Assembly: GCA_024413465.1 (NCBI GenBank)
Contig: JAKSVU010000003.1
Coordinates: 1 to 64,000 of the forward strand
Length of the DNA: 64,000 bases
Origin: Alphaproteobacteria bacterium
Lineage (GTDB): Bacteria > Pseudomonadota > Alphaproteobacteria > CAAGCB01 > CAG-977
Direction of reading: 5' to 3'
Shown: piece by piece, positions 1-64,000 of the stretch
Numbering within the stretch: the stretch's first letter is position 1
Layout: each line of letters begins with the position of its first letter
Position numbers and translations under genes: made by a program
Notes under the pieces: model-generated
What the model was told of the DNA's origin: nothing
Database searches by the model: none
The model's input: the letters and a program-made list of their open reading frames with translations, nothing else

Positions 1-200
1 AACAAGGTACGCGCTTCTCGTCGCCCTCCATTTGTTCTCCTAAAATCAATTATTGTGCAAATGGTTTCTCGTATTTCATCTCACTAAAATTGATTATTGA
101 ACAAGGTACGCGCCTCTCGTCGCTCTCCATTTGTTCTCCTAAAATCAATTATTGGGCAAATGGTTTCTCGCGTAAATAATCTCACTAAAATTGATTATTG
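1..200. repeat. tandem repeat, two copies of a ~100-bp unit
   Basis: Two near-identical copies lie head to tail: 1-99 and 100-200. Both open with AACAAGGTACGCGC and close with AAAATTGATTATTG. Inside each copy CCATTTG and CAAATGG form an inverted pair around AAAATCAATTATTG, so each unit can fold. Copies differ at a few bases and in the stretch before the last 20 bases. The array may continue beyond the left edge. No coding potential is seen. Confidence 0.85.
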
Positions 201-317
201 AAAATTATTTTAAGAAATGTTTTAGCCCCCTCACCAATCTTTTGTAAGGTTCATTTTTTAAGAAAAATTCACCAACAAAAGATGTCCTCTCCCTACAGGG
301 CGAGGTAAATAGGGATA

Positions 318-355
318 AAAAACAGGGAGTTCGTTCTGAACTCCCTTTGTTTTTA
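318..355 (-). terminator. terminator of the fliK-flgD-flgE operon
   Basis: GGGAGTTC (325-332) and GAACTCCC (338-345) form a perfect 8-bp stem around the 5-base loop GTTCT. On the minus strand it is followed by a T-rich run, as expected for an intrinsic terminator about 220 bp beyond the flgE stop. A-rich and T-rich flanks on both sides would let it work both ways. Confidence 0.8.
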
Positions 356-357
356 AT

Positions 358-545
358 GACTTTCTGTCGAAATCACGTTCTGCGAAAAAAAACGTTCTGT
401 TTGATTATCCTTTTCTGGAATAAAAATATCCCTTCTGGTTTGTTTATTCCTTTCTGGAATCAAACAATCTTTCTAGATTGTGTTTCGACGTTCTGTCATA
501 CGCCTTACTAGGCCATCTTTGAATAGACGTTCTGTCTGTTCGGCT
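358..545. repeat. array of mini-hairpins with a shared TTCT loop
   Basis: About eight very short inverted repeats occur in under 190 bp. Stem sequences differ but the loop is nearly always YTTCT or GTTCT. Examples: GAC-TTTCT-GTC (358-368), AAAC-GTTCT-GTTT (about 390-402), ATTCC-TTTCT-GGAAT (about 446-460), ACAATC-TTTCTA-GATTGT (about 465-482), GAC-GTTCT-GTC (about 487-497) and AGAC-GTTCT-GTCT (about 525-537). The neighbouring operon terminator has the same GTTCT loop, and CGTC-TTCT-GACG recurs at 35471-35482. Function unknown. Confidence 0.55.
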
Positions 546-566
546 TTCTAAAAATTTTTAAGTTCC

Positions 567-3500
567 TTATCTGATGATATTGACCAATTCTTCTAACATG
601 CTGTCTGCAGTTGTAATGATTTTTGATGCAGCAGAGTAAGCACGTTGTGTTGTGATCATATTGGTAAATTCATTTGCAATATCAACAGTTGAATCTTCCA
701 AAGAGTTGGATGCAATTGTTCCAGAACCACCTTCACCAGCTGTACGCAAGGTTGCAACACCTGAACCGGTTGTTTCAATCCAAATGTTTCCAGTTAATGC
801 TTCCAAAGAGTTTGGATCAACAAAGGTTGCTAATGGAATTTGAGCGATAGGGCGTGTTTCACCATTATCAAAGATAGCTGTGACAACGCCGTCTTCTGAA
901 ACTGAAACACCCGTATAGTTACCAAACTTAGCACCGTTTTGTGTGATATAGTTTGTTGCATATTGACCTGCAAATTGTGTCAAGCCTTGAGCAGTGTTTT
1001 CATTTCCGAGGAAGAAGTTGATTTGAGAACTTTCATAATAGTTGCCTGAACCGGACATATCAGAAGCCCCATTGCACCATTCAAATGCCAAATTATTAAC
1101 GTTGACAGAGCTTGGTGTTCCATCTGCGTTGAATGCTACACCGGCAATGATAGAACCTGTTTCAGAATCAGCAATGTTGTTGAAGCTGAATTTGTTTGTC
1201 AAAACGAGTGTTCCATCTGTGTCTGGTTGACCTGCTTGAGATCCATTGTCGCGACCAAAGACTTTGACAGCACTGTTCAAACCGTTTGCCGTTTTAGCTG
1301 TAATTACGTCAGCCAAGTTAACCGTACCACCATCTGTGTCAATGGTTGCAGGTTTAGAATTTGTTCCTTCAAAAGGTTTTCCTTCAACAGATTTCAAAGT
1401 CATAATGTTTCCGGCAACGTAGTCTTCTTTACCTGCAAGTCTTGCGAGAGCTTCCATTACAGAAGAACTTGTCGTTGTGACTGAGTACCAATTTTCATCA
1501 GTAAATGGAATTGTCGTATTTGTCGAAATATCGATGCAATTGCTGTCTGTGTAGGAAATCTTCCCATTTGCGTAGGTACCACCAGTTGCAGCAGCAACGT
1601 ATTCAAGACCGGCATCCATATATTCCGTAATGATAATATCACTATCGTCTTTTTCTGTGATTTCACGCAAACCTGTTCCATTTAACGTTAACGTTGAACC
1701 ACTGAGTGTTCCGCCTACTTTGTCTTGTAAGTTTTTCAAAGCAAGGTTTGGTGAACCACTGTCCAAGCTAACCCATGTTGGTGGGGTGTAGGTGAAGGTG
1801 AGGGCTGTTGCACCAACTGATGGTGTGCCTAAACCACTCGTTCCTGCAATTTTGTTTGCTAAACCTGTAAGAACTTTTCTTGTTTCAGCATCTTTTGAAG
1901 CATCATCGCTTGCACCAGAATAATTATAATAGATGGTATAGGTGTTTGTAGCTGTTTCTTCAACTGTTCCAGAGGTTTTGCTTTCTCCTGATCCATCAGC
2001 AAAATTGAAGGTAATTGTCCCCGATCCATCTGCTGTTGGAATTGTGTACGTTGTTAAAACATCTTGAATAAGTGTTCCAGACGGTGTAATTTCAGGAATA
2101 TTTTTAGAATTCATAGCTGAGAGAGCTTTAAATTGATATTTAATCCCCTGAATATTGATGTGTGAATCTGCGTCAATTGAACCACTTGGGACAGAAATCG
2201 TTTGTTTGTTTACCAAACCAACGTTTGTTTGTGTTTGATCCCCATAACGAGAGAAGTTAAAATCAATTCCCTTTAAGGTAACCGTTGCTCCGACTAAATC
2301 CGGATTATAAACGGAAGAGTTTGGATTACTTGCTCCGGTAGCTGTATATTGAAAGTCTACAGTTTCGCTAGCAACTGCTCCACTTTCGAGTAAGCTGATC
2401 GTGCTGGCTTCCGTACCTGTTCCTGTTTTTGTTGCGCCAAAGACAGTGAATTTGAATTTATCCCCCATAATGGTAACTTCTTCACCTTCATAGTCTTTTG
2501 CATTGGAACTGCTGAACGTCAATTTTTGAGTTGTTTCTTCAACAGTTGCTTCTTGAGAAATGAGGTAGTTGTTTGTTGAAACCATCGTTGAGCCAGAAAT
2601 TTCAAAATAGTTTGAAATATCTTCTAAATCTTCGTGGTTTTTATAGAAGGTTTTGATGGCATTATTCAAAGAATTCATGACTGCTGTTGGTAAAGCATTT
2701 GAATAGTTCAAATCTTTCAAATCTGAAAGGTTAACAACAATGTTTCCATCATTATCAAGAGAACCTGTTTTACCATCTGTGTTTTTGTCATAGAATTTGT
2801 AAGTTCTTAAATTACCCATGCCGGAACCAAGAGAAACTGTTGCACCAACGTAAGCAGCAAGTGTTGTGTGTTGGAACGTCAAAGCAACACTGTTTCCTGT
2901 GTTCACGAGAATGTTGTCACCTGTGGCAGATGGTTCGATTTCCAAAGTAGAACCACTTGCAAAATAACGGCTGTAATCTGGTTCAACGTTGTTGATTTTA
3001 TTTTTCAACAAAGAAACGACTTTTACTGTATCAACTGTTTTATTGACGTAGTCGATTGCTGATTTAATGTTGACTGTGATTACACCTTCACCATCATCTC
3101 CGCTTTCAGCATCACTGAATTTATACGTATTTTTACCAATGGTAATCGCTTTACCAATGTAATCTACCATTTTGTTTGAGGTAAATTCAAGACGAGCTGC
3201 ATTTTTAACGTCCCAATCGATTTCAGGCATTTCAAAGATACCTGTTGCAATGCCTGTCGTAGGATCAGGATTTGATTGTGATTGCATACAAGCAAAGCAG
3301 TTGGAGCAGTTGAATTTAACAGCAGCACCGGCTGTAGATTGTTGAATTTGAACGGATCTGCCATTTGTGCCTAAGGTAAATCTGTTTGCCCCTGGAAGAA
3401 CGAGTTCCATTTCTTTGTAAAGATTTTTGACAGCATCTTCGATTGTAACAATCCCTGCTGAAATATCTACGAGATAAACTTGTTCTTTTGAGGTTGGGGA

Positions 3501-4451
3501 GTAGGCTTTTGTTCCGTCTGTTGAAAATTCAAAGACGTAATTTTTACCAGCAATTTCAATTCCGATTGTAGAATGGTTGACTGGAATAGCATCAAATTCT
3601 AGTTGAGCAGCAGCAGCGTAAACGTCTTGAGCAGCGTCGTTTGTTGCTTCTTTGTTAGAATATGTGACAAGGTCAGACACGCCAGATGGTAATCCCATAT
3701 CGACAGACCATGCCCCAGTTCCTACTTTTGTAAAGGTAACTTGAACGTTGTGAGAATTGCCTAATGAGTCATACATCAAGATTGCAGAGGTGTAACGACC
3801 ACCTGCTTCTGGATTGGCTGGATCAAAAATTGGATCGTCAGCTGGCAAGTTTGCACCAAATTGAATTTCGGTTGTTTCTTGAGCTGTCCCACCGATTTTA
3901 TTCAAGTTGACAGATTGCAAGTTTTCATAGTCAATGATGTTGTCATTGATATAGACAGTCTTTCCTTTTGTATCCGTATAGGATTTCATAAAGTTTTGAC
4001 CATTGACGTTGACAATACTTGCTTGATCGTTGCCATCAAAGGCTTGCAAAGTCCAAGCTTGTAAATATTGCCCATTTTCATTGACCAAATAACCATCGTT
4101 ATCGACACCAAAAGAACCAGCACGCGTATAGGAGTAAAGCGTGTTGTTGTCAGCTTCAGCAGCTGTTGTTGTAACAAAGAAACCATTCCCAGAAATAGCC
4201 AAGTCTGTATCGTTGACGCTGGTTGACAATAAACCTTGAACGTCAATTCCTTCACGCGTTCTGCAGAATACACCACCAGAAGAATACATTGTGGATGAAG
4301 TTTGTTTTGTTACCAACGTTGAAAAGGCAGCAGAATTTGCTTTATAGCCAGTCGTGCTGACGTTTGCGATGTTGTCGGAAATAATACTCATTGAAGATGA
4401 TTGGGCAGTTAAGCCTGCAACACCTGTTTTTAATGAACCAAATAAACTCAT
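567..4451 (-). CDS. flgE: flagellar hook protein FlgE, greatly enlarged
   Basis: Structural subunit of the flagellar hook, exported through the flagellar type III apparatus. The N-terminus (residues 1-45, with SDNIANVSTTGYK) is the flagellar rod/hook signature, and the C-terminal 45 residues (NMITTQRAYSAASKIIT) form the matching D0 helix. At 1294 residues it is far longer than typical FlgE (about 400-700). The extra length is a series of divergent repeats ending in patterns such as 'Y-x-G-x-x-V/I-x-x-G-x-x-Y-K-F'. A C-x2-C-x2-C cluster (Cys 382, 385, 388) is unusual for an exported hook protein. AGGAG precedes the start. Last gene of the fliK-flgD-flgE operon. Confidence 0.93.
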   Translation of the reverse strand: MSLFGSLKTGVAGLTAQSSSMSIISDNIANVSTTGYKANSAAFSTLVTKQTSSTMYSSGGVFCRTREGIDVQGLLSTSVNDTDLAISGNGFFVTTTAAEADNNTLYSYTRAGSFGVDNDGYLVNENGQYLQAWTLQAFDGNDQASIVNVNGQNFMKSYTDTKGKTVYINDNIIDYENLQSVNLNKIGGTAQETTEIQFGANLPADDPIFDPANPEAGGRYTSAILMYDSLGNSHNVQVTFTKVGTGAWSVDMGLPSGVSDLVTYSNKEATNDAAQDVYAAAAQLEFDAIPVNHSTIGIEIAGKNYVFEFSTDGTKAYSPTSKEQVYLVDISAGIVTIEDAVKNLYKEMELVLPGANRFTLGTNGRSVQIQQSTAGAAVKFNCSNCFACMQSQSNPDPTTGIATGIFEMPEIDWDVKNAARLEFTSNKMVDYIGKAITIGKNTYKFSDAESGDDGEGVITVNIKSAIDYVNKTVDTVKVVSLLKNKINNVEPDYSRYFASGSTLEIEPSATGDNILVNTGNSVALTFQHTTLAAYVGATVSLGSGMGNLRTYKFYDKNTDGKTGSLDNDGNIVVNLSDLKDLNYSNALPTAVMNSLNNAIKTFYKNHEDLEDISNYFEISGSTMVSTNNYLISQEATVEETTQKLTFSSSNAKDYEGEEVTIMGDKFKFTVFGATKTGTGTEASTISLLESGAVASETVDFQYTATGASNPNSSVYNPDLVGATVTLKGIDFNFSRYGDQTQTNVGLVNKQTISVPSGSIDADSHINIQGIKYQFKALSAMNSKNIPEITPSGTLIQDVLTTYTIPTADGSGTITFNFADGSGESKTSGTVEETATNTYTIYYNYSGASDDASKDAETRKVLTGLANKIAGTSGLGTPSVGATALTFTYTPPTWVSLDSGSPNLALKNLQDKVGGTLSGSTLTLNGTGLREITEKDDSDIIITEYMDAGLEYVAAATGGTYANGKISYTDSNCIDISTNTTIPFTDENWYSVTTTSSSVMEALARLAGKEDYVAGNIMTLKSVEGKPFEGTNSKPATIDTDGGTVNLADVITAKTANGLNSAVKVFGRDNGSQAGQPDTDGTLVLTNKFSFNNIADSETGSIIAGVAFNADGTPSSVNVNNLAFEWCNGASDMSGSGNYYESSQINFFLGNENTAQGLTQFAGQYATNYITQNGAKFGNYTGVSVSEDGVVTAIFDNGETRPIAQIPLATFVDPNSLEALTGNIWIETTGSGVATLRTAGEGGSGTIASNSLEDSTVDIANEFTNMITTQRAYSAASKIITTADSMLEELVNIIR

Positions 4452-4472
4452 GATTTTTCTCCTAAAATTCTG

Positions 4473-5300
4473 TTATGCTGAAACTTTTTCAGTTTCTGGT
4501 GTCTTTGTGTTATTAGCTTCGTACTGTTTCAAGAAACTGTTTAAGTCTGTTGAAACGGTGTCAATTTTATTTGCAATATCGTTTGTCGTTGCTGATGCTG
4601 AATAAGAAGGCAAAGCATCATTTGTATGAACGGCCAAAACGCTGTTCATATTGACGGCAACTTCACCCATACCAAGGGCAATATCTTCACCGTCATAAGC
4701 CACGCCAGTGACTTTACCAAAGGCCGTTTTTGTAACTTTAATTGAAGCACCTGTGGAATCAGTTGCAACGGCAACAATTTGATAAGAGCCATCAGGTAAT
4801 TTGTTACCATTGTTATCTTTTCCATCCCATACGACTTCGTGACGGCCGGCAGCCTTGCTTGCTTCTGAGAAGTTTCTAATGTAGTTTCCAGCACTGTCGC
4901 ACAAAGAAACTGTAATATTTGAAGCATCATTTTCTAATGTATAGGCAAATTTTGCACTACCGTCTTGTAATGGAACGTAATCAGAAAGGGCTTGAATTGT
5001 TTTATCAATATAGCTAACGGATTGAGCAGACATCGCATTGATGTTCTGTGTAATCATTGATTCTAAATATGAATTGGTTTGAATAGCTTGTTCGACTTCA
5101 GCATATTGAACTAACTGATTTGTATATTCACTGGTATCCATAGGATCAAGTGGATCTTGATATTGTAATTGTTGTGTCAACAAGAATAAAAATGCCTGCA
5201 TATCATCAAATAATTTTGTTTTTGACGTTGCAGAATCTGTTCCGTTGGATGATGCATTATTTAATACTTGCAACCCACTTACTGAATCTGTTGTAGACAT
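4473..5300 (-). CDS. flgD: hook assembly scaffold/cap protein FlgD
   Basis: Caps the growing hook and helps FlgE subunits polymerise; exported by the flagellar type III system. The N-terminal half carries the FlgD motif region (FLFLLTQQLQYQDPLDPMD, near residue 40). The C-terminal half has the Ig/tudor-like FlgD domain with DGKDNNGNKLPDGSYQI (about residues 145-165). The 275-residue length is normal. The start follows a strong GGGAGG site. The gene sits 21 bp upstream of flgE and 15 bp downstream of fliK in one minus-strand operon. Confidence 0.93.
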   Translation of the reverse strand: MSTTDSVSGLQVLNNASSNGTDSATSKTKLFDDMQAFLFLLTQQLQYQDPLDPMDTSEYTNQLVQYAEVEQAIQTNSYLESMITQNINAMSAQSVSYIDKTIQALSDYVPLQDGSAKFAYTLENDASNITVSLCDSAGNYIRNFSEASKAAGRHEVVWDGKDNNGNKLPDGSYQIVAVATDSTGASIKVTKTAFGKVTGVAYDGEDIALGMGEVAVNMNSVLAVHTNDALPSYSASATTNDIANKIDTVSTDLNSFLKQYEANNTKTPETEKVSA

Positions 5301-5315
5301 GTCTGCCTCCCTTAC

Positions 5316-7220
5316 CTAAATTCGAACATTGACACGGTCTTTTGTGATATATTCGTTTTGTACGTCTGAAACCTCAGAGATTTCTTCTACCGAATTACTA
5401 TGCAAATCGTGTGCCAAATTTTTGTTTTCAGAATCTTTTTGTTGATTTTCTTGTTTATAATTAAAGAAAAACGTTCCATTTTCCATGTTCATTCCCAGGT
5501 CAGATAAAGATTGTTTCAAAACAGCAATATCGTTTTGCAATAAGTTGATTGTTTCTGGGCGTGAAGCATTGATTTTAACAGTCGTTTGTCCATCTTTTGT
5601 TTCAACGACAACGTGAACTTTACCGAGTTCTTTCGTTGTGATTGCAACGTCAATTTTTCCTGTGTTTTGAGCTAATGCTTTTGTAATTTTTACTTTGATT
5701 TGATCGGCTAGTTCATTGACAGGCGTATATTTTTGAACAGGTGTTGCTTGTTGTGTTTTTACTGGATTTTTTATTTCTTTTGCATTTTCACCGATGGTAA
5801 TTGTAGGCATAGGGGTTGATGATACGTTTTGTACCCCAGAAACGCTTTTAAAAGTAAGTGGTGAAATATCATCAGAAACAGTCTGTTCTACTTGTGCAAG
5901 TGAGAAAAGAGGTTGAAATTTATTTTCAGATTGTTCTTGGCGAGTTTCGTTAAAATGTGATTTTGAAAAGACGTTTTTTTCCAACGCGGAATCTTTTGCC
6001 TTGTGGTCGGAAGGATTGAAAAAATGTTCTTCAATATCTTGTTTGTCGGTTGTTTCAACGGGCTTTACAGCCTTTTTTAATTCGGGCGTATTTTCAGTTT
6101 TAGTTTCCTTTTTGCTGTAATCTTTGACAGAAACAGAAATTTTTGCATGCGTCTGTTCTGGAAGAAGAGAAGCTAAATTTTGTTGTTGTTGAACAATTTG
6201 TTCTTCTGGTAAATCAAATCCTGAATACATTTTTAATTCACTGGTTGATTCATAATTTTTTTCAACAAAATCAACTTGTTCTGGGCGTTCAATTTTAGAA
6301 AATTCTTGTTGTTTTTCAGGAGCAACGAAAATTTCACGTTTTTGAGTTGCTTGAATTTTTGGTTTTTCAACTTCAAAAGAAGGAGCGATGTCCGTTGGAA
6401 TAAAATCGTTTTCTATTTCAGTTTTTGTTTCCTGTTTTTCAGTTCGAATAGGGGTGTCGTTTTGCTGAACTTGAAGAACGGGAATGAAATTTTCATTTTT
6501 GATTTCAATTTTTTCAGGTCTTTTTTCGGTTACTTGTTCCGGTTGTTTAGTTTCAATTTTTACTTCTTTTTTGGAAACTTCGACAGGAATATCGTTGTTT
6601 TCAATTTCAATTTTTTCTGGAGTAACGGTTTTAATTTCAACGTTATTTTCAACGACGATTTCTTTTTTTGGAGCCGTTTTTATTTCAATAGGGTTGTCAT
6701 CAAAAACAACAATTTCTTCCGTTGGTTGTTTGTTTAAATTTTCAGTCGGTTCTACGTTTATTTTTATTTCTTCAGGTGCTTTGGCAACAAGTTGTTCCGT
6801 TGCTTCAACAACGACTTCTTCATCAATTTTTTGAGGTTGAACTTCTTGTTTAGGGGCGACGACTTGTTCTGTTTTGACAGGAGCTTGAATTTGTGTTTGA
6901 GGTTGGACAGTTTCTGTCTTTGGGGCTTCTGGGCGTTTGATTTCCATGCGTAATTTTACAACCTTTGTGCCCGGTTTGATGTTTGCTTTTAAATTTTTGG
7001 TTAATTTTGTTGTTTGAGTTTTTGCTCGTAAGGCTGTGAATAATGAATCAGAGGAAAGATTCATATTTCCCATTCTTGCTTTTTCAAGACATTGTAAAAA
7101 TTCATCACTGTTTCCAATGGTATTTTCATTGGACGTTGTATTGTCAGGTGTAGGCATGACACCAAAGGGATTTTGTGTGTCTGTGGTCCCAATTAAGGCA
7201 TTGAAAACTGATAAATCCAT
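5316..7220 (-). CDS. fliK: flagellar hook-length control protein FliK
   Basis: Molecular ruler that measures hook length and switches export specificity. The C-terminal Flg_hook domain is recognisable at about residues 505-600 (KELGKVHVVVETKDGQ, then a VKINASRPETINLLQ stretch). The N-terminal 450 residues are low-complexity and rich in E, K, P, T and V, with recurring 'EKIEI-x-N' and 'KTE' segments, as expected of a disordered ruler. A ruler of 634 residues is long and could suit the enlarged hook subunit, though that is inference. GAAGGAGA lies before the start, and a sigma-54-type promoter lies 32-48 bp upstream. Confidence 0.88.
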   Translation of the reverse strand: MDLSVFNALIGTTDTQNPFGVMPTPDNTTSNENTIGNSDEFLQCLEKARMGNMNLSSDSLFTALRAKTQTTKLTKNLKANIKPGTKVVKLRMEIKRPEAPKTETVQPQTQIQAPVKTEQVVAPKQEVQPQKIDEEVVVEATEQLVAKAPEEIKINVEPTENLNKQPTEEIVVFDDNPIEIKTAPKKEIVVENNVEIKTVTPEKIEIENNDIPVEVSKKEVKIETKQPEQVTEKRPEKIEIKNENFIPVLQVQQNDTPIRTEKQETKTEIENDFIPTDIAPSFEVEKPKIQATQKREIFVAPEKQQEFSKIERPEQVDFVEKNYESTSELKMYSGFDLPEEQIVQQQQNLASLLPEQTHAKISVSVKDYSKKETKTENTPELKKAVKPVETTDKQDIEEHFFNPSDHKAKDSALEKNVFSKSHFNETRQEQSENKFQPLFSLAQVEQTVSDDISPLTFKSVSGVQNVSSTPMPTITIGENAKEIKNPVKTQQATPVQKYTPVNELADQIKVKITKALAQNTGKIDVAITTKELGKVHVVVETKDGQTTVKINASRPETINLLQNDIAVLKQSLSDLGMNMENGTFFFNYKQENQQKDSENKNLAHDLHSNSVEEISEVSDVQNEYITKDRVNVRI

Positions 7221-7251
7221 AGAAGTTCTCCTTCAAATTTTTATGGTATTA

Positions 7252-7268
7252 TGCAATATTCGTGCCAA
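7252..7268 (-). promoter_or_regulatory. sigma-54 (RpoN) promoter of fliK-flgD-flgE
   Basis: Read on the minus strand this is TTGGCACGAATATTGCA, a near-perfect match to the sigma-54 consensus (TGGCACG, four bases, TTGC). Transcription would start near 7240, about 20 bp before the fliK start codon. A sigma-54 activator of the FlbD type is encoded in the divergent operon, which fits the alphaproteobacterial hierarchy where FlbD activates hook genes. Confidence 0.88.
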
Positions 7269-7396
7269 GATTTATTTTTGAAGAAGAAGTGCGATTTTAT
7301 TGATTTTTTTTACCTAAAAAATAGGGCTTGTGATTCTATATTATATAAAAATATAAAAATTTAATAGATTTTTTAGACTTTGATGTTATTATGGCA

Positions 7397-7410
7397 ATAC
7401 GTATACGTAT
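7397..7410. promoter_or_regulatory. perfect 14-bp palindrome just upstream of fliF
   Basis: ATACGTATACGTAT reads the same on both strands and ends four bases before the fliF ATG. It lies where a ribosome-binding site would be expected, and none is visible there. A possible -10 element TATTAT lies at 7387-7392. The palindrome could be a repressor or activator site controlling the early fliF operon; no regulator is assigned. Confidence 0.5.
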
Positions 7411-7414
7411 ATAA

Positions 7415-9040
7415 ATGGGGAAAAAAGTGGGTTCGTTTTTTACTACATTGAAAAATATGGGAGCATCTCGACTGGTTGCTATTGCTGCAGTTGGATTGTT
7501 TTTATTAGGCTTTTTGGTTTATTTGACAATCAGTTTAAACAAAACGGATATGGCTGTTTTGTTCAATGAGCTAGACAGCGCTGATGCTAAAAAAATTATT
7601 TCTAAATTAGAAGAAGAAAACGTTGATTATCGTTTGACAAAAAACGGAACTGAAGTTTTAGTTCCAATCGATAAAGTTTTAAAAATGCGCGTTGAATTGG
7701 CTGAAAACGTTGGTTCAGGTGCAGTTGTTGGTTATGAGTTATTTGATAAGGCACAATCCCCAGGTGTCGGTCAAGAAGTTATAAAACTTCAGATGTTGCG
7801 TGCATTAGAAGGTGAATTGGCAAGAACTATTCGTGCAATCGAACATATTAAAGGCGTTCGTGTGCATTTGGTTTTGCCTCGCCGAGAAATGTTTACAAGA
7901 GACGAACAAAAACCTACAGCTTCCGTTATTTTGAAAATGGAAGATGGTAAAACGATTTCCCCAAAACAAGTTGAAGCTATTCAAAAATTAGTTGTAGGTT
8001 CTGTTCCTAAATTGGAAACAAAAGACGTCTCTATTGTAGATAGCAAAGGTAATTTGTTGACCAAAAATTTTGAAGATGATGATCAAGCTCAAATGACGTC
8101 AAATGAAGAAATGCGTCGTGATTTAGAAAGACGTATGACGAATGCCGTTATGTCTATGTTGGAAAGAACGGTAGGGGCTGAAAAAGTTCGTGTTAACGTT
8201 TCTTTGGAAATGGATTTTGATCAACTTGTTATCAGCAAAGAATCTTACAATCCAGATGAACAAGTTTTAAGATCTTCTACGACGATTGAAGAAAAAAATC
8301 AAAGTGATGAACGTGAACCTATTGTTTCTGTTCAGGAAAATATTCCAGATGCTGAAGGTAAAAATATCAATCAAGTTTCTCAACAAGGAAGTAAGACAGA
8401 AGAAACACAAAACTTTGAAATTTCAAAACAAACAACAAGCCAAGTTCGTAAACAAGGTGTAATTAAACGTATTTCTGTTGCAGTTATTGTTGATGGAACA
8501 TACAAAGCTGGTGAAAATGGTGCCAGAGAATTTATTCCAAGAACAGAACAAGAAATGGAACAATTAACAACGTTAGCTAAGTCTGCAGTTGGTTTTAACG
8601 AAGATCGCGGAGACGTTGTTGAAGTCGTAAATATGCAATTTTATAACCCAGAAGATATGTTAAATGCAGAGGATCCAATTATCTTTATGGGATTTACGAA
8701 AAAGGAAGTTATGAAGATGGTAGAAGGGATTGGTGTTGCAATTGTTTCAATTTTGGTCATTTTGCTTGTTATTCGTCCTTTAATCGCGAAAGCATTTGAA
8801 CAAAGCGAAGAATTGAAACAACAGGAAGAAGCACTGATGTTAAGCCAAGGAGATTTACGCATGATAGGGAGTGATGGCAGACCAGTTTCTGAATCAGATG
8901 AATTAGATGAATTGATTGACGTGGCAAAAGTAGAAGGTCGTGTCAAAGGATCAACAATGAAAAAAATTGGCGAAATTATCGATCAACATCCACAAGAAGC
9001 TTTGGCGATCGTTCGTTCTTGGTTGTACGATAATAAGTAA
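7415..9040 (+). CDS. fliF: flagellar MS-ring protein FliF
   Basis: Forms the membrane-embedded MS ring that houses the export gate and carries the rotor. A membrane helix lies at about residues 20-41 and a second at about 435-463, flanking the YscJ/FliF ring-building periplasmic region (ELDSADAKKIISKLEEENV and RALEGELARTIRAIEHIKGV motifs). The C-terminal tail (EALAIVRSWLYD) is the FliG-binding segment. Length 541 is typical. No clear Shine-Dalgarno sequence precedes the ATG, so the mRNA may have a very short or unstructured leader. First gene of a long plus-strand flagellar operon. Confidence 0.95.
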   Translation: MGKKVGSFFTTLKNMGASRLVAIAAVGLFLLGFLVYLTISLNKTDMAVLFNELDSADAKKIISKLEEENVDYRLTKNGTEVLVPIDKVLKMRVELAENVGSGAVVGYELFDKAQSPGVGQEVIKLQMLRALEGELARTIRAIEHIKGVRVHLVLPRREMFTRDEQKPTASVILKMEDGKTISPKQVEAIQKLVVGSVPKLETKDVSIVDSKGNLLTKNFEDDDQAQMTSNEEMRRDLERRMTNAVMSMLERTVGAEKVRVNVSLEMDFDQLVISKESYNPDEQVLRSSTTIEEKNQSDEREPIVSVQENIPDAEGKNINQVSQQGSKTEETQNFEISKQTTSQVRKQGVIKRISVAVIVDGTYKAGENGAREFIPRTEQEMEQLTTLAKSAVGFNEDRGDVVEVVNMQFYNPEDMLNAEDPIIFMGFTKKEVMKMVEGIGVAIVSILVILLVIRPLIAKAFEQSEELKQQEEALMLSQGDLRMIGSDGRPVSESDELDELIDVAKVEGRVKGSTMKKIGEIIDQHPQEALAIVRSWLYDNK

Positions 9041-9054
9041 GGAAAGTTAATACG

Positions 9055-10083
9055 ATGGCTGTAAAACAGACAATTGATAATTATAATGCATTAACTGGTC
9101 CTCAAAAAGCCGCTGTTTTTATGATGAGTTTGCCGGAAGAATATGCGAGTAAGTTCTTTTCATTGTTAGAAGATGAAGAAGTAAAAGAAATTTCTGTCGT
9201 TATGGCAGGATTAGGAACAGTTACATCTGCTGTTGTTGAAAAACTTTTTATTGATTTTGCAAATGAAGTTTCTAACCCAACAGGGATGACAGGTAACTAT
9301 GAAAATACAGAACGTTTGTTGTTAAAAGCTTTGCCTCGTGACCGTGTGGCATCCATTATGGATGATATTCGTGGTCCTGCTGGTAAAACAATTTGGGATA
9401 AGTTAGGAAACGTTCATGAACAGATGTTGGCCAACTTCTTGAAGAACGAATATCCTCAAACAGTTGCATTGATTTTATCTAAAATTAAACCTGATCATGC
9501 TGCAAAAGTTTTGGCTTTATTAGATCAAAACTTTGCAATGAACGTTGTGATGCGTATTATCGGTATGGATTCAGTTCAAAAAGAAGTTTTGGAACAGGTT
9601 GAAGCAACTTTGCGTCGTGAATTTATGAATAATATGGCTAAAACTGCAAAGCAAGATTCACACGAATTGGTGGCAAATATCTTCAACAATTTGGAATCTC
9701 AAATTCAAACGAACTTCTTAACAGATATGGAAGAGCGAAACGTTGAAGAAGCTGAAAAGATTAAGGCATTAATGTTTACCTTTAACGATTTGCCTCGTTT
9801 GGATGCAACGTCTATTCAAACTCTTATTCGTGCTATTGATGATACCGAAAAATTGGCTATTGCTATGAAAGGTGCTAGCGACGAAATTAAAGAATTGTTC
9901 TTTAGTAATATGTCTGAACGTAAGGTGAAGATGTTAAAAGAAGAAATCGAAGCTTTGGGACCAGTTCGTGTTCGTGACGTTGATGAAGCTCAAGCTTATA
10001 TTATTCAAACTGCAAAAATGTTGAAGGATGAAGGAAGTATTAAAATTCCTGATTCAAGTAGTGGGGATGAATACATTTACTAA
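9055..10083 (+). CDS. fliG: flagellar motor switch protein FliG
   Basis: Rotor protein that binds FliF, connects to FliM/FliN and interacts with the stator for torque. The length (342) and the order of the three armadillo-like regions are typical: the N-terminal region with LTGPQKAAVFMMSLPEEYA, the middle region with NEYPQTVALILSKIKPDHAA, and the C-terminal torque helix region with SNMSERKVKMLKEEIEALGP. It starts 14 bp after fliF behind AAGGAAAG and its stop overlaps the fliH start (TAATG). Confidence 0.96.
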   Translation: MAVKQTIDNYNALTGPQKAAVFMMSLPEEYASKFFSLLEDEEVKEISVVMAGLGTVTSAVVEKLFIDFANEVSNPTGMTGNYENTERLLLKALPRDRVASIMDDIRGPAGKTIWDKLGNVHEQMLANFLKNEYPQTVALILSKIKPDHAAKVLALLDQNFAMNVVMRIIGMDSVQKEVLEQVEATLRREFMNNMAKTAKQDSHELVANIFNNLESQIQTNFLTDMEERNVEEAEKIKALMFTFNDLPRLDATSIQTLIRAIDDTEKLAIAMKGASDEIKELFFSNMSERKVKMLKEEIEALGPVRVRDVDEAQAYIIQTAKMLKDEGSIKIPDSSSGDEYIY

Positions 10084-11021
10084 TGCCAGAAAAATTGAAA
10101 TATATGTTTGATCGAGATTTTGATACTCCGTTTTATGATACTAATACGACGGAGACGCCCGATTATTCAGAAGTTTCAGTTGATGGTATTCCATCAATTT
10201 CTCAATTATTAAATACGCTAAACAGTAAGTCAGGGATGGATATTCTTTCTGAAAATGAGGAAGAAATTTCTACAAAACCTGAAGGAGGAGACGAGGAAGA
10301 TGGAGAATATGATTTAGACTCTTCTAATCCTGCTGATGAAAATGATATTTTAGGATTGGGAGATATTGCAGCCCCTGATGATGAACCTGTAGAAAAGCAT
10401 TATGATGGTATTAGTCCAGAAGAATTGGAAAAACAGCTAGATCAAGTTCGAAAAGAAACACGAGAAGCCGTTGAAAAAGAAGTTTCAGAAATTGCTTATC
10501 AAAAAGGTTTTGAAGTTGGACTTGAAGAGGGAAAAGGAGCAGGTCAAAGTCAAGCTTGGTCAGAAGCTTTGGATACGATTCAGCAAAAGACAAATGATTT
10601 ATTGGAAGCGATGAATGGTCATTTGGAAAAGTTAGAACCGCTTGCAGAAAAATTAGCTCAAGATTGTTTTGATTCTACAATGGAAATGTCTTTGGCAGTT
10701 GTCAAAAAAATATTACCATCTATGACGGCTGAAGCAACAGAGGAAATTCGCCAATTGTTAGAACAAAATTTTCATTTTTTGGTCAAAGAGCCTAAGATTA
10801 TTGTTAAAATACATCCAGATATGGCAGAAAGTGTTAAAGAAAAATTGGCAGATTTGGCAAAGAAAAATTCTTTTAGTGGAAAGATATCTATCAATAAAGA
10901 TGAAAGTTTACCAAAAACAGATTGTCATGTAGAATGGGAATATGGTGGTTTAAGTCGGTCTGTACAAAGCTTATTGGATGAAACGGAAGAATTATTGAAA
11001 ACTTATAAACAAGGAAAGTAA
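10083..11021 (+). CDS. fliH: flagellar assembly protein FliH (FlbE-like)
   Basis: Probable stator/regulator of the flagellar export ATPase FliI. Identification rests on position between fliG and fliN (where Caulobacter has flbE/fliH) and on features: an acidic disordered N-terminus (about 1-110), a coiled-coil with YQKGFEVGLEEGKGAGQ near residue 145 (the FliH YxxG[FY]xxG pattern), and a C-terminal FliH/HrpE-like domain (IIVKIHPDMAESVKEKL). ATG overlaps the fliG stop. No start alternative is better. Confidence 0.82.
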   Translation: MPEKLKYMFDRDFDTPFYDTNTTETPDYSEVSVDGIPSISQLLNTLNSKSGMDILSENEEEISTKPEGGDEEDGEYDLDSSNPADENDILGLGDIAAPDDEPVEKHYDGISPEELEKQLDQVRKETREAVEKEVSEIAYQKGFEVGLEEGKGAGQSQAWSEALDTIQQKTNDLLEAMNGHLEKLEPLAEKLAQDCFDSTMEMSLAVVKKILPSMTAEATEEIRQLLEQNFHFLVKEPKIIVKIHPDMAESVKEKLADLAKKNSFSGKISINKDESLPKTDCHVEWEYGGLSRSVQSLLDETEELLKTYKQGK

Positions 11022-11024
11022 GAT

Positions 11025-11396
11025 ATGGTTGATGAAAATGATGGATTAGGGAAAGAACAATTATCAGAAGTAAGTGGTGACGCTTATAATGAAGTGTTAG
11101 ATGATAAAAATACCGTTGTGGAAAAACCCAAATCATCTACCGATTTGGAAGCTGTTTATGACGTTCCTGTTCAGGTGTCTGCTGTGCTTGGAAAGTCTAG
11201 TATTCAAGTCCATAAGTTATTAAAATTAGGACGTGGAGCCGTTGTTAAACTAGATCGTAAAGTTGGTGAAGCAATTGATATTTACGTTAATAACAGATTA
11301 GTGGCTCGTGGTGAAGTCGTTGTTTTGGAAGATAGACTTGGAATTACAATGACGGAAATTATTAAAACTGCAGAAGTCGATCAACAACAACAATAA
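11025..11396 (+). CDS. fliN: flagellar motor switch protein FliN
   Basis: C-ring component with a SpoA (surface presentation of antigens) fold. Residues about 45-118 match the domain: VPVQVSAVLGKSSIQVHKLL, GAVVKLDRKVGEAIDIYVNN and LGITMTEII. The first 40 residues are acidic and variable, as usual. It follows fliH by 3 bp and precedes flbD by 21 bp. Length 123 is ordinary for FliN. Confidence 0.93.
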   Translation: MVDENDGLGKEQLSEVSGDAYNEVLDDKNTVVEKPKSSTDLEAVYDVPVQVSAVLGKSSIQVHKLLKLGRGAVVKLDRKVGEAIDIYVNNRLVARGEVVVLEDRLGITMTEIIKTAEVDQQQQ

Positions 11397-11417
11397 AATA
11401 TATAAGGAATAAATTTT

Positions 11418-12758
11418 ATGCGTTTGATGTTAATAGGAACAATGAACGGTCAAATCGGTGCTGCTAGCAAAATTGCTGCAAGTAAAGGGGGAGAAGTTCT
11501 TTGGGCTGAAGACATTGATAAAGCAATGGATATGCTGTTGACACAAAAAAGTGCCGACTTGATTATGGTTGACGTTAAACTCGACGTCTTTCGATTGGTA
11601 GAAAATTTAAAAAATGCTAGAATTCCAACGCCTGTTGTTGCTTGTGGAATTGCAAATGATGCTCAAGCTGCTGTTCGGGCAATTAAAGCAGGGGCAAAAG
11701 AGTATATTCCATTACCACCAGATGCAGAATATATTGGAGCAGTTTTAAGTGCTTTTTCTTCGAAAAAAACGCCTGTTATTTTTAAAGATCCAAAAACAGA
11801 ACGATTGTTGGCAATGGCAAAACAAATTGCGTCTTCAACGGCTTCCGTATTGATTACGGGTGAATCTGGAACAGGAAAAGAAGTTTTTTCAAAATTTATT
11901 CATGCAAATTCAAAGCGAGCTGATAAACCTTTCGTCGCAATTAACTGTGCAGCTATTCCTGAAAATTTATTGGAATCAGAATTATTTGGTTATGAAAAGG
12001 GTGCTTTTACAGGGGCAACTGCTCGTAAAATAGGTAAATTTGAAGAAGCGAATGGTGGAACATTATTGTTAGACGAAATCAGTGAAATGGATATTCGTTT
12101 ACAGGCAAAATTGTTGCGTGTTTTACAAGAACATCAGGTTGATCGTTTAGGCGGAAAGGCTCCAGTTGACGTTGACGTGCGTATTTTGGCAACTTCTAAT
12201 CGTGATATGCAACAAGCTGTAAAAGATCAGAAATTCCGTGCGGATTTGTTTTTTAGATTAAACGTCTTCAATTTAAAATTACCAGCTTTACGCGATCGTA
12301 TAGCAGACGTTGTTCCGTTGAGTAATTTCTTTATTGAAAAGTATTCTGAAATAAATGAACTTCCAGTTAAACCTTTATCTGCGGAAGCAATCAATCTATT
12401 AACGGCACATAATTGGCCAGGCAACGTGCGTGAACTTGAAAATACAATTCAACGAGCTGTCATTTTATCTGTTCATCCAGATGAAATTGAGGCCGAAGCT
12501 ATTATGCTTACTCCTCCAATGGATGATGATGGAAATGAGATCGTAGCTGGAGACGTTGAAGGTGTTACAATGGTTGGCAGAACAGTTGCTGACGTCGAAA
12601 AAGATTTAATCATCAGTACGTTGAAACATACTTTAGGAAATAGAACTCACGCTGCTGTTATGTTAGGAATTTCAATTAGAACTTTGAGAAATAAATTGCG
12701 TCAATATATGGATGAAGGAACAGAAGTTCCACCAGCTCCAAATGATCAAGGTGGTTAA
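11418..12758 (+). CDS. flbD: sigma-54-dependent flagellar activator, FlbD type
   Basis: Bacterial enhancer-binding protein. It has an N-terminal receiver-like domain (1-115), then a AAA+ domain with Walker A GESGTGKE (about 148-155), the sigma-54 contact loop GAFTGA (about 194-199) and Walker B GGTLLLDE (about 213-220). A C-terminal Fis-type helix-turn-helix follows (AAVMLGISIRTLRNKL, about 412-430). Position within the fliF operon and upstream of flhA is as in Caulobacter. The near-perfect sigma-54 promoter of fliK-flgD-flgE is the obvious local target (inference). In Caulobacter FlbD also represses the fliF operon; the palindrome at 7397 might be relevant. Confidence 0.9.
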   Translation: MRLMLIGTMNGQIGAASKIAASKGGEVLWAEDIDKAMDMLLTQKSADLIMVDVKLDVFRLVENLKNARIPTPVVACGIANDAQAAVRAIKAGAKEYIPLPPDAEYIGAVLSAFSSKKTPVIFKDPKTERLLAMAKQIASSTASVLITGESGTGKEVFSKFIHANSKRADKPFVAINCAAIPENLLESELFGYEKGAFTGATARKIGKFEEANGGTLLLDEISEMDIRLQAKLLRVLQEHQVDRLGGKAPVDVDVRILATSNRDMQQAVKDQKFRADLFFRLNVFNLKLPALRDRIADVVPLSNFFIEKYSEINELPVKPLSAEAINLLTAHNWPGNVRELENTIQRAVILSVHPDEIEAEAIMLTPPMDDDGNEIVAGDVEGVTMVGRTVADVEKDLIISTLKHTLGNRTHAAVMLGISIRTLRNKLRQYMDEGTEVPPAPNDQGG

Positions 12759-12763
12759 AAATA

Positions 12764-14881
12764 ATGGCAACACCTCCATCACTACCAAGTAACGTAAATC
12801 CTCAACAGCTTAAAGCATGGGGGATGACCTTAGCTAAGCGTAAAGATATTGCGTTAGCTGTTGGTATTGTTTTGATGATTGTGATTTTGATTTTGCCTTT
12901 GCCTACTTGGCTGTTGGATGTTGCATTGGCTGTTTCTATCACTTTTTCAGTTCTTGTTTTGATGACGACAATTTTTATTGAAAAACCAATTCAATTTACT
13001 TCTTTTCCATTGTTGTTATTGATTACAACTTTGTTCCGTTTGGCGTTAAACCTATCTTCTACAAGATTGATTTTGTCAGATGGTTATAAAGGTCCAACGG
13101 CGGCAGGTAATGTGATTGCTGCTTTCGGTGGATTTATCATGCGTGGTAATTTCATCATCGGGGTGATCGTATTCGCGATTTTGGTCTTGGTGAACTTCAT
13201 GGTTATTACCAAAGGTTCTGGTCGTATTGCTGAAGTGGCAGCCCGTTTTTCATTGGATGCTATGCCTGGTAAACAAATGGCAATTGATGCGGACTTGTCT
13301 GCAGGATTGATTGAACAAAATGAAGCAACACGCCGTCGTGAAGAATTAAACCAAGAATCAAGTTTCTATGGAGCTATGGATGGTGCTTCTAAGTTCGTTC
13401 GTGGGGATGCAATCGCAGGGTTGATTATTACGGCAATTAACATTATTGCAGGGATTTTAATTGGTATCTTGCAACGTAATATGGATTTTATGAAAGCAGC
13501 CAGTACCTATATGCAATTGACGGTAGGTGATGGGCTGGTTTCACAAGTTCCAGCTTTGATTATTTCCGTTGCTGCCGGTATCATGGTTTCTAAGGCGGGT
13601 ATTTCCGGTGGAACAGAAAAGGTATTGTTCGGTCAGTTATCGCATTATCCAAAATCTTTGGGAATGACGTCTTTTTTGTCTTTGATGTTGGCAACTTTAC
13701 CAGGAACACCGGCAGCTCCGTTTACTTTGTTATCTTTGGTAACAGGGGGAATTGCTTATTATCTTTGGCAATCTCAATTAAAAGCTGAAGAAGAAGCAAG
13801 ACAAGCTGCATTAAAAGCTCCTACAACACCTCCTCCACCAGTTGAAACACCGATTGAACAAATTTTAAAAATGGATTTAGTTCGATTGGAGTTAGGATAT
13901 AGCTTATTATCTTTGATTAATGATACGACTAATCGTCGTTTAACGGATCAGATTAAAGCCTTGCGTAGAAATATTGCTTTGGAATTAGGTTTTTTGATGC
14001 CGTCTGTTCGTATTCAAGATAATATGCGATTAGAACAAAATACTTACGTTATTTATATCAAAGATACGGAAGCAGGACGGGGAACTTTGCGTCCAAATAA
14101 ATTATTAGTCATGGATCCAAAAGGGCAAGAAATTACTCTACCAGGTGAAAAAACAGAAGAACCAACATTCGGTTTGCCTGCTATGTGGATTGATTTAAGT
14201 TCTCGTGAAGATGCTGTATTCCGTAACTATACCGTTGTGGATTGTCCAACGATTATTACAACGCATATTACAGAATTGATTAAAGCAAGTATGAGCGAGT
14301 TATTGAGTTTTACTGAAACACAAAAACTAATTGATTGCTTAGGTGATGATCAAAAAGCTTTGAAAAAAGATATGGCTGATAAAAAGGTAAGCGTCAGTAT
14401 TATTCAAAGTGTTTTACAAAGATTATTAACAGAACGGATTTCTATTCGTGATTTGCCTACGATTTTAGAAGCTATTTGTGAAGTTATCAATATGACACAA
14501 AGTATGACTGTTTTAACAGAGTATGTGCGTCAAAAATTAGCTCGTCAAATTTCAAATGCTAACGTTGGACCGGATGGTATTTTACAATTTATTGCTTTGT
14601 CTGGTGAATGGGAAAAAGCTTTTCAGTCAAATTTGTCTGGTTCTGGTGATGACAAGGTTTTGACGTTGCCACCTACGGATGTGACAAGATTTATTAGTGC
14701 TGTTAATAAAACTTTTGAAGAAGCTGCAATGAAGGGTGAAAGTCCAGTATTAATGGTTAGTTCGGCAATTCGTCCATACGTTCGGCAAATTGTAGAAAGA
14801 TTTAGACCGTCTTTGACGGTCATGTCACAGGGCGAAATTCATGCTCGTGTGAAAATTAGGTCGGTTGGAACTGTGATGTAG
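12764..14881 (+). CDS. flhA: flagellar export gate protein FlhA
   Basis: Integral membrane subunit of the flagellar type III export gate, with a cytoplasmic ring domain that receives substrate-chaperone complexes. The N-terminal half has about eight membrane helices and the FHIPEP family signature region (RFSLDAMPGKQMAIDADLSA, about 160-180). The C-terminal cytosolic domain (about 350-705) includes RISIRDLPTILEAI. Length 705 is standard. It starts 5 bp after flbD. Confidence 0.96.
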   Translation: MATPPSLPSNVNPQQLKAWGMTLAKRKDIALAVGIVLMIVILILPLPTWLLDVALAVSITFSVLVLMTTIFIEKPIQFTSFPLLLLITTLFRLALNLSSTRLILSDGYKGPTAAGNVIAAFGGFIMRGNFIIGVIVFAILVLVNFMVITKGSGRIAEVAARFSLDAMPGKQMAIDADLSAGLIEQNEATRRREELNQESSFYGAMDGASKFVRGDAIAGLIITAINIIAGILIGILQRNMDFMKAASTYMQLTVGDGLVSQVPALIISVAAGIMVSKAGISGGTEKVLFGQLSHYPKSLGMTSFLSLMLATLPGTPAAPFTLLSLVTGGIAYYLWQSQLKAEEEARQAALKAPTTPPPPVETPIEQILKMDLVRLELGYSLLSLINDTTNRRLTDQIKALRRNIALELGFLMPSVRIQDNMRLEQNTYVIYIKDTEAGRGTLRPNKLLVMDPKGQEITLPGEKTEEPTFGLPAMWIDLSSREDAVFRNYTVVDCPTIITTHITELIKASMSELLSFTETQKLIDCLGDDQKALKKDMADKKVSVSIIQSVLQRLLTERISIRDLPTILEAICEVINMTQSMTVLTEYVRQKLARQISNANVGPDGILQFIALSGEWEKAFQSNLSGSGDDKVLTLPPTDVTRFISAVNKTFEEAAMKGESPVLMVSSAIRPYVRQIVERFRPSLTVMSQGEIHARVKIRSVGTVM

Positions 14882-14892
14882 AGGAAACGTAG

Positions 14893-15843
14893 ATGAAAGT
14901 AAAAACATATCAAGCCTCCACGCAATCAGAAGCCATGGCCCAAGTCAGAAATGAGTTGGGTGAAAACGCGATATTAGTATCTGTTCAAAGATTAGCAGTT
15001 GGAATGGGTGTTCGCATTACTGCTGCAATTGAAGATGATGACGATTTAACCCCTGATTTAGTAGGTGATTATTATAATGAATCATATACGCCTATTCAAG
15101 AAAAGGTCGATAAGATTTTACGCCAACAGGGTGCAACAGAAAGTGTCATTGAAAAGGTTGTGAGTGAGTTAAATCGTAGTAACAGATCTGATGAATTGGT
15201 TGCTTTTGCGTCAGCAATGGATGCTGTTTTCAAATTTCATGCTTTGCCAGAAACAAGGGGACAGGCTTTTATGTTCGTTGGCCCTGCTGGAGCTGGGAAA
15301 ACAACGATTGTTGCTAAATTAGCGAATAGAGGATTGATGTCTGGTAAAAAAATAGGATTGATTTCCGCAGACGTTGTTCGTTTAGGAGCTGCCGAGCAAT
15401 TAGTTGCTTACACAAATACGCTTGATATTACTTTAACAAAGGCAAGATCTCCGGAAAATTTACATAATCACGTTGAAGCAATGAAGAAGACATGCGATTT
15501 AATTTTGATAGATATGCCAGCATGTAATCCCTTTTTACCGGAGGACATAGATTATTTATCAACGTATATTAAATCGGCAAATGTTACACCCGTTTTAATT
15601 TTACCGGCAGGAATTGATCCTGTTGAAACTGCTGAAACAGCTGAATGTTTTTCAGAAATAGGCGTTTCAGATTTAATTGCCACAAAACTTGACGCAGCTC
15701 GTCGTTTTGGGGGCATTTTGTCGGCAATGGATGCCGCTCGTTTAACAATTTCAGAAGCAAGTACAAGTTATAATATCAACAAAGGTTTATCCGTGGTAAA
15801 TGCGGTATCTTTGGCAAGATTGCTACTTTCTTCACAAGCATAA
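14893..15843 (+). CDS. flhF: flagellar SRP-family GTPase FlhF
   Basis: GTPase of the SRP54/FtsY family that helps set flagellar number and placement. The P-loop GPAGAGKTTIVAKLA is at about residues 130-144, followed by G2/G3 regions (SADVVRLGA and LILIDMPA) and the TKLDAA G4 motif near residue 258. At 316 residues it is shorter than many FlhF proteins because the N-terminal B domain is reduced. It lies between flhA and flhG, the usual polar-flagellum arrangement. Confidence 0.88.
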   Translation: MKVKTYQASTQSEAMAQVRNELGENAILVSVQRLAVGMGVRITAAIEDDDDLTPDLVGDYYNESYTPIQEKVDKILRQQGATESVIEKVVSELNRSNRSDELVAFASAMDAVFKFHALPETRGQAFMFVGPAGAGKTTIVAKLANRGLMSGKKIGLISADVVRLGAAEQLVAYTNTLDITLTKARSPENLHNHVEAMKKTCDLILIDMPACNPFLPEDIDYLSTYIKSANVTPVLILPAGIDPVETAETAECFSEIGVSDLIATKLDAARRFGGILSAMDAARLTISEASTSYNINKGLSVVNAVSLARLLLSSQA

Positions 15844-15852
15844 GGAGTTTTT

Positions 15853-16665
15853 ATGATGGATACGACAGAAAATAAATTATTTATGGCAGGTCATAAAATT
15901 CCGAAGCCCCCTGTTCGCAATATGATAGCCGTTGCTTCTGGAAAAGGCGGTGTGGGAAAAACGTGGTTTTCTATCACGTTGGCACATGCTTTTGCACAAG
16001 CTGGATTGAAAACGCTGTTATTTGATGCTGACTTGGGATTGGCAAATATCGATATTCAGCTAGGATTGATGCCTCAAAAAGACTTGGGAAGCGTTTTGAC
16101 GGGACGTGTAACCTTAAATCAGGCAGTTACTCATTATGAACCTGGTGATTTTGATATTATCGCAGGGCGTTCTGGATCAGGAAGTATTGCGAACATATTA
16201 CCTTCTAAATTGGAACCGATCGTTCAAGATTTAAGGACTTTGTCAACGGGATATGATCGTGTTATCGTTGATTTGGGGGCTGGTGTTGATAAATCAGTGC
16301 GTATGTTTGCGGCGATGGCTTCTACTTTGTTGATAGTCTGTACAGATGAACCAACTAGTTTGACAGATGCGTACGCTTTTATCAAGATGATGTGTTTGGA
16401 TCAAGCTTTATCCAATATTCGCATTGTTGTTAATTCAGCCAATACACCTCGTGAAGGGGATAGAACGTATTCAACGCTAAATCGTGCTTGTCAGGGATTT
16501 TTACATTTATCTCCTCCTTTGGCAGGAATTATTCGTCGCGATACGCGTGTGCGTGATGCAATTAGAAATCAAACCTCTATATTACTCCGTCATCCAAATA
16601 CGGAAGCAGCGGAAGACGTTATGAATATTGCTATTCGTTTGAATAAGGAATTTGAAATAGGTTAA
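15853..16665 (+). CDS. flhG: MinD-like ATPase FlhG (FleN/YlxH)
   Basis: ParA/MinD-family ATPase that limits flagellar number together with FlhF. The deviant Walker A motif GKGGVGKTWFS is at about residues 30-40, and the switch regions LLFDADLGLANIDIQLG (about 55-71) and VIVDLGAGVD (about 137-146) follow. No clear C-terminal MinD amphipathic helix is visible. Ten bp separate it from flhF. GGAG precedes a double ATG start, so the second Met is also possible. Confidence 0.88.
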   Translation: MMDTTENKLFMAGHKIPKPPVRNMIAVASGKGGVGKTWFSITLAHAFAQAGLKTLLFDADLGLANIDIQLGLMPQKDLGSVLTGRVTLNQAVTHYEPGDFDIIAGRSGSGSIANILPSKLEPIVQDLRTLSTGYDRVIVDLGAGVDKSVRMFAAMASTLLIVCTDEPTSLTDAYAFIKMMCLDQALSNIRIVVNSANTPREGDRTYSTLNRACQGFLHLSPPLAGIIRRDTRVRDAIRNQTSILLRHPNTEAAEDVMNIAIRLNKEFEIG

Positions 16666-16676
16666 GGATATTGAAG

Positions 16677-18440
16677 ATGAAGTTTTATTTAGCTTTACTA
16701 TTCAGTTTTATTTTTGTAAGTCCTGTTTTTGCTGGTGAGGAGAAATCTGATACGAAAACAGCACAGACGGAAAATGCAGAAATTGATCCTGTTTTGAAAG
16801 CTAAAAAGGAAAAAGAAGTTGATTCATATATGCCGTATTTAATTGCTGTTCAGGCAAAACAAACAAATGATTATGAAACGGCAGCTGAATACTTTAAAGA
16901 AGCTTATGAAAAAAATCCAGATAGTGAACTTTTGCGTTCTGAATTGATGTTATCTTCGACAATTTTGGGGAAAGTTGAAGATGCTATTCCTTTGGCAGAA
17001 GAAGTGATAAAAAAAGAAAATAATGATTTGTTGTCAACGATGATTGCTTTTACAGGTCGCTTGATGAAAGATGATTATAAAGGGGCTTTATCCGTTTTAC
17101 GTTCTTTTTCCAGAAAAGTTGATATTCAAGCGATTTATCCTATTTTTGAATTTTGGACTTATATCGGTATTGGTAATCGTGAAAAAGCGATTGAAACTTT
17201 GAAAAAAATGGATAATCCGGCAGTTAAATCATTTTATCTGTTTCATAGTGCCTTGTATTATGATTTCATTGATGATGAAGAACTTGCTTCGCATTATTTG
17301 AAAATGCTGACTTCAGAGCCAGGGAGCTTAACCTTGCGTGGTGCACAAGTTATTGGGAACTATGCATTGCGTCATAAAAAATTGCAAGATTATGCACATA
17401 TTGTTCAAGCATATCGAAATACAGATAAAATATATTCTTTGAAAGATGATTCGTTCTTTACAAAAGGGGAACAGAGCAATTTAGATGTTCCTCCAACAAT
17501 TACTTCCGCTAAAATGGGAATTGCGGAGGCTTTTTTTGATTTAGCAACGTCCTTAAAAGATACTTCAGAAGAAACGGCAATTTATTTTTTACAACTTACT
17601 TTGAAACTGGATCCAGATTTAGGTTTAGCTCGTTTCTTGTTGGGAGAATTAATCGAAAAACAAGCAAGGTATGATGAAGCAATTGAATATTTTTCAAAAG
17701 AAAGCGAAAAATCTGATATTTACTATATTTCCCAATTGCGAATTGGTTTGATTTACTATGATAAATTAAAACAATATGATAAGGCTGAAAAAGTATTTAA
17801 AAATTTAGCTAGTTTAAGAGATGATACAGCTTTACCATGGCGTTATTTGGCAGATATGTATCAAGCAAATAAACAGTATGATAAAGCAATAGAAGTTTTG
17901 ACTGAGGCATTAAAAGTGATTCATTATACGGATGGATCTCGTTGGTATTATTTCTATTTCCGTGGGGTAGCTTATGAGCGAAGTGGAAATTGGCCTGCTG
18001 CTGAAGCTGATTTAAAAAAATCCTTGGAATTATATCATAATCAACCAGAGGTTTTAAATTATTTGGCATATTCATGGTTAGAACGTGGTGAACATTTAGA
18101 AGAAGCTATGAAAATGTTGACTAAAGCCGTAGAGTTGGCTCCTGCTGATGGGGCAATTTCTGATAGTTTTGGATGGGCATATTATATGCAGAAAAATTAT
18201 GCTAAAGCTGTTGAATACCTTGAATTAGCTTTGAAATTGACTCCAGGAAGTGCTGTAATTTCAGACCATTTGGGTGATGCTTATTGGCGTATTGGCAGAA
18301 AATTTGAAGCAAAATATCAATGGCGTAAATCTTTGGATATTGAACCAGATATGACGGAAGATTTAAAAGCTCGTATTGAAGAAAAACTTGAAAAAGGTCT
18401 TGATGCTGTTGGTGATAAATTTGAAGGATTTAAAAAGTGA
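16677..18440 (+). CDS. exported tetratricopeptide-repeat protein
   Basis: A signal peptide (KFYLALLFSFIFVSPVFAG) is followed by a charged linker and about ten TPR-like helix pairs, clearest at the C-terminal half (YDKAIEVLTEALKV, AEADLKKSLELY, YAKAVEYLELALKLTP). It resembles the TPR proteins found beside ispE in alphaproteobacteria, thought to act in the envelope; no specific role is assigned. The start at 16677 is chosen because AAGGA sits 8 bases upstream; an upstream TTG at 16671 is less likely. The stop overlaps the ispE GTG start. Confidence 0.8.
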   Translation: MKFYLALLFSFIFVSPVFAGEEKSDTKTAQTENAEIDPVLKAKKEKEVDSYMPYLIAVQAKQTNDYETAAEYFKEAYEKNPDSELLRSELMLSSTILGKVEDAIPLAEEVIKKENNDLLSTMIAFTGRLMKDDYKGALSVLRSFSRKVDIQAIYPIFEFWTYIGIGNREKAIETLKKMDNPAVKSFYLFHSALYYDFIDDEELASHYLKMLTSEPGSLTLRGAQVIGNYALRHKKLQDYAHIVQAYRNTDKIYSLKDDSFFTKGEQSNLDVPPTITSAKMGIAEAFFDLATSLKDTSEETAIYFLQLTLKLDPDLGLARFLLGELIEKQARYDEAIEYFSKESEKSDIYYISQLRIGLIYYDKLKQYDKAEKVFKNLASLRDDTALPWRYLADMYQANKQYDKAIEVLTEALKVIHYTDGSRWYYFYFRGVAYERSGNWPAAEADLKKSLELYHNQPEVLNYLAYSWLERGEHLEEAMKMLTKAVELAPADGAISDSFGWAYYMQKNYAKAVEYLELALKLTPGSAVISDHLGDAYWRIGRKFEAKYQWRKSLDIEPDMTEDLKARIEEKLEKGLDAVGDKFEGFKK

Positions 18441-19279
18441 TTTCAATACTTGCTCCTGCAAAAGTTAATTTATATTTACACGTTGTTGGGAAAAGACCAG
18501 ATGGCTATCATTTGTTAGATAGTTTGTTCGTTTTTGCTGATTATGGCGATAAAATATCCGTCGAAAAAGATGATCACTTGTCTTTGACAGTTTTAAATTC
18601 TGATTTAAGTTGTGGGGAAGATAATATCATTATCAAAGCAGCAAGAAAATTAGCTGTTTTTCTAGGAATTGAGCCTACCGTAAAAATTGTTTTGGAAAAA
18701 AATTTACCGATTGCTTCTGGAATTGGTGGGGGATCGACAGATGCTGCAGCAACTCTGCTTGCTCTTGTTCAATTATGGCAAGTCCAAATCAAGCAAGAAG
18801 ACTTGCTGAAACTTGCTTTAGAATTAGGGGCTGACGTTCCTTCTTGTATTGAAAAAATTCCTGTTCAAGTTGCTGGGATAGGGGAAATTTTAACACCAGC
18901 TCCACGCTTGCCTAAATTAGCAATGGTTTTGATGAATCCAAATAAACCTGTTTCTACACCTCAAATTTTTAAATCAAGAAAACCTATTTTTACGGAAGCA
19001 AATCCCTTTTTGCATGATATTTTTGATACAGATGAATTCATTGCTGAATTGAAAAAGCGTCGTAACGATTTACAACCGACAGCTTGTGAAATAGAACCTG
19101 CCGTTGCGGAAGTTTTGTCTGAATTTGCTGATAATCCATTGACTTTATTTAGTCAAATGTCCGGATCCGGTGGAACTTGTTTTGGGTTATATAAATCCGA
19201 TGAAAATGCACAAAAAGCTGTTGATACGTTTAAACAACGTCATCCAGAATGGTGGATTCAAAAAACGGTAATTATTTAA
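18437..19279 (+). CDS. ispE: 4-diphosphocytidyl-2-C-methyl-D-erythritol kinase IspE
   Basis: GHMP kinase that phosphorylates CDP-methylerythritol in the non-mevalonate isoprenoid pathway. Motif 1 APAKVNLYLHVVGKRPDGYH is at the N-terminus, the glycine-rich ATP loop SGIGGGSTDAAATL at about residues 94-107, and motif 3 SQMSGSGGTCFGLY near residue 240. Length 280 is typical. It begins with GTG inside the GTGA overlap with the TPR gene, so translational coupling is likely. Confidence 0.93.
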   Translation: MISILAPAKVNLYLHVVGKRPDGYHLLDSLFVFADYGDKISVEKDDHLSLTVLNSDLSCGEDNIIIKAARKLAVFLGIEPTVKIVLEKNLPIASGIGGGSTDAAATLLALVQLWQVQIKQEDLLKLALELGADVPSCIEKIPVQVAGIGEILTPAPRLPKLAMVLMNPNKPVSTPQIFKSRKPIFTEANPFLHDIFDTDEFIAELKKRRNDLQPTACEIEPAVAEVLSEFADNPLTLFSQMSGSGGTCFGLYKSDENAQKAVDTFKQRHPEWWIQKTVII

Positions 19280-19344
19280 CTATGATATGTGCTTCGTGGA
19301 ATTATATGTGAATGAGGAAACTAGTTTACATTCGCAGAAGATAT

Positions 19345-19491
19345 CTAAGCATAAGCTTTTTGTATAGACTTAAATTTGCCCTTAAATGAATTTGAACCAG
19401 CAGCTGTAATTGTAGATAAATCTTCCTCTTTAAGTTCGACAATTTCAGAATCATTTGTTTTTTCAATAATACTTTTTTCTGTTTTATCCAT
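19345..19491 (-). CDS. small leader-type peptide with basic tail (48 aa)
   Basis: A 48-residue ORF beginning MDKTEKSIIEK. The middle, EIVELKEEDLSTITAAG, aligns with the EIVELKDDDLENIVGG leader of the peptide at 45560, except that the double glycine reads A-G. The last 16 residues are basic and aromatic (FKGKFKSIQKAYA). The start has the same ribosome-binding sequence (TGGAGAATTGCT) as the peptide at 43958 and an ECF-type promoter 40 bp upstream. Probably a precursor peptide of the same family; product and processing unknown. A longer ORF on this strand in another frame looks like a shadow. Confidence 0.65.
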   Translation of the reverse strand: MDKTEKSIIEKTNDSEIVELKEEDLSTITAAGSNSFKGKFKSIQKAYA

Positions 19492-19530
19492 AGCAATTCT
19501 CCATCAAAACTGAAGACTTTCATATAGTAT

Positions 19531-19555
19531 AACGAATGAAGTGAAAAATGGTTAC
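19531..19555 (-). promoter_or_regulatory. ECF-type promoter GTAAC-N16-CGTT
   Basis: On the minus strand GTAAC (19555-19551) and CGTT (19534-19531) are separated by exactly 16 bases. This matches the spacing of alphaproteobacterial EcfG promoters (GGAAC, 16-17 bases, CGTT) with one mismatch. The same element precedes peptides at 38124, 43958 and 45560. T-run upstream and ATTCGTTATA around the -10 are also shared. Confidence 0.7.
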
Positions 19556-19685
19556 AAAAAAAGAAAAAGTTTTTAAAGCCCTCTTACCAATCTTTTAAAA
19601 ATTTAGGGTTTTCTAAACATTTTTCGTTGTTTTTATTTCAAAATACGCTATAACTCTATTCTAGATTATTGTCAGGAGAATTTTT

Positions 19686-20807
19686 ATGTTAAAAAAATCT
19701 ATTGGTATTCTTAGCGTTATGTGTGTGTTTGGTTTGACAGGTTGTTTCGAACAAAAACAACAAGGACCTGTTGTTCAAATGACTCCAAAAGTAACAGTTC
19801 AAAGTTTTGATTTAGCTTCTTATGAATCTAAATTTTTATTCCCAGGAAGAATTGATGCAAAGTCATCTGTTACAATAAAAACACGTATCAGAGGTTTTTT
19901 GAAAGAAAGAAGATTTGAAGAAGGAGATAATGTCAAGAAAGGTGAAGTCTTGTTTGTGATTGAACAAGATCCTTTTAAGGCAAAATTATCTCAAGCTACT
20001 GCAACTTTAGCAAAAGCAGTTGCTGATGAAAAAAATGCTGCATTAGAATATAATCGTGCATTGAAATTAATTGAAAATAAAAATATCTCCCAATCTACTC
20101 TTGATAATCGTGAAGCTGCTTATTTAGGTGCTCGCGCTAACGTTTTGCAAGCTAAGGCTTCTTTGGAATTGGCTAAACTTGATTTAGAATATACGACAAT
20201 AGTTGCTCCATTTTCCGGTAAAATCGGTTTGTCCGATTATTCTATCGGGGAATATTTGAATGAAAATACTTCTATGGCAACACTCGTTTCTAATGGACCA
20301 ATCAACGTTTTATTCTCCGTTTCCGAAAATGAATTGCTCACACTTCAAAAAGATGGTGTTTTGAAACCAAATGCTAAGGTAAAGGTTTCTTTGGTTATGG
20401 CTGATGGTTCAGTATATAATCACTTGGGCAAAATTAATTTTTCTGACGTTGTCGTTGATGAACATACGGATACAGTCAAATTGCGTGCAGAATTTAATAA
20501 TGCAGAAAGTAAGTTGATTTCAGGTCAATTCCTTTCTGTTCAATTGGAATACGTCCAACCACAACAAAGAGTTTTGATACCACAATCTGCCGTTATGTCT
20601 GATCCTACCGGAAAAACGGTTTACGTCGTTGATGAAAATAACGTCGTTTCAAACAGACAAATCAAAGTTGGTCCGACAATTGGTCAAGATTACGTTATTT
20701 TGGATGGTTTACAACCTGGTGAATTTATTATTGTTGATGGGTTACAAAAAACTCGTCCTGGTCAAAAGGTTGAACCAGTTCAAGCAGAACAGGTTGTAGG
20801 GGAATAA
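19686..20807 (+). CDS. RND efflux periplasmic adaptor lipoprotein (AcrA/MexA type)
   Basis: Membrane-fusion protein linking the inner-membrane RND pump to an outer-membrane channel. The signal peptide ends in a lipobox (LTGC, Cys about residue 19). The barrel-sandwich halves (FLKERRFEEGDNVKKGEVLF and TTIVAPFSGKIGLSDYSIG) flank a coiled-coil hairpin (about 95-150). The last strand region VYVVDENNVVSNRQIKVGP is typical. It is 3 bp upstream of the pump gene. No local outer-membrane factor or repressor is seen. Confidence 0.92.
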   Translation: MLKKSIGILSVMCVFGLTGCFEQKQQGPVVQMTPKVTVQSFDLASYESKFLFPGRIDAKSSVTIKTRIRGFLKERRFEEGDNVKKGEVLFVIEQDPFKAKLSQATATLAKAVADEKNAALEYNRALKLIENKNISQSTLDNREAAYLGARANVLQAKASLELAKLDLEYTTIVAPFSGKIGLSDYSIGEYLNENTSMATLVSNGPINVLFSVSENELLTLQKDGVLKPNAKVKVSLVMADGSVYNHLGKINFSDVVVDEHTDTVKLRAEFNNAESKLISGQFLSVQLEYVQPQQRVLIPQSAVMSDPTGKTVYVVDENNVVSNRQIKVGPTIGQDYVILDGLQPGEFIIVDGLQKTRPGQKVEPVQAEQVVGE

Positions 20808-20810
20808 TCA

Positions 20811-23800
20811 ATGTTTTCTAAAATCTTTATTTCTCGTCCCCGTTTTGCAATCGTGATTTCATTAGTTATTTTGATTGCAGGGTTGATTTCTATTTCTACA
20901 ATTCCTGTTGCTCAATTACCAGAGGTTGTTCCTCCATCAGTAAACGTGTCAGCTTCATATCCAGGTGCTTCAGCTGAAGTTATTGAACAAACTGTTGCTC
21001 AAATTATTGAATCTCAAGTAAATGGTGTGGATAACATGATTTACATGGAATCCTCAAACTCAAACGATGGTACATACAGCTTGACGGTTACATTTGCTAT
21101 GGGAACAAATCCGGATATGAATACGGTGAACGTTCAAAACCGTATTAACCAAGTTGTTTCAAAATTGCCAAGTGAAGTTCAAAAAAATGGTGTAACTGTT
21201 AAAAAACGTTCTTCAAACATGTTGTTGGCTTTTGCGTTATATTCACCAGATAAGTCTCGTGATTCTAGTTTCTTAGCTAACTATATGAACGTTCGTGTAA
21301 AAGACGTGTTATCTCGTGTTCCAGGTGTTGGTGAAGTTAATACGTTCGGTGATAACGATTTTTCAATGCGTATTTGGCTTGATCCTTTAAAATTGGCAAA
21401 TTTAGGTATCAGTAATAATGAAGTTATGGCAGCAATTGAATCTCAAAATATTCAACCTGCCGTTGGTTCTATTGGGGCAAATCCTGCACCAGCCGGACAA
21501 CAAATGCAATTGACAATTAAAACTTCAGGTCGTTTGTCTACACCAGAGGAATTTGGTGAAATCGTTTTGCGCTCCAATAAGGATGGCGGTCTGTTAAAAT
21601 TAAAAGACGTCGCTACAATTACGTTGGGAACAACTACATATTCTTCAGATGACCTCTTTAATGGGAATGAAGCTTCAGCAGGTGCTATCTATTTAGCTCC
21701 CGGTGCAAATGCTATGCAAGTTGCAAAAGGTGTAAAATCAGAATTGGAACGTATGCGTCCATTTTTCCCTGAAGGTGTTGATTATGCAATCGTTTTTGAT
21801 ACAACTTTGTTCGTTGTTTCAACTGTTGAAGAAGTTTTGCAAACAATTTTAGAGGCATTCGTCTTAGTTTTGTTGACAGTGTATTTATCATTGGGAACGT
21901 GGCGTGCAACTTTGATTCCTGCAGTAGCTGTTCCAGTATCCTTGATTGGTACGTTCATCTTTATGACGATGTTCAACATTTCCGCAAATACGATTTCCTT
22001 GTTGTCAATTGTGCTCGTTATCGGGATTGTGGTTGATGATGCTATTATGGTGGTGGAAAACGTAGAGCGTGTGATCGATGAAGAACCAGATTTACCTGTC
22101 CCCGAATGTGTTGCAAAGGCAATGTCTCAAATTACAGCACCGATTGTTGCTATTACGTTAGTTATTTTATCAGTGTTCGTTCCAGTTATCTTTATTCCTG
22201 GAATTACAGGAGCGTTGTTTAAACAATTTGCAGTGACAGTGTCTTGTTCTATGGTGATTTCCGCAATCAATGCGTTAACTTTGTCTCCTGCTTTGTGTGC
22301 TATTTTATTAAGTCATGAAGAGAAAAAGGTGACAGGTTTTGTCCCATGGTGTATGAAACAAATTGATAAAGGTCGTGATAAATATACGGGTATTGTCAAA
22401 CATCTTGTTCGTCATTCAACTTTGTCAATTTTGATTATTGCAGCAGTGATTGTTTCTTGTTGGCATATGAATAAAGTCACTCCAACGGGATTTTTACCAA
22501 GTGAAGACCAAGGGGTTCTTTTCGTTGACGTTCAATTACCAGAAGCTTCTTCTCTTGAAAGAACGAGAAGCGTTTTAGGTGAAGTTTATCAAATTTTACG
22601 TGCTCATCCTGCAATTAATAACGTTATGCAAGTGGCAGGATTTAGCTTGGTTGGTGGTTCTGGGTCAAATATGGGAATGAGCTTTGTTGGTTTAAACCCG
22701 TATGAAGAACGTCAGACGAAAGATTTACAAGTCGATGCTATTATTCCAGCTTTGATGAAAGAATTTTCTAAAATTAAAGGTGCTAGCGTTGTTGCATTTA
22801 ACTTACCACCTATTCCAGGTGTTGGTGTTGCTAATGGTTTCGATTATCGTTTACAGAATACAAAAGGGGATACGCCACAGGAAATGGAAGCAGTGATGAA
22901 CAAATTGTTGATGGCTGCAAATCAAAGTCCAAAAATTGCAATGGCTTATTCAATGTTTAATACAACAACACCTCAGTTGTTCTTGCAATTGGATCGTGTA
23001 AAAGCACAAATTTTAGGTGTTAATGTCAAAGACGTATTTTCTCAATTGCAATCAACTTTGGGATACGTTTATTTGAATGACTTTACCTTAAATGGTCGTA
23101 TTTACGAAGTGAATATTCAAGGTAAAGCTGATGCCCGTGCTGTTGAAACGGATATCGGTCGCATTTACGTGAATAATAATCGTGGTGAAATGGTTCCTTT
23201 GAAATCTTTGATAAGTATTCAACCAATTTTGGGGCCAACGGCATTAGATCGTTACAACAATATGATGACGGTTAAGGTTAATGGAGCTCCAAACCCAGGT
23301 ATCAGTTCTGGTGAAGTAATTGCTGAAATGGAAAAAATTTCAAATGAAGTTTTACCAAAAGGATATGAATATGAATGGACAGGGATGTCCTTACAAGAAA
23401 AAACAGCGTCAGGTCAAATGTCTGTGATTCTAGTTCTTGCATTCTTGTTTGCATATTTATTCTTGGTTGCTTTGTATGAAAGTTGGATGATTCCTGTACC
23501 AGTGTTGTTATCAGTTTCCATTGCTATGTTAGGGGCATTTGTATTCCTCTTCTGCACAGGATTAGATAATAACGTTTATGCTCAGATTGGGTTGGTTTTA
23601 TTGATTGCTCAAGCTTCTAAAAACGCAATTTTGATTGTCGAATTTGCTAAGGATTGTCGTGAAAAGGGTGAAGAACCTATTGAGGCAGCAATTCATGCAG
23701 CATATTTGCGTTTCCGTGCAGTTATGATGACAGCAGTTTCCTTTATTTTAGGATTATGGCCTTTGGTCGTTGCTGCTGGTGCAGGGGCTGTGGCCCGTCG

Positions 23801-23969
23801 TTGCGTTGGTACAACGGTGTTTGGTGGTATGGTGTTTGCAACAGCTTTTGGTATTTTTGTTATTCCAATGTTGTTCGTTGTTGTCGTTCGTTGTCGTGAA
23901 GATTTTCATCTAAGACGCACCCGGAGAAAAGAAAAATTATTAGTTAAAAAAGAAGGATATGACTTATGA
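20811..23969 (+). CDS. RND multidrug efflux pump, HAE1 family (AcrB/MexB type)
   Basis: Proton-driven inner-membrane transporter, 1052 residues. It has the expected 12 membrane helices in two halves and porter loops. The N-terminus [19 protein letters not shown], helix 4 with [16 protein letters not shown] (about 400-416, carrying the proton-relay Asp pair), and the C-terminal half ([20 protein letters not shown]) are diagnostic. Likely exports amphiphilic compounds such as drugs or bile salts. It forms an operon with the adaptor upstream and the acyltransferase gene, whose ATG overlaps its stop. Confidence 0.94.
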
Positions 23970-24400
23970 GTATGATTGATCGTTTATCATCTGTTTTTAA
24001 AGATGTTCGTATTACAGCCAAGGATGAGGAACAATTAAAAACTCTTTGCTATATTGGTGATTTAGATCAAATAAAAGCGGCTCAGACGCACTTTATTTTA
24101 CCGGTTGGGGTGGTTATTTCTAAGTTTTGTCATATTGGATCAAATTGTGTGATTTATCAAAATGTTACCATCGGTGGTAAGGATATGATTCAAAATGGAA
24201 ATCCAAAGGATTATCCTCAAATTGGTGATAATTGCATTATTTATCCAGGAGCTTTTATTGTAGGTCCAATCAAGATTGGAAATAATTGTGTTATTGGAGC
24301 AAATACAGTTGTTGTTTCTGATGTGCCAGATAATTCTATTGTTGGTGGAAATCCAGCAAAGATATTCTCTAAAGCTCCAGCAGCAGCTCCAAAAGCTTAA
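23966..24400 (+). CDS. hexapeptide-repeat acyltransferase (serine acetyltransferase-like)
   Basis: A 144-residue left-handed beta-helix protein. Hexapeptide turns include [36 protein letters not shown] and [16 protein letters not shown], closing with the VGGNPAKIF motif typical of CysE/NodL-type acyltransferases. It is much shorter than full CysE because the N-terminal helical domain is missing, so acceptor specificity is unknown. Overlaps on both sides (ATGA with the pump, TAATG with mnmA) indicate co-translation. Confidence 0.8.
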
Positions 24401-25446
24401 TGAAAGTTTTAGTTGGTTTAAGTGGTGGCGTTGACAGCGCAGTATCCGCTTTGTTATTAAAGCAAGCAGGGTATGAAGTTGTTGGCGCCACTATGCGTTT
24501 ATTTGATAAAGATCAAGTTTTTAAAGAAAACGTACGCGGATGTTTTTCTGCTCATCAGGTTTCAGATATAAAAGCAGCTGAAGAGCTTTGTTCTCAAATT
24601 GGAATCCCTTATCAAGTAATTGATTGCACTGACGTTTATCGTCAATTAGTTTTGGATAATTTTAAATCGGAATACTTGTCTGGTAGAACGCCTAATCCTT
24701 GTGTTCAATGTAATTCAAAAGTTAAATTTAATGCTTTGCCTATGGGGGCAAAAAAGGCTGGAATAGAGTTTGATAAATTTGCTACCGGACATTATGCAAG
24801 AATTATTCAAAAGGATAATATCTACTTTGTGCAAACAGGGATTGATGAAAAAAAAGATCAATCTTATTTTTTATATCGTTTAACGCAAGATCAACTTTCA
24901 AAAATTTTGTTTCCATTGGGTGAATATGAAAAATCTCAAGTAAGAAAGATTGCTGAAAAACACCAATTAATCGTTTCTCAAAAACCAGATAGCCAAGATT
25001 TTTATACGGGTGATTTGAATGATATTTTGCAACAACCGGATAAAAAAGGTGATTTTGTGGATGAGACGGGAAAAATTTGGGGGCATCATAATGGATTTTG
25101 GCATTATACGATAGGACAAAGAAAAGGACTAGGAATTGCAGCTCCAGAACCATTGTACGTGCTGGGATTCAATATGGAAAAAAATCAAGTTATTTTAGGT
25201 TTTGCTGACAAGAACGTATGTTCACAAATTAAAGCTTCCCAACTTGTTTTTAATGGAGATATACCACAACGTTGTTTTGCAAGAATACGTTCTTCACAAA
25301 AATTAACACCTGTTAGCGTAGAATTGAGTGGAAAAGATGAAATAACAGTTCATTTCGATATAACACAGCGAGGAATTGCTTCTGGACAATCTGTTGTTTT
25401 ATATGATGAAAATAATGTTGTTTTAGGTGGTGGAATTATTTTATAA
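24400..25446 (+). CDS. mnmA: tRNA-specific 2-thiouridylase MnmA, atypical cysteine pattern
   Basis: ATP pyrophosphatase that thiolates U34 of Lys, Glu and Gln tRNAs. The PP-loop SGGVDSAVSALLL (about 8-20), RTPNP segment (96-100) and ATGHYARI (128-135) are all present. Two features are odd. The region around the first catalytic Cys reads CVQC (Cys 101 and 104) where the E. coli enzyme has D-x-x-C. The segment that normally holds the second catalytic Cys (S-x-x-x-C-F) reads SQDFYT (198-203) with no Cys. A CxxC-based, possibly Fe-S-dependent sulfur transfer is an inference. Confidence 0.88.
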   Translation: MKVLVGLSGGVDSAVSALLLKQAGYEVVGATMRLFDKDQVFKENVRGCFSAHQVSDIKAAEELCSQIGIPYQVIDCTDVYRQLVLDNFKSEYLSGRTPNPCVQCNSKVKFNALPMGAKKAGIEFDKFATGHYARIIQKDNIYFVQTGIDEKKDQSYFLYRLTQDQLSKILFPLGEYEKSQVRKIAEKHQLIVSQKPDSQDFYTGDLNDILQQPDKKGDFVDETGKIWGHHNGFWHYTIGQRKGLGIAAPEPLYVLGFNMEKNQVILGFADKNVCSQIKASQLVFNGDIPQRCFARIRSSQKLTPVSVELSGKDEITVHFDITQRGIASGQSVVLYDENNVVLGGGIIL

Positions 25447-25469
25447 TATCCCTCAAGGAGGAAATCGTT

Positions 25470-25799
25470 ATGAAAAAGTTTTTATTAGTATTAGGTTTGA
25501 TTTTTTGTGTTCATTCTGTTCATGCAGAAACAGTTGTAGAATTTTATCAAAGAATTTACAAGAATCAAAGTTCAGCCGCAACGTATATAAATGGTGTTTA
25601 TTACGGTGTTTTATATGAAAAATATAAAAATCCAGATGAAGTTGAAGCAAAATATCAAAGTTGCCAAAAAAAGTTTTCAACGATTGATTTGATTTTAGGT
25701 TATAAATTGCTTTACGTTGAAAAGAAAATTGATCAAGATGCAAATGCTATGAGTGTCATCTATCAAATCATTAAAGAAAATTGCTTGTTGAAAGAATAG
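25470..25799 (+). CDS. small exported protein of unknown function
   Basis: 109 residues with a clear signal peptide (KKFLLVLGLIFCVHSVHA, cleavage after HA). The mature part of about 89 residues has two Cys (one mid-chain, one near the C-terminus) that could form a disulfide. It is rich in K and Y and has no domain I recognise. It follows mnmA by 24 bp behind AAGGAGG, so it is probably the last gene of the same operon, and a terminator lies just beyond it. Confidence 0.7.
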   Translation: MKKFLLVLGLIFCVHSVHAETVVEFYQRIYKNQSSAATYINGVYYGVLYEKYKNPDEVEAKYQSCQKKFSTIDLILGYKLLYVEKKIDQDANAMSVIYQIIKENCLLKE

Positions 25800-25819
25800 T
25801 TTATTTTGAATAAAAACTC

Positions 25820-25857
25820 ATAAAAAAAACGCTCTTTACTGAGGGCGTTTTTTTTAA
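25820..25857. terminator. bidirectional terminator between convergent genes
   Basis: AAAAAACGCTC and GAGGGCGTTTTTT form a GC-core stem with A-rich and T-rich flanks, between the convergent small exported-protein gene and the cyclase gene. The cyclase stop codon lies at its right end. Confidence 0.85.
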
Positions 25858-27455
25858 TACATTTCTGGTAAGACTTTTGATAATTTTTCTTCTTTTTTAT
25901 CTGAAGCTTCTGTTTTTTCTTCTTTTTCAGGTTCAACATCATTTTCTTGTTCTGAAGAATCTTCCTTTTTATCATTCCAAATGACTTCAAACAAACGTTG
26001 TTCACCTTGAATACCTTTTAATGAGAAGAGACCTCTATCTTCAAAAGTAAAACTCTTACTTGTAGCAAGTTCTTTGACAACGTTTGAAACGAAAATCTGT
26101 TCAGCATTAGCTTGTGCACAAACACGAGCAGACATTTGAACTGTTGAACCAAATAAATCTTCATCTTCAACGATAGGTTCACCAGAATTTAATCCAATAC
26201 GAACGTGTAAAGGAATTTTTGGATTTCCAGCATTGTATTTTAAAATAGCTTTTTGAATTGAAATTGTTGCATCAATTGCGTTTGTTGTCCAAATGAAAGA
26301 AGCCATAATCCCGTCTCCGGTATGCTTGACTTCTTTTCCGTTATAAGCCATCAAAGCACGACGCACGATTGCGTTGTGAACACGAACCATTTCTTGAGCA
26401 GCTTGATCTCCGAATTTATGTGTTGTGGAGGTCGAGTTAACAATATCAGTAAACATCACAGTGATAATACCGGTATTCGTTGTTGTTTCATTGTTTGGTG
26501 AGAGCCATTTTTGAATACTTGTCTGAATTAAGGTAACAAGAGACGGAGAATTTGGTTCATTTAAATAGATTTGAAGACCGTCCGTTCCGACCTGAATCAT
26601 ATAACTATTTTGACGATCAAGCTGATATTCATCTATTTTTGTATAAAATTCTTCAGCAGAGTCTTTGTCAAGTCCTAATAAAATCATTAAGGAGACGATC
26701 AAAGCTTTGTGAGCATCTTCTCCGAATTGACGCGTTGATTTTAACAATTCAACGGCACCAACACCCATCATGCCAACCCCAAATCTAGCATAAGAGGTTA
26801 GTGCTACTTTTTGGATACGCAAAACTTTTAAAACAATCTGCAAGAAGTTGGTTAATTTGAATTGCTCGTACTCTAATTCAGCAAGAATTTCCTTACGCTG
26901 AACACTTCTGATATCATAGTTAGATTTATCAGATTCTTTTTTCACTTCCTTTTTTGGAGCAGTGGGAGCTTTTGGTGCAGGGGCTGGTTTAGCAACAGGT
27001 TTTGGTTGCTCAGGAGTACTTGCTGAGTTTTTTTTTAGGTTTTGGTTGTCAGTTTGGGATTTCTCTTTTTCAGGTCCACCAAAAATCGTCATAAAGAACT
27101 TGACAATCCAACTTGCTTTTTCGCTTCTGTAAGATTCAACAACTTCTTGTCTATTGATTGTACTTACATGTTTTTTTGCAGAGGATGAACTTTGAGAAGA
27201 TGTTTTTTTAGCAGGGGTAGTTTTTGAACTACTGTTTAAGGAAGGACTACTTGAAGTAGCACCACCACTATTAAGGATGGCACCGATGTTTGATCCAGCG
27301 TTAGCCAATGCTTTCAAAGCAGCTTCCCGACTACCGAGGGCTACAGTTAAAATTTCTAATGCTTTTTTTGCATCAGCATAAGACACACCAGCGTTTTTAC
27401 AAACCTGATCGATAATCTTTTCATCTGAAAGTGTACCTAGGATTTCTCTACCCAT
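25854..27455 (-). CDS. class III adenylate/guanylate cyclase domain protein
   Basis: The C-terminal catalytic domain (about residues 310-490) has VMFTDIVNSTSTTHKFGD (first metal-binding Asp) and HTGDGIMASF (second), typical of class III nucleotide cyclases, with SGEPIVEDEDLFGSTV following. The N-terminal 60 residues and a K/P/A/S-rich linker (about 70-190) are unassigned. The last 50 residues are E/K-rich. No membrane helix is evident, so it may be cytosolic. The start at 27455 is preferred over an upstream ATG at 27521 because GAAGGG precedes it. Product (cAMP or cGMP) is not decidable here. Confidence 0.85.
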   Translation of the reverse strand: MGREILGTLSDEKIIDQVCKNAGVSYADAKKALEILTVALGSREAALKALANAGSNIGAILNSGGATSSSPSLNSSSKTTPAKKTSSQSSSSAKKHVSTINRQEVVESYRSEKASWIVKFFMTIFGGPEKEKSQTDNQNLKKNSASTPEQPKPVAKPAPAPKAPTAPKKEVKKESDKSNYDIRSVQRKEILAELEYEQFKLTNFLQIVLKVLRIQKVALTSYARFGVGMMGVGAVELLKSTRQFGEDAHKALIVSLMILLGLDKDSAEEFYTKIDEYQLDRQNSYMIQVGTDGLQIYLNEPNSPSLVTLIQTSIQKWLSPNNETTTNTGIITVMFTDIVNSTSTTHKFGDQAAQEMVRVHNAIVRRALMAYNGKEVKHTGDGIMASFIWTTNAIDATISIQKAILKYNAGNPKIPLHVRIGLNSGEPIVEDEDLFGSTVQMSARVCAQANAEQIFVSNVVKELATSKSFTFEDRGLFSLKGIQGEQRLFEVIWNDKKEDSSEQENDVEPEKEEKTEASDKKEEKLSKVLPEMY

Positions 27456-27577
27456 ATTTGTCCCTTCTTTAATGAGAAAGTATATTGCATTTTTCTTCAA
27501 AGTCAATAGGACAAAAAGCACAACAACTATAAAGATGACAATAGAAATTTTTGTACATCCTTAAAATAGTAAATTCT

Positions 27578-27880
27578 TTATTTTGAAGACAAAATTTGCA
27601 TTGCGTTAGAATATGAAACGGAGTGATTTTTATTGATTCCATTTTTCAAATCAGAATCTACAATTTCAGAACATTTCTTGTTTGGATATGTAATTGTTTT
27701 GGAAACGATAGTATTGAATCCAACTTCATCACCATTGCCATTGAGAATTTTATCACCAGCTTTTTCAATGTAAATGCAATTTTCTCCCTCTTGAGAATAA
27801 GAAATTCTGGTTTCCATCAATTCACTTGTGCAAGCGGATAATGATAAAATACCAAAGAGGGTAAAGATTTTTTTATACAT
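27578..27880 (-). CDS. small lipoprotein of unknown function
   Basis: 100 residues with a lipoprotein signal (KKIFTLFGILSLSAC, lipobox Cys about residue 17). The mature part holds two further Cys separated by about 37 residues (NCIYIEKAG and KKCSEIVDS), suggesting one disulfide. No known domain is recognised. Located 18 bp upstream of the galU stop on the same strand, in the order galU then lipoprotein; cotranscription is possible. Confidence 0.7.
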   Translation of the reverse strand: MYKKIFTLFGILSLSACTSELMETRISYSQEGENCIYIEKAGDKILNGNGDEVGFNTIVSKTITYPNKKCSEIVDSDLKNGINKNHSVSYSNAMQILSSK

Positions 27881-27898
27881 TATTCATTTCTCCTTAAA

Positions 27899-28768
27899 TT
27901 ACAATTTTAAATTTTTAAGAGCTTGTCTAAATTCCTCTGATAGATCGGGTCTGTCAAGAGCATATTCGATATTTGCCATTAAAAATCCGATTTTATTTCC
28001 ACAATCAAAGCGGGTACCTTCAAAACGAACACCGTGAAAAGAAACTCGGTCAAGCGTTGCAGCCATAGCATCTGTTAATTGAATTTCACCTTTGATTCCA
28101 GCTTTTTGATGATTTAATTCATCTAAAACTTCGGGAGATAAAATATATCTGCCAGAAATAGCACAAGTAGATGGAGCTTTTTCAGGGGCAGGTTTTTCGA
28201 CCATACCATTTGCTTTAACGAGAACACCATCATCAGATTCAACGCTTAGTATGCCGTAACGATTTGTTTGTTCTCGGGGAACGTCATTAATGGCAACAAT
28301 GTTTCCACCAACCTGATTATACGCTTCGACAAGTTGTTTTAAACAAGGTGTTTTACAATGGAAAATATCATCTGGTAAAAGAACGGCAAAAGGTTCGTCT
28401 CCAATTAAATCACGAGCACACCAGACTGCATGTCCTAATCCCTTTGGTTCACTTTGACGCGTATATGAAATTTTTCCAGAGTCAAAAGTGCTGTCTTGTA
28501 AAAATTTGAGTAAATCAAATTTATTTTCTTTTGCTAATAATTTTTCTAAAGCAGGGTTAGCATCAAAGTGATCTTCGATAGCTGTTTTATTGTGTCCAGT
28601 GACAAAAATAAAATGTTCAATTCCTGCTGCCTGAGCTTCTTCAACGGCATATTGAATCAATGGTTTGTCAACGACAGGCAACATTTCTTTTGGCATAGCT
28701 TTCGTTGCCGGTAAAAAACGTGTTCCTAAACCACCAACGGGAAAAACAGCCTTACGAATTTTTGTCAT
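27899..28768 (-). CDS. galU: UTP-glucose-1-phosphate uridylyltransferase GalU
   Basis: Makes UDP-glucose for envelope polysaccharides. The nucleotidyltransferase signature FPVGGLGTRFLPATKAMPKE lies near the N-terminus, with AVLLPDDIFH (about 133-142) and GIKGEIQLTDAM later. Length about 289 is normal. The start at 28768 is chosen over 28789 because GAAGGA sits 10 bases upstream and the protein then begins MTKIRKAVFPVGG, as in homologues. Confidence 0.94.
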   Translation of the reverse strand: MTKIRKAVFPVGGLGTRFLPATKAMPKEMLPVVDKPLIQYAVEEAQAAGIEHFIFVTGHNKTAIEDHFDANPALEKLLAKENKFDLLKFLQDSTFDSGKISYTRQSEPKGLGHAVWCARDLIGDEPFAVLLPDDIFHCKTPCLKQLVEAYNQVGGNIVAINDVPREQTNRYGILSVESDDGVLVKANGMVEKPAPEKAPSTCAISGRYILSPEVLDELNHQKAGIKGEIQLTDAMAATLDRVSFHGVRFEGTRFDCGNKIGFLMANIEYALDRPDLSEEFRQALKNLKL

Positions 28769-28966
28769 GAGTAATTTATCCTTCGTCATTTTTAACTTGG
28801 GAAATTATAGCCCATTTCAAAATAAAAATAAATTAAAATTTGATTGACAAAAATTGAATCAAGCGTAAGTTTGTACGCAGCCGAAAAGGCAAAAAAAATA
28901 TATATATCAAACCCGGGAAAAGACTAACCGGAAAACTTAAACTACAAAAGAAAAAGAGGAGTTCTC

Positions 28967-30151
28967 ATGAATTTCGTTTTCATATCACCGCATTTCCCAT
29001 CTCACTATGTGAATTTTGCGGATCGTTTGCATAATATGGGTGTGAACGTTTTTGGGATTGCTGATTGCCCATACGAGGAATTAGCTCCACAATTAAAAAA
29101 TTCATTAACTGAATATTATCGTGTCAACAGCTTGGAAAATTATGATGAAGTAATGCGTGCTGTTGCTTTCTTTATTCATAAATATGGTCGTATTGACGTT
29201 TTGGAATCATTCAACGAATATTGGTTGGAACAAGATGCAAAACTCAGAACAGATTTCAATATTCCAGGAACAAAATATCCAGAAGTTTTGGAATCGAAAC
29301 GTAAATATTTAATGAAAAGCCATTTCAAAAAAGCTGGTGTTCCTGCTGCCCGTTGTCATTGTGTTACAACGCGTGAAGAAGGTGCAAAGTTTGTTGCAGA
29401 AGTTGGATACCCAGTTTTCGTTAAACCAGATATTGGTGTTGGTGCATATGCTTCTTACAAGATTAATAATGAAGAAGAATTTAATGCATTCTATGACAAT
29501 TATCCATCAGTTCCATATGTTATGGAAGAATTCGTTAATGGTTTAATCGTCACATTTGATGGTGTTACAAACGCTGAAAACGAACCAATTTTCATGACAA
29601 GCCACATCTTCCCACAAAACGTTGCAGAAACAGTCAACCAAGGGGATGAATTGTTCTATTATTCCGTCAAGAAAATTGATCCAAAATTGGAAAAAGCTGG
29701 TAGAGCCGTTGTTGCTGCCTTTAATACAACAGCTCGTTTCTATCACTTTGAATTCTTCAAATTATATGAAGATAAAAAAGGTTTAGGTAAAAAAGGCGAT
29801 TACGTCGCTTTGGAAGTCAATATGCGTCCACCAGGTGGTTGCATGCCTGAATTGATGAACTATGAACATGATACGGACGTATACCAATTGTATGCAGACA
29901 TGATTGTCCATAACAAGTTATATCAACCAACAGAAAAGAAGTATGTCGGTATCTACGTTTCTCGCAAAAACTGCTTTAATTACGCTCATTCTCACGAAGA
30001 AATTTGTGAAAAGTATGGTTATAATTTGATGACAGACGTTGACGTTGATGCAATCTTTTCTGCAGTTATGGGCGATCACATGTATTTAATGCGTGCTGAT
30101 ACAGCTGAACAAGCTGAAGAAATCAGAAACTTTGTTTTGGAAAAATGCTAA
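28967..30151 (+). CDS. ATP-grasp ligase-like protein
   Basis: 394 residues with an ATP-grasp fold. The N-terminal Rossmann-like part (FVFISPHFPSHYVNFADRL) is followed by the ATP-binding lysine strand YPVFVKPDIGVGAYASYKI (about 147-165), the hinge VMEEFVNGLIVTFDG, and the metal-binding strand ALEVNMRPPGGCMPELM (about 281-297). It resembles carboxylate-amine ligases of the CarB/biotin-carboxylase type, but the substrate is unknown. The esterase gene begins 1 bp after its stop. A TTGACA box lies at 28844 and a ~100-nt leader precedes the gene. Confidence 0.85.
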   Translation: MNFVFISPHFPSHYVNFADRLHNMGVNVFGIADCPYEELAPQLKNSLTEYYRVNSLENYDEVMRAVAFFIHKYGRIDVLESFNEYWLEQDAKLRTDFNIPGTKYPEVLESKRKYLMKSHFKKAGVPAARCHCVTTREEGAKFVAEVGYPVFVKPDIGVGAYASYKINNEEEFNAFYDNYPSVPYVMEEFVNGLIVTFDGVTNAENEPIFMTSHIFPQNVAETVNQGDELFYYSVKKIDPKLEKAGRAVVAAFNTTARFYHFEFFKLYEDKKGLGKKGDYVALEVNMRPPGGCMPELMNYEHDTDVYQLYADMIVHNKLYQPTEKKYVGIYVSRKNCFNYAHSHEEICEKYGYNLMTDVDVDAIFSAVMGDHMYLMRADTAEQAEEIRNFVLEKC

Positions 30152-30152
30152 G

Positions 30153-30902
30153 ATGAAAGTAGAATATTACAAAGAATATAGTCCTTCATTGGGCCGTGAT
30201 ATGAAATTGAAGGTTTTCGGTCATGCTGGTAAACCTGCAATTGTTTTCCCTTCACAATGTGGAAGATTCTATGAATATGAAGATTTCGGAATGATCAATG
30301 CAGCATCTGAATTCATCGAACAAGGATTGATTCAGTTTTTCTGTGTTGATGGTTTGGATTGGGAAACGTTCGTTAATGGCGGATGGCCTGGTGATCGTTT
30401 ATGGCGTCATGAACAGTACTTTAATTACGTTTGTGAAGAAGTTGTTCCATGGGCAATAGATATGAATGCTTATGGCAGTCATTATCGTGCTGGTGGATGC
30501 TTGGCAACAGGTTGTTCAATGGGTGCTTTGCATGCAGCAAACTTCTTTTTCCGTCGTCCAGACATCTTTGATGCTTGCTTGGCTCAAAGTGGTTTGTATA
30601 GCTGTCGTTCATTCTTTAATCGCGATTGTCGTGAAGATGGTATTTATTTCAATTCTCCAATCGAATATTTGCCGGGAATGAATGATCCACATACTTTGGA
30701 TTTATATCGCCGTTCACAAATTGTGATTTCAATCGGTCAAGGTGCTTGGGAACATGAATGCTTGCATGATACCCGTGTATTAGATGGTATTTTGCGTCGT
30801 AAAGGCATTCCAGCTTGGGTTGATTATTGGGGCCATGACGTTCCACATGATTGGCCAGCATGGCGTGTTCAATTGCCATACTTCTTAGGGCACATGTTGT
30901 AA
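30153..30902 (+). CDS. alpha/beta-hydrolase (esterase family)
   Basis: 250 residues. The nucleophile elbow is GCSMGALHA (about residues 123-131), with a late His in YWGHDVPHDW that could complete a Ser-Asp-His triad. The fold resembles the putative esterase family (esterase D/antigen 85 type). No signal peptide, so cytosolic. The ATG at 30153 is chosen because it abuts the ATP-grasp stop codon; the longer frame starting at 30093 would run deep into that gene. The pair looks translationally coupled. tRNA-Arg follows only 10 bp after the stop. Confidence 0.82.
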   Translation: MKVEYYKEYSPSLGRDMKLKVFGHAGKPAIVFPSQCGRFYEYEDFGMINAASEFIEQGLIQFFCVDGLDWETFVNGGWPGDRLWRHEQYFNYVCEEVVPWAIDMNAYGSHYRAGGCLATGCSMGALHAANFFFRRPDIFDACLAQSGLYSCRSFFNRDCREDGIYFNSPIEYLPGMNDPHTLDLYRRSQIVISIGQGAWEHECLHDTRVLDGILRRKGIPAWVDYWGHDVPHDWPAWRVQLPYFLGHML

Positions 30903-30912
30903 AAAGTTTGGC

Positions 30913-30989
30913 GTCCTCGTAGCTCAACCGGATAGAGCGTCAGTTTCCTAAACTGAAGGCTGTGAGTTCGATTCTCGCCGGGGACACCA
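30913..30989 (+). tRNA. tRNA-Arg (anticodon CCU)
   Basis: A complete cloverleaf. Acceptor GTCCTCG pairs with CGGGGAC, the D-arm is AGCTCAACCGGATAGAGC, the anticodon stem-loop CAGTTTCCTAAACTG contains CCT, the T-arm is GTGAGTTCGATTCTC, and CCA is encoded at the 3' end. It lies 10 bp behind the esterase stop with no obvious own promoter, so it may be cotranscribed. Confidence 0.95.
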
Positions 30990-30992
30990 TGA

Positions 30993-31024
30993 ATAAAAAA
31001 TAGGGGATTTTTCCCCTGTTTTTT
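30993..31024 (+). terminator. terminator after tRNA-Arg
   Basis: AGGGGA and TCCCCT form a stem around a short T loop, flanked by an A-run and followed by GTTTTTT. It directly follows the tRNA CCA end. Confidence 0.85.
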
Positions 31025-31143
31025 ATTTCATAGATGGCAGTTGGTAAATCGAACTCACAGCCAAGGGAAGTAACAAGAGTTCGGTGAGGGACTTTGTCCC
31101 GAACGACACCCAAAGGGTGACAAGCTCGCCGGGGACACCATAA

Positions 31144-31176
31144 ATAAAAAATAGGGGATTTTTCCCCTGTTTTTTA
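31144..31176 (+). terminator. second copy of the tRNA terminator
   Basis: This is the same AGGGGA/TCCCCT hairpin with T-tail, repeated as part of the tandem duplication. The next 215 bases to the iscX-like gene hold only AT-rich sequence with possible promoter boxes (TTGACA at 31399). Confidence 0.8.
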
Positions 31177-31478
31177 TTTATAGACGGTAGTTTGTAAATC
31201 GAACTCACAGCCTAGTAAAGTAACATGAGTTCGGTGAGGGACAAAGTCCCGAACGACACCCAAAAACTGTAAGATAAGAAGTCTCAAAGTCGTTAAATTT
31301 TTCGAAAAATTTGTTTACTTGTCATTGTTATTTTCCTTGAAGTTTTTAAGGTAAAGATTCTAGTTTGAAAATTGGTTTTCCAAAATTTGCGAAAAAAATT
31401 GACAAAAAAAATACTTGATTAAAATTTTTTAATCGGTTAACATACTCTTAACATAAACAAGTTGAAGGATTATGTGAA

Positions 31479-31715
31479 ATGAGCTTAAATTGGTCAGATT
31501 ATTTTGGAATTGCAGAAAAGTTGTTTGAACTGTATCCAGACGAAGATTTGAGCGTGATTAGCTACGCAGATTTGACAAAAAAAGTCTCAGAATTACCGGA
31601 TTTTGATGATAAATCAACACCAAGTGAAGCAGTACTTGATGCTGTTTTGTCTTGTTGGACAGAATTAATGTATGGTCCAGAAACAGATGAAACCCCTTCA
31701 ACACAGATAGATTAA
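31479..31715 (+). CDS. IscX-like iron-sulfur assembly accessory protein
   Basis: 78 residues, acidic. The pattern LNWSDYFGIAEKLFELYPDED, then SYADLTKKVSELPDFDD and SEAVLDAVLSCWTE matches the IscX (YfhJ) family, in which W, D-x-IA-x-x-L, DL and FDD-P are conserved. IscX modulates IscS-dependent Fe-S cluster assembly. No other isc genes are nearby, so the assignment rests on sequence alone. It precedes the RNase J-like gene by 12 bp and is probably cotranscribed. Confidence 0.72.
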   Translation: MSLNWSDYFGIAEKLFELYPDEDLSVISYADLTKKVSELPDFDDKSTPSEAVLDAVLSCWTELMYGPETDETPSTQID

Positions 31716-31727
31716 GGATAAAAAAAT

Positions 31728-33338
31728 ATGGCTGATGGTGTAACAAGATGGGAATCTGCAGGTGGAAACAATACGAAGAGTATTGGTGGAAACGGGTATG
31801 AATTTTCCTATACTGACAAAGAAGGCAAAACTCAATATTTGCAAGTTGATTATGGTTCAATGTTTGCTGATACTGAAAAAACAGGATTAGAGGCTTACAT
31901 CCCAGAAATTCCAAAGTCAAACGATATTTTGATTACTCATGGACACATGGATCACGTGGGAGGAATCGCACATTTAATCAATTTGCGTCGTGGTAAAACA
32001 AAAGAACCATTGACCTTGCACTGCACAAAATATTCCGAAATGATGATTCGTAATAATTTGGCTTCATCTCGTATTCCAGTTGAGGAATTTCCTCAATTTC
32101 ACACAATCGAACCTGGAAAACCATTTGAAGTAAATGGGTTTAAAGTAGAGCCTTTTGCTGTTTCTCACTCTATTCCAGAAGCTTCAGGTTTCGTTGTTGA
32201 ATCTCCAGATGGTATTCGTTGCATGACAATGGGCGATTTCAAAACAGCTCCTGTTCCACTTGGAAATGGTTGGGATGATAAAGCTGTTGCTGAAATTGCT
32301 AAAAAGGGAATCGATTTTATGTTTGTCGATTCAACTTCTGCATCTTCTCCAGGTTATTCAAAGAGTGAAAACATAGTTCAAGGTGGCTTAAAAGAAGTTT
32401 TAAAACAAAGCGAAGGTGGGATGATTGTTTCTGCAATGATTTCTAGCTCTGCTCATCGTTTGCATACGATTGCAACTTCAGTTGCTAAGTATGCAAAAGA
32501 AACAGGAACAAATCCAAGAACAGTTATCATTGATGGTACGGCATTAATCAATGCTCGTCGCGCTTTGAATAAATGTGGCTACGCTTTAGAAGATATGGTC
32601 AAAGAACAAACAGGTGTGGATGTTAAGATTGTTGCTGCAGGAACAAAAGCTGCTCAACAAGTTCCTCCAGATGAAAGATTTTACGTTTGCACTGGAACAC
32701 AAGGTGAAGAAGCTTCTTTTGTAAAAGTAGCTGAAGGTCGTAATAAAAACATTTCTTTAGATGTTGGTTGTCCAGTTCATGTGTTCAATTTACAATCCTG
32801 TATTCCAGGAAATGAGGAACAATATAAAGAATTAGAAGAAAAATTCAAAGCTAAAGGCTGTACGACTTTCTTCCCAGATAGATATAAACCAAATGCAATT
32901 ACAGTTCATGCAAGTGGTCACTCTGGTGCTGGCGACGTTGCTCATGCTTGTAAGATTGTTCATGATAATTCACCACGCCCAACGAAAGTTATTCCAATTC
33001 ATGGTGCTACAGAACAACGCAATAAGGTAATGGAAATTGCTCATGATGCAGGAATGAATACGTTCTTAGTTCGTAACTTCTCTTCTGTTGCAATTGATTC
33101 TGAAGGTCGTGCTACTTTCGAAAAACCAGCGAAAGAAGAAACTTGGATTACGGTTACGGATTTGAATCATGATTTCCGCAAACCAAAATACGAATATGCT
33201 CGTATTGGTATGAATATTGATGAACGTAAAGTTCGTCAAATCGGACCTATTTATTATAAAAAACCTCCTTTCAAAAAGAACAATATGCTCGATGCAGCAG
33301 CTGCAAAGAAAATTTTGGAAGCACAAGGTAGAGTTTAA
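31728..33338 (+). CDS. metallo-beta-lactamase-fold hydrolase, RNase J-like
   Basis: 536 residues. The MBL zinc motif THGHMDHVGG is at about residues 71-80, the second metal region VEPFAVSHSIPEASGF at about 145, and the late His motifs VHASGHSGAGD and VIPIHGATEQR near 390-425. The beta-CASP-type arrangement resembles ribonuclease J, an RNA 5'-3' exo/endonuclease. The C-terminal third is atypical and lacks an obvious RNase J tail domain, so a different RNA or phosphodiester substrate is possible. A terminator follows the gene. Confidence 0.78.
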   Translation: MADGVTRWESAGGNNTKSIGGNGYEFSYTDKEGKTQYLQVDYGSMFADTEKTGLEAYIPEIPKSNDILITHGHMDHVGGIAHLINLRRGKTKEPLTLHCTKYSEMMIRNNLASSRIPVEEFPQFHTIEPGKPFEVNGFKVEPFAVSHSIPEASGFVVESPDGIRCMTMGDFKTAPVPLGNGWDDKAVAEIAKKGIDFMFVDSTSASSPGYSKSENIVQGGLKEVLKQSEGGMIVSAMISSSAHRLHTIATSVAKYAKETGTNPRTVIIDGTALINARRALNKCGYALEDMVKEQTGVDVKIVAAGTKAAQQVPPDERFYVCTGTQGEEASFVKVAEGRNKNISLDVGCPVHVFNLQSCIPGNEEQYKELEEKFKAKGCTTFFPDRYKPNAITVHASGHSGAGDVAHACKIVHDNSPRPTKVIPIHGATEQRNKVMEIAHDAGMNTFLVRNFSSVAIDSEGRATFEKPAKEETWITVTDLNHDFRKPKYEYARIGMNIDERKVRQIGPIYYKKPPFKKNNMLDAAAAKKILEAQGRV

Positions 33339-33339
33339 T

Positions 33340-33366
33340 AAAAAAGGGCTGAATAAGCCCTTTTTT
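33340..33366 (+). terminator. terminator of the RNase J-like operon
   Basis: AAAAGGGCT-GAATA-AGCCCTTTTTT is a compact GC stem with a T-tail immediately after the stop codon. Confidence 0.88.
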
Positions 33367-33396
33367 AAATTTATTTTAAGACTTATTTTATAAAAT

Positions 33397-33429
33397 ATCC
33401 CCTAGTTTCTTTTTAACAAAATAGGGGAT
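33397..33429 (+). promoter_or_regulatory. 5' hairpin that buries the ribosome-binding site of the next gene
   Basis: ATCCCCTA (33397-33404) pairs with TAGGGGAT (33422-33429), and flanking A and T runs extend the stem. The only purine-rich ribosome-binding candidate for the outer-membrane gene, AGGGGA, is inside the 3' arm, 8 bases before its ATG. The shape also resembles a terminator, but its T-run leads straight into the start codon. It may control translation or stabilise the mRNA. Confidence 0.6.
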
Positions 33430-33436
33430 TTTTTTT

Positions 33437-34240
33437 ATGAAAAAAACATTATTATCAACGGTTGCTTTTGCTTGTTTAGCTGTTTTGTCATCAAATGCGA
33501 TGGCTGGATCAAAAACGTATTCAACAGAACCTAATTATGCAACTTACAAAAAATCATCTGTTTCATCCGTTGAAAAAAAAGATATAGATAATAACTATTA
33601 TTTTGCCGTTCGTGGTTTAGTTGGTAAAACACCACATAATTTACGTTCTCATGACGAAGGTAAATGGGAAAAAGTAAAAGATGATGGTCGTAGTTTTGAT
33701 GATTTTGTCACAACAGGTGGCGAAGCTGCAATGGGTACCTATTTGACGGATGGTGTTCGTGTGGAAGTGGCTTATGCATACAAAGAAAATACTTCTGGAA
33801 ATCACAGTTCTTCCACGGAAATGGAAGATGGTGCTTTAGTTAAAACACATCTTGATCAAGATTTAAAACAACACTTGGCAATGGTTAATGGTTATTACGA
33901 TTTCAATCTAGGTCGTTTTAAACCATACGTTATGGCTGGTATTGGTTATTCAAAAACAAAATATCTTATTAAAGACAAATCAACTGAAGATGGTGTTTCC
34001 GTTCCTGATTTAAAAACTCATATGAGCCATTCTCATTTGGCTTGGTCAGTTGGAGCTGGTTTTGGATTTGATTTAACAGAACACTTCACCTTTGAAGCTG
34101 GATATCGTTTTACAGATGCTGGACAAATCAAAGGTTATCCAAAGTTTTCGGAAGGGTTGGCTGAGGATGAAGATTCAACATTGTTAAAATATAAAACACG
34201 CACTCATGAAGTTTTAGCAGGTATTCGTTATAGCTTCTAA
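33437..34240 (+). CDS. outer-membrane beta-barrel protein
   Basis: 267 residues with a signal peptide (LLSTVAFACLAVLSSNAMAG). The mature part alternates polar and aromatic residues in strands such as YYFAVRGLVGKT, GVRVEVAYAYKE, FKPYVMAGIGYSKTKY and AWSVGAGFGFDLTEHFTFEAGYRF, and it ends in the C-terminal barrel signature RYSF. This is the OmpA/Omp25-like 8-strand porin-like family (outer membrane protein beta-barrel). Likely a surface protein; function unknown. A hairpin occludes its ribosome-binding site, and a terminator follows. Confidence 0.85.
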   Translation: MKKTLLSTVAFACLAVLSSNAMAGSKTYSTEPNYATYKKSSVSSVEKKDIDNNYYFAVRGLVGKTPHNLRSHDEGKWEKVKDDGRSFDDFVTTGGEAAMGTYLTDGVRVEVAYAYKENTSGNHSSSTEMEDGALVKTHLDQDLKQHLAMVNGYYDFNLGRFKPYVMAGIGYSKTKYLIKDKSTEDGVSVPDLKTHMSHSHLAWSVGAGFGFDLTEHFTFEAGYRFTDAGQIKGYPKFSEGLAEDEDSTLLKYKTRTHEVLAGIRYSF

Positions 34241-34256
34241 TCTTAAAGTTAAAAAT

Positions 34257-34291
34257 AAAAAAGGCGGAACAACATAGTCCGCCTTTTTTTT
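34257..34291 (+). terminator. terminator after the outer-membrane barrel gene
   Basis: AAGGCGGA and TCCGCCTT form an 8-bp stem around ACAACATAG, followed by a run of T. Confidence 0.9.
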
Positions 34292-34319
34292 GTTAGAAAG
34301 GAATATAGATGTTGAAAAC

Positions 34320-34348
34320 TTGACAAAAAAATATTTTTTGACTAAAAT
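34320..34348 (+). promoter_or_regulatory. sigma-70-type promoter of the zincin-like gene
   Basis: TTGACA (34320-34325) and TAAAAT (34343-34348) are 17 bases apart and end 33 bp before the ATG at 34382. A related TTGACA box lies before the iscX-like gene at 31399. Confidence 0.65.
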
Positions 34349-34381
34349 TGTCTAAATTTTTTAAAATAGGAACAAGATATT

Positions 34382-35380
34382 ATGTCTGAATTACAACAAG
34401 TTTTTGCTCAACCCCAAAAAATTGAAGACGTTTCTGCTGAAAAACCGTTGATTGATATTGATTTGTCAATGTGTGCTAATCCTAGCCAAAAAACAAGAAT
34501 GACACGCATAATTAATACAATTGCTCAGTATTCTCCTATTGGTCGTGAATTATTGGAACAAGCTCAAAAAGACGGCTATAAAATGGGGATGGTCAGCGCT
34601 TGCGGATGGTCCGGTCAAGTGATGAAAGATTCAAAAATTTTGTTATTAAATGCAGTAGAGTCTGATGATTATCTTGTTGAAGTAATGGGACATGAATGTC
34701 GTCATATTCAACAATATGCTCGAGACGTTCCATTTGAAACACGCGCTTTTACCATTAAAGATGGAATTCGTTTACATCGTGCAAAAGAAGCTGATTGCGA
34801 AGCTACAGGAACGGCAGTTGCGTATCAAGTTATGGTAAATGGGGGAATTTCGAAACCATTTGAAGAAATGAAAAAAGAACGCCCAGCTATTGCTGGTGGT
34901 TTTGAAGCTGCTTGTACTGATAAAACAAATCCAGAAGTTTCTCATGCGATGTTGCAGGGGGCTTTTAATGGTTGGTATAAAGAACCTATGTTACAAGAAA
35001 TGTATGAAAAAGGATACGTTTTAGACGGTTTGTGTAATTCAATTTATGATGGGGCGATGCCTTTTGATCAAGTGTTCCAGAAAAAAATGACCTCTGCTCA
35101 AATTGTCAATATGGTTTGTAAGGACAATAAAGGTGGATGTTATTGGGCTGAAAATGAAGCTGTTCTGAATGAACCTGAAAAATGTTTGATAAATGATTCT
35201 TCGATGTATCGTATCAATCAAGTTTTGAGTGGTGTTGAAAAATTATCTGGTGGTAAAAAACAAAATATGGAACATATGGATATGCCACGTCGTGAAACTT
35301 GGGGCAAGGAACAAGAAGCTGAAAAAGGTAAAGCTATTCCTGCAAAAGCTATTTTAGCTAAAAAAATGCATTCAAGATAA
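34382..35380 (+). CDS. putative zinc metallopeptidase-like protein
   Basis: 332 residues, no signal peptide. The centre has EVMGHECRHIQQYARD (about residues 100-115), where HECRH fits the zincin HExxH pattern, followed by a downstream acidic stretch (RAKEADCEATGTA) that could supply the third ligand. It resembles alphaproteobacterial DUF6782-like putative metallopeptidases, an assignment I cannot confirm. Substrate unknown. It is monocistronic: a promoter lies upstream and a terminator follows. Confidence 0.6.
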   Translation: MSELQQVFAQPQKIEDVSAEKPLIDIDLSMCANPSQKTRMTRIINTIAQYSPIGRELLEQAQKDGYKMGMVSACGWSGQVMKDSKILLLNAVESDDYLVEVMGHECRHIQQYARDVPFETRAFTIKDGIRLHRAKEADCEATGTAVAYQVMVNGGISKPFEEMKKERPAIAGGFEAACTDKTNPEVSHAMLQGAFNGWYKEPMLQEMYEKGYVLDGLCNSIYDGAMPFDQVFQKKMTSAQIVNMVCKDNKGGCYWAENEAVLNEPEKCLINDSSMYRINQVLSGVEKLSGGKKQNMEHMDMPRRETWGKEQEAEKGKAIPAKAILAKKMHSR

Positions 35381-35397
35381 AGAAATTTTTTAAGAAA

Positions 35398-35428
35398 GTG
35401 GGGGGCTGAAAGCTCCCCTTTTTTTTGT
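35398..35428 (+). terminator. terminator after the zincin-like gene
   Basis: GGGGGGCT-GAA-AGCTCCCC, an 8-bp stem with one G-T pair, followed by eight T. Confidence 0.88.
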
Positions 35429-35521
35429 TTGCTTACTTGAAAAAAAAGAAAAAAGAGCTTACATATATACCGTCTTCTGACGCTGAAGATTCGTTCTGAT
35501 GATTAAGAGAAAGGAATTATT

Positions 35522-35764
35522 ATGGAAAATCGTATTGCCATAGTTGGCATAGTTGTCAAAAATCAAAATTCTGTTGAAAAATTAAACGCTATTTTACATG
35601 ATTACGGCGATTACGTTATTGGACGTATGGGAATCCCTTACAAAAAAGCCGGATTGAATTTAATCAGTGTAGCATTAGATGCTCCACAAGACGTGATTAG
35701 TGCTTTATCTGGAAAATTAGGAATGCTCGATGGCGTTTCTGCAAAGACAGTTTATAACGATTAA
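35522..35764 (+). CDS. TM1266-type iron-only hydrogenase system regulator
   Basis: 80 residues with an ACT-like fold: MENRIAIVGIVVKNQNSVEKLNAILHD in pieces, then YVIGRMGIPYKKAGLNLISVAL and SGKLGMLDGVSAKTVY. This matches the small putative regulator found beside [FeFe]-hydrogenase maturation genes (TM1266 family). It lies 12 bp upstream of hydG and is clearly cotranscribed. Its ligand and mode of action are unknown. Confidence 0.85.
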   Translation: MENRIAIVGIVVKNQNSVEKLNAILHDYGDYVIGRMGIPYKKAGLNLISVALDAPQDVISALSGKLGMLDGVSAKTVYND

Positions 35765-35776
35765 GAGGATTGTAAT

Positions 35777-37189
35777 ATGACTTATGACGTTAAATCTTTA
35801 AAAGCTGAGGAATTTATTTCTCATGAAGAAATTCTTGAAACACTAAAGTATGCTCAAGAAAATAAGACAAATGCAGAATTAATTGATCAAATTATTGAAA
35901 AAGCAAAATTATGGCATGGATTGACACACCGAGAAGCTTCAGTTCTTTTGGCTTGTGAATTGCCAGATCGTAATGAACAAATTTTTAAATTAGCAGAACA
36001 ATTGAAAAAAGATTTTTACGGAAATCGTATCGTTTTGTTTGCTCCGTTATATTTATCAAACTATTGCGTGAATGGTTGTGTATATTGCCCTTATCACGTC
36101 AAAAATAAACATATTCCTCGTAAAAAATTGACACAGGAACAAATTAAAGCTGAAGTCATTGCTTTACAGGATATGGGACATAAACGCTTAGCTTTGGAAG
36201 CTGGTGAAGATCCTGTAAATAATCCAATTGAATATATTTTGGAAAGTATTCATACTATTTATTCCATTAAACATAAAAATGGAGCTATTCGTCGCGTAAA
36301 CGTAAATATCGCTGCAACTACTGTTGAAAATTATAAAAAATTACATGAAGCCGGTATTGGTACTTATATTTTATTCCAAGAAACTTATAACAAGGAATCT
36401 TATGAACGTTTACACCCAACAGGACCAAAACACAATTATGCTTACCATACGGAAGCTATGGATCGTGCAATGGAAGGTGGTATTGATGACGTTGGTTTAG
36501 GTGTTTTGTACGGGTTGGAAAATTATGCGTATGAATTTGCAGGTTTGTTGATGCATGCAGAACATTTGGAAGCTGTTCATGGAGTAGGACCTCATACAAT
36601 TTCTGTTCCTCGCATTTGTCCAGCAGATGATATTGATCCAGCTTCATTTAAAGATGCTTTACCAGACGATATTTTTGCAAAAATTATCGCTTGTATTCGT
36701 GTTTCAACACCATATACGGGAATGATTATTTCTACGCGTGAATCTCAGCGTATGCGTGAACGAGCTTTACATTTGGGTATTTCCCAAATTTCAGGTGCTT
36801 CATCTACTTCAGTTGGTGGTTACGTTGTTCGTGAAACTGAAACAGCTCAATTCGATCGTGCTGATACGCGTACTTTGGATGAAGTAATTAAGTGGTTGAT
36901 TGATATGAACTATATTCCATCATTCTGTACAGCATGTTATCGTGCCGGCAGAACAGGTGATCGTTTTATGGATTTGTGTAAATCAAAACAAATTTTAAAT
37001 TGTTGTCATCCAAATGCATTGATGACTTTAAAAGAATATTTGGAAGATTATGCTTCTCCAGAAACAAAACAAGCCGGATATGAATTGATCAAACGCGAAC
37101 TAAATAATATCTTGAATGCTAAAGTTCGTGAAGTTTGTGAAGACCATTTGGAACATATCGCAAAAGGTGAACGCGATTTCAGGTTCTAA
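35777..37189 (+). CDS. hydG: [FeFe]-hydrogenase H-cluster radical SAM maturase HydG
   Basis: HydG cleaves tyrosine to supply CO and cyanide for the H-cluster. The radical SAM motif CVNGCVYC (C-x3-C-x2-C) is at about residues 97-104. The C-terminal extension has CTACYRAGRTGDRFMDLC, giving the extra Fe-S-binding cysteines that distinguish HydG from the related tyrosine lyase ThiH. Length 470 is typical. HydE, HydF and the hydrogenase itself are not in the window. The presence implies anaerobic hydrogen metabolism. Confidence 0.93.
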   Translation: MTYDVKSLKAEEFISHEEILETLKYAQENKTNAELIDQIIEKAKLWHGLTHREASVLLACELPDRNEQIFKLAEQLKKDFYGNRIVLFAPLYLSNYCVNGCVYCPYHVKNKHIPRKKLTQEQIKAEVIALQDMGHKRLALEAGEDPVNNPIEYILESIHTIYSIKHKNGAIRRVNVNIAATTVENYKKLHEAGIGTYILFQETYNKESYERLHPTGPKHNYAYHTEAMDRAMEGGIDDVGLGVLYGLENYAYEFAGLLMHAEHLEAVHGVGPHTISVPRICPADDIDPASFKDALPDDIFAKIIACIRVSTPYTGMIISTRESQRMRERALHLGISQISGASSTSVGGYVVRETETAQFDRADTRTLDEVIKWLIDMNYIPSFCTACYRAGRTGDRFMDLCKSKQILNCCHPNALMTLKEYLEDYASPETKQAGYELIKRELNNILNAKVREVCEDHLEHIAKGERDFRF

Positions 37190-37196
37190 AGTTTAA

Positions 37197-37221
37197 TGGG
37201 GGAGTAAAAACTCCCCTTGTT
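37197..37221 (+). terminator. terminator of the hydG operon
   Basis: GGGGAG-TAAAAA-CTCCCC followed by TTGTT, 7 bp after the hydG stop. Confidence 0.8.
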
Positions 37222-37260
37222 AATTTTAGAAACAATCTGGTCAGACTTTTAGATAATTGA

Positions 37261-37290
37261 AAATCCCCTTTTTTTTAAGGGGATTTTTCA
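37261..37290 (-). terminator. terminator for the small membrane-protein gene
   Basis: AAATCCCCTT and AAGGGGATTT form a perfect 10-bp stem around a T loop. On the minus strand a TTTTCAATT tract follows, downstream of the gene at 37320. Confidence 0.75.
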
Positions 37291-37319
37291 AAAATTCATT
37301 TCAATAAAATTTCTGGATT

Positions 37320-37511
37320 TTATATCCAATTCATATGGTGCTTTTCTTTGATTTTACGATCTATATAGTATTTATAAAGCATCAAGTCTCTGTATTTGCT
37401 GTTCAATCTTCTGTCTATTTCTTTCAAAATATTCAAGAACAACATATATGCACAAAGAATAAGCATTCCATCGACAATGAATAACACTATTTTATAAAAA
37501 TCAAAATCCAT
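37320..37511 (-). CDS. small single-pass membrane protein
   Basis: 63 residues beginning MDFDFYKIVLFIVDG. A hydrophobic stretch (YKIVLFIVDGMLILCAYMLFLNIL) spans about residues 6-30 and the rest is basic (RRLNSKYRDLMLYKYYIDRKIKEK), giving a membrane anchor with a positive cytoplasmic tail. A good AGGTGGG ribosome-binding site precedes the ATG and a terminator follows, so it is likely expressed. No family recognised. Confidence 0.6.
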   Translation of the reverse strand: MDFDFYKIVLFIVDGMLILCAYMLFLNILKEIDRRLNSKYRDLMLYKYYIDRKIKEKHHMNWI

Positions 37512-37916
37512 AGAAATCCCACCTTTTTTATCTTACATTTTATATATATCGATCCGATTCGCTTGTAAAGAACAATATACAAAAGATTGTGTTCAAATTT
37601 TGTTTACTAAACAAAATATAGCTCATTTTTGTTAATAAAATACTAAAAAATAGGGATTTTTTTGATTTTTATTCTCAAGAAAAAAATCAAATTTAAGTAC
37701 AATTTTATTTCTCTATTCGTATGCTTTTTAATTAAAAATTTTGTGTTGAAAAAAGGGAATATCCGCAAAAGCTGAAATTTGTGGGAGTGACGCCAAATTT
37801 GTTTCAAAATTGGTAAATACTAGGGGTGTTCTTAATTAAATAATTTGGTGTTTGTCTTTATTTATATATCACGATATACTTAATAAGATGAATAAGTTCT
37901 GTGGAAAAAGCCCTTG
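37512..37916. other. AT-rich gene-free stretch
   Basis: About 400 bases with no ORF, ribosome-binding site or clear hairpin that I can support. It contains long A and T runs; a more GC-rich island lies around 37750-37800. It separates the small membrane-protein gene from the decayed antiporter fragment. Confidence 0.6.
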
Positions 37917-38058
37917 ATGAAAAAAATAAATTACTCTTTTTTTATCTGTTGTACTATTAATTCTGGGAATATTATTCTTCGTTAATTCCTCCTATTTTAG
38001 CAATGGTTCTGGCTTTAATTACCAAAGAAGTCTATTTTTCACTTTTTTTTGAAATAAA
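37917..38058 (+). pseudogene. decayed N-terminal fragment of an NhaC-like Na+/H+ antiporter
   Basis: From the ATG at 37917 the frame runs MKKINYSFF, then a +1 shift gives SVVLLILGILFFVN, a membrane helix. A second shift near 37988 gives PPILAMVLALITKEVYFSLFF, which matches the first conserved block of NhaC-type antiporters (P-x-[IL]-A-x-x-x-A-L-x-x-[KR]-E). The remainder of the gene is gone: a terminator follows at once. A remnant with frameshifts and a large deletion is the simplest reading. Confidence 0.55.
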
Positions 38059-38093
38059 ATCACCGTTAGAATTTTCTAACGGTGATTGCTTTT
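38059..38093 (+). terminator. strong terminator after the decayed antiporter gene
   Basis: ATCACCGTTAG and CTAACGGTGAT form an 11-bp perfect stem around AATTTT, followed by TGCTTTT. Confidence 0.85.
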
Positions 38094-38123
38094 CAGGAGA
38101 AATTAAAAAGATCTGTTGGTGAA

Positions 38124-38267
38124 TTAAAAAGAAACGAACTGATATTTTACTGCTTTAATTTTTGATAATTTATCGTCTGTTTTGACTTTTGTAAATTTAG
38201 CATCTCTTAAAGCGATAAATTCTTCTTTTTTAGCAGTTTTATTTGATTGATTATCAGTTTGTTTCAT
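38124..38267 (-). CDS. small basic peptide under the ECF-type promoter (47 aa)
   Basis: A 47-residue ORF starting MKQTDNQSNKTAKKEEF and ending KIKAVKYQFVSF, strongly basic. It lacks the double-glycine leader of its relatives but is placed in the same group for three reasons. It is on the same strand with a similar size, it has an identical promoter class 37 bp upstream, and its basic aromatic end resembles the 19345 peptide. GGAGAAAAAA precedes the ATG. Function unknown. Confidence 0.6.
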   Translation of the reverse strand: MKQTDNQSNKTAKKEEFIALRDAKFTKVKTDDKLSKIKAVKYQFVSF

Positions 38268-38303
38268 TTTTTTCTCCGTTTGAATTTCTGTTTATACCCT
38301 AAT

Positions 38304-38328
38304 AACGAATGAGTTCGATTAAAGTTAC
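38304..38328 (-). promoter_or_regulatory. ECF-type promoter GTAAC-N16-CGTT
   Basis: On the minus strand GTAAC (38328-38324) and CGTT (38307-38304) lie 16 bases apart, inside TTTTTTGTAAC and ATTCGTTATT. Same element as at 19531, 44280 and 45820. It ends 37 bp before the peptide start. Confidence 0.7.
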
Positions 38329-38439
38329 AAAAAATCTTATATTTTTTTTGATTGATTAAATATTTTCTAAAAAATAATAGTAAATTTTCCCCAATGTGCT
38401 AGAATCTATCCTTGAAACAACGGAAAAAGGAGAAATAAA

Positions 38440-38955
38440 ATGGAATATATGGATGTCGTTAAAAATCGTTATTCATGTAAAATGTTCGATACGACAAAGC
38501 AAGTTAGTAAAGAACAATTGGATGCGATTTTAGAAGCAGGTCGTGTAGCTCCTACTGCTAAAAATAGTCAAGAACAACGCATCTACGTTGTTCAGACAGA
38601 AAGTGAAATCAAAAAATTTGATGCACTCACGCCTTGTCGTTATGGGGCTCCTACAGTTTTAATCATTGCCTTTGATAAAAACAATACTTTTACTTATCCA
38701 GGACAGAAATATGATTCAGGAATTGAAGATGCAACGATTGTTACAACGCAAATGGTTTTGGCTGCTACGGACGTTGGTGTGGATAGTTGCTGGGTAAACT
38801 TCTTTGATCCGGATAAAGTTTCAGAAGTTTTTAATTTGCCAGAAAATGAAGAAGTCGTGACATTGATTGCATTGGGATATGCTGAAAAAGATAGTTCACC
38901 ATTGCAAAATCATTTTAAACGCAAACCAATAGAAGAAACCGTCAGCTATTTATAA
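38440..38955 (+). CDS. nitroreductase family protein
   Basis: FMN-dependent NAD(P)H oxidoreductase family. 171 residues with the N-terminal RYSCKMFDTTKQVSKEQLDAILEAGRVAPTAKN pattern in two parts (R-x-S-x-R/K-x-F and APTAKNSQ) and the C-terminal ALGYAEKDSSP motif. Compact size fits the short nitroreductase group. AAGGAG precedes the start, and the GNAT gene follows by 9 bp. Physiological substrate unknown. Confidence 0.88.
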   Translation: MEYMDVVKNRYSCKMFDTTKQVSKEQLDAILEAGRVAPTAKNSQEQRIYVVQTESEIKKFDALTPCRYGAPTVLIIAFDKNNTFTYPGQKYDSGIEDATIVTTQMVLAATDVGVDSCWVNFFDPDKVSEVFNLPENEEVVTLIALGYAEKDSSPLQNHFKRKPIEETVSYL

Positions 38956-38964
38956 TAAATAGAG

Positions 38965-39426
38965 ATGATTGAAACAGAAAATTTAAGAATATATCCGGCA
39001 TCACAAGAGCAAATGGAAAGTTTTATTGCTTCACAGACTGATGAGGATTTAAAAATTGCTTATACTGAAATGTTGAATGGGTGTTTGCAAAATCCAAAGC
39101 AATGGAAATGGTATACAATTTGGATGATAGAGTTCAAAGATAAAACGCATATTGGTGAATTGTGTTTTAAAGGTCTGGATATTCATGGTGTGACGGAGAT
39201 CGGTTATGGAATTTTAGAAGAATATCAAGGAAAAGGGTATGCTACTGAAGCTGTGCGTGCTGTAACAAAGTGGGCATTAAATCAATCAGGTGTCATAGCA
39301 ATTGAGGCTGAAACTGAAGAAAATAATTTAGCTTCCCGAAAAGTTCTTGAAAAATGTGGATTTGTTTTAAATGGTAAAATGGGAGAAGAAGGACCTCGTT
39401 TTACCTTGGTTAAAAAAAGTATTTAA
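38965..39426 (+). CDS. GNAT-family N-acetyltransferase
   Basis: 153 residues of the RimJ/RimL type. Acetyl-CoA binding motif A is EIGYGILEEYQGKGYATEAVRAV (about 73-95) and motif B is ETEENNLASRKVLEKCGFV (about 115-133). Likely acetylates a small molecule or protein N-terminus; substrate not predictable. It follows the nitroreductase gene by 9 bp, so the pair is probably an operon. Confidence 0.88.
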   Translation: MIETENLRIYPASQEQMESFIASQTDEDLKIAYTEMLNGCLQNPKQWKWYTIWMIEFKDKTHIGELCFKGLDIHGVTEIGYGILEEYQGKGYATEAVRAVTKWALNQSGVIAIEAETEENNLASRKVLEKCGFVLNGKMGEEGPRFTLVKKSI

Positions 39427-39496
39427 AACTTTTTACACCATAAAATGTCAATATTGTATATTATTATAGTAAGTGTAGTTTTCTTTAGAAAATAGG

Positions 39497-39925
39497 TTAC
39501 TTTCCTAAGAAATTTTTCCAATCTTGTTCGTTGATAAGCAATTGTTTTGCGATGGCTTTTTTCCCTGATTGATATGAATAGACAACTTCAAAGTTTAAAT
39601 TGTTTGAATTACGGTTTAAAAATAGCTGATTAAGTTCATTTGCGTCTTTTTCAGGAATATAAAATCTGCATTGTTTTCCCCACCTTGCTTCTTTACAAAA
39701 ATCCTGTTTGGGACAACTGGATTTTGGGAATTGGGTGCAATCAACTTTATCCCAATCGATTTGATATTGGATATAATGGCCAGATAATAAATCACGAGGA
39801 TCATATCCCATAATTGGTAAAGTTAAATCTGTTCCGTTTTGACGCTGACAGGTTAAAAATAGACACCAACAAATTAAACAGAATAAGGGTGAAAACAAGG
39901 TGATATATAACGTTTTTTTATTCAT
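39497..39925 (-). CDS. GDYXXLXY-domain membrane-anchored protein
   Basis: 142 residues. The N-terminal hydrophobic segment (ITLFSPLFCLICWCLFLTC) is a membrane anchor. The motif PRDLLSGHYIQYQID (about 44-58) matches the GDYxxLxY family pattern (D/H-Y-x-x-L/Y). Five Cys follow, suggesting a periplasmic disulfide-rich domain. Its start overlaps the stop of the DUF2157 gene by 8 bp; these two families usually occur together. Confidence 0.72.
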   Translation of the reverse strand: MNKKTLYITLFSPLFCLICWCLFLTCQRQNGTDLTLPIMGYDPRDLLSGHYIQYQIDWDKVDCTQFPKSSCPKQDFCKEARWGKQCRFYIPEKDANELNQLFLNRNSNNLNFEVVYSYQSGKKAIAKQLLINEQDWKNFLGK

Positions 39926-40862
39926 TTGAAAAATCCATATTTTTAATCAATTTATTTGTTCTTTTTAAACCGAAAATCATCAGCAAAATGAAAAGGCCTC
40001 CGAATACAAATCCAAATCCGGATATTAAAAGATTGCCAAATCTTGTTGCAAATAACAAGAAGATATACATTTCTACAGCAAACGCATTTCTTTTAAATAA
40101 AATGACGTTTTGATTTTTAACAGCATAAAAAGTCATCAAACCAAACCATAAAAAAGAAAAAACATAAATTAAAAATGGAGTATGATTAGAACAGGAAAAA
40201 TTAAAAATAATTATGTATGCAACAAATATAGATAAGAAGGAAAATGCTTTTGGTAAGGTAATTTTATGAGGAATAATCGCATCTAATTTCTTACCGGCAT
40301 AACTAAGTGCTGATAAAACGAGAACAGCACAACACATACATTGATATTCATCCAAATATTTGAACAAAAAATCAAACCAATCAAGATTGAATAAGCTGAA
40401 AAATAAACAAAGCCAGCTCAAATTGAAAAAGAAAGATTTGCTGAGTAAAACAAAGGGAAGGCCTAATATAGACCATCCCAAAGCAAAAGATTGCCATCCT
40501 CCGTCAAGATTAAAAGTTTGTCCAATTAAGCCAATCGTTGCTCCAATCATTAAAAAAGAGAGAATTGAGAAAAATTCTTGCAAAGATTTTTTATGATGGT
40601 TGATTGCCCAAATTATTCCATAGGTAGAACCACCCAAAAGAGCAAAATCTCCAACGATTTTTATTCCTGTTGGTAAAACTTCCCAATTTGCTGCGACAAT
40701 CAGACAAAAACCTAACCCAATCAATAATCCGGCAATCATATAGGCGATTTTCCAAAACTTTTTCGAATTATGAGTTTTTTCATATTCCAATATCTGAATT
40801 GCTTGATTTTCTGTAATGATTTGATTTTCAATCCATTTTGAAATTTTATTGGATAACAACAT
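39918..40862 (-). CDS. DUF2157-type integral membrane protein
   Basis: 314 residues. An N-terminal helical segment (KISKWIENQIITENQAIQILEYEK) typical of DUF2157 is followed by about eight to nine membrane helices (for example IAYMIAGLLIGLGFCLIVAAN and GFGFVFGGLFILLMIFGL). Function unknown for the family. It overlaps the GDYXXLXY gene and lies 27 bp downstream of argH on the same strand. Confidence 0.8.
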   Translation of the reverse strand: MLLSNKISKWIENQIITENQAIQILEYEKTHNSKKFWKIAYMIAGLLIGLGFCLIVAANWEVLPTGIKIVGDFALLGGSTYGIIWAINHHKKSLQEFFSILSFLMIGATIGLIGQTFNLDGGWQSFALGWSILGLPFVLLSKSFFFNLSWLCLFFSLFNLDWFDFLFKYLDEYQCMCCAVLVLSALSYAGKKLDAIIPHKITLPKAFSFLSIFVAYIIIFNFSCSNHTPFLIYVFSFLWFGLMTFYAVKNQNVILFKRNAFAVEMYIFLLFATRFGNLLISGFGFVFGGLFILLMIFGLKRTNKLIKNMDFSNE

Positions 40863-40889
40863 TTTTTCCTACTCAATTAAAGTCTAATT

Positions 40890-42278
40890 TTAACTCTTTT
40901 TATTTTCACTTACCCATTTTTCATTGATTGAAATGACTGCTTTGACAGCATCGGGAGCGCAACCACCCAAAGAATTTTTAGATTTAAGGGAGGACATTGG
41001 TGTAATTTTATCAAAAATATCCAAATCAAAATCTGCGTAAAATTCTTTGAATTGTTCAAGGGATAATTCATTTAACGTCAGATGGTGTTCTTCACAAAAT
41101 TTAACGAGATTTCCAGAAATTTGATGGGCTTCTCGGAAAGGAACACCTTTATTTGCTAAATAATCAGCAACGTCAGTTGCATTTAAAAAACCTTTATTGA
41201 CGGCATTTAACATATTTTCCTTGTTATATTTCAACGTTTCAAGCATAGGGATTAAAACGCTTAAACAGTCTTTTACGGTTTTAATGGCATCAAATACAGG
41301 TTCTTTGTCTTCTTGCATATCTTTGTTATAAGCAAGAGGCAAAGATTTCATTGTTGTAAGAAGTGAAAGTAAAGAACCATATACGCGCCCACTTTTCCCG
41401 CGTATCAATTCGAACATATCGGGATTTTTCTTTTGGGGCATAATTGAACTGCCTGTTGAAAATCTGTCATCAACTTCGATAAACTTAAATTCAAAACTTG
41501 CCCATAAAATCATTTCTTCACTAAATCTTGAAAGGTGAAGCATAATCATTGATAAGTCAGACAGAGATTCAATGACGAAATCTCTGTCTGATACGCAATC
41601 CATTGAATTTAAACCGACTGATGGGAAATGGAGAATTTCAGCAGTTTTAGTTCTGTCTATGTTGTGGGGAGTTCCTGCCAAAGCACAAGCCCCTAACGGT
41701 AAAATAGTCACTCTTTTTTTGCAGTCAGAAAGTCTTTCAAAATCCCGTTTAAACATTTCAACGTAGGCACCAAAGTAATGAGCGAGTGTCACTATTTGAG
41801 CGCGTTGCATATGCGTATATCCAGGCATAATCGTTTCTGTATTTTCTTTTTGAATTTTGATAAAAGTTTCAATCAATTGTAAAAGTTTGTTTTGAATTTT
41901 ATCAATTTCTTCAGAAATAAATAACCTTAAATCAAGAGCAACCTGATCGTTTCGGCTTCGAGCAGTGTGAAGTTTTTTACCGACTTCGCCAATTTTTTCA
42001 ACCAAAAATTTTTCAATATTCGTATGAATATCTTCAAAATCTGGGTTGAATACTAATTTGCCGGTTTCAATTTCAGCTTTAATTTCATTCAAGGCCGTTG
42101 TAATTTTTTCGACTTCTGTTTCAGTCAAAATTTTTTGACATCCCAACATTTTTACGTGAGCTAAACTGCCCTGTATATCTTGGCTGTACAATTTACAATC
42201 AAATTCAAGTGAAGAATTAAAAGCCTTTGCTATTTCATCTTGAGATTTGGAAAATCTCGATCCCCACAACTGTTGCAT
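40890..42278 (-). CDS. argH: argininosuccinate lyase ArgH
   Basis: Last step of arginine synthesis: argininosuccinate to arginine and fumarate. Fumarase/aspartase superfamily signature GSSIMPQKKNPD is at about residues 274-285, with TARSRNDQVALDLRLF (about 104-119) and MPGYTHMQRAQ (about 151-161). Length 462 is standard. It sits 12 bp after argG in an operon that appears to be under attenuation control. Confidence 0.96.
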   Translation of the reverse strand: MQQLWGSRFSKSQDEIAKAFNSSLEFDCKLYSQDIQGSLAHVKMLGCQKILTETEVEKITTALNEIKAEIETGKLVFNPDFEDIHTNIEKFLVEKIGEVGKKLHTARSRNDQVALDLRLFISEEIDKIQNKLLQLIETFIKIQKENTETIMPGYTHMQRAQIVTLAHYFGAYVEMFKRDFERLSDCKKRVTILPLGACALAGTPHNIDRTKTAEILHFPSVGLNSMDCVSDRDFVIESLSDLSMIMLHLSRFSEEMILWASFEFKFIEVDDRFSTGSSIMPQKKNPDMFELIRGKSGRVYGSLLSLLTTMKSLPLAYNKDMQEDKEPVFDAIKTVKDCLSVLIPMLETLKYNKENMLNAVNKGFLNATDVADYLANKGVPFREAHQISGNLVKFCEEHHLTLNELSLEQFKEFYADFDLDIFDKITPMSSLKSKNSLGGCAPDAVKAVISINEKWVSENKKS

Positions 42279-42290
42279 TTATCTTCCTTT

Positions 42291-43505
42291 CTATTTTTTG
42301 CTATTTGCTTTTTTGACGAGAGCATTCACTTTTAAAGGTAAGCCAAAAAGATTGATAAATCCTTCTGCATCTTTATGGTTATATAATTCACCAGTTGTGA
42401 AACTTGCCAAATTTTCGTTATACAAAGAATACGGAGAAGTAGAACCTGCGGAAATAATATTTCCTTTGTATAGTTTTAATTTAACTTTTCCAGTAACTGT
42501 TTTTTGGGTATTTTCAACAAAAGCAACAAGTGATTCAAATAATGGAGTAAACCATTCACCTGAATAAACCAGTTCTGAAAATTTAATAGCAACAATACTC
42601 TTGAAAGATTGTGTTTGTTTATCCAAGCATAAATGTTCCAATTCTTTGTGAGCAGCATATAAAATTGTTCCACCCGGTGTTTCGTAAACGCCTCTTGATT
42701 TCATACCGACAACTCTGTTTTCGACTAAATCGATAATCCCAATTCCATTTTCACCACCAATTTTGTTAAGCGTTTTTACTATTGTGGCTGGACTCATTTT
42801 TTCATCATTAATTGCAACAGGATTTCCTTGTTCGAAATCTATTTCAACGTAGGTAGGTTTATCCGGTGCGTTTTCTGGAGTTACAGATAAATGTAAAAGT
42901 TTATCATAGTTTGGTTCCAAAGCTGGATTTTCAAGTTCCAATCCTTCGTGGCTTAAATGCCATAAATTTCTGTCTCTTGAATAAGAGTCTCCTTTTTTCA
43001 TTGGAACTTCAATTCCTCTTTTTTCAAGATATTCAATTTCATCTTCTCTGGATTTGATATCCCATATTCTCCATGGAGCAATAATTTTTAATTCTGGAGC
43101 TAACGCTTTAATTCCTAATTCAAATCTGACTTGATCGTTTCCTTTTCCCGTTGCTCCGTGACAAATTGCAACAGCTCCTTCTTTTTGTGCAATTTCAACG
43201 AGCTTTTTAGCAATAAGAGGTCTAGCAATACTTGTTCCAAGTAAGTATTTCCCTTCATAAACTGCATCAGCTTTTAAGGTTGGGTAAACGTAGTCTTTGA
43301 CAAATTCTTCTTCACATTGAACTAAATAATATTTGCTGGCACCTGTTTTTAAAGATTTTTCTTCTAATCCATTTGTTTCAGTTCCTTGACCGACGTCAAC
43401 ACAAGCGGCGATAACTTCGTAATCATAGTTTTCTTTTAACCAAGGTATAATAACTGTTGTGTCTAATCCACCTGAGTATGCTAATACAACTTTTTCTTTC
43501 ATCAT
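42291..43505 (-). CDS. argG: argininosuccinate synthase ArgG
   Basis: Condenses citrulline and aspartate with ATP. The N-terminal [16 protein letters not shown] (about 8-23) is the ATP-binding signature, followed by [21 protein letters not shown] (about 113-125) and [14 protein letters not shown]. Length 404 is typical. A double ATG begins the gene; the second (43502) is better spaced from GGGAG. Upstream lie a leader peptide with adjacent Arg codons and a terminator that can be replaced by an antiterminator. Confidence 0.96.
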
Positions 43506-43522
43506 TTTTCTCCCATTTTAAA

Positions 43523-43559
43523 TAAAAAAAGCTTTATTCCGAAGGCGACGGAATAAAGC
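43523..43559 (-). terminator. attenuator terminator in the argG leader
   Basis: On the minus strand GCTTTATTCCG (43559-43549) and CGGAATAAAGC (43541-43531) form an 11-bp stem with loop TCGCCTT, followed by seven T, 25 bp before argG. Bases 43554-43547 (ATTCCGTC), spanning the 5' arm and loop, can instead pair with GACGGAGT at 43608-43601, which would break this terminator. Confidence 0.85.
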
Positions 43560-43606
43560 ATCTTTACAATAAATATTAGAAATCTATTTAAATACACAAA
43601 ACTCCG

Positions 43607-43675
43607 TCATAGACAAAAGCTACGTCGAATTAAGTTTTTTGCAGAATATTCAAATACAATTTCAAATTTTTTCAT
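43607..43675 (-). CDS. candidate argGH leader peptide with tandem Arg codons (22 aa)
   Basis: A 22-codon ORF starting MKKFEIVFEYS and ending LIRRSFCL. Arg codons 17-18 (CGA CGT) lie 12 bases before the stop codon, and the stop codon overlaps the antiterminator strand GACGGAGT. A stalled ribosome at the Arg codons would leave that strand free; a ribosome at the stop would cover it. No Shine-Dalgarno sequence is seen, and the predicted transcription start is only a few bases upstream, so it may be read leaderless. Regulatory rather than functional as a peptide (inference). Confidence 0.7.
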   Translation of the reverse strand: MKKFEIVFEYSAKNLIRRSFCL

Positions 43676-43684
43676 AGTAAAGCT

Positions 43685-43712
43685 AGTATATCTGGTTATT
43701 AAGTTTTGTCAA
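43685..43712 (-). promoter_or_regulatory. sigma-70-type promoter of argG-argH
   Basis: TTGACA (43712-43707) and TATACT (43690-43685) on the minus strand, 16 bases apart. The start of transcription would fall around 43678, only a few bases from the leader-peptide ATG at 43675. Confidence 0.82.
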
Positions 43713-43755
43713 CAACTGTTTTGTTTGTTTATGGGAGTTCTTCTTGTGAAAAATA

Positions 43756-43935
43756 TCATTGTAAAAGTTTTAATACGCCTTGATCCTGTTGATTAGCTTG
43801 TGCAAGCATAGCTTGAGTGGTTTGTTGAAAAATATCGTTTTTCGTTAATCCATTTTCCCCACCAACAATGTCTTCTAATTCATTATCGGTGAGTTCTGTG
43901 ATTTTATTGTCTTCTTTTTCTAATTTTTCAGTCAT
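43756..43935 (-). CDS. double-glycine leader peptide with flagellin-like C-terminus (59 aa)
   Basis: Residues 1-26 form an acidic leader ending ITELTDNELEDIVGG, the pattern of peptides cleaved after GG by C39-peptidase transporters. The remaining 33 residues end TTQAMLAQANQQDQGVLKLL plus a final Q. This closely resembles the C-terminal D0 helix of flagellins (QQAGTAMLAQANQ, then V-L-S-L-L). The gene starts 22 bp after its paralogue at 43958 and shares its promoter. Role unknown; mimicry of flagellin or binding to a flagellin chaperone is inference. Confidence 0.72.
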   Translation of the reverse strand: MTEKLEKEDNKITELTDNELEDIVGGENGLTKNDIFQQTTQAMLAQANQQDQGVLKLLQ

Positions 43936-43957
43936 GCGTTTTATCCTGTCAATAAAG

Positions 43958-44239
43958 TCATTGTAAAAGGCCTAATGTATTTGCCGCATTTGAGTTTTCT
44001 TGTGCAAGCATAGCTTGAGCAGCTTGTTGAAGTAAATTTTGTTTTGCTAATATCATCGCTTGGTTAGCAGCTAAATCAGCACTAGATGGAATTTGTGCTT
44101 CTGTCCCATTGGGGAATGATTGTGCTGAACAAACACAGGTTGTTCCACCGACAACATCATTTAATTCATTATCAGTGAGTTCTGTGTCTTCATTGTCAGT
44201 CTTTATTTTTTCAGCAATGCTTTGCTCCGTTATTTTCAT
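43958..44239 (-). CDS. double-glycine leader peptide with flagellin-like C-terminus (93 aa)
   Basis: A leader ending TELTDNELNDVVGG (about residues 19-32) is followed by a 61-residue mature part starting TTCVCSAQSF, with a C-x-C pair. It ends in an Ala/Gln-rich helix (LLQQAAQAMLAQENSN, then TLGLLQ) that matches the flagellin C-terminal D0 segment and the 43756 paralogue. The start at 44239 is chosen because the ribosome-binding site TGGAGAATTGCT is identical to that of the 19345 peptide; an ATG at 44272 lacks one. ECF-type promoter 41 bp upstream. Confidence 0.75.
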   Translation of the reverse strand: MKITEQSIAEKIKTDNEDTELTDNELNDVVGGTTCVCSAQSFPNGTEAQIPSSADLAANQAMILAKQNLLQQAAQAMLAQENSNAANTLGLLQ

Positions 44240-44279
44240 AGCAATTCTCCATAAAAAACTAGTAGCTCTCACTTAATAT

Positions 44280-44304
44280 AACGGATAAGTTTAAAATAAG
44301 TTAC
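44280..44304 (-). promoter_or_regulatory. ECF-type promoter GTAAC-N16-CGTT
   Basis: GTAAC (44304-44300) and CGTT (44283-44280) on the minus strand, 16 bases apart, in the context ATTTGTAAC and TATCCGTTATA. It drives the two flagellin-like peptides. Confidence 0.72.
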
Positions 44305-44445
44305 AAATTTTTTTTGCATTTTTAAAAATATGTTTAAATGCTTATATGACGTGAATTGTCGGTTTAATATCGTATTCTTTTTATAGCAGTTGAGAATAGG
44401 AGATTTTTAATTACAAAAGTTATTGATACGATAAAGGAAATAGAT

Positions 44446-44829
44446 ATGAATAAAAAGGCTGTTATGTTGAAGCGTATGAAAGAAATGGAATATGTTGCGT
44501 ATTTGTTTACTCCCGATGAAATGATCGAGTTGTTATTACTTCCATCCGTTGGACCTAAAACGAAGAAATATGATCGTTTGTCAGAAGAATATAGTCAAGC
44601 GATTGATGATACGTGGATGATTTATCATTTTTTACATTGTCGGGATGAGCCCAATTTTTTGGATAATGAAAATGCTCAAAGGGGGCATGAAGTGTATTTG
44701 AAAAATTGTAAAGATCGAGGATTAGATCCAAATATTCCGTTTTCTCCAGCAGAAATGGATGAAATTATGAGAAATCGTATCCGATTAAATGCAATGTTAG
44801 GGTACAGATTAGATGATCTATATACTTAA
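44446..44829 (+). CDS. hypothetical protein, 127 aa
   Basis: Soluble, no signal peptide. The sequence starts NKKAVMLKRMKEMEYVAYLF and contains TPDEMIELLLLPSVGPKTKKY and two Cys (HFLHCRDE and LKNCKDRG). I recognise no family. An AAAGGAAA site precedes the ATG. It uses TAT GTT and similar codon pairs unlike the native genes, so it may be acquired. It is divergent from the flagellin-like peptide operon. Confidence 0.6.
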   Translation: MNKKAVMLKRMKEMEYVAYLFTPDEMIELLLLPSVGPKTKKYDRLSEEYSQAIDDTWMIYHFLHCRDEPNFLDNENAQRGHEVYLKNCKDRGLDPNIPFSPAEMDEIMRNRIRLNAMLGYRLDDLYT

Positions 44830-44870
44830 TTGTAAGGGGACTATTCCATAAAAAAATAGGAGATTTAAAA

Positions 44871-45203
44871 ATGAAAAAGATGAGTATGAATATAAATATA
44901 GACCAAGCAAAGTACTTTGATGATATATTAATTATTATTTTAGCTAATGCTTTAAAATATAAATTAAGAAACGATGATATTACTCACGACATCACGGTTA
45001 ATTTTAAGAACGTATTAAAAGCATTATTTAATATTGAATGCGTAGATAACCTTGAAATGAATGGTAAACAATATAATTTAGAAAATATAGATGAATTTGA
45101 AAAAGCCTTAAAAGAAAAGGGAATTGAAGATTGTTTTTCAATCAATCAAAACCCAAAAGAAACGCTTAATATGTTTAAAAAAATTACGAGTATGAAGTTG
45201 TGA
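44871..45203 (+). CDS. hypothetical protein, 110 aa
   Basis: A small soluble protein starting KKMSMNINIDQAKYFDDILI, predicted mostly helical, with a hydrophobic segment (ILIIILANALKYKL) near residue 20 that is probably an amphipathic helix. No family recognised. AGGAG precedes the ATG. It lies 41 bp after the 127-aa gene on the same strand, possibly cotranscribed. Confidence 0.6.
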   Translation: MKKMSMNINIDQAKYFDDILIIILANALKYKLRNDDITHDITVNFKNVLKALFNIECVDNLEMNGKQYNLENIDEFEKALKEKGIEDCFSINQNPKETLNMFKKITSMKL

Positions 45204-45257
45204 GACATTATATTTATATTCTAGTTAGTCGTATAAAGTTGTTTTCCATTAATATAA

Positions 45258-45512
45258 GGGTATCGCTCTTCAGGTTCAATCATTAATGATGAATTTTATA
45301 GGATAATAAATCATAAAGTAACTTCATATTCCTGTACTATCCAGTCTTTTTCAATTGAAACAAAAAAATTGTCAAGATTTGGAATTGAAGCTGGCGCAGG
45401 TGTTCAGGCTCAATTATCTAATCATTGGTCTTTGAACGTTGATTATGTTGGCGAATTTAGAGAACACTACAAATCAAACACTGGTATTGTCTCTGTTAAA
45501 TACGATTTTTAA
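45258..45512 (+). pseudogene. C-terminal remnant of an autotransporter-type beta-barrel
   Basis: An open frame with no start codon. It contains LSRFGIEAGAGVQAQLSNHW, then SLNVDYVGEFREHYKSNTG, and ends IVSVKYDF. The alternating strands, the D-Y-x-G-x-[FY]-R-x-x-Y-x-x-[NH]-T-G pattern and the terminal Phe are those of the last strands of an autotransporter barrel. Everything upstream of about 85 codons is missing and the frame is closed by a stop at 45255. A deletion remnant, presumably not functional. Confidence 0.65.
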
Positions 45513-45559
45513 TAGCTAACGACGCTAACTTTATTCCCAGAAGATATTTACTAAAAGTT

Positions 45560-45781
45560 TTATCTATTTAATTCTTCATTTATACATGCAGCATAATCAC
45601 CTTCATAATTTCTACCCAAAGTAGCTTTTTCAGCGCATATTTGTTCGATATCATCCATCGGTGCTCTTGGGTCCCAATCAGTTGATCCTCCGACAATATT
45701 TTCTAAATCATCATCTTTGAGTTCAACGATTTCGTTATCTTTTGCTTCTTGTTCAGGAATTAAATCATTTTCTTTTTCCAT
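45560..45781 (-). CDS. double-glycine leader peptide with two-cysteine acidic core (73 aa)
   Basis: The leader contains EIVELKDDDLENIVGG (about residues 17-32). The 41-residue mature part starts STDWDPRAPMDD, is acidic, and has two Cys (QICAEK and AACINEE) that could form a disulfide. AGGAGAACTACC precedes the ATG, and an ECF-type promoter lies 39 bp upstream. It shares the leader with the 19345 peptide but has an unrelated core. No modification enzyme or transporter gene is adjacent. Confidence 0.72.
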   Translation of the reverse strand: MEKENDLIPEQEAKDNEIVELKDDDLENIVGGSTDWDPRAPMDDIEQICAEKATLGRNYEGDYAACINEELNR

Positions 45782-45819
45782 GGTAGTTCTCCTATAAAGA
45801 TGTTCCTTATACTAAGTGT

Positions 45820-45844
45820 AACGGATAAGATGAAAAATGGTTAC
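45820..45844 (-). promoter_or_regulatory. ECF-type promoter GTAAC-N16-CGTT
   Basis: GTAAC (45844-45840) and CGTT (45823-45820) on the minus strand with a 16-base spacer. The surrounding TTTTTTTTGTAACCATTTTT is nearly identical to the element at 19531. Confidence 0.72.
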
Positions 45845-45928
45845 AAAAAAAACAGATTTTTTCTTAATTAATTCAGAAAAAATAATTAGGTGTGTATATT
45901 ATAATTCCGAAAAATTATTACGTTTACT

Positions 45929-46804
45929 TTAAATTCTTTTTAAAAATGCCCGTATGCGTTCTTCTTTGATTACATTTTCAAAGTTAACATTATCTCCTCT
46001 GTTCAATTGTTTTAATGTATTTAATCGTGTCGTTAAAGGTACAAATAAATCTTGAGGATAATAGAAGGAAGAATTAAAGTTAAAAGTAGTTACTCCATTT
46101 TCGATTAGCCAAAGTGCAGTATCAATGTTGTAAAACAACATAGAACAATCTATTGCCGAACCATAGGTACCTACATAAGAATTAAAATCAATCCCACCAT
46201 TTAGTTTGAAATATTTTATTAGGTCAATCATTCCTTCTTCGGCTGAGAGTATACAAATCAAATCAACTTTTTTATCTTCAAAATCAAAAGCATTTGGTGC
46301 TATTTTATAAAACCACTTAATGAATTTTTTATCATAAGTAAAAATCGATGTTGTTGCTAAATTCGAACTGTTGGTGTCTTTGACAGTTACATCAGCACCT
46401 AGTTTAATTAACGTTTTGATATTATTCTTATGTTTGTTTAAGACAGCGTAATAAATTGGTGTTTTTCCAGCAATGTTTGGAATATTAAAATTTAATTTAT
46501 TAGTTTTAATTAGTTTTTTTATTATCTTAAAACCACCTTTGATAGAAGCGATGTGAAACAATGCAAAATTCTTTATTTCTTGATTGTTACAAGCATTAAA
46601 AGATTTTACAATATCATCTATATATTCTTCTTTTTCAAATAACTGATAGTCAATTAAATCAGAATAAACCTCTGTTCCCATATATTTAAGTGCTACTTTT
46701 TCTGGGCAGTTATCTAAAAAAGTTAATTCTGAAATATCAAAATTTTCGTCATCCAAATGTTCAATCAAATCTTTAACTTTAATCTCTATTGTCATTTCAT
46801 ACAC
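45929..46804 (-). CDS. ankyrin-repeat protein
   Basis: 291 residues without signal peptide. Ankyrin repeats are seen at about residues 105-140 (NIAGKTPIYYAVLNKHKNNIKTLIKLGADV) and more weakly before and after. Likely a protein-interaction scaffold. Such proteins are frequent in host-associated bacteria and in mobile elements. It starts 2 bp after the recombinase stop, so the two may be cotranscribed. Codon pairs (GAT GTA) are unlike native genes. Confidence 0.75.
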   Translation of the reverse strand: MYEMTIEIKVKDLIEHLDDENFDISELTFLDNCPEKVALKYMGTEVYSDLIDYQLFEKEEYIDDIVKSFNACNNQEIKNFALFHIASIKGGFKIIKKLIKTNKLNFNIPNIAGKTPIYYAVLNKHKNNIKTLIKLGADVTVKDTNSSNLATTSIFTYDKKFIKWFYKIAPNAFDFEDKKVDLICILSAEEGMIDLIKYFKLNGGIDFNSYVGTYGSAIDCSMLFYNIDTALWLIENGVTTFNFNSSFYYPQDLFVPLTTRLNTLKQLNRGDNVNFENVIKEERIRAFLKRI

Positions 46805-46806
46805 CT

Positions 46807-47406
46807 TTATATCAGTTTTACTAATTTCTGCTTAGCTTCAGAGTTCCCCTCTATATAACGTTGCGTGGTTTGAAGCGAACCATGTCCAGCAAGTTGTTGA
46901 ACATCACGAAGGCTACCTCCTACCAACGATATTTTAGTTGCACAATTAGTTATAAATGTTCGTCTTCCACTATGAGACGAAAGACCTTTCAGTCCAAGGG
47001 ATGAATACAGAACTTTAAAAAAATTAGTTATCACTTGAGCTGTTGTATGATTTCCACGCTCGGTTCTGATTATACTTGATTCAGGCAAAGGCTTTTCTTC
47101 ACTAGAATTAAATAAATCTACCAAAGCTTCTTTCAGCATATCGTTAAAAGGTATCTGACGACCACCTTTTTTTCCTTTTGAAGCAATATTGGTCAGATTT
47201 ATAACATCTCCAACTACTCCATCAGAATTTAAGACCATTGACCAAGTAATAGCTGATATTTCTTTAGCTCTTAAACCTGCTTTACAAGACAAAAGAAAAA
47301 TAACTTTATTTCTGATAGGATACCTTGTTCTCGAGATGTGGTCTAAAATTTTAGTGATATTTTGAGGGGTCAAAATTTTAGCTTGTTTACCTAGTCCTGT
47401 TCCCAT
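46807..47406 (-). CDS. tyrosine recombinase (phage-type integrase), short
   Basis: 199 residues comprising only the catalytic domain: first Arg in KAGLRAKEI (about 47-55), HSGRRTF (H-x-x-R, about 142-148), and the LAGHGSLQTTQRYI motif carrying the H/W position and the nucleophile Tyr (about 175-188). The N-terminal core-binding domain is missing or very short, as in minimal integrases. Likely integrates or resolves the local island. Codon use differs from chromosomal genes (GAT GTT). Confidence 0.85.
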   Translation of the reverse strand: MGTGLGKQAKILTPQNITKILDHISRTRYPIRNKVIFLLSCKAGLRAKEISAITWSMVLNSDGVVGDVINLTNIASKGKKGGRQIPFNDMLKEALVDLFNSSEEKPLPESSIIRTERGNHTTAQVITNFFKVLYSSLGLKGLSSHSGRRTFITNCATKISLVGGSLRDVQQLAGHGSLQTTQRYIEGNSEAKQKLVKLI

Positions 47407-47479
47407 GACACGAACTCCTTATTTTATCTACAAACTTATTATAAAATCATAAGTTTATAAAAACTAGATTTATTATAAA

Positions 47480-47505
47480 AAGTTCCTTTATGAATAAAGG
47501 AGTTA
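47480..47505. repeat. inverted repeat upstream of the recombinase gene
   Basis: AAGTTCCTTTAT and ATAAAGGAGTT form an 11-bp imperfect stem about 75-100 bp upstream of the recombinase start. It could be a terminator for the AlpA-like gene or a recombinase/excisionase site; not decidable here. Confidence 0.4.
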
Positions 47506-47521
47506 AAAAATCAGCTCAAAA

Positions 47522-47710
47522 TTATAAATTTTCGATTGAATTTTCGTTTATAAAGTCGAAAACTGATTGGACAGGTATCATTCTTCTTCCTAAAACTTTT
47601 ATACTTGGTAAGCAATTATATTCGAGAAGCTTGTATACACTTGATCTGGAAATTCCTAGAGCATAACAAGTTTGTTGAATTGTAAATAAATATTTTTTAT
47701 CTTTTTTCAT
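47522..47710 (-). CDS. AlpA/excisionase-like helix-turn-helix protein
   Basis: 62 residues. The MerR/excisionase-type HTH_17 fold is evident: FTIQQTCYALGISRSSVYKLLE, then LPSIKVLGRRMIPVQSVFDFI. Typical of excision or regulatory proteins beside integrases. It lies upstream of the recombinase gene on the same strand. Confidence 0.8.
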   Translation of the reverse strand: MKKDKKYLFTIQQTCYALGISRSSVYKLLEYNCLPSIKVLGRRMIPVQSVFDFINENSIENL

Positions 47711-47869
47711 AGAACTGCTCCAAAATTAGACAATTTTACATATAAAATTATTAATTTTGAAAAACGTTCTCGTACACTGTTAAACTATGTAGGATAAACT
47801 AAAACACTAAAATTATAATAGGGGAGGATATAAATATTCCTCTTTATTAAAAAAAACAAAACATACTAA

Positions 47870-48340
47870 TTATTTACTATGAATAAAGGCATGTTCCTCT
47901 TTAGTAAGCCATATTAAATTACTCAATTCAGGCCCTTTGCCATTATTGAATATATGATGGACACAATTTCTTACTTTTCCTTCAACAGTATTATCAAGCC
48001 AAGTTTCTGCCATTATTCTATAAACTTTAATAGATTCACCTACTAACAAATATCCTTTATCTTTTTTATTATCTACAAAATCCTTATTATCTTTATCTTT
48101 TATAAGATGCTTTGTTCCGTTTATAATAGTTGGGTATTTGTAAACATAATAGTTGTTTTTACCACCTTTTTCGTATCTTCTTTTATATGTATCCTTAAAC
48201 TGATTTAAGTATTCGTTTATTCTTTGAAAAATAGGAGCATCTTCTTTATACAATGCATCTTTAATTTCACCTAGTTCTAATGAAAGAATTTCACCTATTC
48301 CTTTAATTTTATATGGAATTTCTGTATTTTCACCACACAC
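47870..48340 (-). CDS. HNH endonuclease-like protein, 5' end uncertain
   Basis: The C-terminal part has YRIMAETWLDN, then RNCVHHIFNNGKGPELSNLIWLTKEEHAFIH in pieces, the pattern of phage HNH nucleases (HH, N, H). The first 80 residues are helical and unassigned. The frame begins with a GTG codon without a good ribosome-binding site and stays open for about 12 codons upstream, so the N-terminus may be truncated or start from a non-ATG codon. It follows the BrxA-like fragment by 31 bp. Confidence 0.6.
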   Translation of the reverse strand: MCGENTEIPYKIKGIGEILSLELGEIKDALYKEDAPIFQRINEYLNQFKDTYKRRYEKGGKNNYYVYKYPTIINGTKHLIKDKDNKDFVDNKKDKGYLLVGESIKVYRIMAETWLDNTVEGKVRNCVHHIFNNGKGPELSNLIWLTKEEHAFIHSK

Positions 48341-48371
48341 TTTTTGTTTTTCCCGAATGATATTTACTGAA

Positions 48372-48674
48372 TTAATTCATCCCTAATGCTTTATAAACAG
48401 CTAATCTTGCAGAACTAACATCTCCATAAGCAATTAGATTCCATAGTTCCATGTCAAATAATTCTAACCTATTTTTCACGAGCATAAACATACGTTTAGC
48501 AGCAGCCATACCTCTTTTTTGAAGAATATTATCTTCTTCCACTAAAATCTTTATTTCATTAAAAGATTTACCTTCACATAAAAGTTGGGAAACGATGCGT
48601 GTTTCTGAAAACAACAACGCTCCACCCGTCATATCTGCTTTATAAATATCCTTTGCTTGTTTTAAATTAGTCAT
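48372..48674 (-). CDS. BrxA-like (DUF1819) protein, C-terminally truncated
   Basis: 100 residues. YKADMTGGALLFSETRIVSQ, then EEDNILQKRGMAAAKRMF and LELFDMELWNLIAYGD follow the conserved order of BREX protein BrxA (G-x-LL-x-x-E-[ST]-R, N-x-LQ-x-R-x-x-x-A-x-R, LW-x-L-x-x-G). Usual BrxA is about twice as long; here the frame ends right after VYKALGMN. It overlaps the XRE gene by 8 bp. No other BREX genes (pglX, brxC, pglZ) are in the window, so this is likely a remnant or a reduced stand-alone form. Confidence 0.6.
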   Translation of the reverse strand: MTNLKQAKDIYKADMTGGALLFSETRIVSQLLCEGKSFNEIKILVEEDNILQKRGMAAAKRMFMLVKNRLELFDMELWNLIAYGDVSSARLAVYKALGMN

Positions 48675-48891
48675 CTGTGAAATCGTCCTTATTTAATTCA
48701 ATAACATCACCAATATCACATTTTAATGCACGACAAATTCTTACCAAAACTTCCATACTAACAGGTTCATTCCATTTAGACATCTTACTAATGACTGTCC
48801 AAGACAAACCTGTCTGTTGTTGTAGGTCTGTCTTTTTCATTTTTTTATCTTTTAGCATTTTCCAAAGTTTATCGTAATTTATTATTTTCAT
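48667..48891 (-). CDS. XRE-family transcriptional regulator (74 aa)
   Basis: A Cro/CI-type helix-turn-helix (MKKTDLQQQTGLSWTVISKM, then MEVLVRICRALKCDIGDVIE) covers the whole protein, as in the small HTH_26 group. It overlaps the BrxA-like gene by 8 bp and probably regulates that cassette. Confidence 0.85.
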   Translation of the reverse strand: MKIINYDKLWKMLKDKKMKKTDLQQQTGLSWTVISKMSKWNEPVSMEVLVRICRALKCDIGDVIELNKDDFTDD

Positions 48892-48968
48892 ATAAATTCA
48901 ACTTTCATACCAATTTAAGCGGTAAGTTTACATTATAAAAAATGCTACTTCAATTAAAATCTTTACAC

Positions 48969-49280
48969 TTATGGAGATTTCTTAAAACACCCTGTTAAAT
49001 TCGTTAATTGATTATTAGAACAATCAACACAACCTTCTACTTCTTCCGGAAACCCTTCTAAACTTGTCAAGTGATTGTAAGAACAATTGAAAATATGTCC
49101 TACTTTTTTTGGTCATCCCTTCAAAGTTGTTAATTTATTATCAGAGCAATTAAAATCATATTCAATTTTTTTAGGACAACCTTTTAGCGTGATTAATTCT
49201 TTTTTATCACAATAAAAAGATCCTCCATCATATCTAATATCTATAATTTTTCCTCTTTGGACTTTAAATGAACACATCAT
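48969..49280 (-). pseudogene. leucine-rich-like repeat protein interrupted by one stop codon
   Basis: The frame from ATG 49280 runs 103 codons to 48969, with a single in-frame TGA at 49115-49113 (codon 56). It encodes repeats of the form 'F-N-C-S-x-N-x-L-T-x-L-x-G-C-P-K-K': FNCSDNKLTTLKG-stop-PKKV, FNCSYNHLTSLEGFPEEV, DCSNNQLTNLTGC. The stop stands exactly where the repeat has Cys (TGT/TGC), so a one-base nonsense change is the simplest explanation. GGAG precedes the start. Confidence 0.75.
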
Positions 49281-49980
49281 TTTTATTCTCCATTTTCAAA
49301 AGCTATTTTTAACTTGTTAGATACAATATACTACGTGAATATGACAAACAGAGTCACAAAGAAGTTTCGTTTGTTGTTTTTATCGAAGAGTATTAGAAGA
49401 TTATCTTGATTTGTGATATCAAAGAGTCCCGTAGTTTACGTGGGATTCTTTTTTACTGGCTAAGAGCGTACTTGACATTATATCTTTGGGTGTTGGCTGT
49501 TAAGTCGCAGGGTTACTCGTTTGCTTTTAATTAGATTAAACTAATACTAACTATCCTTGTTTATTTAATCGCCTACACGGTAATTATAACAATCAAGAAG
49601 AAAAAGCAAATGAATTTGTAAGCTGATAATAATGTGTTCCATTTGTTTTGTTGTATAATGTTGCAAAATGTTATTAACAATATCATTTATAGAGAAATTA
49701 ATGAAAATTAACGTGCAAAGCGTCCGTATAGCGTCCAAAAATAAAAATAAGCTTTCAGCAAAATGCTAGAAAGCTCTAGAAAATGGTGGTGTAGAAAACC
49801 TTTACGGTACCTAGCATACTAAAGTTTCACATTCCCAAGCCAAATAACAGGGAATCTACAGGGAAATATTAATCTTTTTAACCAGGAATTTTACCTCGTA
49901 TCTCCTGAAAATATTAGCACTTTCGCTTTTAAAGGCCAAAAATTATCAGGGAATTAAAAACAAAGAACAGAGGAGATAAA
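49281..49980. other. gene-free accessory stretch
   Basis: No ORF I can support in about 700 bases. It contains a terminator (49424-49454), two GCGTCC boxes about 11 bases apart near 49720-49737, and three ACAGGGAA/CAGGGAA boxes at about 49847-49862 and 49947. These may mark the edge of an inserted element; I cannot assign them. Confidence 0.5.
49424..49454 (+). terminator. intrinsic terminator in the accessory stretch
   Basis: AGTCCCGTA and TACGTGGGATT pair imperfectly around GTT, followed by CTTTTTT. No plus-strand gene lies directly upstream, so it may be a relic or serve an unseen transcript. Confidence 0.55.
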
Positions 49981-51753
49981 TTAAATATCTGTACTTTCTT
50001 TTTCTTCATTGTCACCAGGAGAAGAAAATGTAATTCCTAAAAGGCTACCAGAAACATTTGCATCAGTTAAACTTCTAACAACATAATTTGTGTATTTAAA
50101 ATCTTCAGAAAAATCCATTACTGGGAGTTGATCAGAATTTAAAGTAAAAATATATTGGAAATTACAATCTATTGCTTTTTTTGCTGCCAATTCAATGGCT
50201 TTTGCTCTTTGTCTAGAATCTACAGCATCATACAAAGTACTATCATGAATCAAAAAATCTATTCCCTGAGGTAAATTTTTACGAAACATTTCAATTAACA
50301 TAAGATCATAACAGAATATATCCATTCGCTCTATGCCTTCACTTGTTTTTTCCCGAGATATGTTAAACTTGTAATTTCCATATCTATCTGTATCTACAAT
50401 AAGATTTGCATACATATCATACAGAAACATAGAATTTTTATTAAATATCGAAATTTCTTCTTTCAGATATTCATTAATGTTTATATCTTGGTTTATTTCA
50501 TGTTTTATTAGATCTTTTTGACTTTTAATTTTATATATTTGATCTTCAGCATCCTGTTGTTTTTTTATATCCGATTTAACCTCCTCTAATTGGGCTAATT
50601 TTTTAGATAAATTATCTTGAAGTAGAGAATATTCGTCTAAAGCTCCATGAGCTGATAATATCTTCATTTTTTCAGCTCTTTCATTTACATATTTTTCTAT
50701 TTGTGCATCGATTTCTTTTATATCGATTTCAATTTGTTTGACTTCATTTTGTAAGAATTCTTTTCTGTTTTGGATAATAATCTTATTAAAATTCTGAACT
50801 TCTTTTAGAGTTCTTGTTACATTTTCAGAAAAAGAAATTTGAACTTCTTTGTACATTTTAGAAATAGCATTTATATCATTATTGTTATTTTCCTCAATAA
50901 TAATTGATTGATATTCTGATAATTTCTTTTTGATAAAAATTTTTTGATTATTTAATGATTGCAAATTTTTTGTAAGAATATTAGCTGCATCCTGTATTTC
51001 TCTATATTCTGGCAACACATTGAATTCTTGTATATTTTTTCTTAATTTATTTATTTCATCAGATAATATTACCATTTGAGAATTCAGTTTACCAATAGTT
51101 TGTCCTTGAGACTTGAAAAAAGATATTAAATTCTTATGCTTATCTGTTTCCTCTTGAAAATTATGCAATTCAAGACTTTTTCCCCAAAGCAAATTAAGAA
51201 CAAAAGCATTGTTTGTCTGCTTTTGAACTGCTTTTTGATTTTTAAAAGTTGTAAAAGGATCGGTATAAGCTCCAGATTTTCTTAAAAAATACCCTAACAC
51301 TGTTCTTCCTGTTGGAGAAAATGCTTTTTTTGTTTCAATGTTCTTGATATTAAACAAATTTTCCCCTAAAAATTCTTTCCATTCACCAATATCTATATAT
51401 GCGGATTGATCTTTTTGCTGTTTTAAATCAAAAGGAATATTTTTACAAAAAGAATGGATAAAAATTCGTTTTGGATTATCTATATAACGAGTAACCTCAA
51501 AGTGATAACTATTTAACTCTAATTCTAAAGAAAAAGCCCAATCTTTCAATTCTAAAGCATTTAATTTACTATTTTTCGAAAAATCTGATCCTAAACAAAA
51601 ATCTAAAATTTCAATAAATGTTGTTTTACCTAATGCATTTCTTGAAGCTTTCTCGCCTGATTTGCTAGTTTTTTCTGCTAAAACAATATTCAGCCCTCTA
51701 TTGAATACAATAGGTTTAAATGTAGAATGATTGGCTGATAATTTATATAACAT
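49981..51753 (-). CDS. ABC-3C system ATPase (DUF2326 protein)
   Basis: 590 residues of the RecN/SMC-like ABC ATPase type. The N-terminal P-loop is ASRNALGKTTFIEIL (about 36-50), a long coiled coil spans about 200-430, and the C-terminal DUF2326 domain has DIFCYDLMLIEMFRK and GIDFLIHDSTLYDAVDSRQ, which supplies Walker B-like features. In ABC-three-component systems this ATPase works with a small middle component and an effector protein in genome conflict. It overlaps the middle-component gene by 11 bp. Confidence 0.85.
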   Translation of the reverse strand: MLYKLSANHSTFKPIVFNRGLNIVLAEKTSKSGEKASRNALGKTTFIEILDFCLGSDFSKNSKLNALELKDWAFSLELELNSYHFEVTRYIDNPKRIFIHSFCKNIPFDLKQQKDQSAYIDIGEWKEFLGENLFNIKNIETKKAFSPTGRTVLGYFLRKSGAYTDPFTTFKNQKAVQKQTNNAFVLNLLWGKSLELHNFQEETDKHKNLISFFKSQGQTIGKLNSQMVILSDEINKLRKNIQEFNVLPEYREIQDAANILTKNLQSLNNQKIFIKKKLSEYQSIIIEENNNNDINAISKMYKEVQISFSENVTRTLKEVQNFNKIIIQNRKEFLQNEVKQIEIDIKEIDAQIEKYVNERAEKMKILSAHGALDEYSLLQDNLSKKLAQLEEVKSDIKKQQDAEDQIYKIKSQKDLIKHEINQDININEYLKEEISIFNKNSMFLYDMYANLIVDTDRYGNYKFNISREKTSEGIERMDIFCYDLMLIEMFRKNLPQGIDFLIHDSTLYDAVDSRQRAKAIELAAKKAIDCNFQYIFTLNSDQLPVMDFSEDFKYTNYVVRSLTDANVSGSLLGITFSSPGDNEEKESTDI

Positions 51754-51979
51754 CCCTATTCCTCTTATATATTCGGTTATTCTTAAATTCTATAGCTCCA
51801 ATAGAATAAAGAAAATCCAATGTTAATGTAAAATATTGAAATGAATTTAGTTTTATGCGAGCTTTAGATAATTCCCACAATCTGGATACAGTTAATGGAT
51901 TATCTAAAATTCTCAGTATTTGTGAACCAATCCCTAATAAAGACTTATCCATAGATATAATTTTATTCGGTAAAATCAT
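51743..51979 (-). CDS. ABC-3C middle component (MC6-like)
   Basis: 78 residues, a winged-helix-like adaptor: LLGIGSQILRILDNPLTVSRLW, then KLNSFQYFTLTLDFLYSIGAIE and a basic end. Size, sequence style and position between the HNH-containing protein and the DUF2326 ATPase match the middle component type 6 of ABC-three-component systems. ATGA overlap with the upstream gene indicates tight coupling. Confidence 0.8.
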   Translation of the reverse strand: MILPNKIISMDKSLLGIGSQILRILDNPLTVSRLWELSKARIKLNSFQYFTLTLDFLYSIGAIEFKNNRIYKRNRDVI

Positions 51980-52746
51980 TTTTCAAATATCTCACAAATA
52001 TGGAAAAAATAAGTTAAAACTGCAATGCCGGCAGCTTGTAATGTAAAATCGTGTTCTATTCCAGCATGCATTCTATCTAATATTGCTAGAAACAAATCAT
52101 CTCCTTTATATTTTTGAGCTTCCTCTTTATAGATTGATTTTATACAATTTAGTAAATCTTCTGCAAAGGTAGCATTTGTTTGATTGCTTAAATAAGCAGC
52201 TACAAATTTCGTCTTTAACATTCCTTGCTGTATAAGGTTATAGATTTTATGAGATAATTCATTTTTAGTAATTTTTTCTTCAATTTTAATTGTAGAATAA
52301 TCAGGATTTTCCGAGTAATCCGAAGCACAGTTTGCTATTGCTTTACATATCACTTCCAATTCTGCATAAGTTATATTTAATATTTCTTCACTTAGTTGTT
52401 TATTTATCCAATCAGTATGCTCTCGCTTCATTTGTATTAATTTTTTAGCAGAAAAATTTTCTGGAGCTGCATCTATTTCACTATGACATGAAGGACATAA
52501 TAAAATTAAGTTTGATTCGTCATTTTTTAGTTCTGTGGGAAAATTATCTTGTTGTATTTCAGAGTATCTTGGAGAATTTGACTCTCCAAACGGATAAATA
52601 TGAGCAATTTGACCTATTTGCGTTGATTTATTTTCTCCAATAATTATAGGTCTGTGACATTTAGAACATCTACCCGCAGCATTAGCATACAGTATTTTTA
52701 TGGTTTTAACACTGTAAGAACGCTGTTTTGAAGAAGAATCTACCAT
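51976..52746 (-). CDS. ABC-3C effector-type protein with N-terminal HNH domain
   Basis: 256 residues. The N-terminal region (about 15-115) is an HNH/zinc-ribbon nuclease fold: CSKCHRPII, IGQIAHIYPFG, and CPSCHSEID give two C-x2-C pairs and the catalytic His. The C-terminal half (about 130-250) is helical and matches the ABC-3C-associated C-terminal region that contacts the ATPase. First gene of the three-gene unit; likely the nuclease that attacks invading or host DNA when triggered (inference from the family). Confidence 0.8.
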   Translation of the reverse strand: MVDSSSKQRSYSVKTIKILYANAAGRCSKCHRPIIIGENKSTQIGQIAHIYPFGESNSPRYSEIQQDNFPTELKNDESNLILLCPSCHSEIDAAPENFSAKKLIQMKREHTDWINKQLSEEILNITYAELEVICKAIANCASDYSENPDYSTIKIEEKITKNELSHKIYNLIQQGMLKTKFVAAYLSNQTNATFAEDLLNCIKSIYKEEAQKYKGDDLFLAILDRMHAGIEHDFTLQAAGIAVLTYFFHICEIFEK

Positions 52747-52816
52747 TCTACATTATCCCTTAACTATCTAAAATCAGCATACATAACATTAGTTAACACA
52801 AAATGAAAAGTCAAAC

Positions 52817-53665
52817 TCATCTAGGCTTTTTCTTCTCAATATCTTTCTTTTTGTCCTTCTTCGGCAGGTAGTTTTCATCGGTAACGACGGATTTGCCGGT
52901 TTCTTCTTCATATTTTTCTTTAGCAACACAGGCGACATTACCACCACGACGAGCGGCCTTTTTATTTTCCGCCATTCCGGTTGCTCCCATATTTTCTGCC
53001 ACCTGACGCGTTGAAAGTTCTGCTAAAGCAGTAAAGATAAGTTCTGCCTCGTTCATATGGTCACGCAAATTTTGCGATTTTAGACCTTTAAGCTGTTTAT
53101 GTTCTTTAACAGACAGTCCAGACCATTCCTGATGAATGATATTGGTTAAAATCGCATATTCCTCATCTTTGGTGATTTCGTGATCTTTCCAATAATCCGT
53201 CAACTTATTACGAGTTTCTTGTCCCATCATACGTTGCTGAATCCATTTTTCGGAATGTCCGAGCTTTTGCCAATTCTCGCGAGCACGATCAATACTCAAA
53301 GCAGGATCAACCGTTTCTTTCATCCGCTCATAACCAACTCGTGCCAACCACTGCTTAATCGGCTCAGCTTTAGGACTTGGTACTGACTGCACAATTCGGA
53401 GCATTGTTTCAGCATCGGCAGCATCAGTATCGCGCATCTTCCCATCTGTTGCCAACATTTTCAACCGTACGATTTTTTCGTACGGTTGAGAAGAACCAGC
53501 TTCTTTATTCAGTTTTCGCTTTAAATCTGACCAGTAACGCTTTGGTTCTTTACTTTCACTGAGAATAGCGATGACATCAATTACCGAAAAGTACCAAATA
53601 TCCTTTTCTTCATCATAAACTGAGCGAATTTTGCTTTGTTCAAACAGTTTAATATCATTTTTCAT
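52817..53665 (-). CDS. Bro-N domain protein (phage antirepressor/DinD-like)
   Basis: 282 residues. The N-terminal Bro-N domain (about 8-110) shows SKIRSVYDEEKDIWYFSVID and VIAILSESKEPKRYWSDLK. The C-terminal half resembles DinD-type proteins, with GGNVACVAKEKYEEETGKSVV near residue 245 and a lysine-rich tail. Such proteins are phage antirepressors or DNA-damage-induced. The GC content and codon use are higher and different from the ABC-3C genes next to it, so the two were probably acquired separately. Confidence 0.78.
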   Translation of the reverse strand: MKNDIKLFEQSKIRSVYDEEKDIWYFSVIDVIAILSESKEPKRYWSDLKRKLNKEAGSSQPYEKIVRLKMLATDGKMRDTDAADAETMLRIVQSVPSPKAEPIKQWLARVGYERMKETVDPALSIDRARENWQKLGHSEKWIQQRMMGQETRNKLTDYWKDHEITKDEEYAILTNIIHQEWSGLSVKEHKQLKGLKSQNLRDHMNEAELIFTALAELSTRQVAENMGATGMAENKKAARRGGNVACVAKEKYEEETGKSVVTDENYLPKKDKKKDIEKKKPR

Positions 53666-53790
53666 GCTTATTTCCTTAAGTTTTCTTTATTCAATTTTAC
53701 AAGTTTTGCTATAAGAATCAAGGAAACATTAGGATTCATAAACTAAAAAATCGCAATAACCTCTCAAATTCAGAGATAGCAAAATGCTAT

Positions 53791-54288
53791 TTATTTCTTT
53801 CGGACTAATTTGCAGTAAACTTGTGACAACAATTCAGCATCAAGCAACGCTCCATGAACATCTCTTTTGTTGGTATTAATGCCAAACCTTTCACATAACG
53901 CATCCAAATTACACCGCATGTTAGGAAATGCAGCTTTTGCCAGTTTCAGGGTATCCGTCATTTTATTTGTCAGTTCAAAACCTAACTCGTGATTTAAGAA
54001 ACTTAAATCAAAGGATATGTTATGTGCAATTAATTCTTTGCCTTCAATAAACTTTAGAAAATCATCCTTTATTTCATCAAAAGTCGGAAAATCTTTTAAG
54101 TAATCCGTCGTTAAACCATGTATTTGCACAACCTCATCAGGTACAATTTGTTCCGGATTGATATAAGTATGAAAGACGGCTCCGGTCGGTTGATTATTTT
54201 CATCAATTTCAATAGCGCCTATTTCAACCAATTTACAATTTTTAGGATCAAATCCCGTGGTTTCGGTATCAAAAATGACTTTATGCAT
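53791..54288 (-). CDS. DnaQ-like 3'-5' exonuclease, catalytically complete
   Basis: 165 residues, DEDDh family (Pol III epsilon-like). Exo I is FDTETTGFDP (first D and E), Exo II AHNISFDLSFL (D), Exo III VHGALLDAELL (H and D). Short, stand-alone exonuclease domain. AGGAGG precedes the ATG. The 16-bp motif GCGACC-N7-GTC lies 43 bp upstream. Two related genes lie at 57938 and 58432, with degraded active sites. Confidence 0.88.
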   Translation of the reverse strand: MHKVIFDTETTGFDPKNCKLVEIGAIEIDENNQPTGAVFHTYINPEQIVPDEVVQIHGLTTDYLKDFPTFDEIKDDFLKFIEGKELIAHNISFDLSFLNHELGFELTNKMTDTLKLAKAAFPNMRCNLDALCERFGINTNKRDVHGALLDAELLSQVYCKLVRKK

Positions 54289-54330
54289 ATATGCCTCCTA
54301 TTAAATTATATTAATTATAAAAGACATATC

Positions 54331-54346
54331 CGACAGATTCGGTCGC
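54331..54346 (-). promoter_or_regulatory. shared operator-like motif, copy 1 (before dnaQ-like gene)
   Basis: On the minus strand it reads GCGACCGAATCTGTCG, 43 bp before the exonuclease start, with TATAAT about 10 bases downstream, so it overlaps the -35 region. Copies in the same orientation relative to their genes lie at 54790 and 58982. Confidence 0.6.
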
Positions 54347-54368
54347 AATAAAACAATATACACAGAAA

Positions 54369-54689
54369 TTATTTCAAAGCATCCACAACTTTAATAAGTG
54401 TTGAAATTTGGTCATCTGATAATTTTTTAATACTGGAAATTAGTGCAGCTTCTTCAAAAATGCGTTTACGGCTGATGTTTTTATCCAAACTGTCATCTAA
54501 TATATCGCAAAGAGAACAACCTAAAACTTTTGCAATTTGTATCAAAGTTTCAAAATGCGGATAATTTACGCCTCTTTCAATATTCGAGACTGCTTCAACA
54601 GAAATATTACAACGCTCTGCTAAAACTTCCTGCGTTATCTTTGCTTCTTGACGTATAGCCTTTATTTTTAACCCGATTTTATGCTTCAT
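54369..54689 (-). CDS. XRE-family transcriptional regulator (106 aa)
   Basis: An N-terminal Cro/CI helix-turn-helix (KIKAIRQEAKITQEVLAERC, then ISVEAVSNIERGVNYPHFETL) is followed by a helical tail that probably dimerises. The ATG at 54689 is chosen over 54701 because GGAG sits before it. It is the only DNA-binding gene between two copies of the GCGACC motif, so it is the leading candidate to bind it (inference). Confidence 0.85.
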   Translation of the reverse strand: MKHKIGLKIKAIRQEAKITQEVLAERCNISVEAVSNIERGVNYPHFETLIQIAKVLGCSLCDILDDSLDKNISRKRIFEEAALISSIKKLSDDQISTLIKVVDALK

Positions 54690-54789
54690 ATTTCGCTCCA
54701 TTTATAGAAGTTAAACTTAAAGTTTTAGCTTGAAAACGAAGCAAAACTTTTATAATACTATTATAAATACAAGTTTTACTTAATAAGAT

Positions 54790-54805
54790 GCGACCGAAAA
54801 TGTCG
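54790..54805 (+). promoter_or_regulatory. shared operator-like motif, copy 2 (before nuclease-like gene)
   Basis: GCGACCGAAAATGTCG, 51 bp before the ATG at 54857 and in the divergent region with the XRE gene. Compare copy 1 (GCGACCGAATCTGTCG) and copy 3 (GCGACCAAAACAGTCA). Confidence 0.6.
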
Positions 54806-54856
54806 TATTCTCATATTAAGTAATAAGCAACTGTAACGTTTTTTAGGAGAAAATTT

Positions 54857-55759
54857 ATGAATACGAGAGCTCTGAAATCTGATTTTTTCAAAGAATTTGA
54901 AAAGGGTGGAAAATACGAAAAAATCGTAGAATTAGTCAAAGCAGACAACAGTTTAATTATGTGTATGCGCGGAAGTTATGTAACAATTTATTATAAGAGC
55001 TTACAAATTCTAAAAATTAATGAAAAAGGAACATTTGAAGTAGATGCAAATTATAAAATTAATCCGAAAGATTATGGTGATAGCTGGGCAGTTTATTTTA
55101 AGGATGCTAAAGAAGCTTTAGATAATCATAATGATGTTGAAAAACTGGAAAAAGAAGTTCAACAAGCATTGGTCAAAGAAAATAACTGTGGTTCAATATG
55201 CAAAGAAACCGACTATTTTATTTTGGACATTGAATATACGCAAAGTGATTTTGATGGACGTTTTGATGCGTTGGCAGTTTATTGGCCAAAAGATAAACGC
55301 AAAAACGGCAATAATTTAAGATTAGCTTTTGTAGAAGTTAAAGCAGGAGAAAAAGCTATTTCCGGAACATCAGGCGTATCTCGACACTACAAATCCGTTA
55401 TAAAATTTATGGGCGAACTTAATAATAATAAAGATGAATTTCTTGAAGACTTAGAAAAAGTGATTGAGCAACAGCGCAAGCTCGGTTTATGGGAATATGA
55501 TAATTCGCGCAAGATAACATTTTCGCGGACGGAAAAACCGCAATTAATCTTTGTTTTGGTTAATTATAACCCAAATTCAAGCTATCTTGATAACGAAATT
55601 AAGGAAATAGGCAATTATGTTGAAAAATATGAAAATGAAATTCCGATTGAAACGCTTTTCGCCAGATCTTCATTCATGGGCTACGGTTTATATGACAGTT
55701 GCATGCTATCTTTAGAATATGTCCAAAAAAGAGTTTGCAGAGGCAATCATGAAGGCTAG
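54857..55759 (+). CDS. putative PD-(D/E)xK nuclease-like protein
   Basis: 300 residues, no signal. The centre has FDGRFDALAVYWPKD, then RLAFVEVKAGEKAISG (about 133-175): an Asp followed by E-x-K on the next strand, the core of PD-(D/E)xK nucleases, with a conserved-looking SRHYKS after it. The N-terminal 100 residues are unassigned. Function as a DNA or RNA nuclease is inference. AGGAG precedes the start. The next gene (MBL fold) begins inside its 3' end, so the two are translationally coupled. Part of the candidate defence operon 54857-57943. Confidence 0.55.
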   Translation: MNTRALKSDFFKEFEKGGKYEKIVELVKADNSLIMCMRGSYVTIYYKSLQILKINEKGTFEVDANYKINPKDYGDSWAVYFKDAKEALDNHNDVEKLEKEVQQALVKENNCGSICKETDYFILDIEYTQSDFDGRFDALAVYWPKDKRKNGNNLRLAFVEVKAGEKAISGTSGVSRHYKSVIKFMGELNNNKDEFLEDLEKVIEQQRKLGLWEYDNSRKITFSRTEKPQLIFVLVNYNPNSSYLDNEIKEIGNYVEKYENEIPIETLFARSSFMGYGLYDSCMLSLEYVQKRVCRGNHEG

Positions 55760-56945
55760 TATCAAAAGAGGGGCAAATCAAATCGGCGGATCGGCAGTGG
55801 AATTAACCGCCAACTCCGGTGAGCGTTTGATTATTGATTTAGGACTACCTCTGGATGCCGAAGAAAACACCGCAGATTTATTACCCGATATTAAGGGACT
55901 AAAAAATAAAACCGATGATTTGCTGGGGATTCTTATTTCTCACCCTCATCAAGACCACTATGGCTTGGGTTTGCACATTGATAACAGCATCCCGATTTAT
56001 ATGAGCAAAGCAACGGCCGATATTATGGATGTATGCGTTAAGCACAATCTTCCCAACGCCTTTGCTTTCGGTAATATACATATTTTTGATGATAAATCTT
56101 CTTTTTCTATCGGTCCGTTTACCGTAACGCCATATCTGGTTGACCATTCCGCATACGGAGCATACGCCTTTTTGATAGAGGCCGACGGTAAACGCTTGTT
56201 TTACAGCGGGGACTTTCGTGCCCATGGGCGCAAGGGCAAATTATTTGACGGTTTTATCAAAAATCCTTCCAAAGATATTGATGTTTTGATGATGGAGGGC
56301 TCTTGCCTTGGTCGTGAACAGTCAACAAAATATCCGTCTGAAACATCTCTTGAAACAGAATTTGAAAAGATCTTTAAGGAAACCAAAGGTGTAGCCTTTA
56401 TTCAAAGTTCTTCACAAAATATTGACCGTATTGTGACCATCTACAGGGCAGCAAAGAAAAGTGGTAGAACTTTAGTTATAAGCGGTTACACCGGACACGT
56501 CTTAATGGTGCTAAATAACGAGCATTTACCCAGTTTTAAATGGCCGAACGTGAAAAAGTTTGCAACAGATAGTACGACACCGCATAACATAACCAAAGAG
56601 ATGATAGCGCAAAATCCATCCAAATATGTGATTATGTTCGGCGGTCTGATTTTCAATATCTTAAAAAGCAGTTCGCTTGTTAACGAAAATGCTTCCTTTA
56701 TCTATTCTATGTGGGACGGCTACAAAGAGCTGTATCAAGAACGCTTAGATTTAATGAAAGAAAAAAATGTACCGATGTATGATATTCATACTTCTGGTCA
56801 TGCGGATATTCCGACATTGCAAAAATTTGCTTTGGCCATAAATCCTAAAAAAATTGTACCGATACATACTTTCTTTCCCGAGCAATTTAAGGAACTGTTC
56901 AACAACGTAGAATTGCATAATGATAACGAAACTTTTGAAATTTAG
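55749..56945 (+). CDS. MBL-fold hydrolase, RNase J/beta-CASP-like
   Basis: 398 residues from the chosen start. ISHPHQDHYGLGLHI (zinc motif H-x-H-x-D-H) is near residue 63. YSGDFRAHGRKG (the D/H metal region) lies near 155, and late TSGHADIPTLQ and KKIVPIHTFFPEQF motifs near 350-375 belong to the beta-CASP arm. Likely a nuclease acting on RNA or DNA ends. The ATG at 55749 has AGAGG upstream and overlaps the previous gene by 11 bp; a start at 55719 is also open. It is distinct from the native RNase J-like protein at 31728. Codon and base use differ from the native genes. Confidence 0.75.
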   Translation: MKASIKRGANQIGGSAVELTANSGERLIIDLGLPLDAEENTADLLPDIKGLKNKTDDLLGILISHPHQDHYGLGLHIDNSIPIYMSKATADIMDVCVKHNLPNAFAFGNIHIFDDKSSFSIGPFTVTPYLVDHSAYGAYAFLIEADGKRLFYSGDFRAHGRKGKLFDGFIKNPSKDIDVLMMEGSCLGREQSTKYPSETSLETEFEKIFKETKGVAFIQSSSQNIDRIVTIYRAAKKSGRTLVISGYTGHVLMVLNNEHLPSFKWPNVKKFATDSTTPHNITKEMIAQNPSKYVIMFGGLIFNILKSSSLVNENASFIYSMWDGYKELYQERLDLMKEKNVPMYDIHTSGHADIPTLQKFALAINPKKIVPIHTFFPEQFKELFNNVELHNDNETFEI

Positions 56946-56953
56946 GATGTAAT

Positions 56954-57943
56954 ATGCCAGTAAATCATTCCGCCAGACTTGAAAAAGTAGAAAATATAAT
57001 CAGGCTTATCAATCGTATGGCAGGTTCTACCGAAGGTGTAAGCATTAATGATATAATGGTGGAATATAAAGTCTGTCGCCGTACTGCCGAAAGAATGATG
57101 AATATTATCAGGGCGCTTTATTCAGCACAACTGGAAGAAGTCGATAACGGAGAAAACTATAAATCATATCGTTTGCAAGAGCTTTATCGCCAGGGACCGA
57201 TAAAATTAGCGCCTGAAGAAATTTCCTGTCTATCTCAAGCAATAAAATTAGCTCATCGGGGAAAAAGAGAGGAATTAGCTGATGAATTACAGCACCTCGA
57301 ATACCGCATAAAATCATTTTGCAAGGAAAAAGACAAGTATAACGTCGAAAATATAGCGGAAATGGAAGATATCAGCATGTCTGCCGGTCCAAAATATATA
57401 ATCAATCAAGAAATTTTAGCAGACCTTCGCAATGCCATCACAAATTGGAATGAAGTAATTATAACCTATAAACTGCGCGCAAATGGCGAAACTAAGCACT
57501 TTCGGATACAACCTTATGGTATTTTATATGGCTCCAGACCTTATTTAGTAGCTTATTATGAGACAGATAAAGATTACCGTTATTTTTGTCTTTCTAATAT
57601 TATTGCCATAGAGCTAACCGATATCAAATTCAGCCGCAATGAAAAATTTTCTCTGCAAAAATATGCAGAGCAGTCTTTCGGCAGTTTTCAGGAAAAACCT
57701 TACAATGTTATTTGGAAAGTCAACAAAAACCGAGCAGACGATGCGGAACATTATTTATTTCATCCGACTCAAACTATAGAAAAGCAAAAAGACGGCAGTT
57801 TAATTGTACGTTTCACCGCCGGTGGCTTAAAAGAAATGTGCTGGCATCTCTTTACTTGGGAGGGAGATATCGAGATACTGGAGCCGCAAGTATTAAAGGA
57901 AACGATGTGCGATTTGCTAAACAAAGCAAAAAATATGCTATAA
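56954..57943 (+). CDS. WYL-domain transcriptional regulator
   Basis: 329 residues. An N-terminal helix-turn-helix (LINRMAGSTEGVSINDIMVEY, CRRTAERMMNII) is followed by a WYL domain (FRIQPYGILYGSRPYLVAYY, then RYFCLSNI, about 180-215) and a C-terminal WCX-like extension (AGGLKEMCWHLFTWEGDIEIL). WYL regulators often control defence cassettes by sensing nucleic-acid fragments or nucleotides. It starts 8 bp after the MBL gene in the same operon. Confidence 0.85.
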   Translation: MPVNHSARLEKVENIIRLINRMAGSTEGVSINDIMVEYKVCRRTAERMMNIIRALYSAQLEEVDNGENYKSYRLQELYRQGPIKLAPEEISCLSQAIKLAHRGKREELADELQHLEYRIKSFCKEKDKYNVENIAEMEDISMSAGPKYIINQEILADLRNAITNWNEVIITYKLRANGETKHFRIQPYGILYGSRPYLVAYYETDKDYRYFCLSNIIAIELTDIKFSRNEKFSLQKYAEQSFGSFQEKPYNVIWKVNKNRADDAEHYLFHPTQTIEKQKDGSLIVRFTAGGLKEMCWHLFTWEGDIEILEPQVLKETMCDLLNKAKNML

Positions 57944-58429
57944 TGAATTTAGTTTAGCGTAAAGTTGCACACACATGTCACACTCTTCTTCCTTAAAATT
58001 GAAAAAATCAGAATCTTTTAATTTAAACACATGCATCAGATGAGTAACATCATCCTCTCTTAAATTTGTTTTTTTATTTACCCAACTCTTCAAATCAATA
58101 AAATGATTAGACAGCGGTTGTCGCAACTCTCGTTCCAATACTGCTTGGGTAGATAGCGCATCATAGCAAACAATTTCTTTATTGCCGATAAAAGCTAAAA
58201 AATCTTCCTTTATTTCGGATATCGTTCTCGAGTCATTGATTTCATCTGCCGTGAGTCCATAAAATAATTCTATAAAATCAGGCAATTCCGCTTGCGGATT
58301 AATAGGCGTATAAAATAGTTTGCCGGTTATGTGCCCTAATTCATTAAATTCCGCCGCATGGAGAGATAAAATCTTACCTTGAGTAATATTTTTACCGGTT
58401 GTTTTAATAACTAATGCAATTTTACTCAT
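57938..58429 (-). CDS. DnaQ-like protein, catalytically degenerate
   Basis: 163 residues aligned end to end with the exonuclease at 53791: Exo I reads VIKTTG instead of D-x-E-TTG, so both acidic residues are lost. The Exo II and III positions (CYDALSTQAVL, EEECDMCVQLYAKL) lack the usual pattern. The fold seems kept (PINPQAELPDFIELFYGLTADEI mirrors the INPEQIVP-IHGLT segment). Probably an inactive paralogue with a binding or regulatory role. It overlaps the WYL gene end by 6 bp (convergent) and follows the 58432 gene by 2 bp. Confidence 0.7.
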   Translation of the reverse strand: MSKIALVIKTTGKNITQGKILSLHAAEFNELGHITGKLFYTPINPQAELPDFIELFYGLTADEINDSRTISEIKEDFLAFIGNKEIVCYDALSTQAVLERELRQPLSNHFIDLKSWVNKKTNLREDDVTHLMHVFKLKDSDFFNFKEEECDMCVQLYAKLNSL

Positions 58430-58431
58430 GG

Positions 58432-58935
58432 TTATTTCTCCTTTGTTGTTAATTCTTTATACATTTTTGCCATCATGTGACATCTTGAAAGAGGTCTTAG
58501 GTGCCACATTGTATCAATACCTTTGATATCAAACCTATTTAACAAATCAAAAAATGAAGGAGCTTTAACGTTTGGATTTTTATTTGCCAGCTCAGAAATA
58601 ATTGTTGTTTCATTAGGTAGAGCAAATCCTAACGCCATATATATAAAATTAAGGTTTTGTGCTTCATCAAACACAACGAGTTCTTTATTCGCCAAAAAGC
58701 AAAGAAAGTTATTTTCTAATTCGGAGAAAGTCGGCTTATCTTTAACAGTGGCCTGCGTAATACCGGTAATTGTTGAAATTTGTCGCGGTATACGACATTG
58801 AGGGTTAATCAACGAGCAAAACACATTTCCGGTAAGACGGCAATATTCATCTATTTCAATGGCCGAAAGCGATATTATTTTATCTTTTTCAAATTTTCCC
58901 CCTGTTGTTTCAATATCTATAACAATCTTTCGCAT
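58432..58935 (-). CDS. DnaQ-like protein, partly degenerate
   Basis: 167 residues. Exo I is intact (VIDIETTGGKFEKDK), but Exo II reads VFDEAQNLNFIYMAL without the usual H-N-x-x-F-D, and Exo III (MWHLRPLSRCHMMAKMY) keeps a His but has lost the Asp. It is intermediate between the active copy at 53791 and the inactive copy at 57938, with which it forms an operon. AAGGAG precedes the start, and the GCGACC motif is 47 bp upstream. Confidence 0.72.
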   Translation of the reverse strand: MRKIVIDIETTGGKFEKDKIISLSAIEIDEYCRLTGNVFCSLINPQCRIPRQISTITGITQATVKDKPTFSELENNFLCFLANKELVVFDEAQNLNFIYMALGFALPNETTIISELANKNPNVKAPSFFDLLNRFDIKGIDTMWHLRPLSRCHMMAKMYKELTTKEK

Positions 58936-58981
58936 AACTTCTCCTTTTTTGATATATATATCTGGCTATAAAGCAGTGCAA

Positions 58982-58997
58982 TGACTGTTTTGGTCGC
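58982..58997 (-). promoter_or_regulatory. shared operator-like motif, copy 3 (before degenerate dnaQ-like genes)
   Basis: On the minus strand it reads GCGACCAAAACAGTCA, 47 bp before the start at 58935, nearly the same distance as copy 1 from its gene. It also lies in the divergent region with the gene at 59104. Confidence 0.58.
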
Positions 58998-59103
58998 TAA
59001 ACTTAAAAATATACATAAAAATACACATACAATTACTTTTTTACTTGACAGCTTTGAAAATATGCGCTACATATAAAGTAACAATCCATAAAAGGAGTTT
59101 TAT

Positions 59104-59466
59104 ATGTTTGAAAAATTTACAAAGAATGGCAAGAGAGAAATTCCGATAGCATCTGTATCAGTGTTGGGAAGATTGGCTCTCAATCAAACGTCTATCGTTA
59201 ATTTCGGTATTGAAGAGGCAAAATATGCCACAATGTTTTTTGATAAAGAAAAAAATCTTATCGGGATTCGCTTTAGTAATCAGAAAGAAAAAAGTTCATT
59301 TAAGATACAATGGAGAGAGAACTCGGGACTATTCTTAACTGTTAAAAACTTTTTTGAAGCTTATTCGATAGACTTTTCTCAAACCTACTTCTGCGATGTA
59401 ACGCAAGATGAAAAAGACAAATCTTTTATTATCGTTGACTTAAAAACACGTCGAGAAAGGAGGTAG
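59104..59466 (+). CDS. hypothetical phage-type protein, 120 aa
   Basis: Soluble, starts FEKFTKNGKREIPIASVSVL and ends in a basic tail (LKTRRERR). Patterns such as KYATMFFDKEKNLIGIRFSN suggest a small beta-rich protein similar in style to phage-encoded single-domain proteins; no family recognised. AAAGGAG precedes the ATG. Followed by two strong hairpins and then the ParB-methyltransferase gene. Confidence 0.65.
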   Translation: MFEKFTKNGKREIPIASVSVLGRLALNQTSIVNFGIEEAKYATMFFDKEKNLIGIRFSNQKEKSSFKIQWRENSGLFLTVKNFFEAYSIDFSQTYFCDVTQDEKDKSFIIVDLKTRRERR

Positions 59467-59525
59467 TAACAGGAAAGTTCAGCCAACAAAAAAGAGATAA
59501 AGAAACAGAATTTCCTTATCTCCGA

Positions 59526-59572
59526 AGAAATGCTAATATAGCATCTTAAGCAAATTGCATATTAGCATTTCT
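59526..59572. promoter_or_regulatory. long inverted repeat upstream of the ParB-methyltransferase gene
   Basis: AGAAATGCTAATAT (59526-59539) pairs perfectly with ATATTAGCATTTCT (59559-59572), extended by GCA/TGC past a bulge. It may be a terminator-like or regulatory RNA structure; it lacks a T-tail on either strand. Confidence 0.6.
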
Positions 59573-59588
59573 CCGTTAAAAATCAACC

Positions 59589-59635
59589 CCTTTCTGAAAA
59601 TATACGAACTAAAAGTACGTACATTTCAAGAAAGG
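59589..59635. promoter_or_regulatory. second inverted repeat upstream of the ParB-methyltransferase gene
   Basis: CCTTTCTGAAAATATACG (59589-59606) pairs, with a few mismatches, with CGTACATTTCAAGAAAGG (59618-59635). It lies 36 bp before the ATG, so it could act on translation or serve as an operator. Confidence 0.5.
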
Positions 59636-59671
59636 TAATCATTTAATATCTTAAAAAATGGAGGTTTGCTA

Positions 59672-61003
59672 ATGGCAAATACTTTAATGGTCGAGTATGC
59701 TGATCTGAAATCATTAAAAGCATACACAAACAATGCAAAAACGCATAATGAAAAACAGCTACAAGCACTTGCCGCATCTATCAGACAATTTGGCTTTAAC
59801 AATCCGGTCTTGATTGATGAAAATAATGAAATTATTGCCGGTCATGGACGTGTTGAAGCCGCTAAGATTATCGGATTAACGGAAATCCCAGTTATCAGAC
59901 TAAATCATTTATCTGATGTTCAGAAACGAGCTTACCGCCTTGCGGATAACAAAATCAATGAACTGGGCGGTTGGAATGAAGATATTCTGAAGCTTGAATT
60001 ATCTGAATTGGAAACCATTTGTACCGACTTTGACGTTACTTTGACCGGATTCGATCCAATAGAATTGGATGTTTTGTTAGATGATGATAAAGAAAAGCAC
60101 AAAATCAGCGAAACATTAAATACCGAACCTTTTGTTCCGGAAAATGAAATTGTTTCAAAACTGGGAGATATTTGGTTATTGGGCAAACACCGCATTATTT
60201 GCGGTAATTCATTGGAGCAAGAAACATTTACCAAGCTAATGAACGGCAAAAAAGCCGGCATGATACTGCAAGACCCGCCATTTAATGTTAAAATACAAGG
60301 ACATGTCGGTGGAAGCGGTAAAATCAAGCATAAGGAATTTGCCTTTGCTTCAGGTGAAATGAATGATCAGGAGTTTATCAAATTTTTGGAAAAGAATTTT
60401 GAGTTGTGTGCGAACTATTCCAAACATGGTTCCCTACACTATAATTTTATGGACTGGCGGCACGCATCTCATATTCTTGAGGCCGCAAACAAAGTTTTCA
60501 GCTCTTTTATTAATCTGGCAGTATGGGACAAAGGTACCGGAGCCATGGGAAGTTTGTATAGAAGCCAACATGAACTTTGCTTTATTTTCAAAAACGGTAA
60601 AGAACCGCATACCAACAATGTCGAACTCGGCAAAAACGGGCGATATCGAACGAATGTTTGGAAATATTCCGGTGTAAACAGCTTTGGTCGGCATAAACAA
60701 GACATCAAATTACACCCGACGGTAAAACCGGTTGAAATGCTTTATGACGCTATTCTTGATGTGACAAAACGAGGTGATTTAGTCTTAGATACTTTTCTCG
60801 GTTCAGGCTCTACGCTGATTGCGGCAGAAAAAGCGCACAGGATTTGCCATGCAATAGAATTTGAGCCTTTGTATATAGATACAGCCATCCGTCGTTATCA
60901 AGAACTTTTTAAAATAGATGCCATACGTGAGAGTGACGGAAAAACGTATAATGACTTGTTAGCTGAAATTAAAGGTACGGAGACGGTCAATGGCGAACAA
61001 TGA
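59672..61003 (+). CDS. ParB-like nuclease/DNA methyltransferase fusion
   Basis: 443 residues. The N-terminal ParB/Srx domain (about 15-100) has EKQLQALAASIRQFGFNNPV, IIAGHGRVEAAK and RAYRLADNKI. The C-terminal methyltransferase (about 165-430) has the catalytic DPPF motif (about 201-204), an FGRHKQDIKLHPTVKPVEML region and the SAM-binding FLGSGSTLIAA (about 374-384). This is a common phage-borne N4-cytosine or N6-adenine methylase. The ATG at 59672 follows GGAGG; an upstream TTG is in frame but unlikely. The DUF5681 gene overlaps its end. Confidence 0.9.
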   Translation: MANTLMVEYADLKSLKAYTNNAKTHNEKQLQALAASIRQFGFNNPVLIDENNEIIAGHGRVEAAKIIGLTEIPVIRLNHLSDVQKRAYRLADNKINELGGWNEDILKLELSELETICTDFDVTLTGFDPIELDVLLDDDKEKHKISETLNTEPFVPENEIVSKLGDIWLLGKHRIICGNSLEQETFTKLMNGKKAGMILQDPPFNVKIQGHVGGSGKIKHKEFAFASGEMNDQEFIKFLEKNFELCANYSKHGSLHYNFMDWRHASHILEAANKVFSSFINLAVWDKGTGAMGSLYRSQHELCFIFKNGKEPHTNNVELGKNGRYRTNVWKYSGVNSFGRHKQDIKLHPTVKPVEMLYDAILDVTKRGDLVLDTFLGSGSTLIAAEKAHRICHAIEFEPLYIDTAIRRYQELFKIDAIRESDGKTYNDLLAEIKGTETVNGEQ

Positions 61004-61364
61004 AGAAAACATTGGTTACGGCAATCCACCCAAAGCAACACGCTTTGCCAAAGGTAAGAGCGGTAACCCGAAAGGTCGCCCTAAAGGCAGTCGTAACACA
61101 TACAAATTATTGGAGGATCTGCTTGAGGAGAAAATTGTGCTCTTACAAAACGGCAAAGAAGTCCGCTTATCAAAGAAAGCAGCTATATTGCTGCAGGCAG
61201 TCAATTCTGCCGTAAAGGGCGATTTAAAAGCCATTCAACAGCTCTTTCCGCACCTTTTAGCGGTTGATGCGAAGATTGCGGAAAGAGAACAGAAAGTATC
61301 TTCCTTAAAAGAAGATGATATGAAAATATTAAAACAATTTATAAAGGATAATAATGATGTTTAA
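60990..61364 (+). CDS. DUF5681-type protein, possible small terminase
   Basis: 124 residues. The N-terminal ATRFAKGKSGNPKGRPKGSRN is the DUF5681 signature; the remainder is helical with LSKKAAILLQAVNSAVKGDLKAIQ. DUF5681 genes often sit directly before large terminase genes and may be small terminase subunits (inference). It overlaps the methyltransferase gene by 14 bp and the next gene by 11 bp. A second DUF5681 gene lies at 63464. Confidence 0.78.
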   Translation: MANNEENIGYGNPPKATRFAKGKSGNPKGRPKGSRNTYKLLEDLLEEKIVLLQNGKEVRLSKKAAILLQAVNSAVKGDLKAIQQLFPHLLAVDAKIAEREQKVSSLKEDDMKILKQFIKDNNDV

Positions 61365-61860
61365 TATAAAGGATAATTTCAGCGAATTACTTAAAAAATT
61401 GCTTACCGAAACAATTACACCTTCTGATTGTACAAGAATTACAAAGGATTTTACCGATATTTTTAAAAAGCTTTCATCAAACAAAAAATCTAATATTCAA
61501 AATATATTGTGGCATTTACTAATGGAAAGTAAAAAATACAATCCATTAAAGATAGCACACGACGGTGGTTCCCTAAAACAAATTCCTCAACTTGAAGTGA
61601 CATATCTTGAATCGCTGATTGAAGAATTAGAAAATCAACCAGAACGTGCAACGCATAAAATTATAGCTATGGCTAAAGACGAGCTAATAAAATTTCAACA
61701 ACCGATACATACTAAAATAGTGTCAGCAATTTTAAGAAATCCAAAATTAAAATTATGTAAAAGAGGTCCTTCTATGGCCACCAGTTATGAACAAATAATG
61801 CTAAGAATGCTGGGAGAGGTACTGTTTGATGATGAAGATGACAACAGATATTGGTTCTAA
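61354..61860 (+). CDS. hypothetical phage-type protein, 168 aa
   Basis: Soluble and helical: FNIKDNFSELLKKLLTETIT, then HGTN-type motifs absent; a central LYSL-like patch is not evident either, so no family is assigned. It contains KYNPLKIAHDGGSLKQIPQL and ends DDEDDNRYWF. Overlaps on both sides (11 bp with DUF5681, 35 bp with the terminase gene) place it in the packaging operon. A double ATG start is present; which one is used is unclear. Confidence 0.6.
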   Translation: MMFNIKDNFSELLKKLLTETITPSDCTRITKDFTDIFKKLSSNKKSNIQNILWHLLMESKKYNPLKIAHDGGSLKQIPQLEVTYLESLIEELENQPERATHKIIAMAKDELIKFQQPIHTKIVSAILRNPKLKLCKRGPSMATSYEQIMLRMLGEVLFDDEDDNRYWF

Positions 61861-63412
61861 CAAAATATTCAATGCACTTTTGCGTACAAGCTTAAAAGCT
61901 TTCGTTATGAAAGTCTTTCAAGAAGTATCGCCATCAAACCAATATTCTGATAATTGGCATATTGACCTTATTTGCCAAGAATTAAACAACATGATAAACG
62001 ATTCATCCAGGCGATTGATTGTAAATATTCCTCCGCGCTATATGAAGTCAATTATTTGTTCGGTTGCATTGCCTGCCTTTTTGCTCGGGCACAATCCGAA
62101 AACTTCAATTATATGTGTCAGTTATGCTGATGATTTAGCATCAAAACACGCCAATGATTGCCGCAAAGTCATAACTTCCAAATGGTATCAAGAGCTATTT
62201 CCCAATACCAAATTAAGTAATACCAGAAAATCTACGTTTGATTTTGAAACGATAGCCGGTGGAGGACGTTTTTCAACCTCGGTTAACGGAACATTGACCG
62301 GTCGCGGTGCGGACTGGATAATCATAGACGATCCCCTCAAACCGATAGATGCCAATTCAGATATTATGCGTGAAAAAGTCAATGAATGGTATCGTTCAAC
62401 ACTTTATTCTCGCTTAAATGACAAAGCAAGCGGCAAAATTATGCTGATTATGCAACGTCTGCACGAAAACGATTTAACCGGCTTTTTGTTGGAGCATGAT
62501 AAGAATTTCAAGCTTATTAAACTTCCGATTATTGCCGAAGCAGAGGAAAATTGGACGATATATGATCCGATTATCGGTACAAACCGCAAAATCATACGTC
62601 ATATAGGCGATTTACTACATCCTGCGCGAGAAAATAGAGAAACAGTCTTGGAATTGCAACAATCTCTCGGTGAATTCGCATTTGCCGGACAATATCAACA
62701 AAATCCGGCTCCAATCAGCGGTGGCATCGTAAAAAAAGAATGGTTACATTACTACAATGAAGTACCAAATTTGCAAAAGATCGTTCTTTCTTGGGATACT
62801 GCCGGCAAAGAAGGAAGCGACAATGCCTATTCGGCCTGTGTTGTTGTGGGAACCGGATATGACAATAAATATTACCTGTTGGAATGCTCGCGCTATCGTT
62901 TAGATTTTCCGAAACTGGTTAATAAAGCTACAGAATTATACATGTCGGTTTACAATGAGTTTTCGGTGCAACCGGAACTTATTATTGAAGATGCCTCATC
63001 CGGTACACAGTTAATACAATGCCTCAGAGGAACCTTTAGCATTAATATTCACGATGTTAAACCTCACCAGGACAAAGTATCCAGAATGCAAGGAACATCC
63101 CTTTTAATTGAACAGGGAAAATTGTTGTTTCCAAACATCGCCGGCGCATGGTATAAAGATTTTGAAGCGGAATTAACAACCTTTCCCAAATCGCGATTTA
63201 AGGATCAATGCGATGCATTGAGCCAGGCAATGGATTTTTTAGCAAACATGCAAACACCAAAAGTTCAGCCTTGCTTAGCAACCGGAAAAGGCTGTTACGT
63301 AAGCGAAAGGAACTATTATTCAAGCGGAGGACATTATTATAGTGTTGGTCATAGAAACATTTATAAAACTCACCCGATGCGAGATCCTAGGAAATTGCGT
63401 AGCGGTTATTAG
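61826..63412 (+). CDS. phage terminase large subunit (Terminase_6 type)
   Basis: 528 residues. The ATPase domain has NIPPRYMKSIICS (deviant Walker A, about 67-79), a CVSYADDLASKHANDCRK stretch and Walker B DWIIIDDPLKP (about 162-172). The RNase H-like nuclease domain has LSWDTAGKEGSDNAYSACVV (first Asp, about 322-342), LIIEDASSGTQL and KDQCDALSQA. It packages phage or phage-like DNA. The first Met codons overlap the upstream gene; a start at 61838 is equally possible. No portal or capsid gene follows inside the window. Confidence 0.9.
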   Translation: MMMKMTTDIGSNKIFNALLRTSLKAFVMKVFQEVSPSNQYSDNWHIDLICQELNNMINDSSRRLIVNIPPRYMKSIICSVALPAFLLGHNPKTSIICVSYADDLASKHANDCRKVITSKWYQELFPNTKLSNTRKSTFDFETIAGGGRFSTSVNGTLTGRGADWIIIDDPLKPIDANSDIMREKVNEWYRSTLYSRLNDKASGKIMLIMQRLHENDLTGFLLEHDKNFKLIKLPIIAEAEENWTIYDPIIGTNRKIIRHIGDLLHPARENRETVLELQQSLGEFAFAGQYQQNPAPISGGIVKKEWLHYYNEVPNLQKIVLSWDTAGKEGSDNAYSACVVVGTGYDNKYYLLECSRYRLDFPKLVNKATELYMSVYNEFSVQPELIIEDASSGTQLIQCLRGTFSINIHDVKPHQDKVSRMQGTSLLIEQGKLLFPNIAGAWYKDFEAELTTFPKSRFKDQCDALSQAMDFLANMQTPKVQPCLATGKGCYVSERNYYSSGGHYYSVGHRNIYKTHPMRDPRKLRSGY

Positions 63413-63463
63413 CTTGACTTCTCAATTGTTATAAGCCTTCATGCTGTTGTATGGAGGCTCAAA

Positions 63464-63721
63464 ATGTATAAAAGACCACCGATTGCACATCAATTTCAGA
63501 AAGGAATATCCGGAAATCCGAAAGGTCGACCAAAAATCTCAGATTCTGCACTATTTGAGTTGACTTATGCTTTTTTGCAAGCGTTACTGTCAGCAAGGGA
63601 TAAAGATAAATTATCTCGAGATAAACTCAGCAGAATCAGGGATATTTTAAATGAAGAAGAAAATATACCTACCCAAAAGCGCGGAAGAGCTAAAAAAGCT
63701 CAGTCATCAAAAACAGGCTGA
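63464..63721 (+). CDS. second DUF5681-type protein, short
   Basis: 85 residues. AHQFQKGISGNPKGRPKISD repeats the DUF5681 signature of the 60990 gene, followed by a helical segment and a basic tail (TQKRGRAKKAQSSKTG). Shorter than its relative, it lacks the long helical C-terminus. GGAGG precedes the ATG. Its 3' end overlaps the DUF2924 gene by 71 bp in another frame. Confidence 0.68.
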   Translation: MYKRPPIAHQFQKGISGNPKGRPKISDSALFELTYAFLQALLSARDKDKLSRDKLSRIRDILNEEENIPTQKRGRAKKAQSSKTG

Positions 63722-64000
63722 ATTGTGGGCGCGATATTGTGACAGTCCGTATCAGAGGCAATTCAGAGCGTTATGGTATTATATTGCTTGCGAAAATGCT
63801 AATTTGAAAATTGAACGCAAATTCTTAACCAAACTTGAAAAATATGCCGAAAATCCGGAAGGGTGTATGCTTCACGTTTATAAAACCAAATATACTCTGC
63901 ATGCGGGAACAGAGATTATCAAGACCTTTCGAGGGCAACAATATAAAGTGATGGTGGCGGATACAAACGATTTTATTTATGAGGGCAAACATTATAAAAG
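63651..64000 (+). CDS. DUF2924-type protein, cut by the window edge
   Basis: An open frame from ATG 63651 to the right edge, starting KKKIYLPKSAEELKKLSHQK. It includes LWARYCDSPYQRQFRALWYY and the DUF2924 core KTKYTLHAGTEIIKTFRGQQ followed by YKVMVADTNDFIYEGKHYK. DUF2924 genes usually lie beside large serine recombinase genes in alphaproteobacterial mobile elements, so a recombinase may follow outside the window (inference). Overlap with the previous gene is 71 bp. Confidence 0.7.
   Translation, partial: MKKKIYLPKSAEELKKLSHQKQAELWARYCDSPYQRQFRALWYYIACENANLKIERKFLTKLEKYAENPEGCMLHVYKTKYTLHAGTEIIKTFRGQQYKVMVADTNDFIYEGKHYK

Follow-up and report, generated by a model that had tools for sequence, protein, structure and literature searches.

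The two arginine genes argG and argH in the window, which is the whole 64,000-nucleotide stretch of DNA analysed here, are very probably controlled by an arginine-specific transcription attenuator of the classical ribosome-mediated type. The element is a genuine, well-formed candidate and arginine-specific classical attenuation is by far the best reading of it, with translation of the leader, actual termination and the response to arginine being what we infer from its architecture. The mechanism itself is already known from trpL-type systems, it is the amino acid that is unusual and the evolutionary position that is informative. Classical attenuators are listed for Trp, His, Thr, Leu, Ile/Val and Phe, with arginine genes known instead for ArgR or T-boxes, and to our knowledge arginine is not an amino acid usually placed under attenuator control. 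In a search outside the subscription literature no arginine biosynthesis operon turned up that is reported to be preceded by an intrinsic-terminator attenuator containing Arg codons, and if the element is confirmed arginine would join the amino acids with classical attenuators. The features on which the argument is built all lie on the minus strand:

43685-43712, minus strand: sigma-70-type promoter, TTGACA (43712-43707), 16-nt spacer, TATACT (43690-43685)
43607-43675, minus strand: near-leaderless leader peptide ORF, 22 aa, MKKFEIVFEYSAKNLIRRSFCL, stop TGA
43622-43627, minus strand: tandem Arg codons CGA CGT, residues 17-18, the proposed sensor
43603-43629, minus strand: 1:2 protector hairpin, UUCGACGUAG (43629-43620) with CUAUGACGGA (43612-43603)
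43547-43608, minus strand: 2:3 antiterminator, GACGGAGU (43608-43601) with AUUCCGUC (43554-43547), plus helices in the loop
43524-43559, minus strand: 3:4 intrinsic terminator, stem 43559-43549 / 43541-43531, U7 43530-43524
42291-43505, minus strand: argG, argininosuccinate synthase (NF001770, 607 bits; TIGR00032, 499 bits)
40890-42278, minus strand: argH, argininosuccinate lyase, the second gene of the operon (TIGR00838, 608 bits)
40888-43523, minus strand: DNA homology to Gastranaerophilales argGH (~74%), from after the U-tract to the end of argH

The order on this strand is thus two small peptide genes, the promoter, the 22-codon ORF, the terminator and argG-argH, the last two identified by curated models. 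The TTGACA/TATACT promoter claimed in the first-pass annotation is indeed there, matching the consensus at 11 of 12 positions and being the best such match in the region, and the -10 box predicts a transcription start at ~43678. The predicted 5' UTR of ~3 nt does resemble that of the leaderless rhizobial trpL to which the annotation had likened it, namely the trpL of S. meliloti. No Shine-Dalgarno sequence was found for the leader ORF, which runs from the ATG at 43675-43673 through 22 sense codons to the TGA at 43609-43607 and has the adjacent CGA CGT codons near its end, just as had been described. The chance of an Arg pair in a 22-codon ORF is 2.8%, falling to 0.9% for a pair within the last seven codons at the genome Arg frequency of 3.8%, and any short ORF containing RR occurs in 4% of shuffles. 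Arg is the only residue that occurs as an identical tandem near the critical window, and it is the product of the pathway to which the downstream genes belong. Counting against an attenuator are that the leader has only two Arg codons and that near-leaderless promoters are uncommon in the genome, as judged from a crude scan. A further frame of 31 codons (43502-43597, minus strand) opens with GTG 10 nt beyond the stop of the leader and runs through the terminator into the start of argG, which it overlaps (ATGA); this is possibly translational coupling or else chance.

The strong terminator said to stand just before argG was found between the leader ORF and the argG start at 43505, with an 11-bp stem, a loop of 7 nt by scan count and a U7 tract ending at 43524; terminator-like sites occur in shuffled sequence at a mean of 0.2 per region. 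An 8-bp pairing with one G-U between GACGGAGT (43608-43601) and ATTCCGTC (43554-43547) had also been proposed, it is present and is worth -8.9 kcal/mol alone, or -17.8 kcal/mol with the helices inside it, a value equalled by 0 of 200 shuffles. The antiterminator and the terminator are mutually exclusive, with 43554-43549 common to the antiterminator and the terminator arm. A third hairpin, overlooked earlier, completes the set of 1:2, 2:3 and 3:4 structures. This protector consists of 9 pairs and one A-A mismatch (-7.0 kcal/mol computed for 43632-43600), it uses the Arg-codon segment as strand 1 and conceals the antiterminator strand 43608-43601. When the terminator was kept and all upstream sequence was dinucleotide-shuffled (n=2000), an equally good antiterminator appeared in 0.1% of shuffles and an equally good protector in 0.85%, with both equalled in 0 of 2000. 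These chance figures were not multiplied because the tests are partly dependent, the Arg codons supplying the G+C of strand 1.

It is apparent that the operon behind this element, comprising the last two genes of arginine synthesis in a gut alphaproteobacterium, is foreign and came from another phylum. The argG protein is 89% identical to a Gastranaerophilales protein and ~47-50% identical to the native argG of its own order, and the DNA homology to the same Gastranaerophilales locus covers argGH and the ribosome-binding region (43523-40888) and nothing more, from which comparison argGH is taken to be horizontally acquired. All nine Arg codons of argG are AGA, making it the only gene to use AGA alone among 1000 genes that have nine or more Arg codons, and donor-like argG genes are nearly all-AGA for Arg. 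Donor codon usage therefore explains the contrast between CGA/CGT in the leader and AGA in argG, and this contrast was set aside as evidence of selective charging. Contamination of the contig is unlikely as the Gastranaerophilales homology spans argGH only and the G+C of the contig matches the rest of the genome; GcrA, a mark of Alphaproteobacteria, was found in 12 of 12 genomes of the order (with one Sulfolobus match too in the control set).

Homology to the donor-like DNA starts at 43523, immediately past the U-tract, with BLAST ends in such AT-rich DNA good to about ten bases, and as it is limited to the argGH span the promoter, leader and terminator are not donor-like. A donor origin of the leader was also considered and rejected, since the closest Gastranaerophilales among the donors sampled have argG directly after argF without a leader. 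The position of this seam allows another explanation, that the terminator merely ends an upstream unit comprising the small peptide genes at 43756-44272, that the foreign argGH landed behind it and that chance accounts for the small ORF with its Arg codons. With homology starting where it does argGH was indeed joined behind a terminator, and the peptide genes are on the same strand with no terminator-like site between the stop at 43756 and the promoter. Against this, the terminator lies ~200 nt beyond that upstream stop, and a strong promoter, an in-frame ORF, tandem Arg codons and two more hairpins, a combination rare in shuffles, intervene, so this explanation is considered improbable.

For the attenuator, the seam makes it quite possible, if short of probable, that it originated in the recipient lineage where the acquired argGH joins, from a recipient promoter, leader ORF and terminator that were added or adapted, and that a genome without ArgR thereby gained amino-acid-specific control of foreign genes. 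As the homology breaks at the terminator, this would be a case in which one can reconstruct how an attenuator came to stand on a transferred operon, which bears on the suggestion that random sequence may give rise to leader peptides again and again (PMC2965389).

The two small genes upstream, 43756-43935 and 43958-44272 (minus strand), are in tandem and their peptides share the motif ELTDNEL-D-VGG. They resemble double-glycine-leader peptides of the bacteriocin or RiPP precursor type, the larger is without a Pfam match, and a further peptide of this kind is found at G000:C42 near 18.6 kb.

The behaviour of the leader was computed by partition-function folding according to ribosome position, on transcripts of varied 3' end, with the ribosome front set at 15 nt past the first P-site base. 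This footprint is the E. coli textbook value, applied here to the leader. When the A site holds CGA or CGU the front is at 43615 or 43612 and 43608-43601 stays free, and with the ribosome at the stop the front is at 43597 and that strand is wholly masked. Without a ribosome the protector forms with P(1:2)=0.94-0.97 and the terminator with 1.0. Once a ribosome sits at CGA, at CGU or one codon further on, P(2:3) is 1.0 in transcripts whose 3' end lies from 43545 to 43534, a state that lasts until the 3' arm of the terminator is nearly made, and with the ribosome past those codons, up to the stop, the terminator is again at 1.0. The first-pass annotation had judged the spacing to fit classic attenuation, and both geometry and energetics agree by placing strand 2 free or masked as expected; folding of both leader states, which it had advised, gave computed structures that switch with ribosome position. 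At equilibrium the full-length RNA favours the terminator even with a stalled ribosome, so the choice has to be made kinetically, as for trpL. For E. coli trpL the same computation likewise had 2:3 form first when the ribosome stood on the Trp codons, and the terminator preferred at full length.

Strand 2 is freed by a stall at any codon as far as AGC, and stalls further upstream could partly relieve termination (edge 43645). This would suit a leader whose translation governs termination without arginine specificity, through translation speed or ribosome-targeting inhibitors, like the uORF attenuators of resistance genes. Set against such a general role is the fact that the only tandem near the critical window is of Arg and that the operon makes Arg, and such a role is very unlikely.

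Arginine-specific attenuation would then proceed as follows. RNA polymerase would start a few bases before the leader ATG with a ribosome behind it. If charged Arg-tRNA is scarce the ribosome would stall at CGA/CGU, occupying strand 1 and leaving strand 2 free to pair with strand 3, which would block the terminator and let the polymerase enter argGH. If Arg-tRNA is ample the ribosome would reach the UGA and cover strand 2, the 3:4 hairpin would fold and transcription would end before argG. Should the leader not be translated, the 1:2 protector would fold and the terminator would form again.

This scheme shares with the enteric trpL-type attenuators (trp, his, thr, leu, ilv) the cognate tandem codons in a leader ORF, the 1:2, 2:3 and 3:4 hairpins and the switch by ribosome position, whereas the argG element would sense arginine, control argG-argH, be near-leaderless and stand at the seam of an acquired operon. 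Closest in the form of its start is trpL/rnTrpL of S. meliloti, likewise alphaproteobacterial, in which the attenuator RNA begins with ATG; the argG leader RNA is predicted to begin close beside its own ATG, and in both attenuation would act without transcriptional repression. The S. meliloti system differs in its tryptophan codons, in controlling trpE(G) and in its 14-aa peptide, and its attenuator RNA and peptide act in trans (PMC7298713). Sensing of arginine by two consecutive Arg codons, through ribosome pausing, is experimentally known from orf34 of the Salmonella speF leader, which likewise has such a pair but acts on ornithine decarboxylase via RNase G sensitivity, Rho and masking of the RBS, with no intrinsic terminator before an arginine gene (PMC6386406). 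That the element is itself such a speF orf34 (speFL) regulator was rejected, the downstream genes being argG and argH with no ornithine decarboxylase. For P. aeruginosa carAB a review also describes a leader peptide before a gene feeding arginine synthesis and attenuation is proposed, yet that attenuation is attributed to pyrimidines, the arginine control is assigned to transcription and the operon is another one (PMC4997734).

The genome offers a setting in which such control would make sense. A whole-genome profile search did not detect ArgJ, the ArgR C-terminal domain, OTC or ADI, and tblastn with E. coli proteins over 1.82 of 2.03 Mb did not find argB, argC, argE, argI or carAB, a result limited by this coverage and by divergence. 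As ArgJ, OTC and ADI were not detected, gene content suggests that argGH probably turns citrulline, imported or otherwise supplied, into arginine, and as ArgR was not detected control in cis by tRNA charging is reasonable. PMC1262725 cites arginine genes of some bacteria as being under T-boxes, and its survey of Actinobacteria reports no RNA element before arginine operons, but no Rfam family reached its gathering score near the element and the T-box model was unmatched even at E up to 1, where the only two matches were sub-threshold and of unrelated families, leaving a T-box, riboswitch or other described cis-acting RNA with next to no likelihood. The only tRNA in the window is a tRNA-Arg with anticodon CCT (30913-30989, plus strand).

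Arginine attenuation of argG had been described as not standard in this group, which a survey of 117 argG upstream regions supports. These came from Alphaproteobacteria, Gastranaerophilales, Firmicutes, spirochaetes and others, with ~37 from the same class, and only the window (1 of 117) combined an RR leader ORF with a terminator no more than 90 nt from argG, thus none of the other 116. One other terminator lies that close to argG, in a member of the same genus (L116), and ends the upstream gene, and a weak hairpin found at -94 in another region (L086), next to an RR frame that is unrelated, was taken as chance. A DNA search of 11 relatives in the order gave no homologue of the leader, the matches at E 0.01-1 being short, AT-rich and equally numerous in the genome itself. 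These relatives have either the different native argG (~47-50% identical), with no leader found upstream, or none, so they are not orthologous comparisons. Among 385 genomes searched across the class, no further argG was more than 55% identical to that of the window at the cut-off used, and the leader sequence was absent from the plasmids searched, as was its exact 33-mer from the viral contigs searched.

In the 1.82 Mb of the genome itself that was scanned, 18 sites passed a loose filter requiring that a terminator stand shortly upstream of a gene without ending a longer one. Among these the argG site was the only one found to precede a gene of amino-acid biosynthesis and to carry a codon pair that matches it. 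The other candidates were mostly terminators of small unlisted genes, and hisG, hisB, hisA, thrA, thrC and art-like genes of the genome had no obvious attenuator.

Immediately downstream of argH is a pair of genes for a DUF2157 and a GDYXXLXY membrane protein (39497-40862, minus strand), the DUF2157 protein having relatives of 25-33% identity in all other genomes of the order. On the other side a prophage-like stretch (46807-63412) starts ~3.3 kb from the acquired argGH and includes:

46807-47406: integrase
59666-61003: ParB-methyltransferase protein
61826-63412: terminase large subunit

Follow-up and report, generated by a model that had tools for sequence, protein, structure and literature searches.

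An RNase-J-like beta-CASP hydrolase gene and a neighbouring PD-(D/E)XK nuclease gene form a near-obligate pair, in which the former is the constant part and the latter is the exchangeable part. This pair constitutes the first two genes, A and B, of a three-gene operon in a 64,000-nucleotide stretch of an alphaproteobacterial contig (the whole stretch is referred to as the window hereafter). The two products are probably the enzymes of one mobile module acting against invading genetic elements; we infer this defensive role from the genomic context and the distribution of the pair.

The operon and its two enzymes

The operon consists of A (54857..55759, + strand, 300 aa), B (55749..56945, + strand, 398 aa, with an ATG start at 55749) and C (56954..57943, + strand, 329 aa). 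Re-translation reproduced these coordinates exactly, and a plausible ribosome-binding site precedes each gene. The three genes are coupled, as the first-pass annotation had proposed: A and B overlap by 11 bp, and the gap between B and C is 8 bp. The mobile character of the region, proposed there too, is indicated by a phage-type integrase (46807) and a terminase (61826) within the window, and by a serine recombinase and a tyrosine integrase further along the same contig, outside the 64-kb window. The island around the operon is a mosaic of unrelated genes, and a ParB-methylase gene at 59666 lies outside the operon.

Protein A is composed of an N-terminal domain (residues ~1–92) and a PD-(D/E)XK nuclease domain (~94–290). 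It gave no significant Pfam family match, and a plain Foldseek search returned nothing below E 0.001. In the alignment of 33 A-family sequences, E98, E126, D137, E160 and K162 are invariant; E98, D137 and E160-x-K162, confirmed by a residue check, are the predicted catalytic residues. The structure model was confident (pLDDT 87.7, pTM 0.87), and its best structural neighbours were mostly PD-(D/E)XK enzymes: NucS/EndoMS, BstEII, Can2, HamA, Card1, SduA, FokI and NucC were found among the neighbours, where the absence of a family from the VIA list does not mean its exclusion. Since the top Z was only 7.7, that is, below 8, the fold evidence is moderate when taken alone. Nevertheless, the helix-A E, the D, the E-x-K and the restriction-endonuclease-like core that characterize the superfamily are all present, and the invariant residues together with the predicted structure bear out the earlier description of A as PD-(D/E)XK-like. 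A appears to be DNase-like, with DNA as its presumed substrate.

Protein B matched Lactamase_B_2 (2e-12) and RMMBL (1e-4) in Pfam. It carries HxHxDH (65–70), H133, D155, E183, H351 and H373, so that the HxHxDH motif, the third His, the motif 4 Asp and motifs A, B and C of the beta-CASP metallo-beta-lactamase (MBL) fold enzymes are complete, and it also has a family signature, QNIDR (223–227). The catalytic residues are kept in all of the 68 B sequences, or, for the later beta-CASP motifs, in all of the 67 where these were aligned. The solved fold nearest to B is 2az4 (EF2904), followed by RNase J, when the homologous B half of a fusion protein (L064) is used as the query. Thus, the Pfam matches, the residues and the fold agree with the first reading of B as an RNase-J-like beta-CASP hydrolase. 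B does not qualify as an RNase J itself: it scored 76 bits against the RNase J family model (cut-off 400), and its length is 398 aa versus ~550 aa. All 67 aligned sequences have His at motif C. PMC3095777 relates His at motif C of beta-CASP enzymes to RNA substrates and Val to DNA substrates; B therefore looks RNA-type, and the His predicts an RNA substrate without proving it. The active sites of both A and B are intact.

Pairing and exchange of the nuclease

The pairing was counted at 68 non-redundant B loci. The loci taken from one search are the best 80 of 222, so that close relatives are over-represented. A PD-(D/E)XK-type gene is adjacent to B, in either order, in 63 of the 68. The partner belongs to A's own family, as judged by profile, in 33 of the 63 loci. 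The other 30 partners were identified partly by motif and by eye, and they include seven singletons, one member with E-x-E (L047) and some with only weak Pfam nuclease matches. The partner is more than 650 bp away from B in three loci (L056, L089 and L092), and five loci show no partner (L012, L015, L033, L034 and L083). An ExK-type motif occurs in 44 of 70 adjacent same-strand neighbours versus 31 of 235 ORFs at least four genes off (Fisher p 1.5e-15). An independent sample of 385 alphaproteobacterial genomes gave the same picture: B was found in 8 genomes, and all seven intact Bs lie next to a PD-(D/E)XK-type gene, while the eighth is a pseudogene that has lost its active-site histidines and has no partner. 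A's family was found in five of these genomes, in four beside an intact B and in the fifth beside a B remnant.

The first-pass annotation had regarded all three genes as one unit and had taken a lack of recurrent co-occurrence as evidence against it. Recurrence is strong for A and B. For C it is only partial, as a WYL gene occurs near B in 18 of the 68 loci and in none of the 40 control loci, and the association of C with the pair is moderate. The conserved unit is thus the pair of the nuclease and the RNase-J-like enzyme; the part of the proposal that made C a member of the core did not hold, and the WYL gene is an optional add-on.

The partner nucleases fall into about 16 sequence families. 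On the B tree, the partner label needs 28 changes, many of which occur between close sister Bs (for example, L036/L039, L071/L073 and L090/L091), and A's family alone requires at least 15 on well-supported branches. Two candidate simplifications of this diversity were not supported. One is that a single nuclease family underlies all of the partners: profile comparison joined only 3 of 120 pairs (c4–c21, 96%; c20–L042, 70%; c21–L014, 51%), and the rest remained separate at the sequence level. Another is a shared N-terminal adaptor, an idea that arose from a weak match between the A-family and c30 profiles (30% probability): the N-terminal pieces alone gave less than 2%, with no piece obtained from c30 and L079. 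In two loci, B and a partner nuclease are encoded in a single ORF (L032, 755 aa; L064, 759 aa), and they are separate in a close relative, L042. In the L064 model, the B half is good; the nuclease half is poor (largely pLDDT < 50) and leaves a second nuclease fold unconfirmed.

These features bear on two other explanations. In a toxin–antitoxin or addiction system, A would be a poisonous nuclease restrained by B or C, for example by destruction of its message or product. The overlapping gene pair, the mobile setting and the exchange of a putative toxin family while its partner stays constant would suit such a system; however, it is rather improbable, given the fusion of B and the nuclease in one chain, the free gene order (of the 63 loci, 40 have the partner downstream of B and 17 have it upstream) and a genome (G381) in which B is broken but the adjoining A-family gene is apparently still intact, which is unexpected for a toxin without its antidote. 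That the genes are merely chance neighbours in a mobile island, as its mosaic composition might suggest, can hardly be entertained: for A and B this is refuted by the pairing counts, the independent sample, the exchange and the fusions.

Genomic company, regulators and accessory genes

The pair of A and B types is spread through many bacterial phyla, and its occurrence is patchy. Its loci were found on plasmids and beside recombinases, and cultured carriers include Bradyrhizobium diazoefficiens SZCCT0423, Azospirillum rugosum and Crenobacter intestini. Among viral contigs, no relative of A was found, and none of B by alignment, which indicates that assembled phages do not commonly carry the module. 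In the phage and plasmid collections, 14 phage records matched B at only 21–32% identity, and family members were present on plasmids. The contig carrying the operon also encodes ABC-3C/PDC-M68, PDC-S13, AbiE and a type I restriction-modification system, and neighbours of B in other genomes match pAgo, Cas1, Cas12f, several PDC families and type II methyltransferases; the suspected defence-island company is thereby supported. An AAA+ ATPase gene lying beside B in a few loci was rejected as a part of the module: its best PADLOC family, IetA, also occurs in the control sample.

This distribution can be compared with what would be expected of element housekeeping or DNA/RNA repair; the pair would then process ends, R-loops or transcripts as the element or the host undergoes transfer or replication. 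In line with such a role are the plasmid loci, the adjacent recombinases and, at some loci, nearby DnaQ, calcineurin-like phosphoesterase and BRCT genes. We nevertheless regard it as unlikely, because B occurs in only 8 of the 385 alphaproteobacterial genomes, the neighbours are defence genes with no fixed transfer or repair set, and repeated exchange of the nuclease is more in keeping with an arms race than with a fixed repair step. Nor would a WYL regulator be specially expected there.

Protein C matched WYL (residues 153–220, 1e-9) and WCX (263–324, 1e-10) above the Pfam cut-offs and the PADLOC WYL model (4e-24), as expected from its initial classification as a WYL-domain regulator; no HTH match was found in the Pfam search. 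C probably controls the operon. A divergent XRE/HTH_3 regulator gene (54369..54701, − strand; HTH_3, 7e-17) precedes the operon and occupies the same place in close gut-alphaproteobacterial relatives (cluster c3, 10 loci before de-replication). The promoter region (54719..54820) contains two inverted repeats, found by eye at 54719–54750 and 54779–54820. This region is largely kept in L017, L019 and L028 and partly in L024, but not in L018; the row of L020 is offset and uninformative. The repeats are possible candidate operators for the XRE or the WYL protein. Comparable regulators have been described: CapW is a WYL protein with CBASS, whose repression is lifted by an infection signal (PMC9122588), and BrxR is a WYL regulator whose gene accompanies a defence operon (PMC9122589). 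The location of the WYL gene with or beside a defence operon is common to these cases, whereas the genes regulated are different, and in the present module a WYL gene may be lacking and its position varies.

Three DnaQ-type exonuclease genes flank the operon as possible accessories: a 3′-5′ exonuclease gene at 53791..54288, a diverged one at 57938..58429 (RNase_T, 3.6e-5) and another at 58432..58935 (RNase_T, 8e-16), all on the − strand. They raise the question of whether the true defence unit extends beyond the pair and has DnaQ-type exonucleases, together with an AAA+ ATPase or a phosphoesterase in some genomes, as obligate members. A fusion of DnaQ to the partner nuclease in L087 and DnaQ genes next to B or in its vicinity in L064, L036, L024 and L012 point in this direction. 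However, DnaQ-type genes occur near B in only 6 of the 68 loci, versus 0 of 40 controls, with a search model built mostly from these loci. DnaQ is thus not obligate for the module in general, and a larger unit is very unlikely.

Proposed function and known systems

In the favoured reading, A and B as a defence module, the constant partner is B, an RNA-processing type of beta-CASP hydrolase, and the exchangeable part is A, which would be responsible for cutting or target choice. The two would act on the same target, probably as one complex. A would nick or cut the invader DNA, and B would degrade RNA made from or paired with that DNA, or trim the ends made by A. By analogy with known WYL regulators, C, and perhaps also the divergent XRE protein, may hold the operon low until an infection signal arrives. 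The module has no constant sensor, ATPase or self-marking enzyme. A more specific form is tentative, and we hold it with less than even confidence: a beta-CASP RNase-J-like chassis would carry interchangeable PD-(D/E)XK heads, sometimes fused and often WYL-controlled, and would destroy both RNA and DNA of an invader with neither a methylase nor a guide RNA or NTPase.

If the pair protects against phages or plasmids, it would represent an immune module that is widespread and apparently undescribed, the latter with reference to open-licence PMC papers, among which no description of the pair was found. Such a module would offer a testable design rule, in which the RNase-J-like partner is kept and the nuclease is swapped, and would assign a beta-CASP RNase to innate immunity beyond CRISPR. 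With no evident self-marking step, how the host is spared would become an answerable question.

Among known systems, no PADLOC-2023 model fits A or B. B shares with RNase J and other bacterial beta-CASP ribonucleases the fold, the full set of MBL and beta-CASP catalytic motifs and the motif-C His, but it is shorter, bears the QNIDR signature, is mobile and patchy, and is nearly always found beside a nuclease gene. Shedu is a single-gene system. Its SduA resembles A in being a defence-island PD-(D/E)XK nuclease with an N-terminal domain, whereas A is tied to B. SduA was a structural neighbour of A with Z 5.8, which is not decisive for membership; SduA_C gave weak Pfam matches in 2 of the 33 A-family members (best, 1.6e-3), and A had no match to the PADLOC SduA models. 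A recurrent methyltransferase cluster beside B, which restriction-modification would call for, was not found. The type VII CRISPR effector Cas14 is likewise a beta-CASP nuclease in immunity, and B matched its model weakly (E 0.006, 14.9 bits, cut-off 800). Finally, the nuclease–protease pairs found with Hachiman, Avs, Lamassu and DRT (HamM) combine a ComEC-like MBL nuclease with a trypsin-like protease (PMC12799240). B is a beta-CASP protein without a PADLOC match, and no protease cluster is recurrent beside it. Both arrangements place an MBL-fold nuclease gene beside the gene of a second enzyme and spread as a pair; the present one differs in joining a beta-CASP RNase-J-like enzyme to a PD-(D/E)XK nuclease.

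Structure of the operon and features of its products

Re-reading of the sequence bore out the positions, the overlap and the gap that the first-pass annotation had assigned to three consecutive genes, referred to as A (window 54857..55759, +; 300 aa), B (55749..56945, +; 398 aa) and C (56954..57943, +; 329 aa). In Pfam, C matched WYL and WCX, both above the cut-off, B matched Lactamase_B_2 and RMMBL, and A matched no family. In PADLOC-DB 2023, which has a model for neither A nor B, A gave only an incidental match (0.01) to a methyltransferase model and B gave no match at E 0.1.

The family alignment of A comprises 33 rows from the window and the genome loci, the other rows being 11–89% identical to A, and R38, Y45, E98, E126, D137, E160 and K162 are kept in all 33. 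The predicted structure of A (pLDDT 87.7, pTM 0.87) has an alpha-beta core preceded by a small domain at the N-terminus. Its highest-Z structural neighbours include NucS/EndoMS (7.7), BstEII (6.6), Can2 (6.2), HamA (6.0) and Card1 (6.0); SduA and FokI (Z 5.8 each) and, lower down, NucC were also found. Because these Z values are middling and a plain Foldseek search with the model returned nothing significant, it is the motif together with the agreement among the structural neighbours that supports assigning A as a probable PD-(D/E)XK protein.

For B, a search of solved structures with a profile of seven family members found EF2904 (2az4; 5e-28) and RNase J (4e-22). The same two are matched in structure by the B half, well modelled, of a protein in which B is naturally fused. 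The metal-binding and beta-CASP residues are complete: HxHxDH, H133, D155 and E183 are kept in 68 of 68 B loci, as are the family signature residues N224, D226 and R227, and H347, S349, H351 and H373 are kept in all 67 aligned loci. The motif-C His marks RNA-processing beta-CASP enzymes, according to PMC3095777. The RNase-J-type proteins of the window genome are distinct from B (22–29% identical). Two more MBL-fold proteins distantly like B (window 31728-33338; G000:C120:2327-2914) come besides the RNase-J-like protein on contig C1 of this genome.

Pairing of B with a nuclease gene

The first sign of pairing was an uncharacterised gene adjoining B in annotated plasmid matches. A scan of the species-genome collection gave 222 B relatives, the best 80 of which (79 loci) were pooled with the plasmid and own loci into 96 stretches; B is present in 92 and absent from L002, L003, L004 and L016. 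De-replication at 80% identity, together with eight loci that had been missed by ORF calling and were not de-replicated, gave the 68 B loci. In 63 of these, drawn from the best 80 of 222 relatives and the plasmid and own loci, a PD-(D/E)XK-type gene (the partner) lies within 2.2 kb of B: 40 downstream, 17 upstream, 4 on the opposite strand and 2 fused. By profile, 33 partners belong to A's family; the remainder form 15 further families, seven of them single sequences recognised by motif or by eye. No partner was seen in the other five loci (L012, L015, L033, L034 and L083), where the L033 sequence stops shortly past B, L034 has a partner-bearing sister (L050), and an A-type gene fragment is present in L083. 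In a motif-only control, the motif was found in 44 of 70 adjacent same-strand genes versus 31 of 235 distant ORFs.

In an independent sample of 385 alphaproteobacterial genomes, B (E 1e-45) was found in eight and A's family (E 1e-10) in five, and we inspected all eight B loci and the A-family locus without B. B is paired with an A-family gene in G000 (the window genome), G006, G105 and G208, and with a gene of cluster c20 in G316; in G227, a c21/L014-type gene lies about 540 bp from B. The partner in G325 bears IDISIHDDKRGRLLGIEVK, a motif-only recognition with no Pfam match. In G299, B is decayed, with two active-site histidines lost, and has no partner, while in G381 an intact A-family gene is followed by a B remnant.

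B and the nuclease form a single ORF in L032 and L064 (755 and 759 aa), where the nuclease half belongs to the L042 family, not A's; L030 carries a fusion followed by a frameshift, and in their relative L042 the two are overlapping genes. Beside another B, a DnaQ-type exonuclease is naturally fused to a PD-(D/E)XK-type domain (L087:9298-10866), relatives of which are free-standing neighbours of B in L025 and L039. In a maximum-likelihood phylogeny with the 68 Bs and four outgroup rows, where the long-branched L012 and L014 are unsurely placed, the partner families need 28 changes (the minimum is 9, and shuffling gives a mean of 36.3). A's family considered by itself needs 20, and well-supported branches force at least 15 of these. 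Sister Bs with unlike partners include L036/L039, L071/L073, L090/L091 and L041-L060/L043. These partner changes and differences between sisters show that B was kept while the nuclease was exchanged.

Probable regulator, possible accessory genes and defence-gene company

A WYL gene, placed downstream, upstream or divergently depending on the locus, was found near B in 18 of 68 loci versus none of 40 control loci, which surround ABC-transporter genes in 25 of the same genomes. The WYL models came mostly from this set, including ten of the 68 loci; with these ten left out, the counts are 8/58 versus 0/40 (p 0.012). In the 385-genome sample, the fetched stretch contains a WYL gene at four of eight B loci (the window, G105, G208 and G227; G006 was covered by its ORF list only). 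DnaQ-type genes occur near B in 6/68 versus 0/40 loci, which is only a hint of association since five of the six went into the model. In L020–L023, the WYL position is taken by an unrelated 232-aa gene (L020:9209-9907), whose product has an N-terminus hydrophobic by eye and no Pfam or PADLOC match. The region separating A from the divergent XRE gene (window 54719-54820) contains two inverted repeats, largely kept in the closest relatives, that are possible operators.

Several further genes were observed around B. A second B copy in the L024 stretch (L024:14312-17075, −) is accompanied by two DnaQ-type genes of the same orientation and an adjoining DnaX-like gene, with no PD-(D/E)XK partner seen in the stretch. 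A small protein family (median 147 aa; L007:7558-7953 and seven other loci) with no Pfam match lies directly upstream of B in 6/8. A calcineurin-like phosphoesterase gene overlaps the B end at L009:9212-9856 and L012:9443-10012, and tandem AAA+ ATPase genes occur near B in several lineages (L018:3992-6076, L025, L026, L058 and L089).

Adjoining the operon are an ABC-three-component-type system (window 49981-52746, −; DUF2326 ATPase, small middle protein and CTD10-HNH protein; PADLOC candidate PDC-M68A/B) and a BRO-N protein (window 52817-53665, −; PADLOC candidate PDC-S13, 7e-119). On the same contig, 5–16 kb past the window end, lie an AbiEi/AbiEii pair (L096:5523-7213) and a type I R-M system in which modification and specificity are fused in one gene (L096:10777-15706). 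The B flanks (120 of 277 ORFs tested) matched 61 PADLOC families at E 1e-20 and the control ORFs (120 of 307) matched 27, a comparison that is qualitative because it counts families, not proteins, covers the 25 best families of each set, and has mad3 in both. Those of the flanks include pAgo, Cas1, Cas12f, Csx1, several PDC families and type II methyltransferases; those of the controls come mainly from models of a single E1-E2 protein, with IetA, mad3, SoFic, DrmD and PDC-S04 in addition.

Interpretation and known systems

A and B fit a mobile immune module better than repair, addiction or chance: their pairing is near-obligate, they are lost together and sometimes fused, one partner is exchanged, the active sites are intact, the spread is patchy and defence genes lie nearby. 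The likely split of work is that A would cut DNA and B would cleave RNA. The operon would be under WYL control, by analogy with CapW in CBASS, as described in PMC9122588.

No description of the A and B pair was found in the open-licence literature or in the 2023 release of PADLOC; it may be described elsewhere. The module is of the kind of multi-gene nuclease defence operons: all its folds are known, and its defence function is predicted. The nearest described systems are nuclease-protease pairs, in which, according to PMC12799240, a ComEC-like MBL protein is joined by a protease, unlike the pair of A and B.
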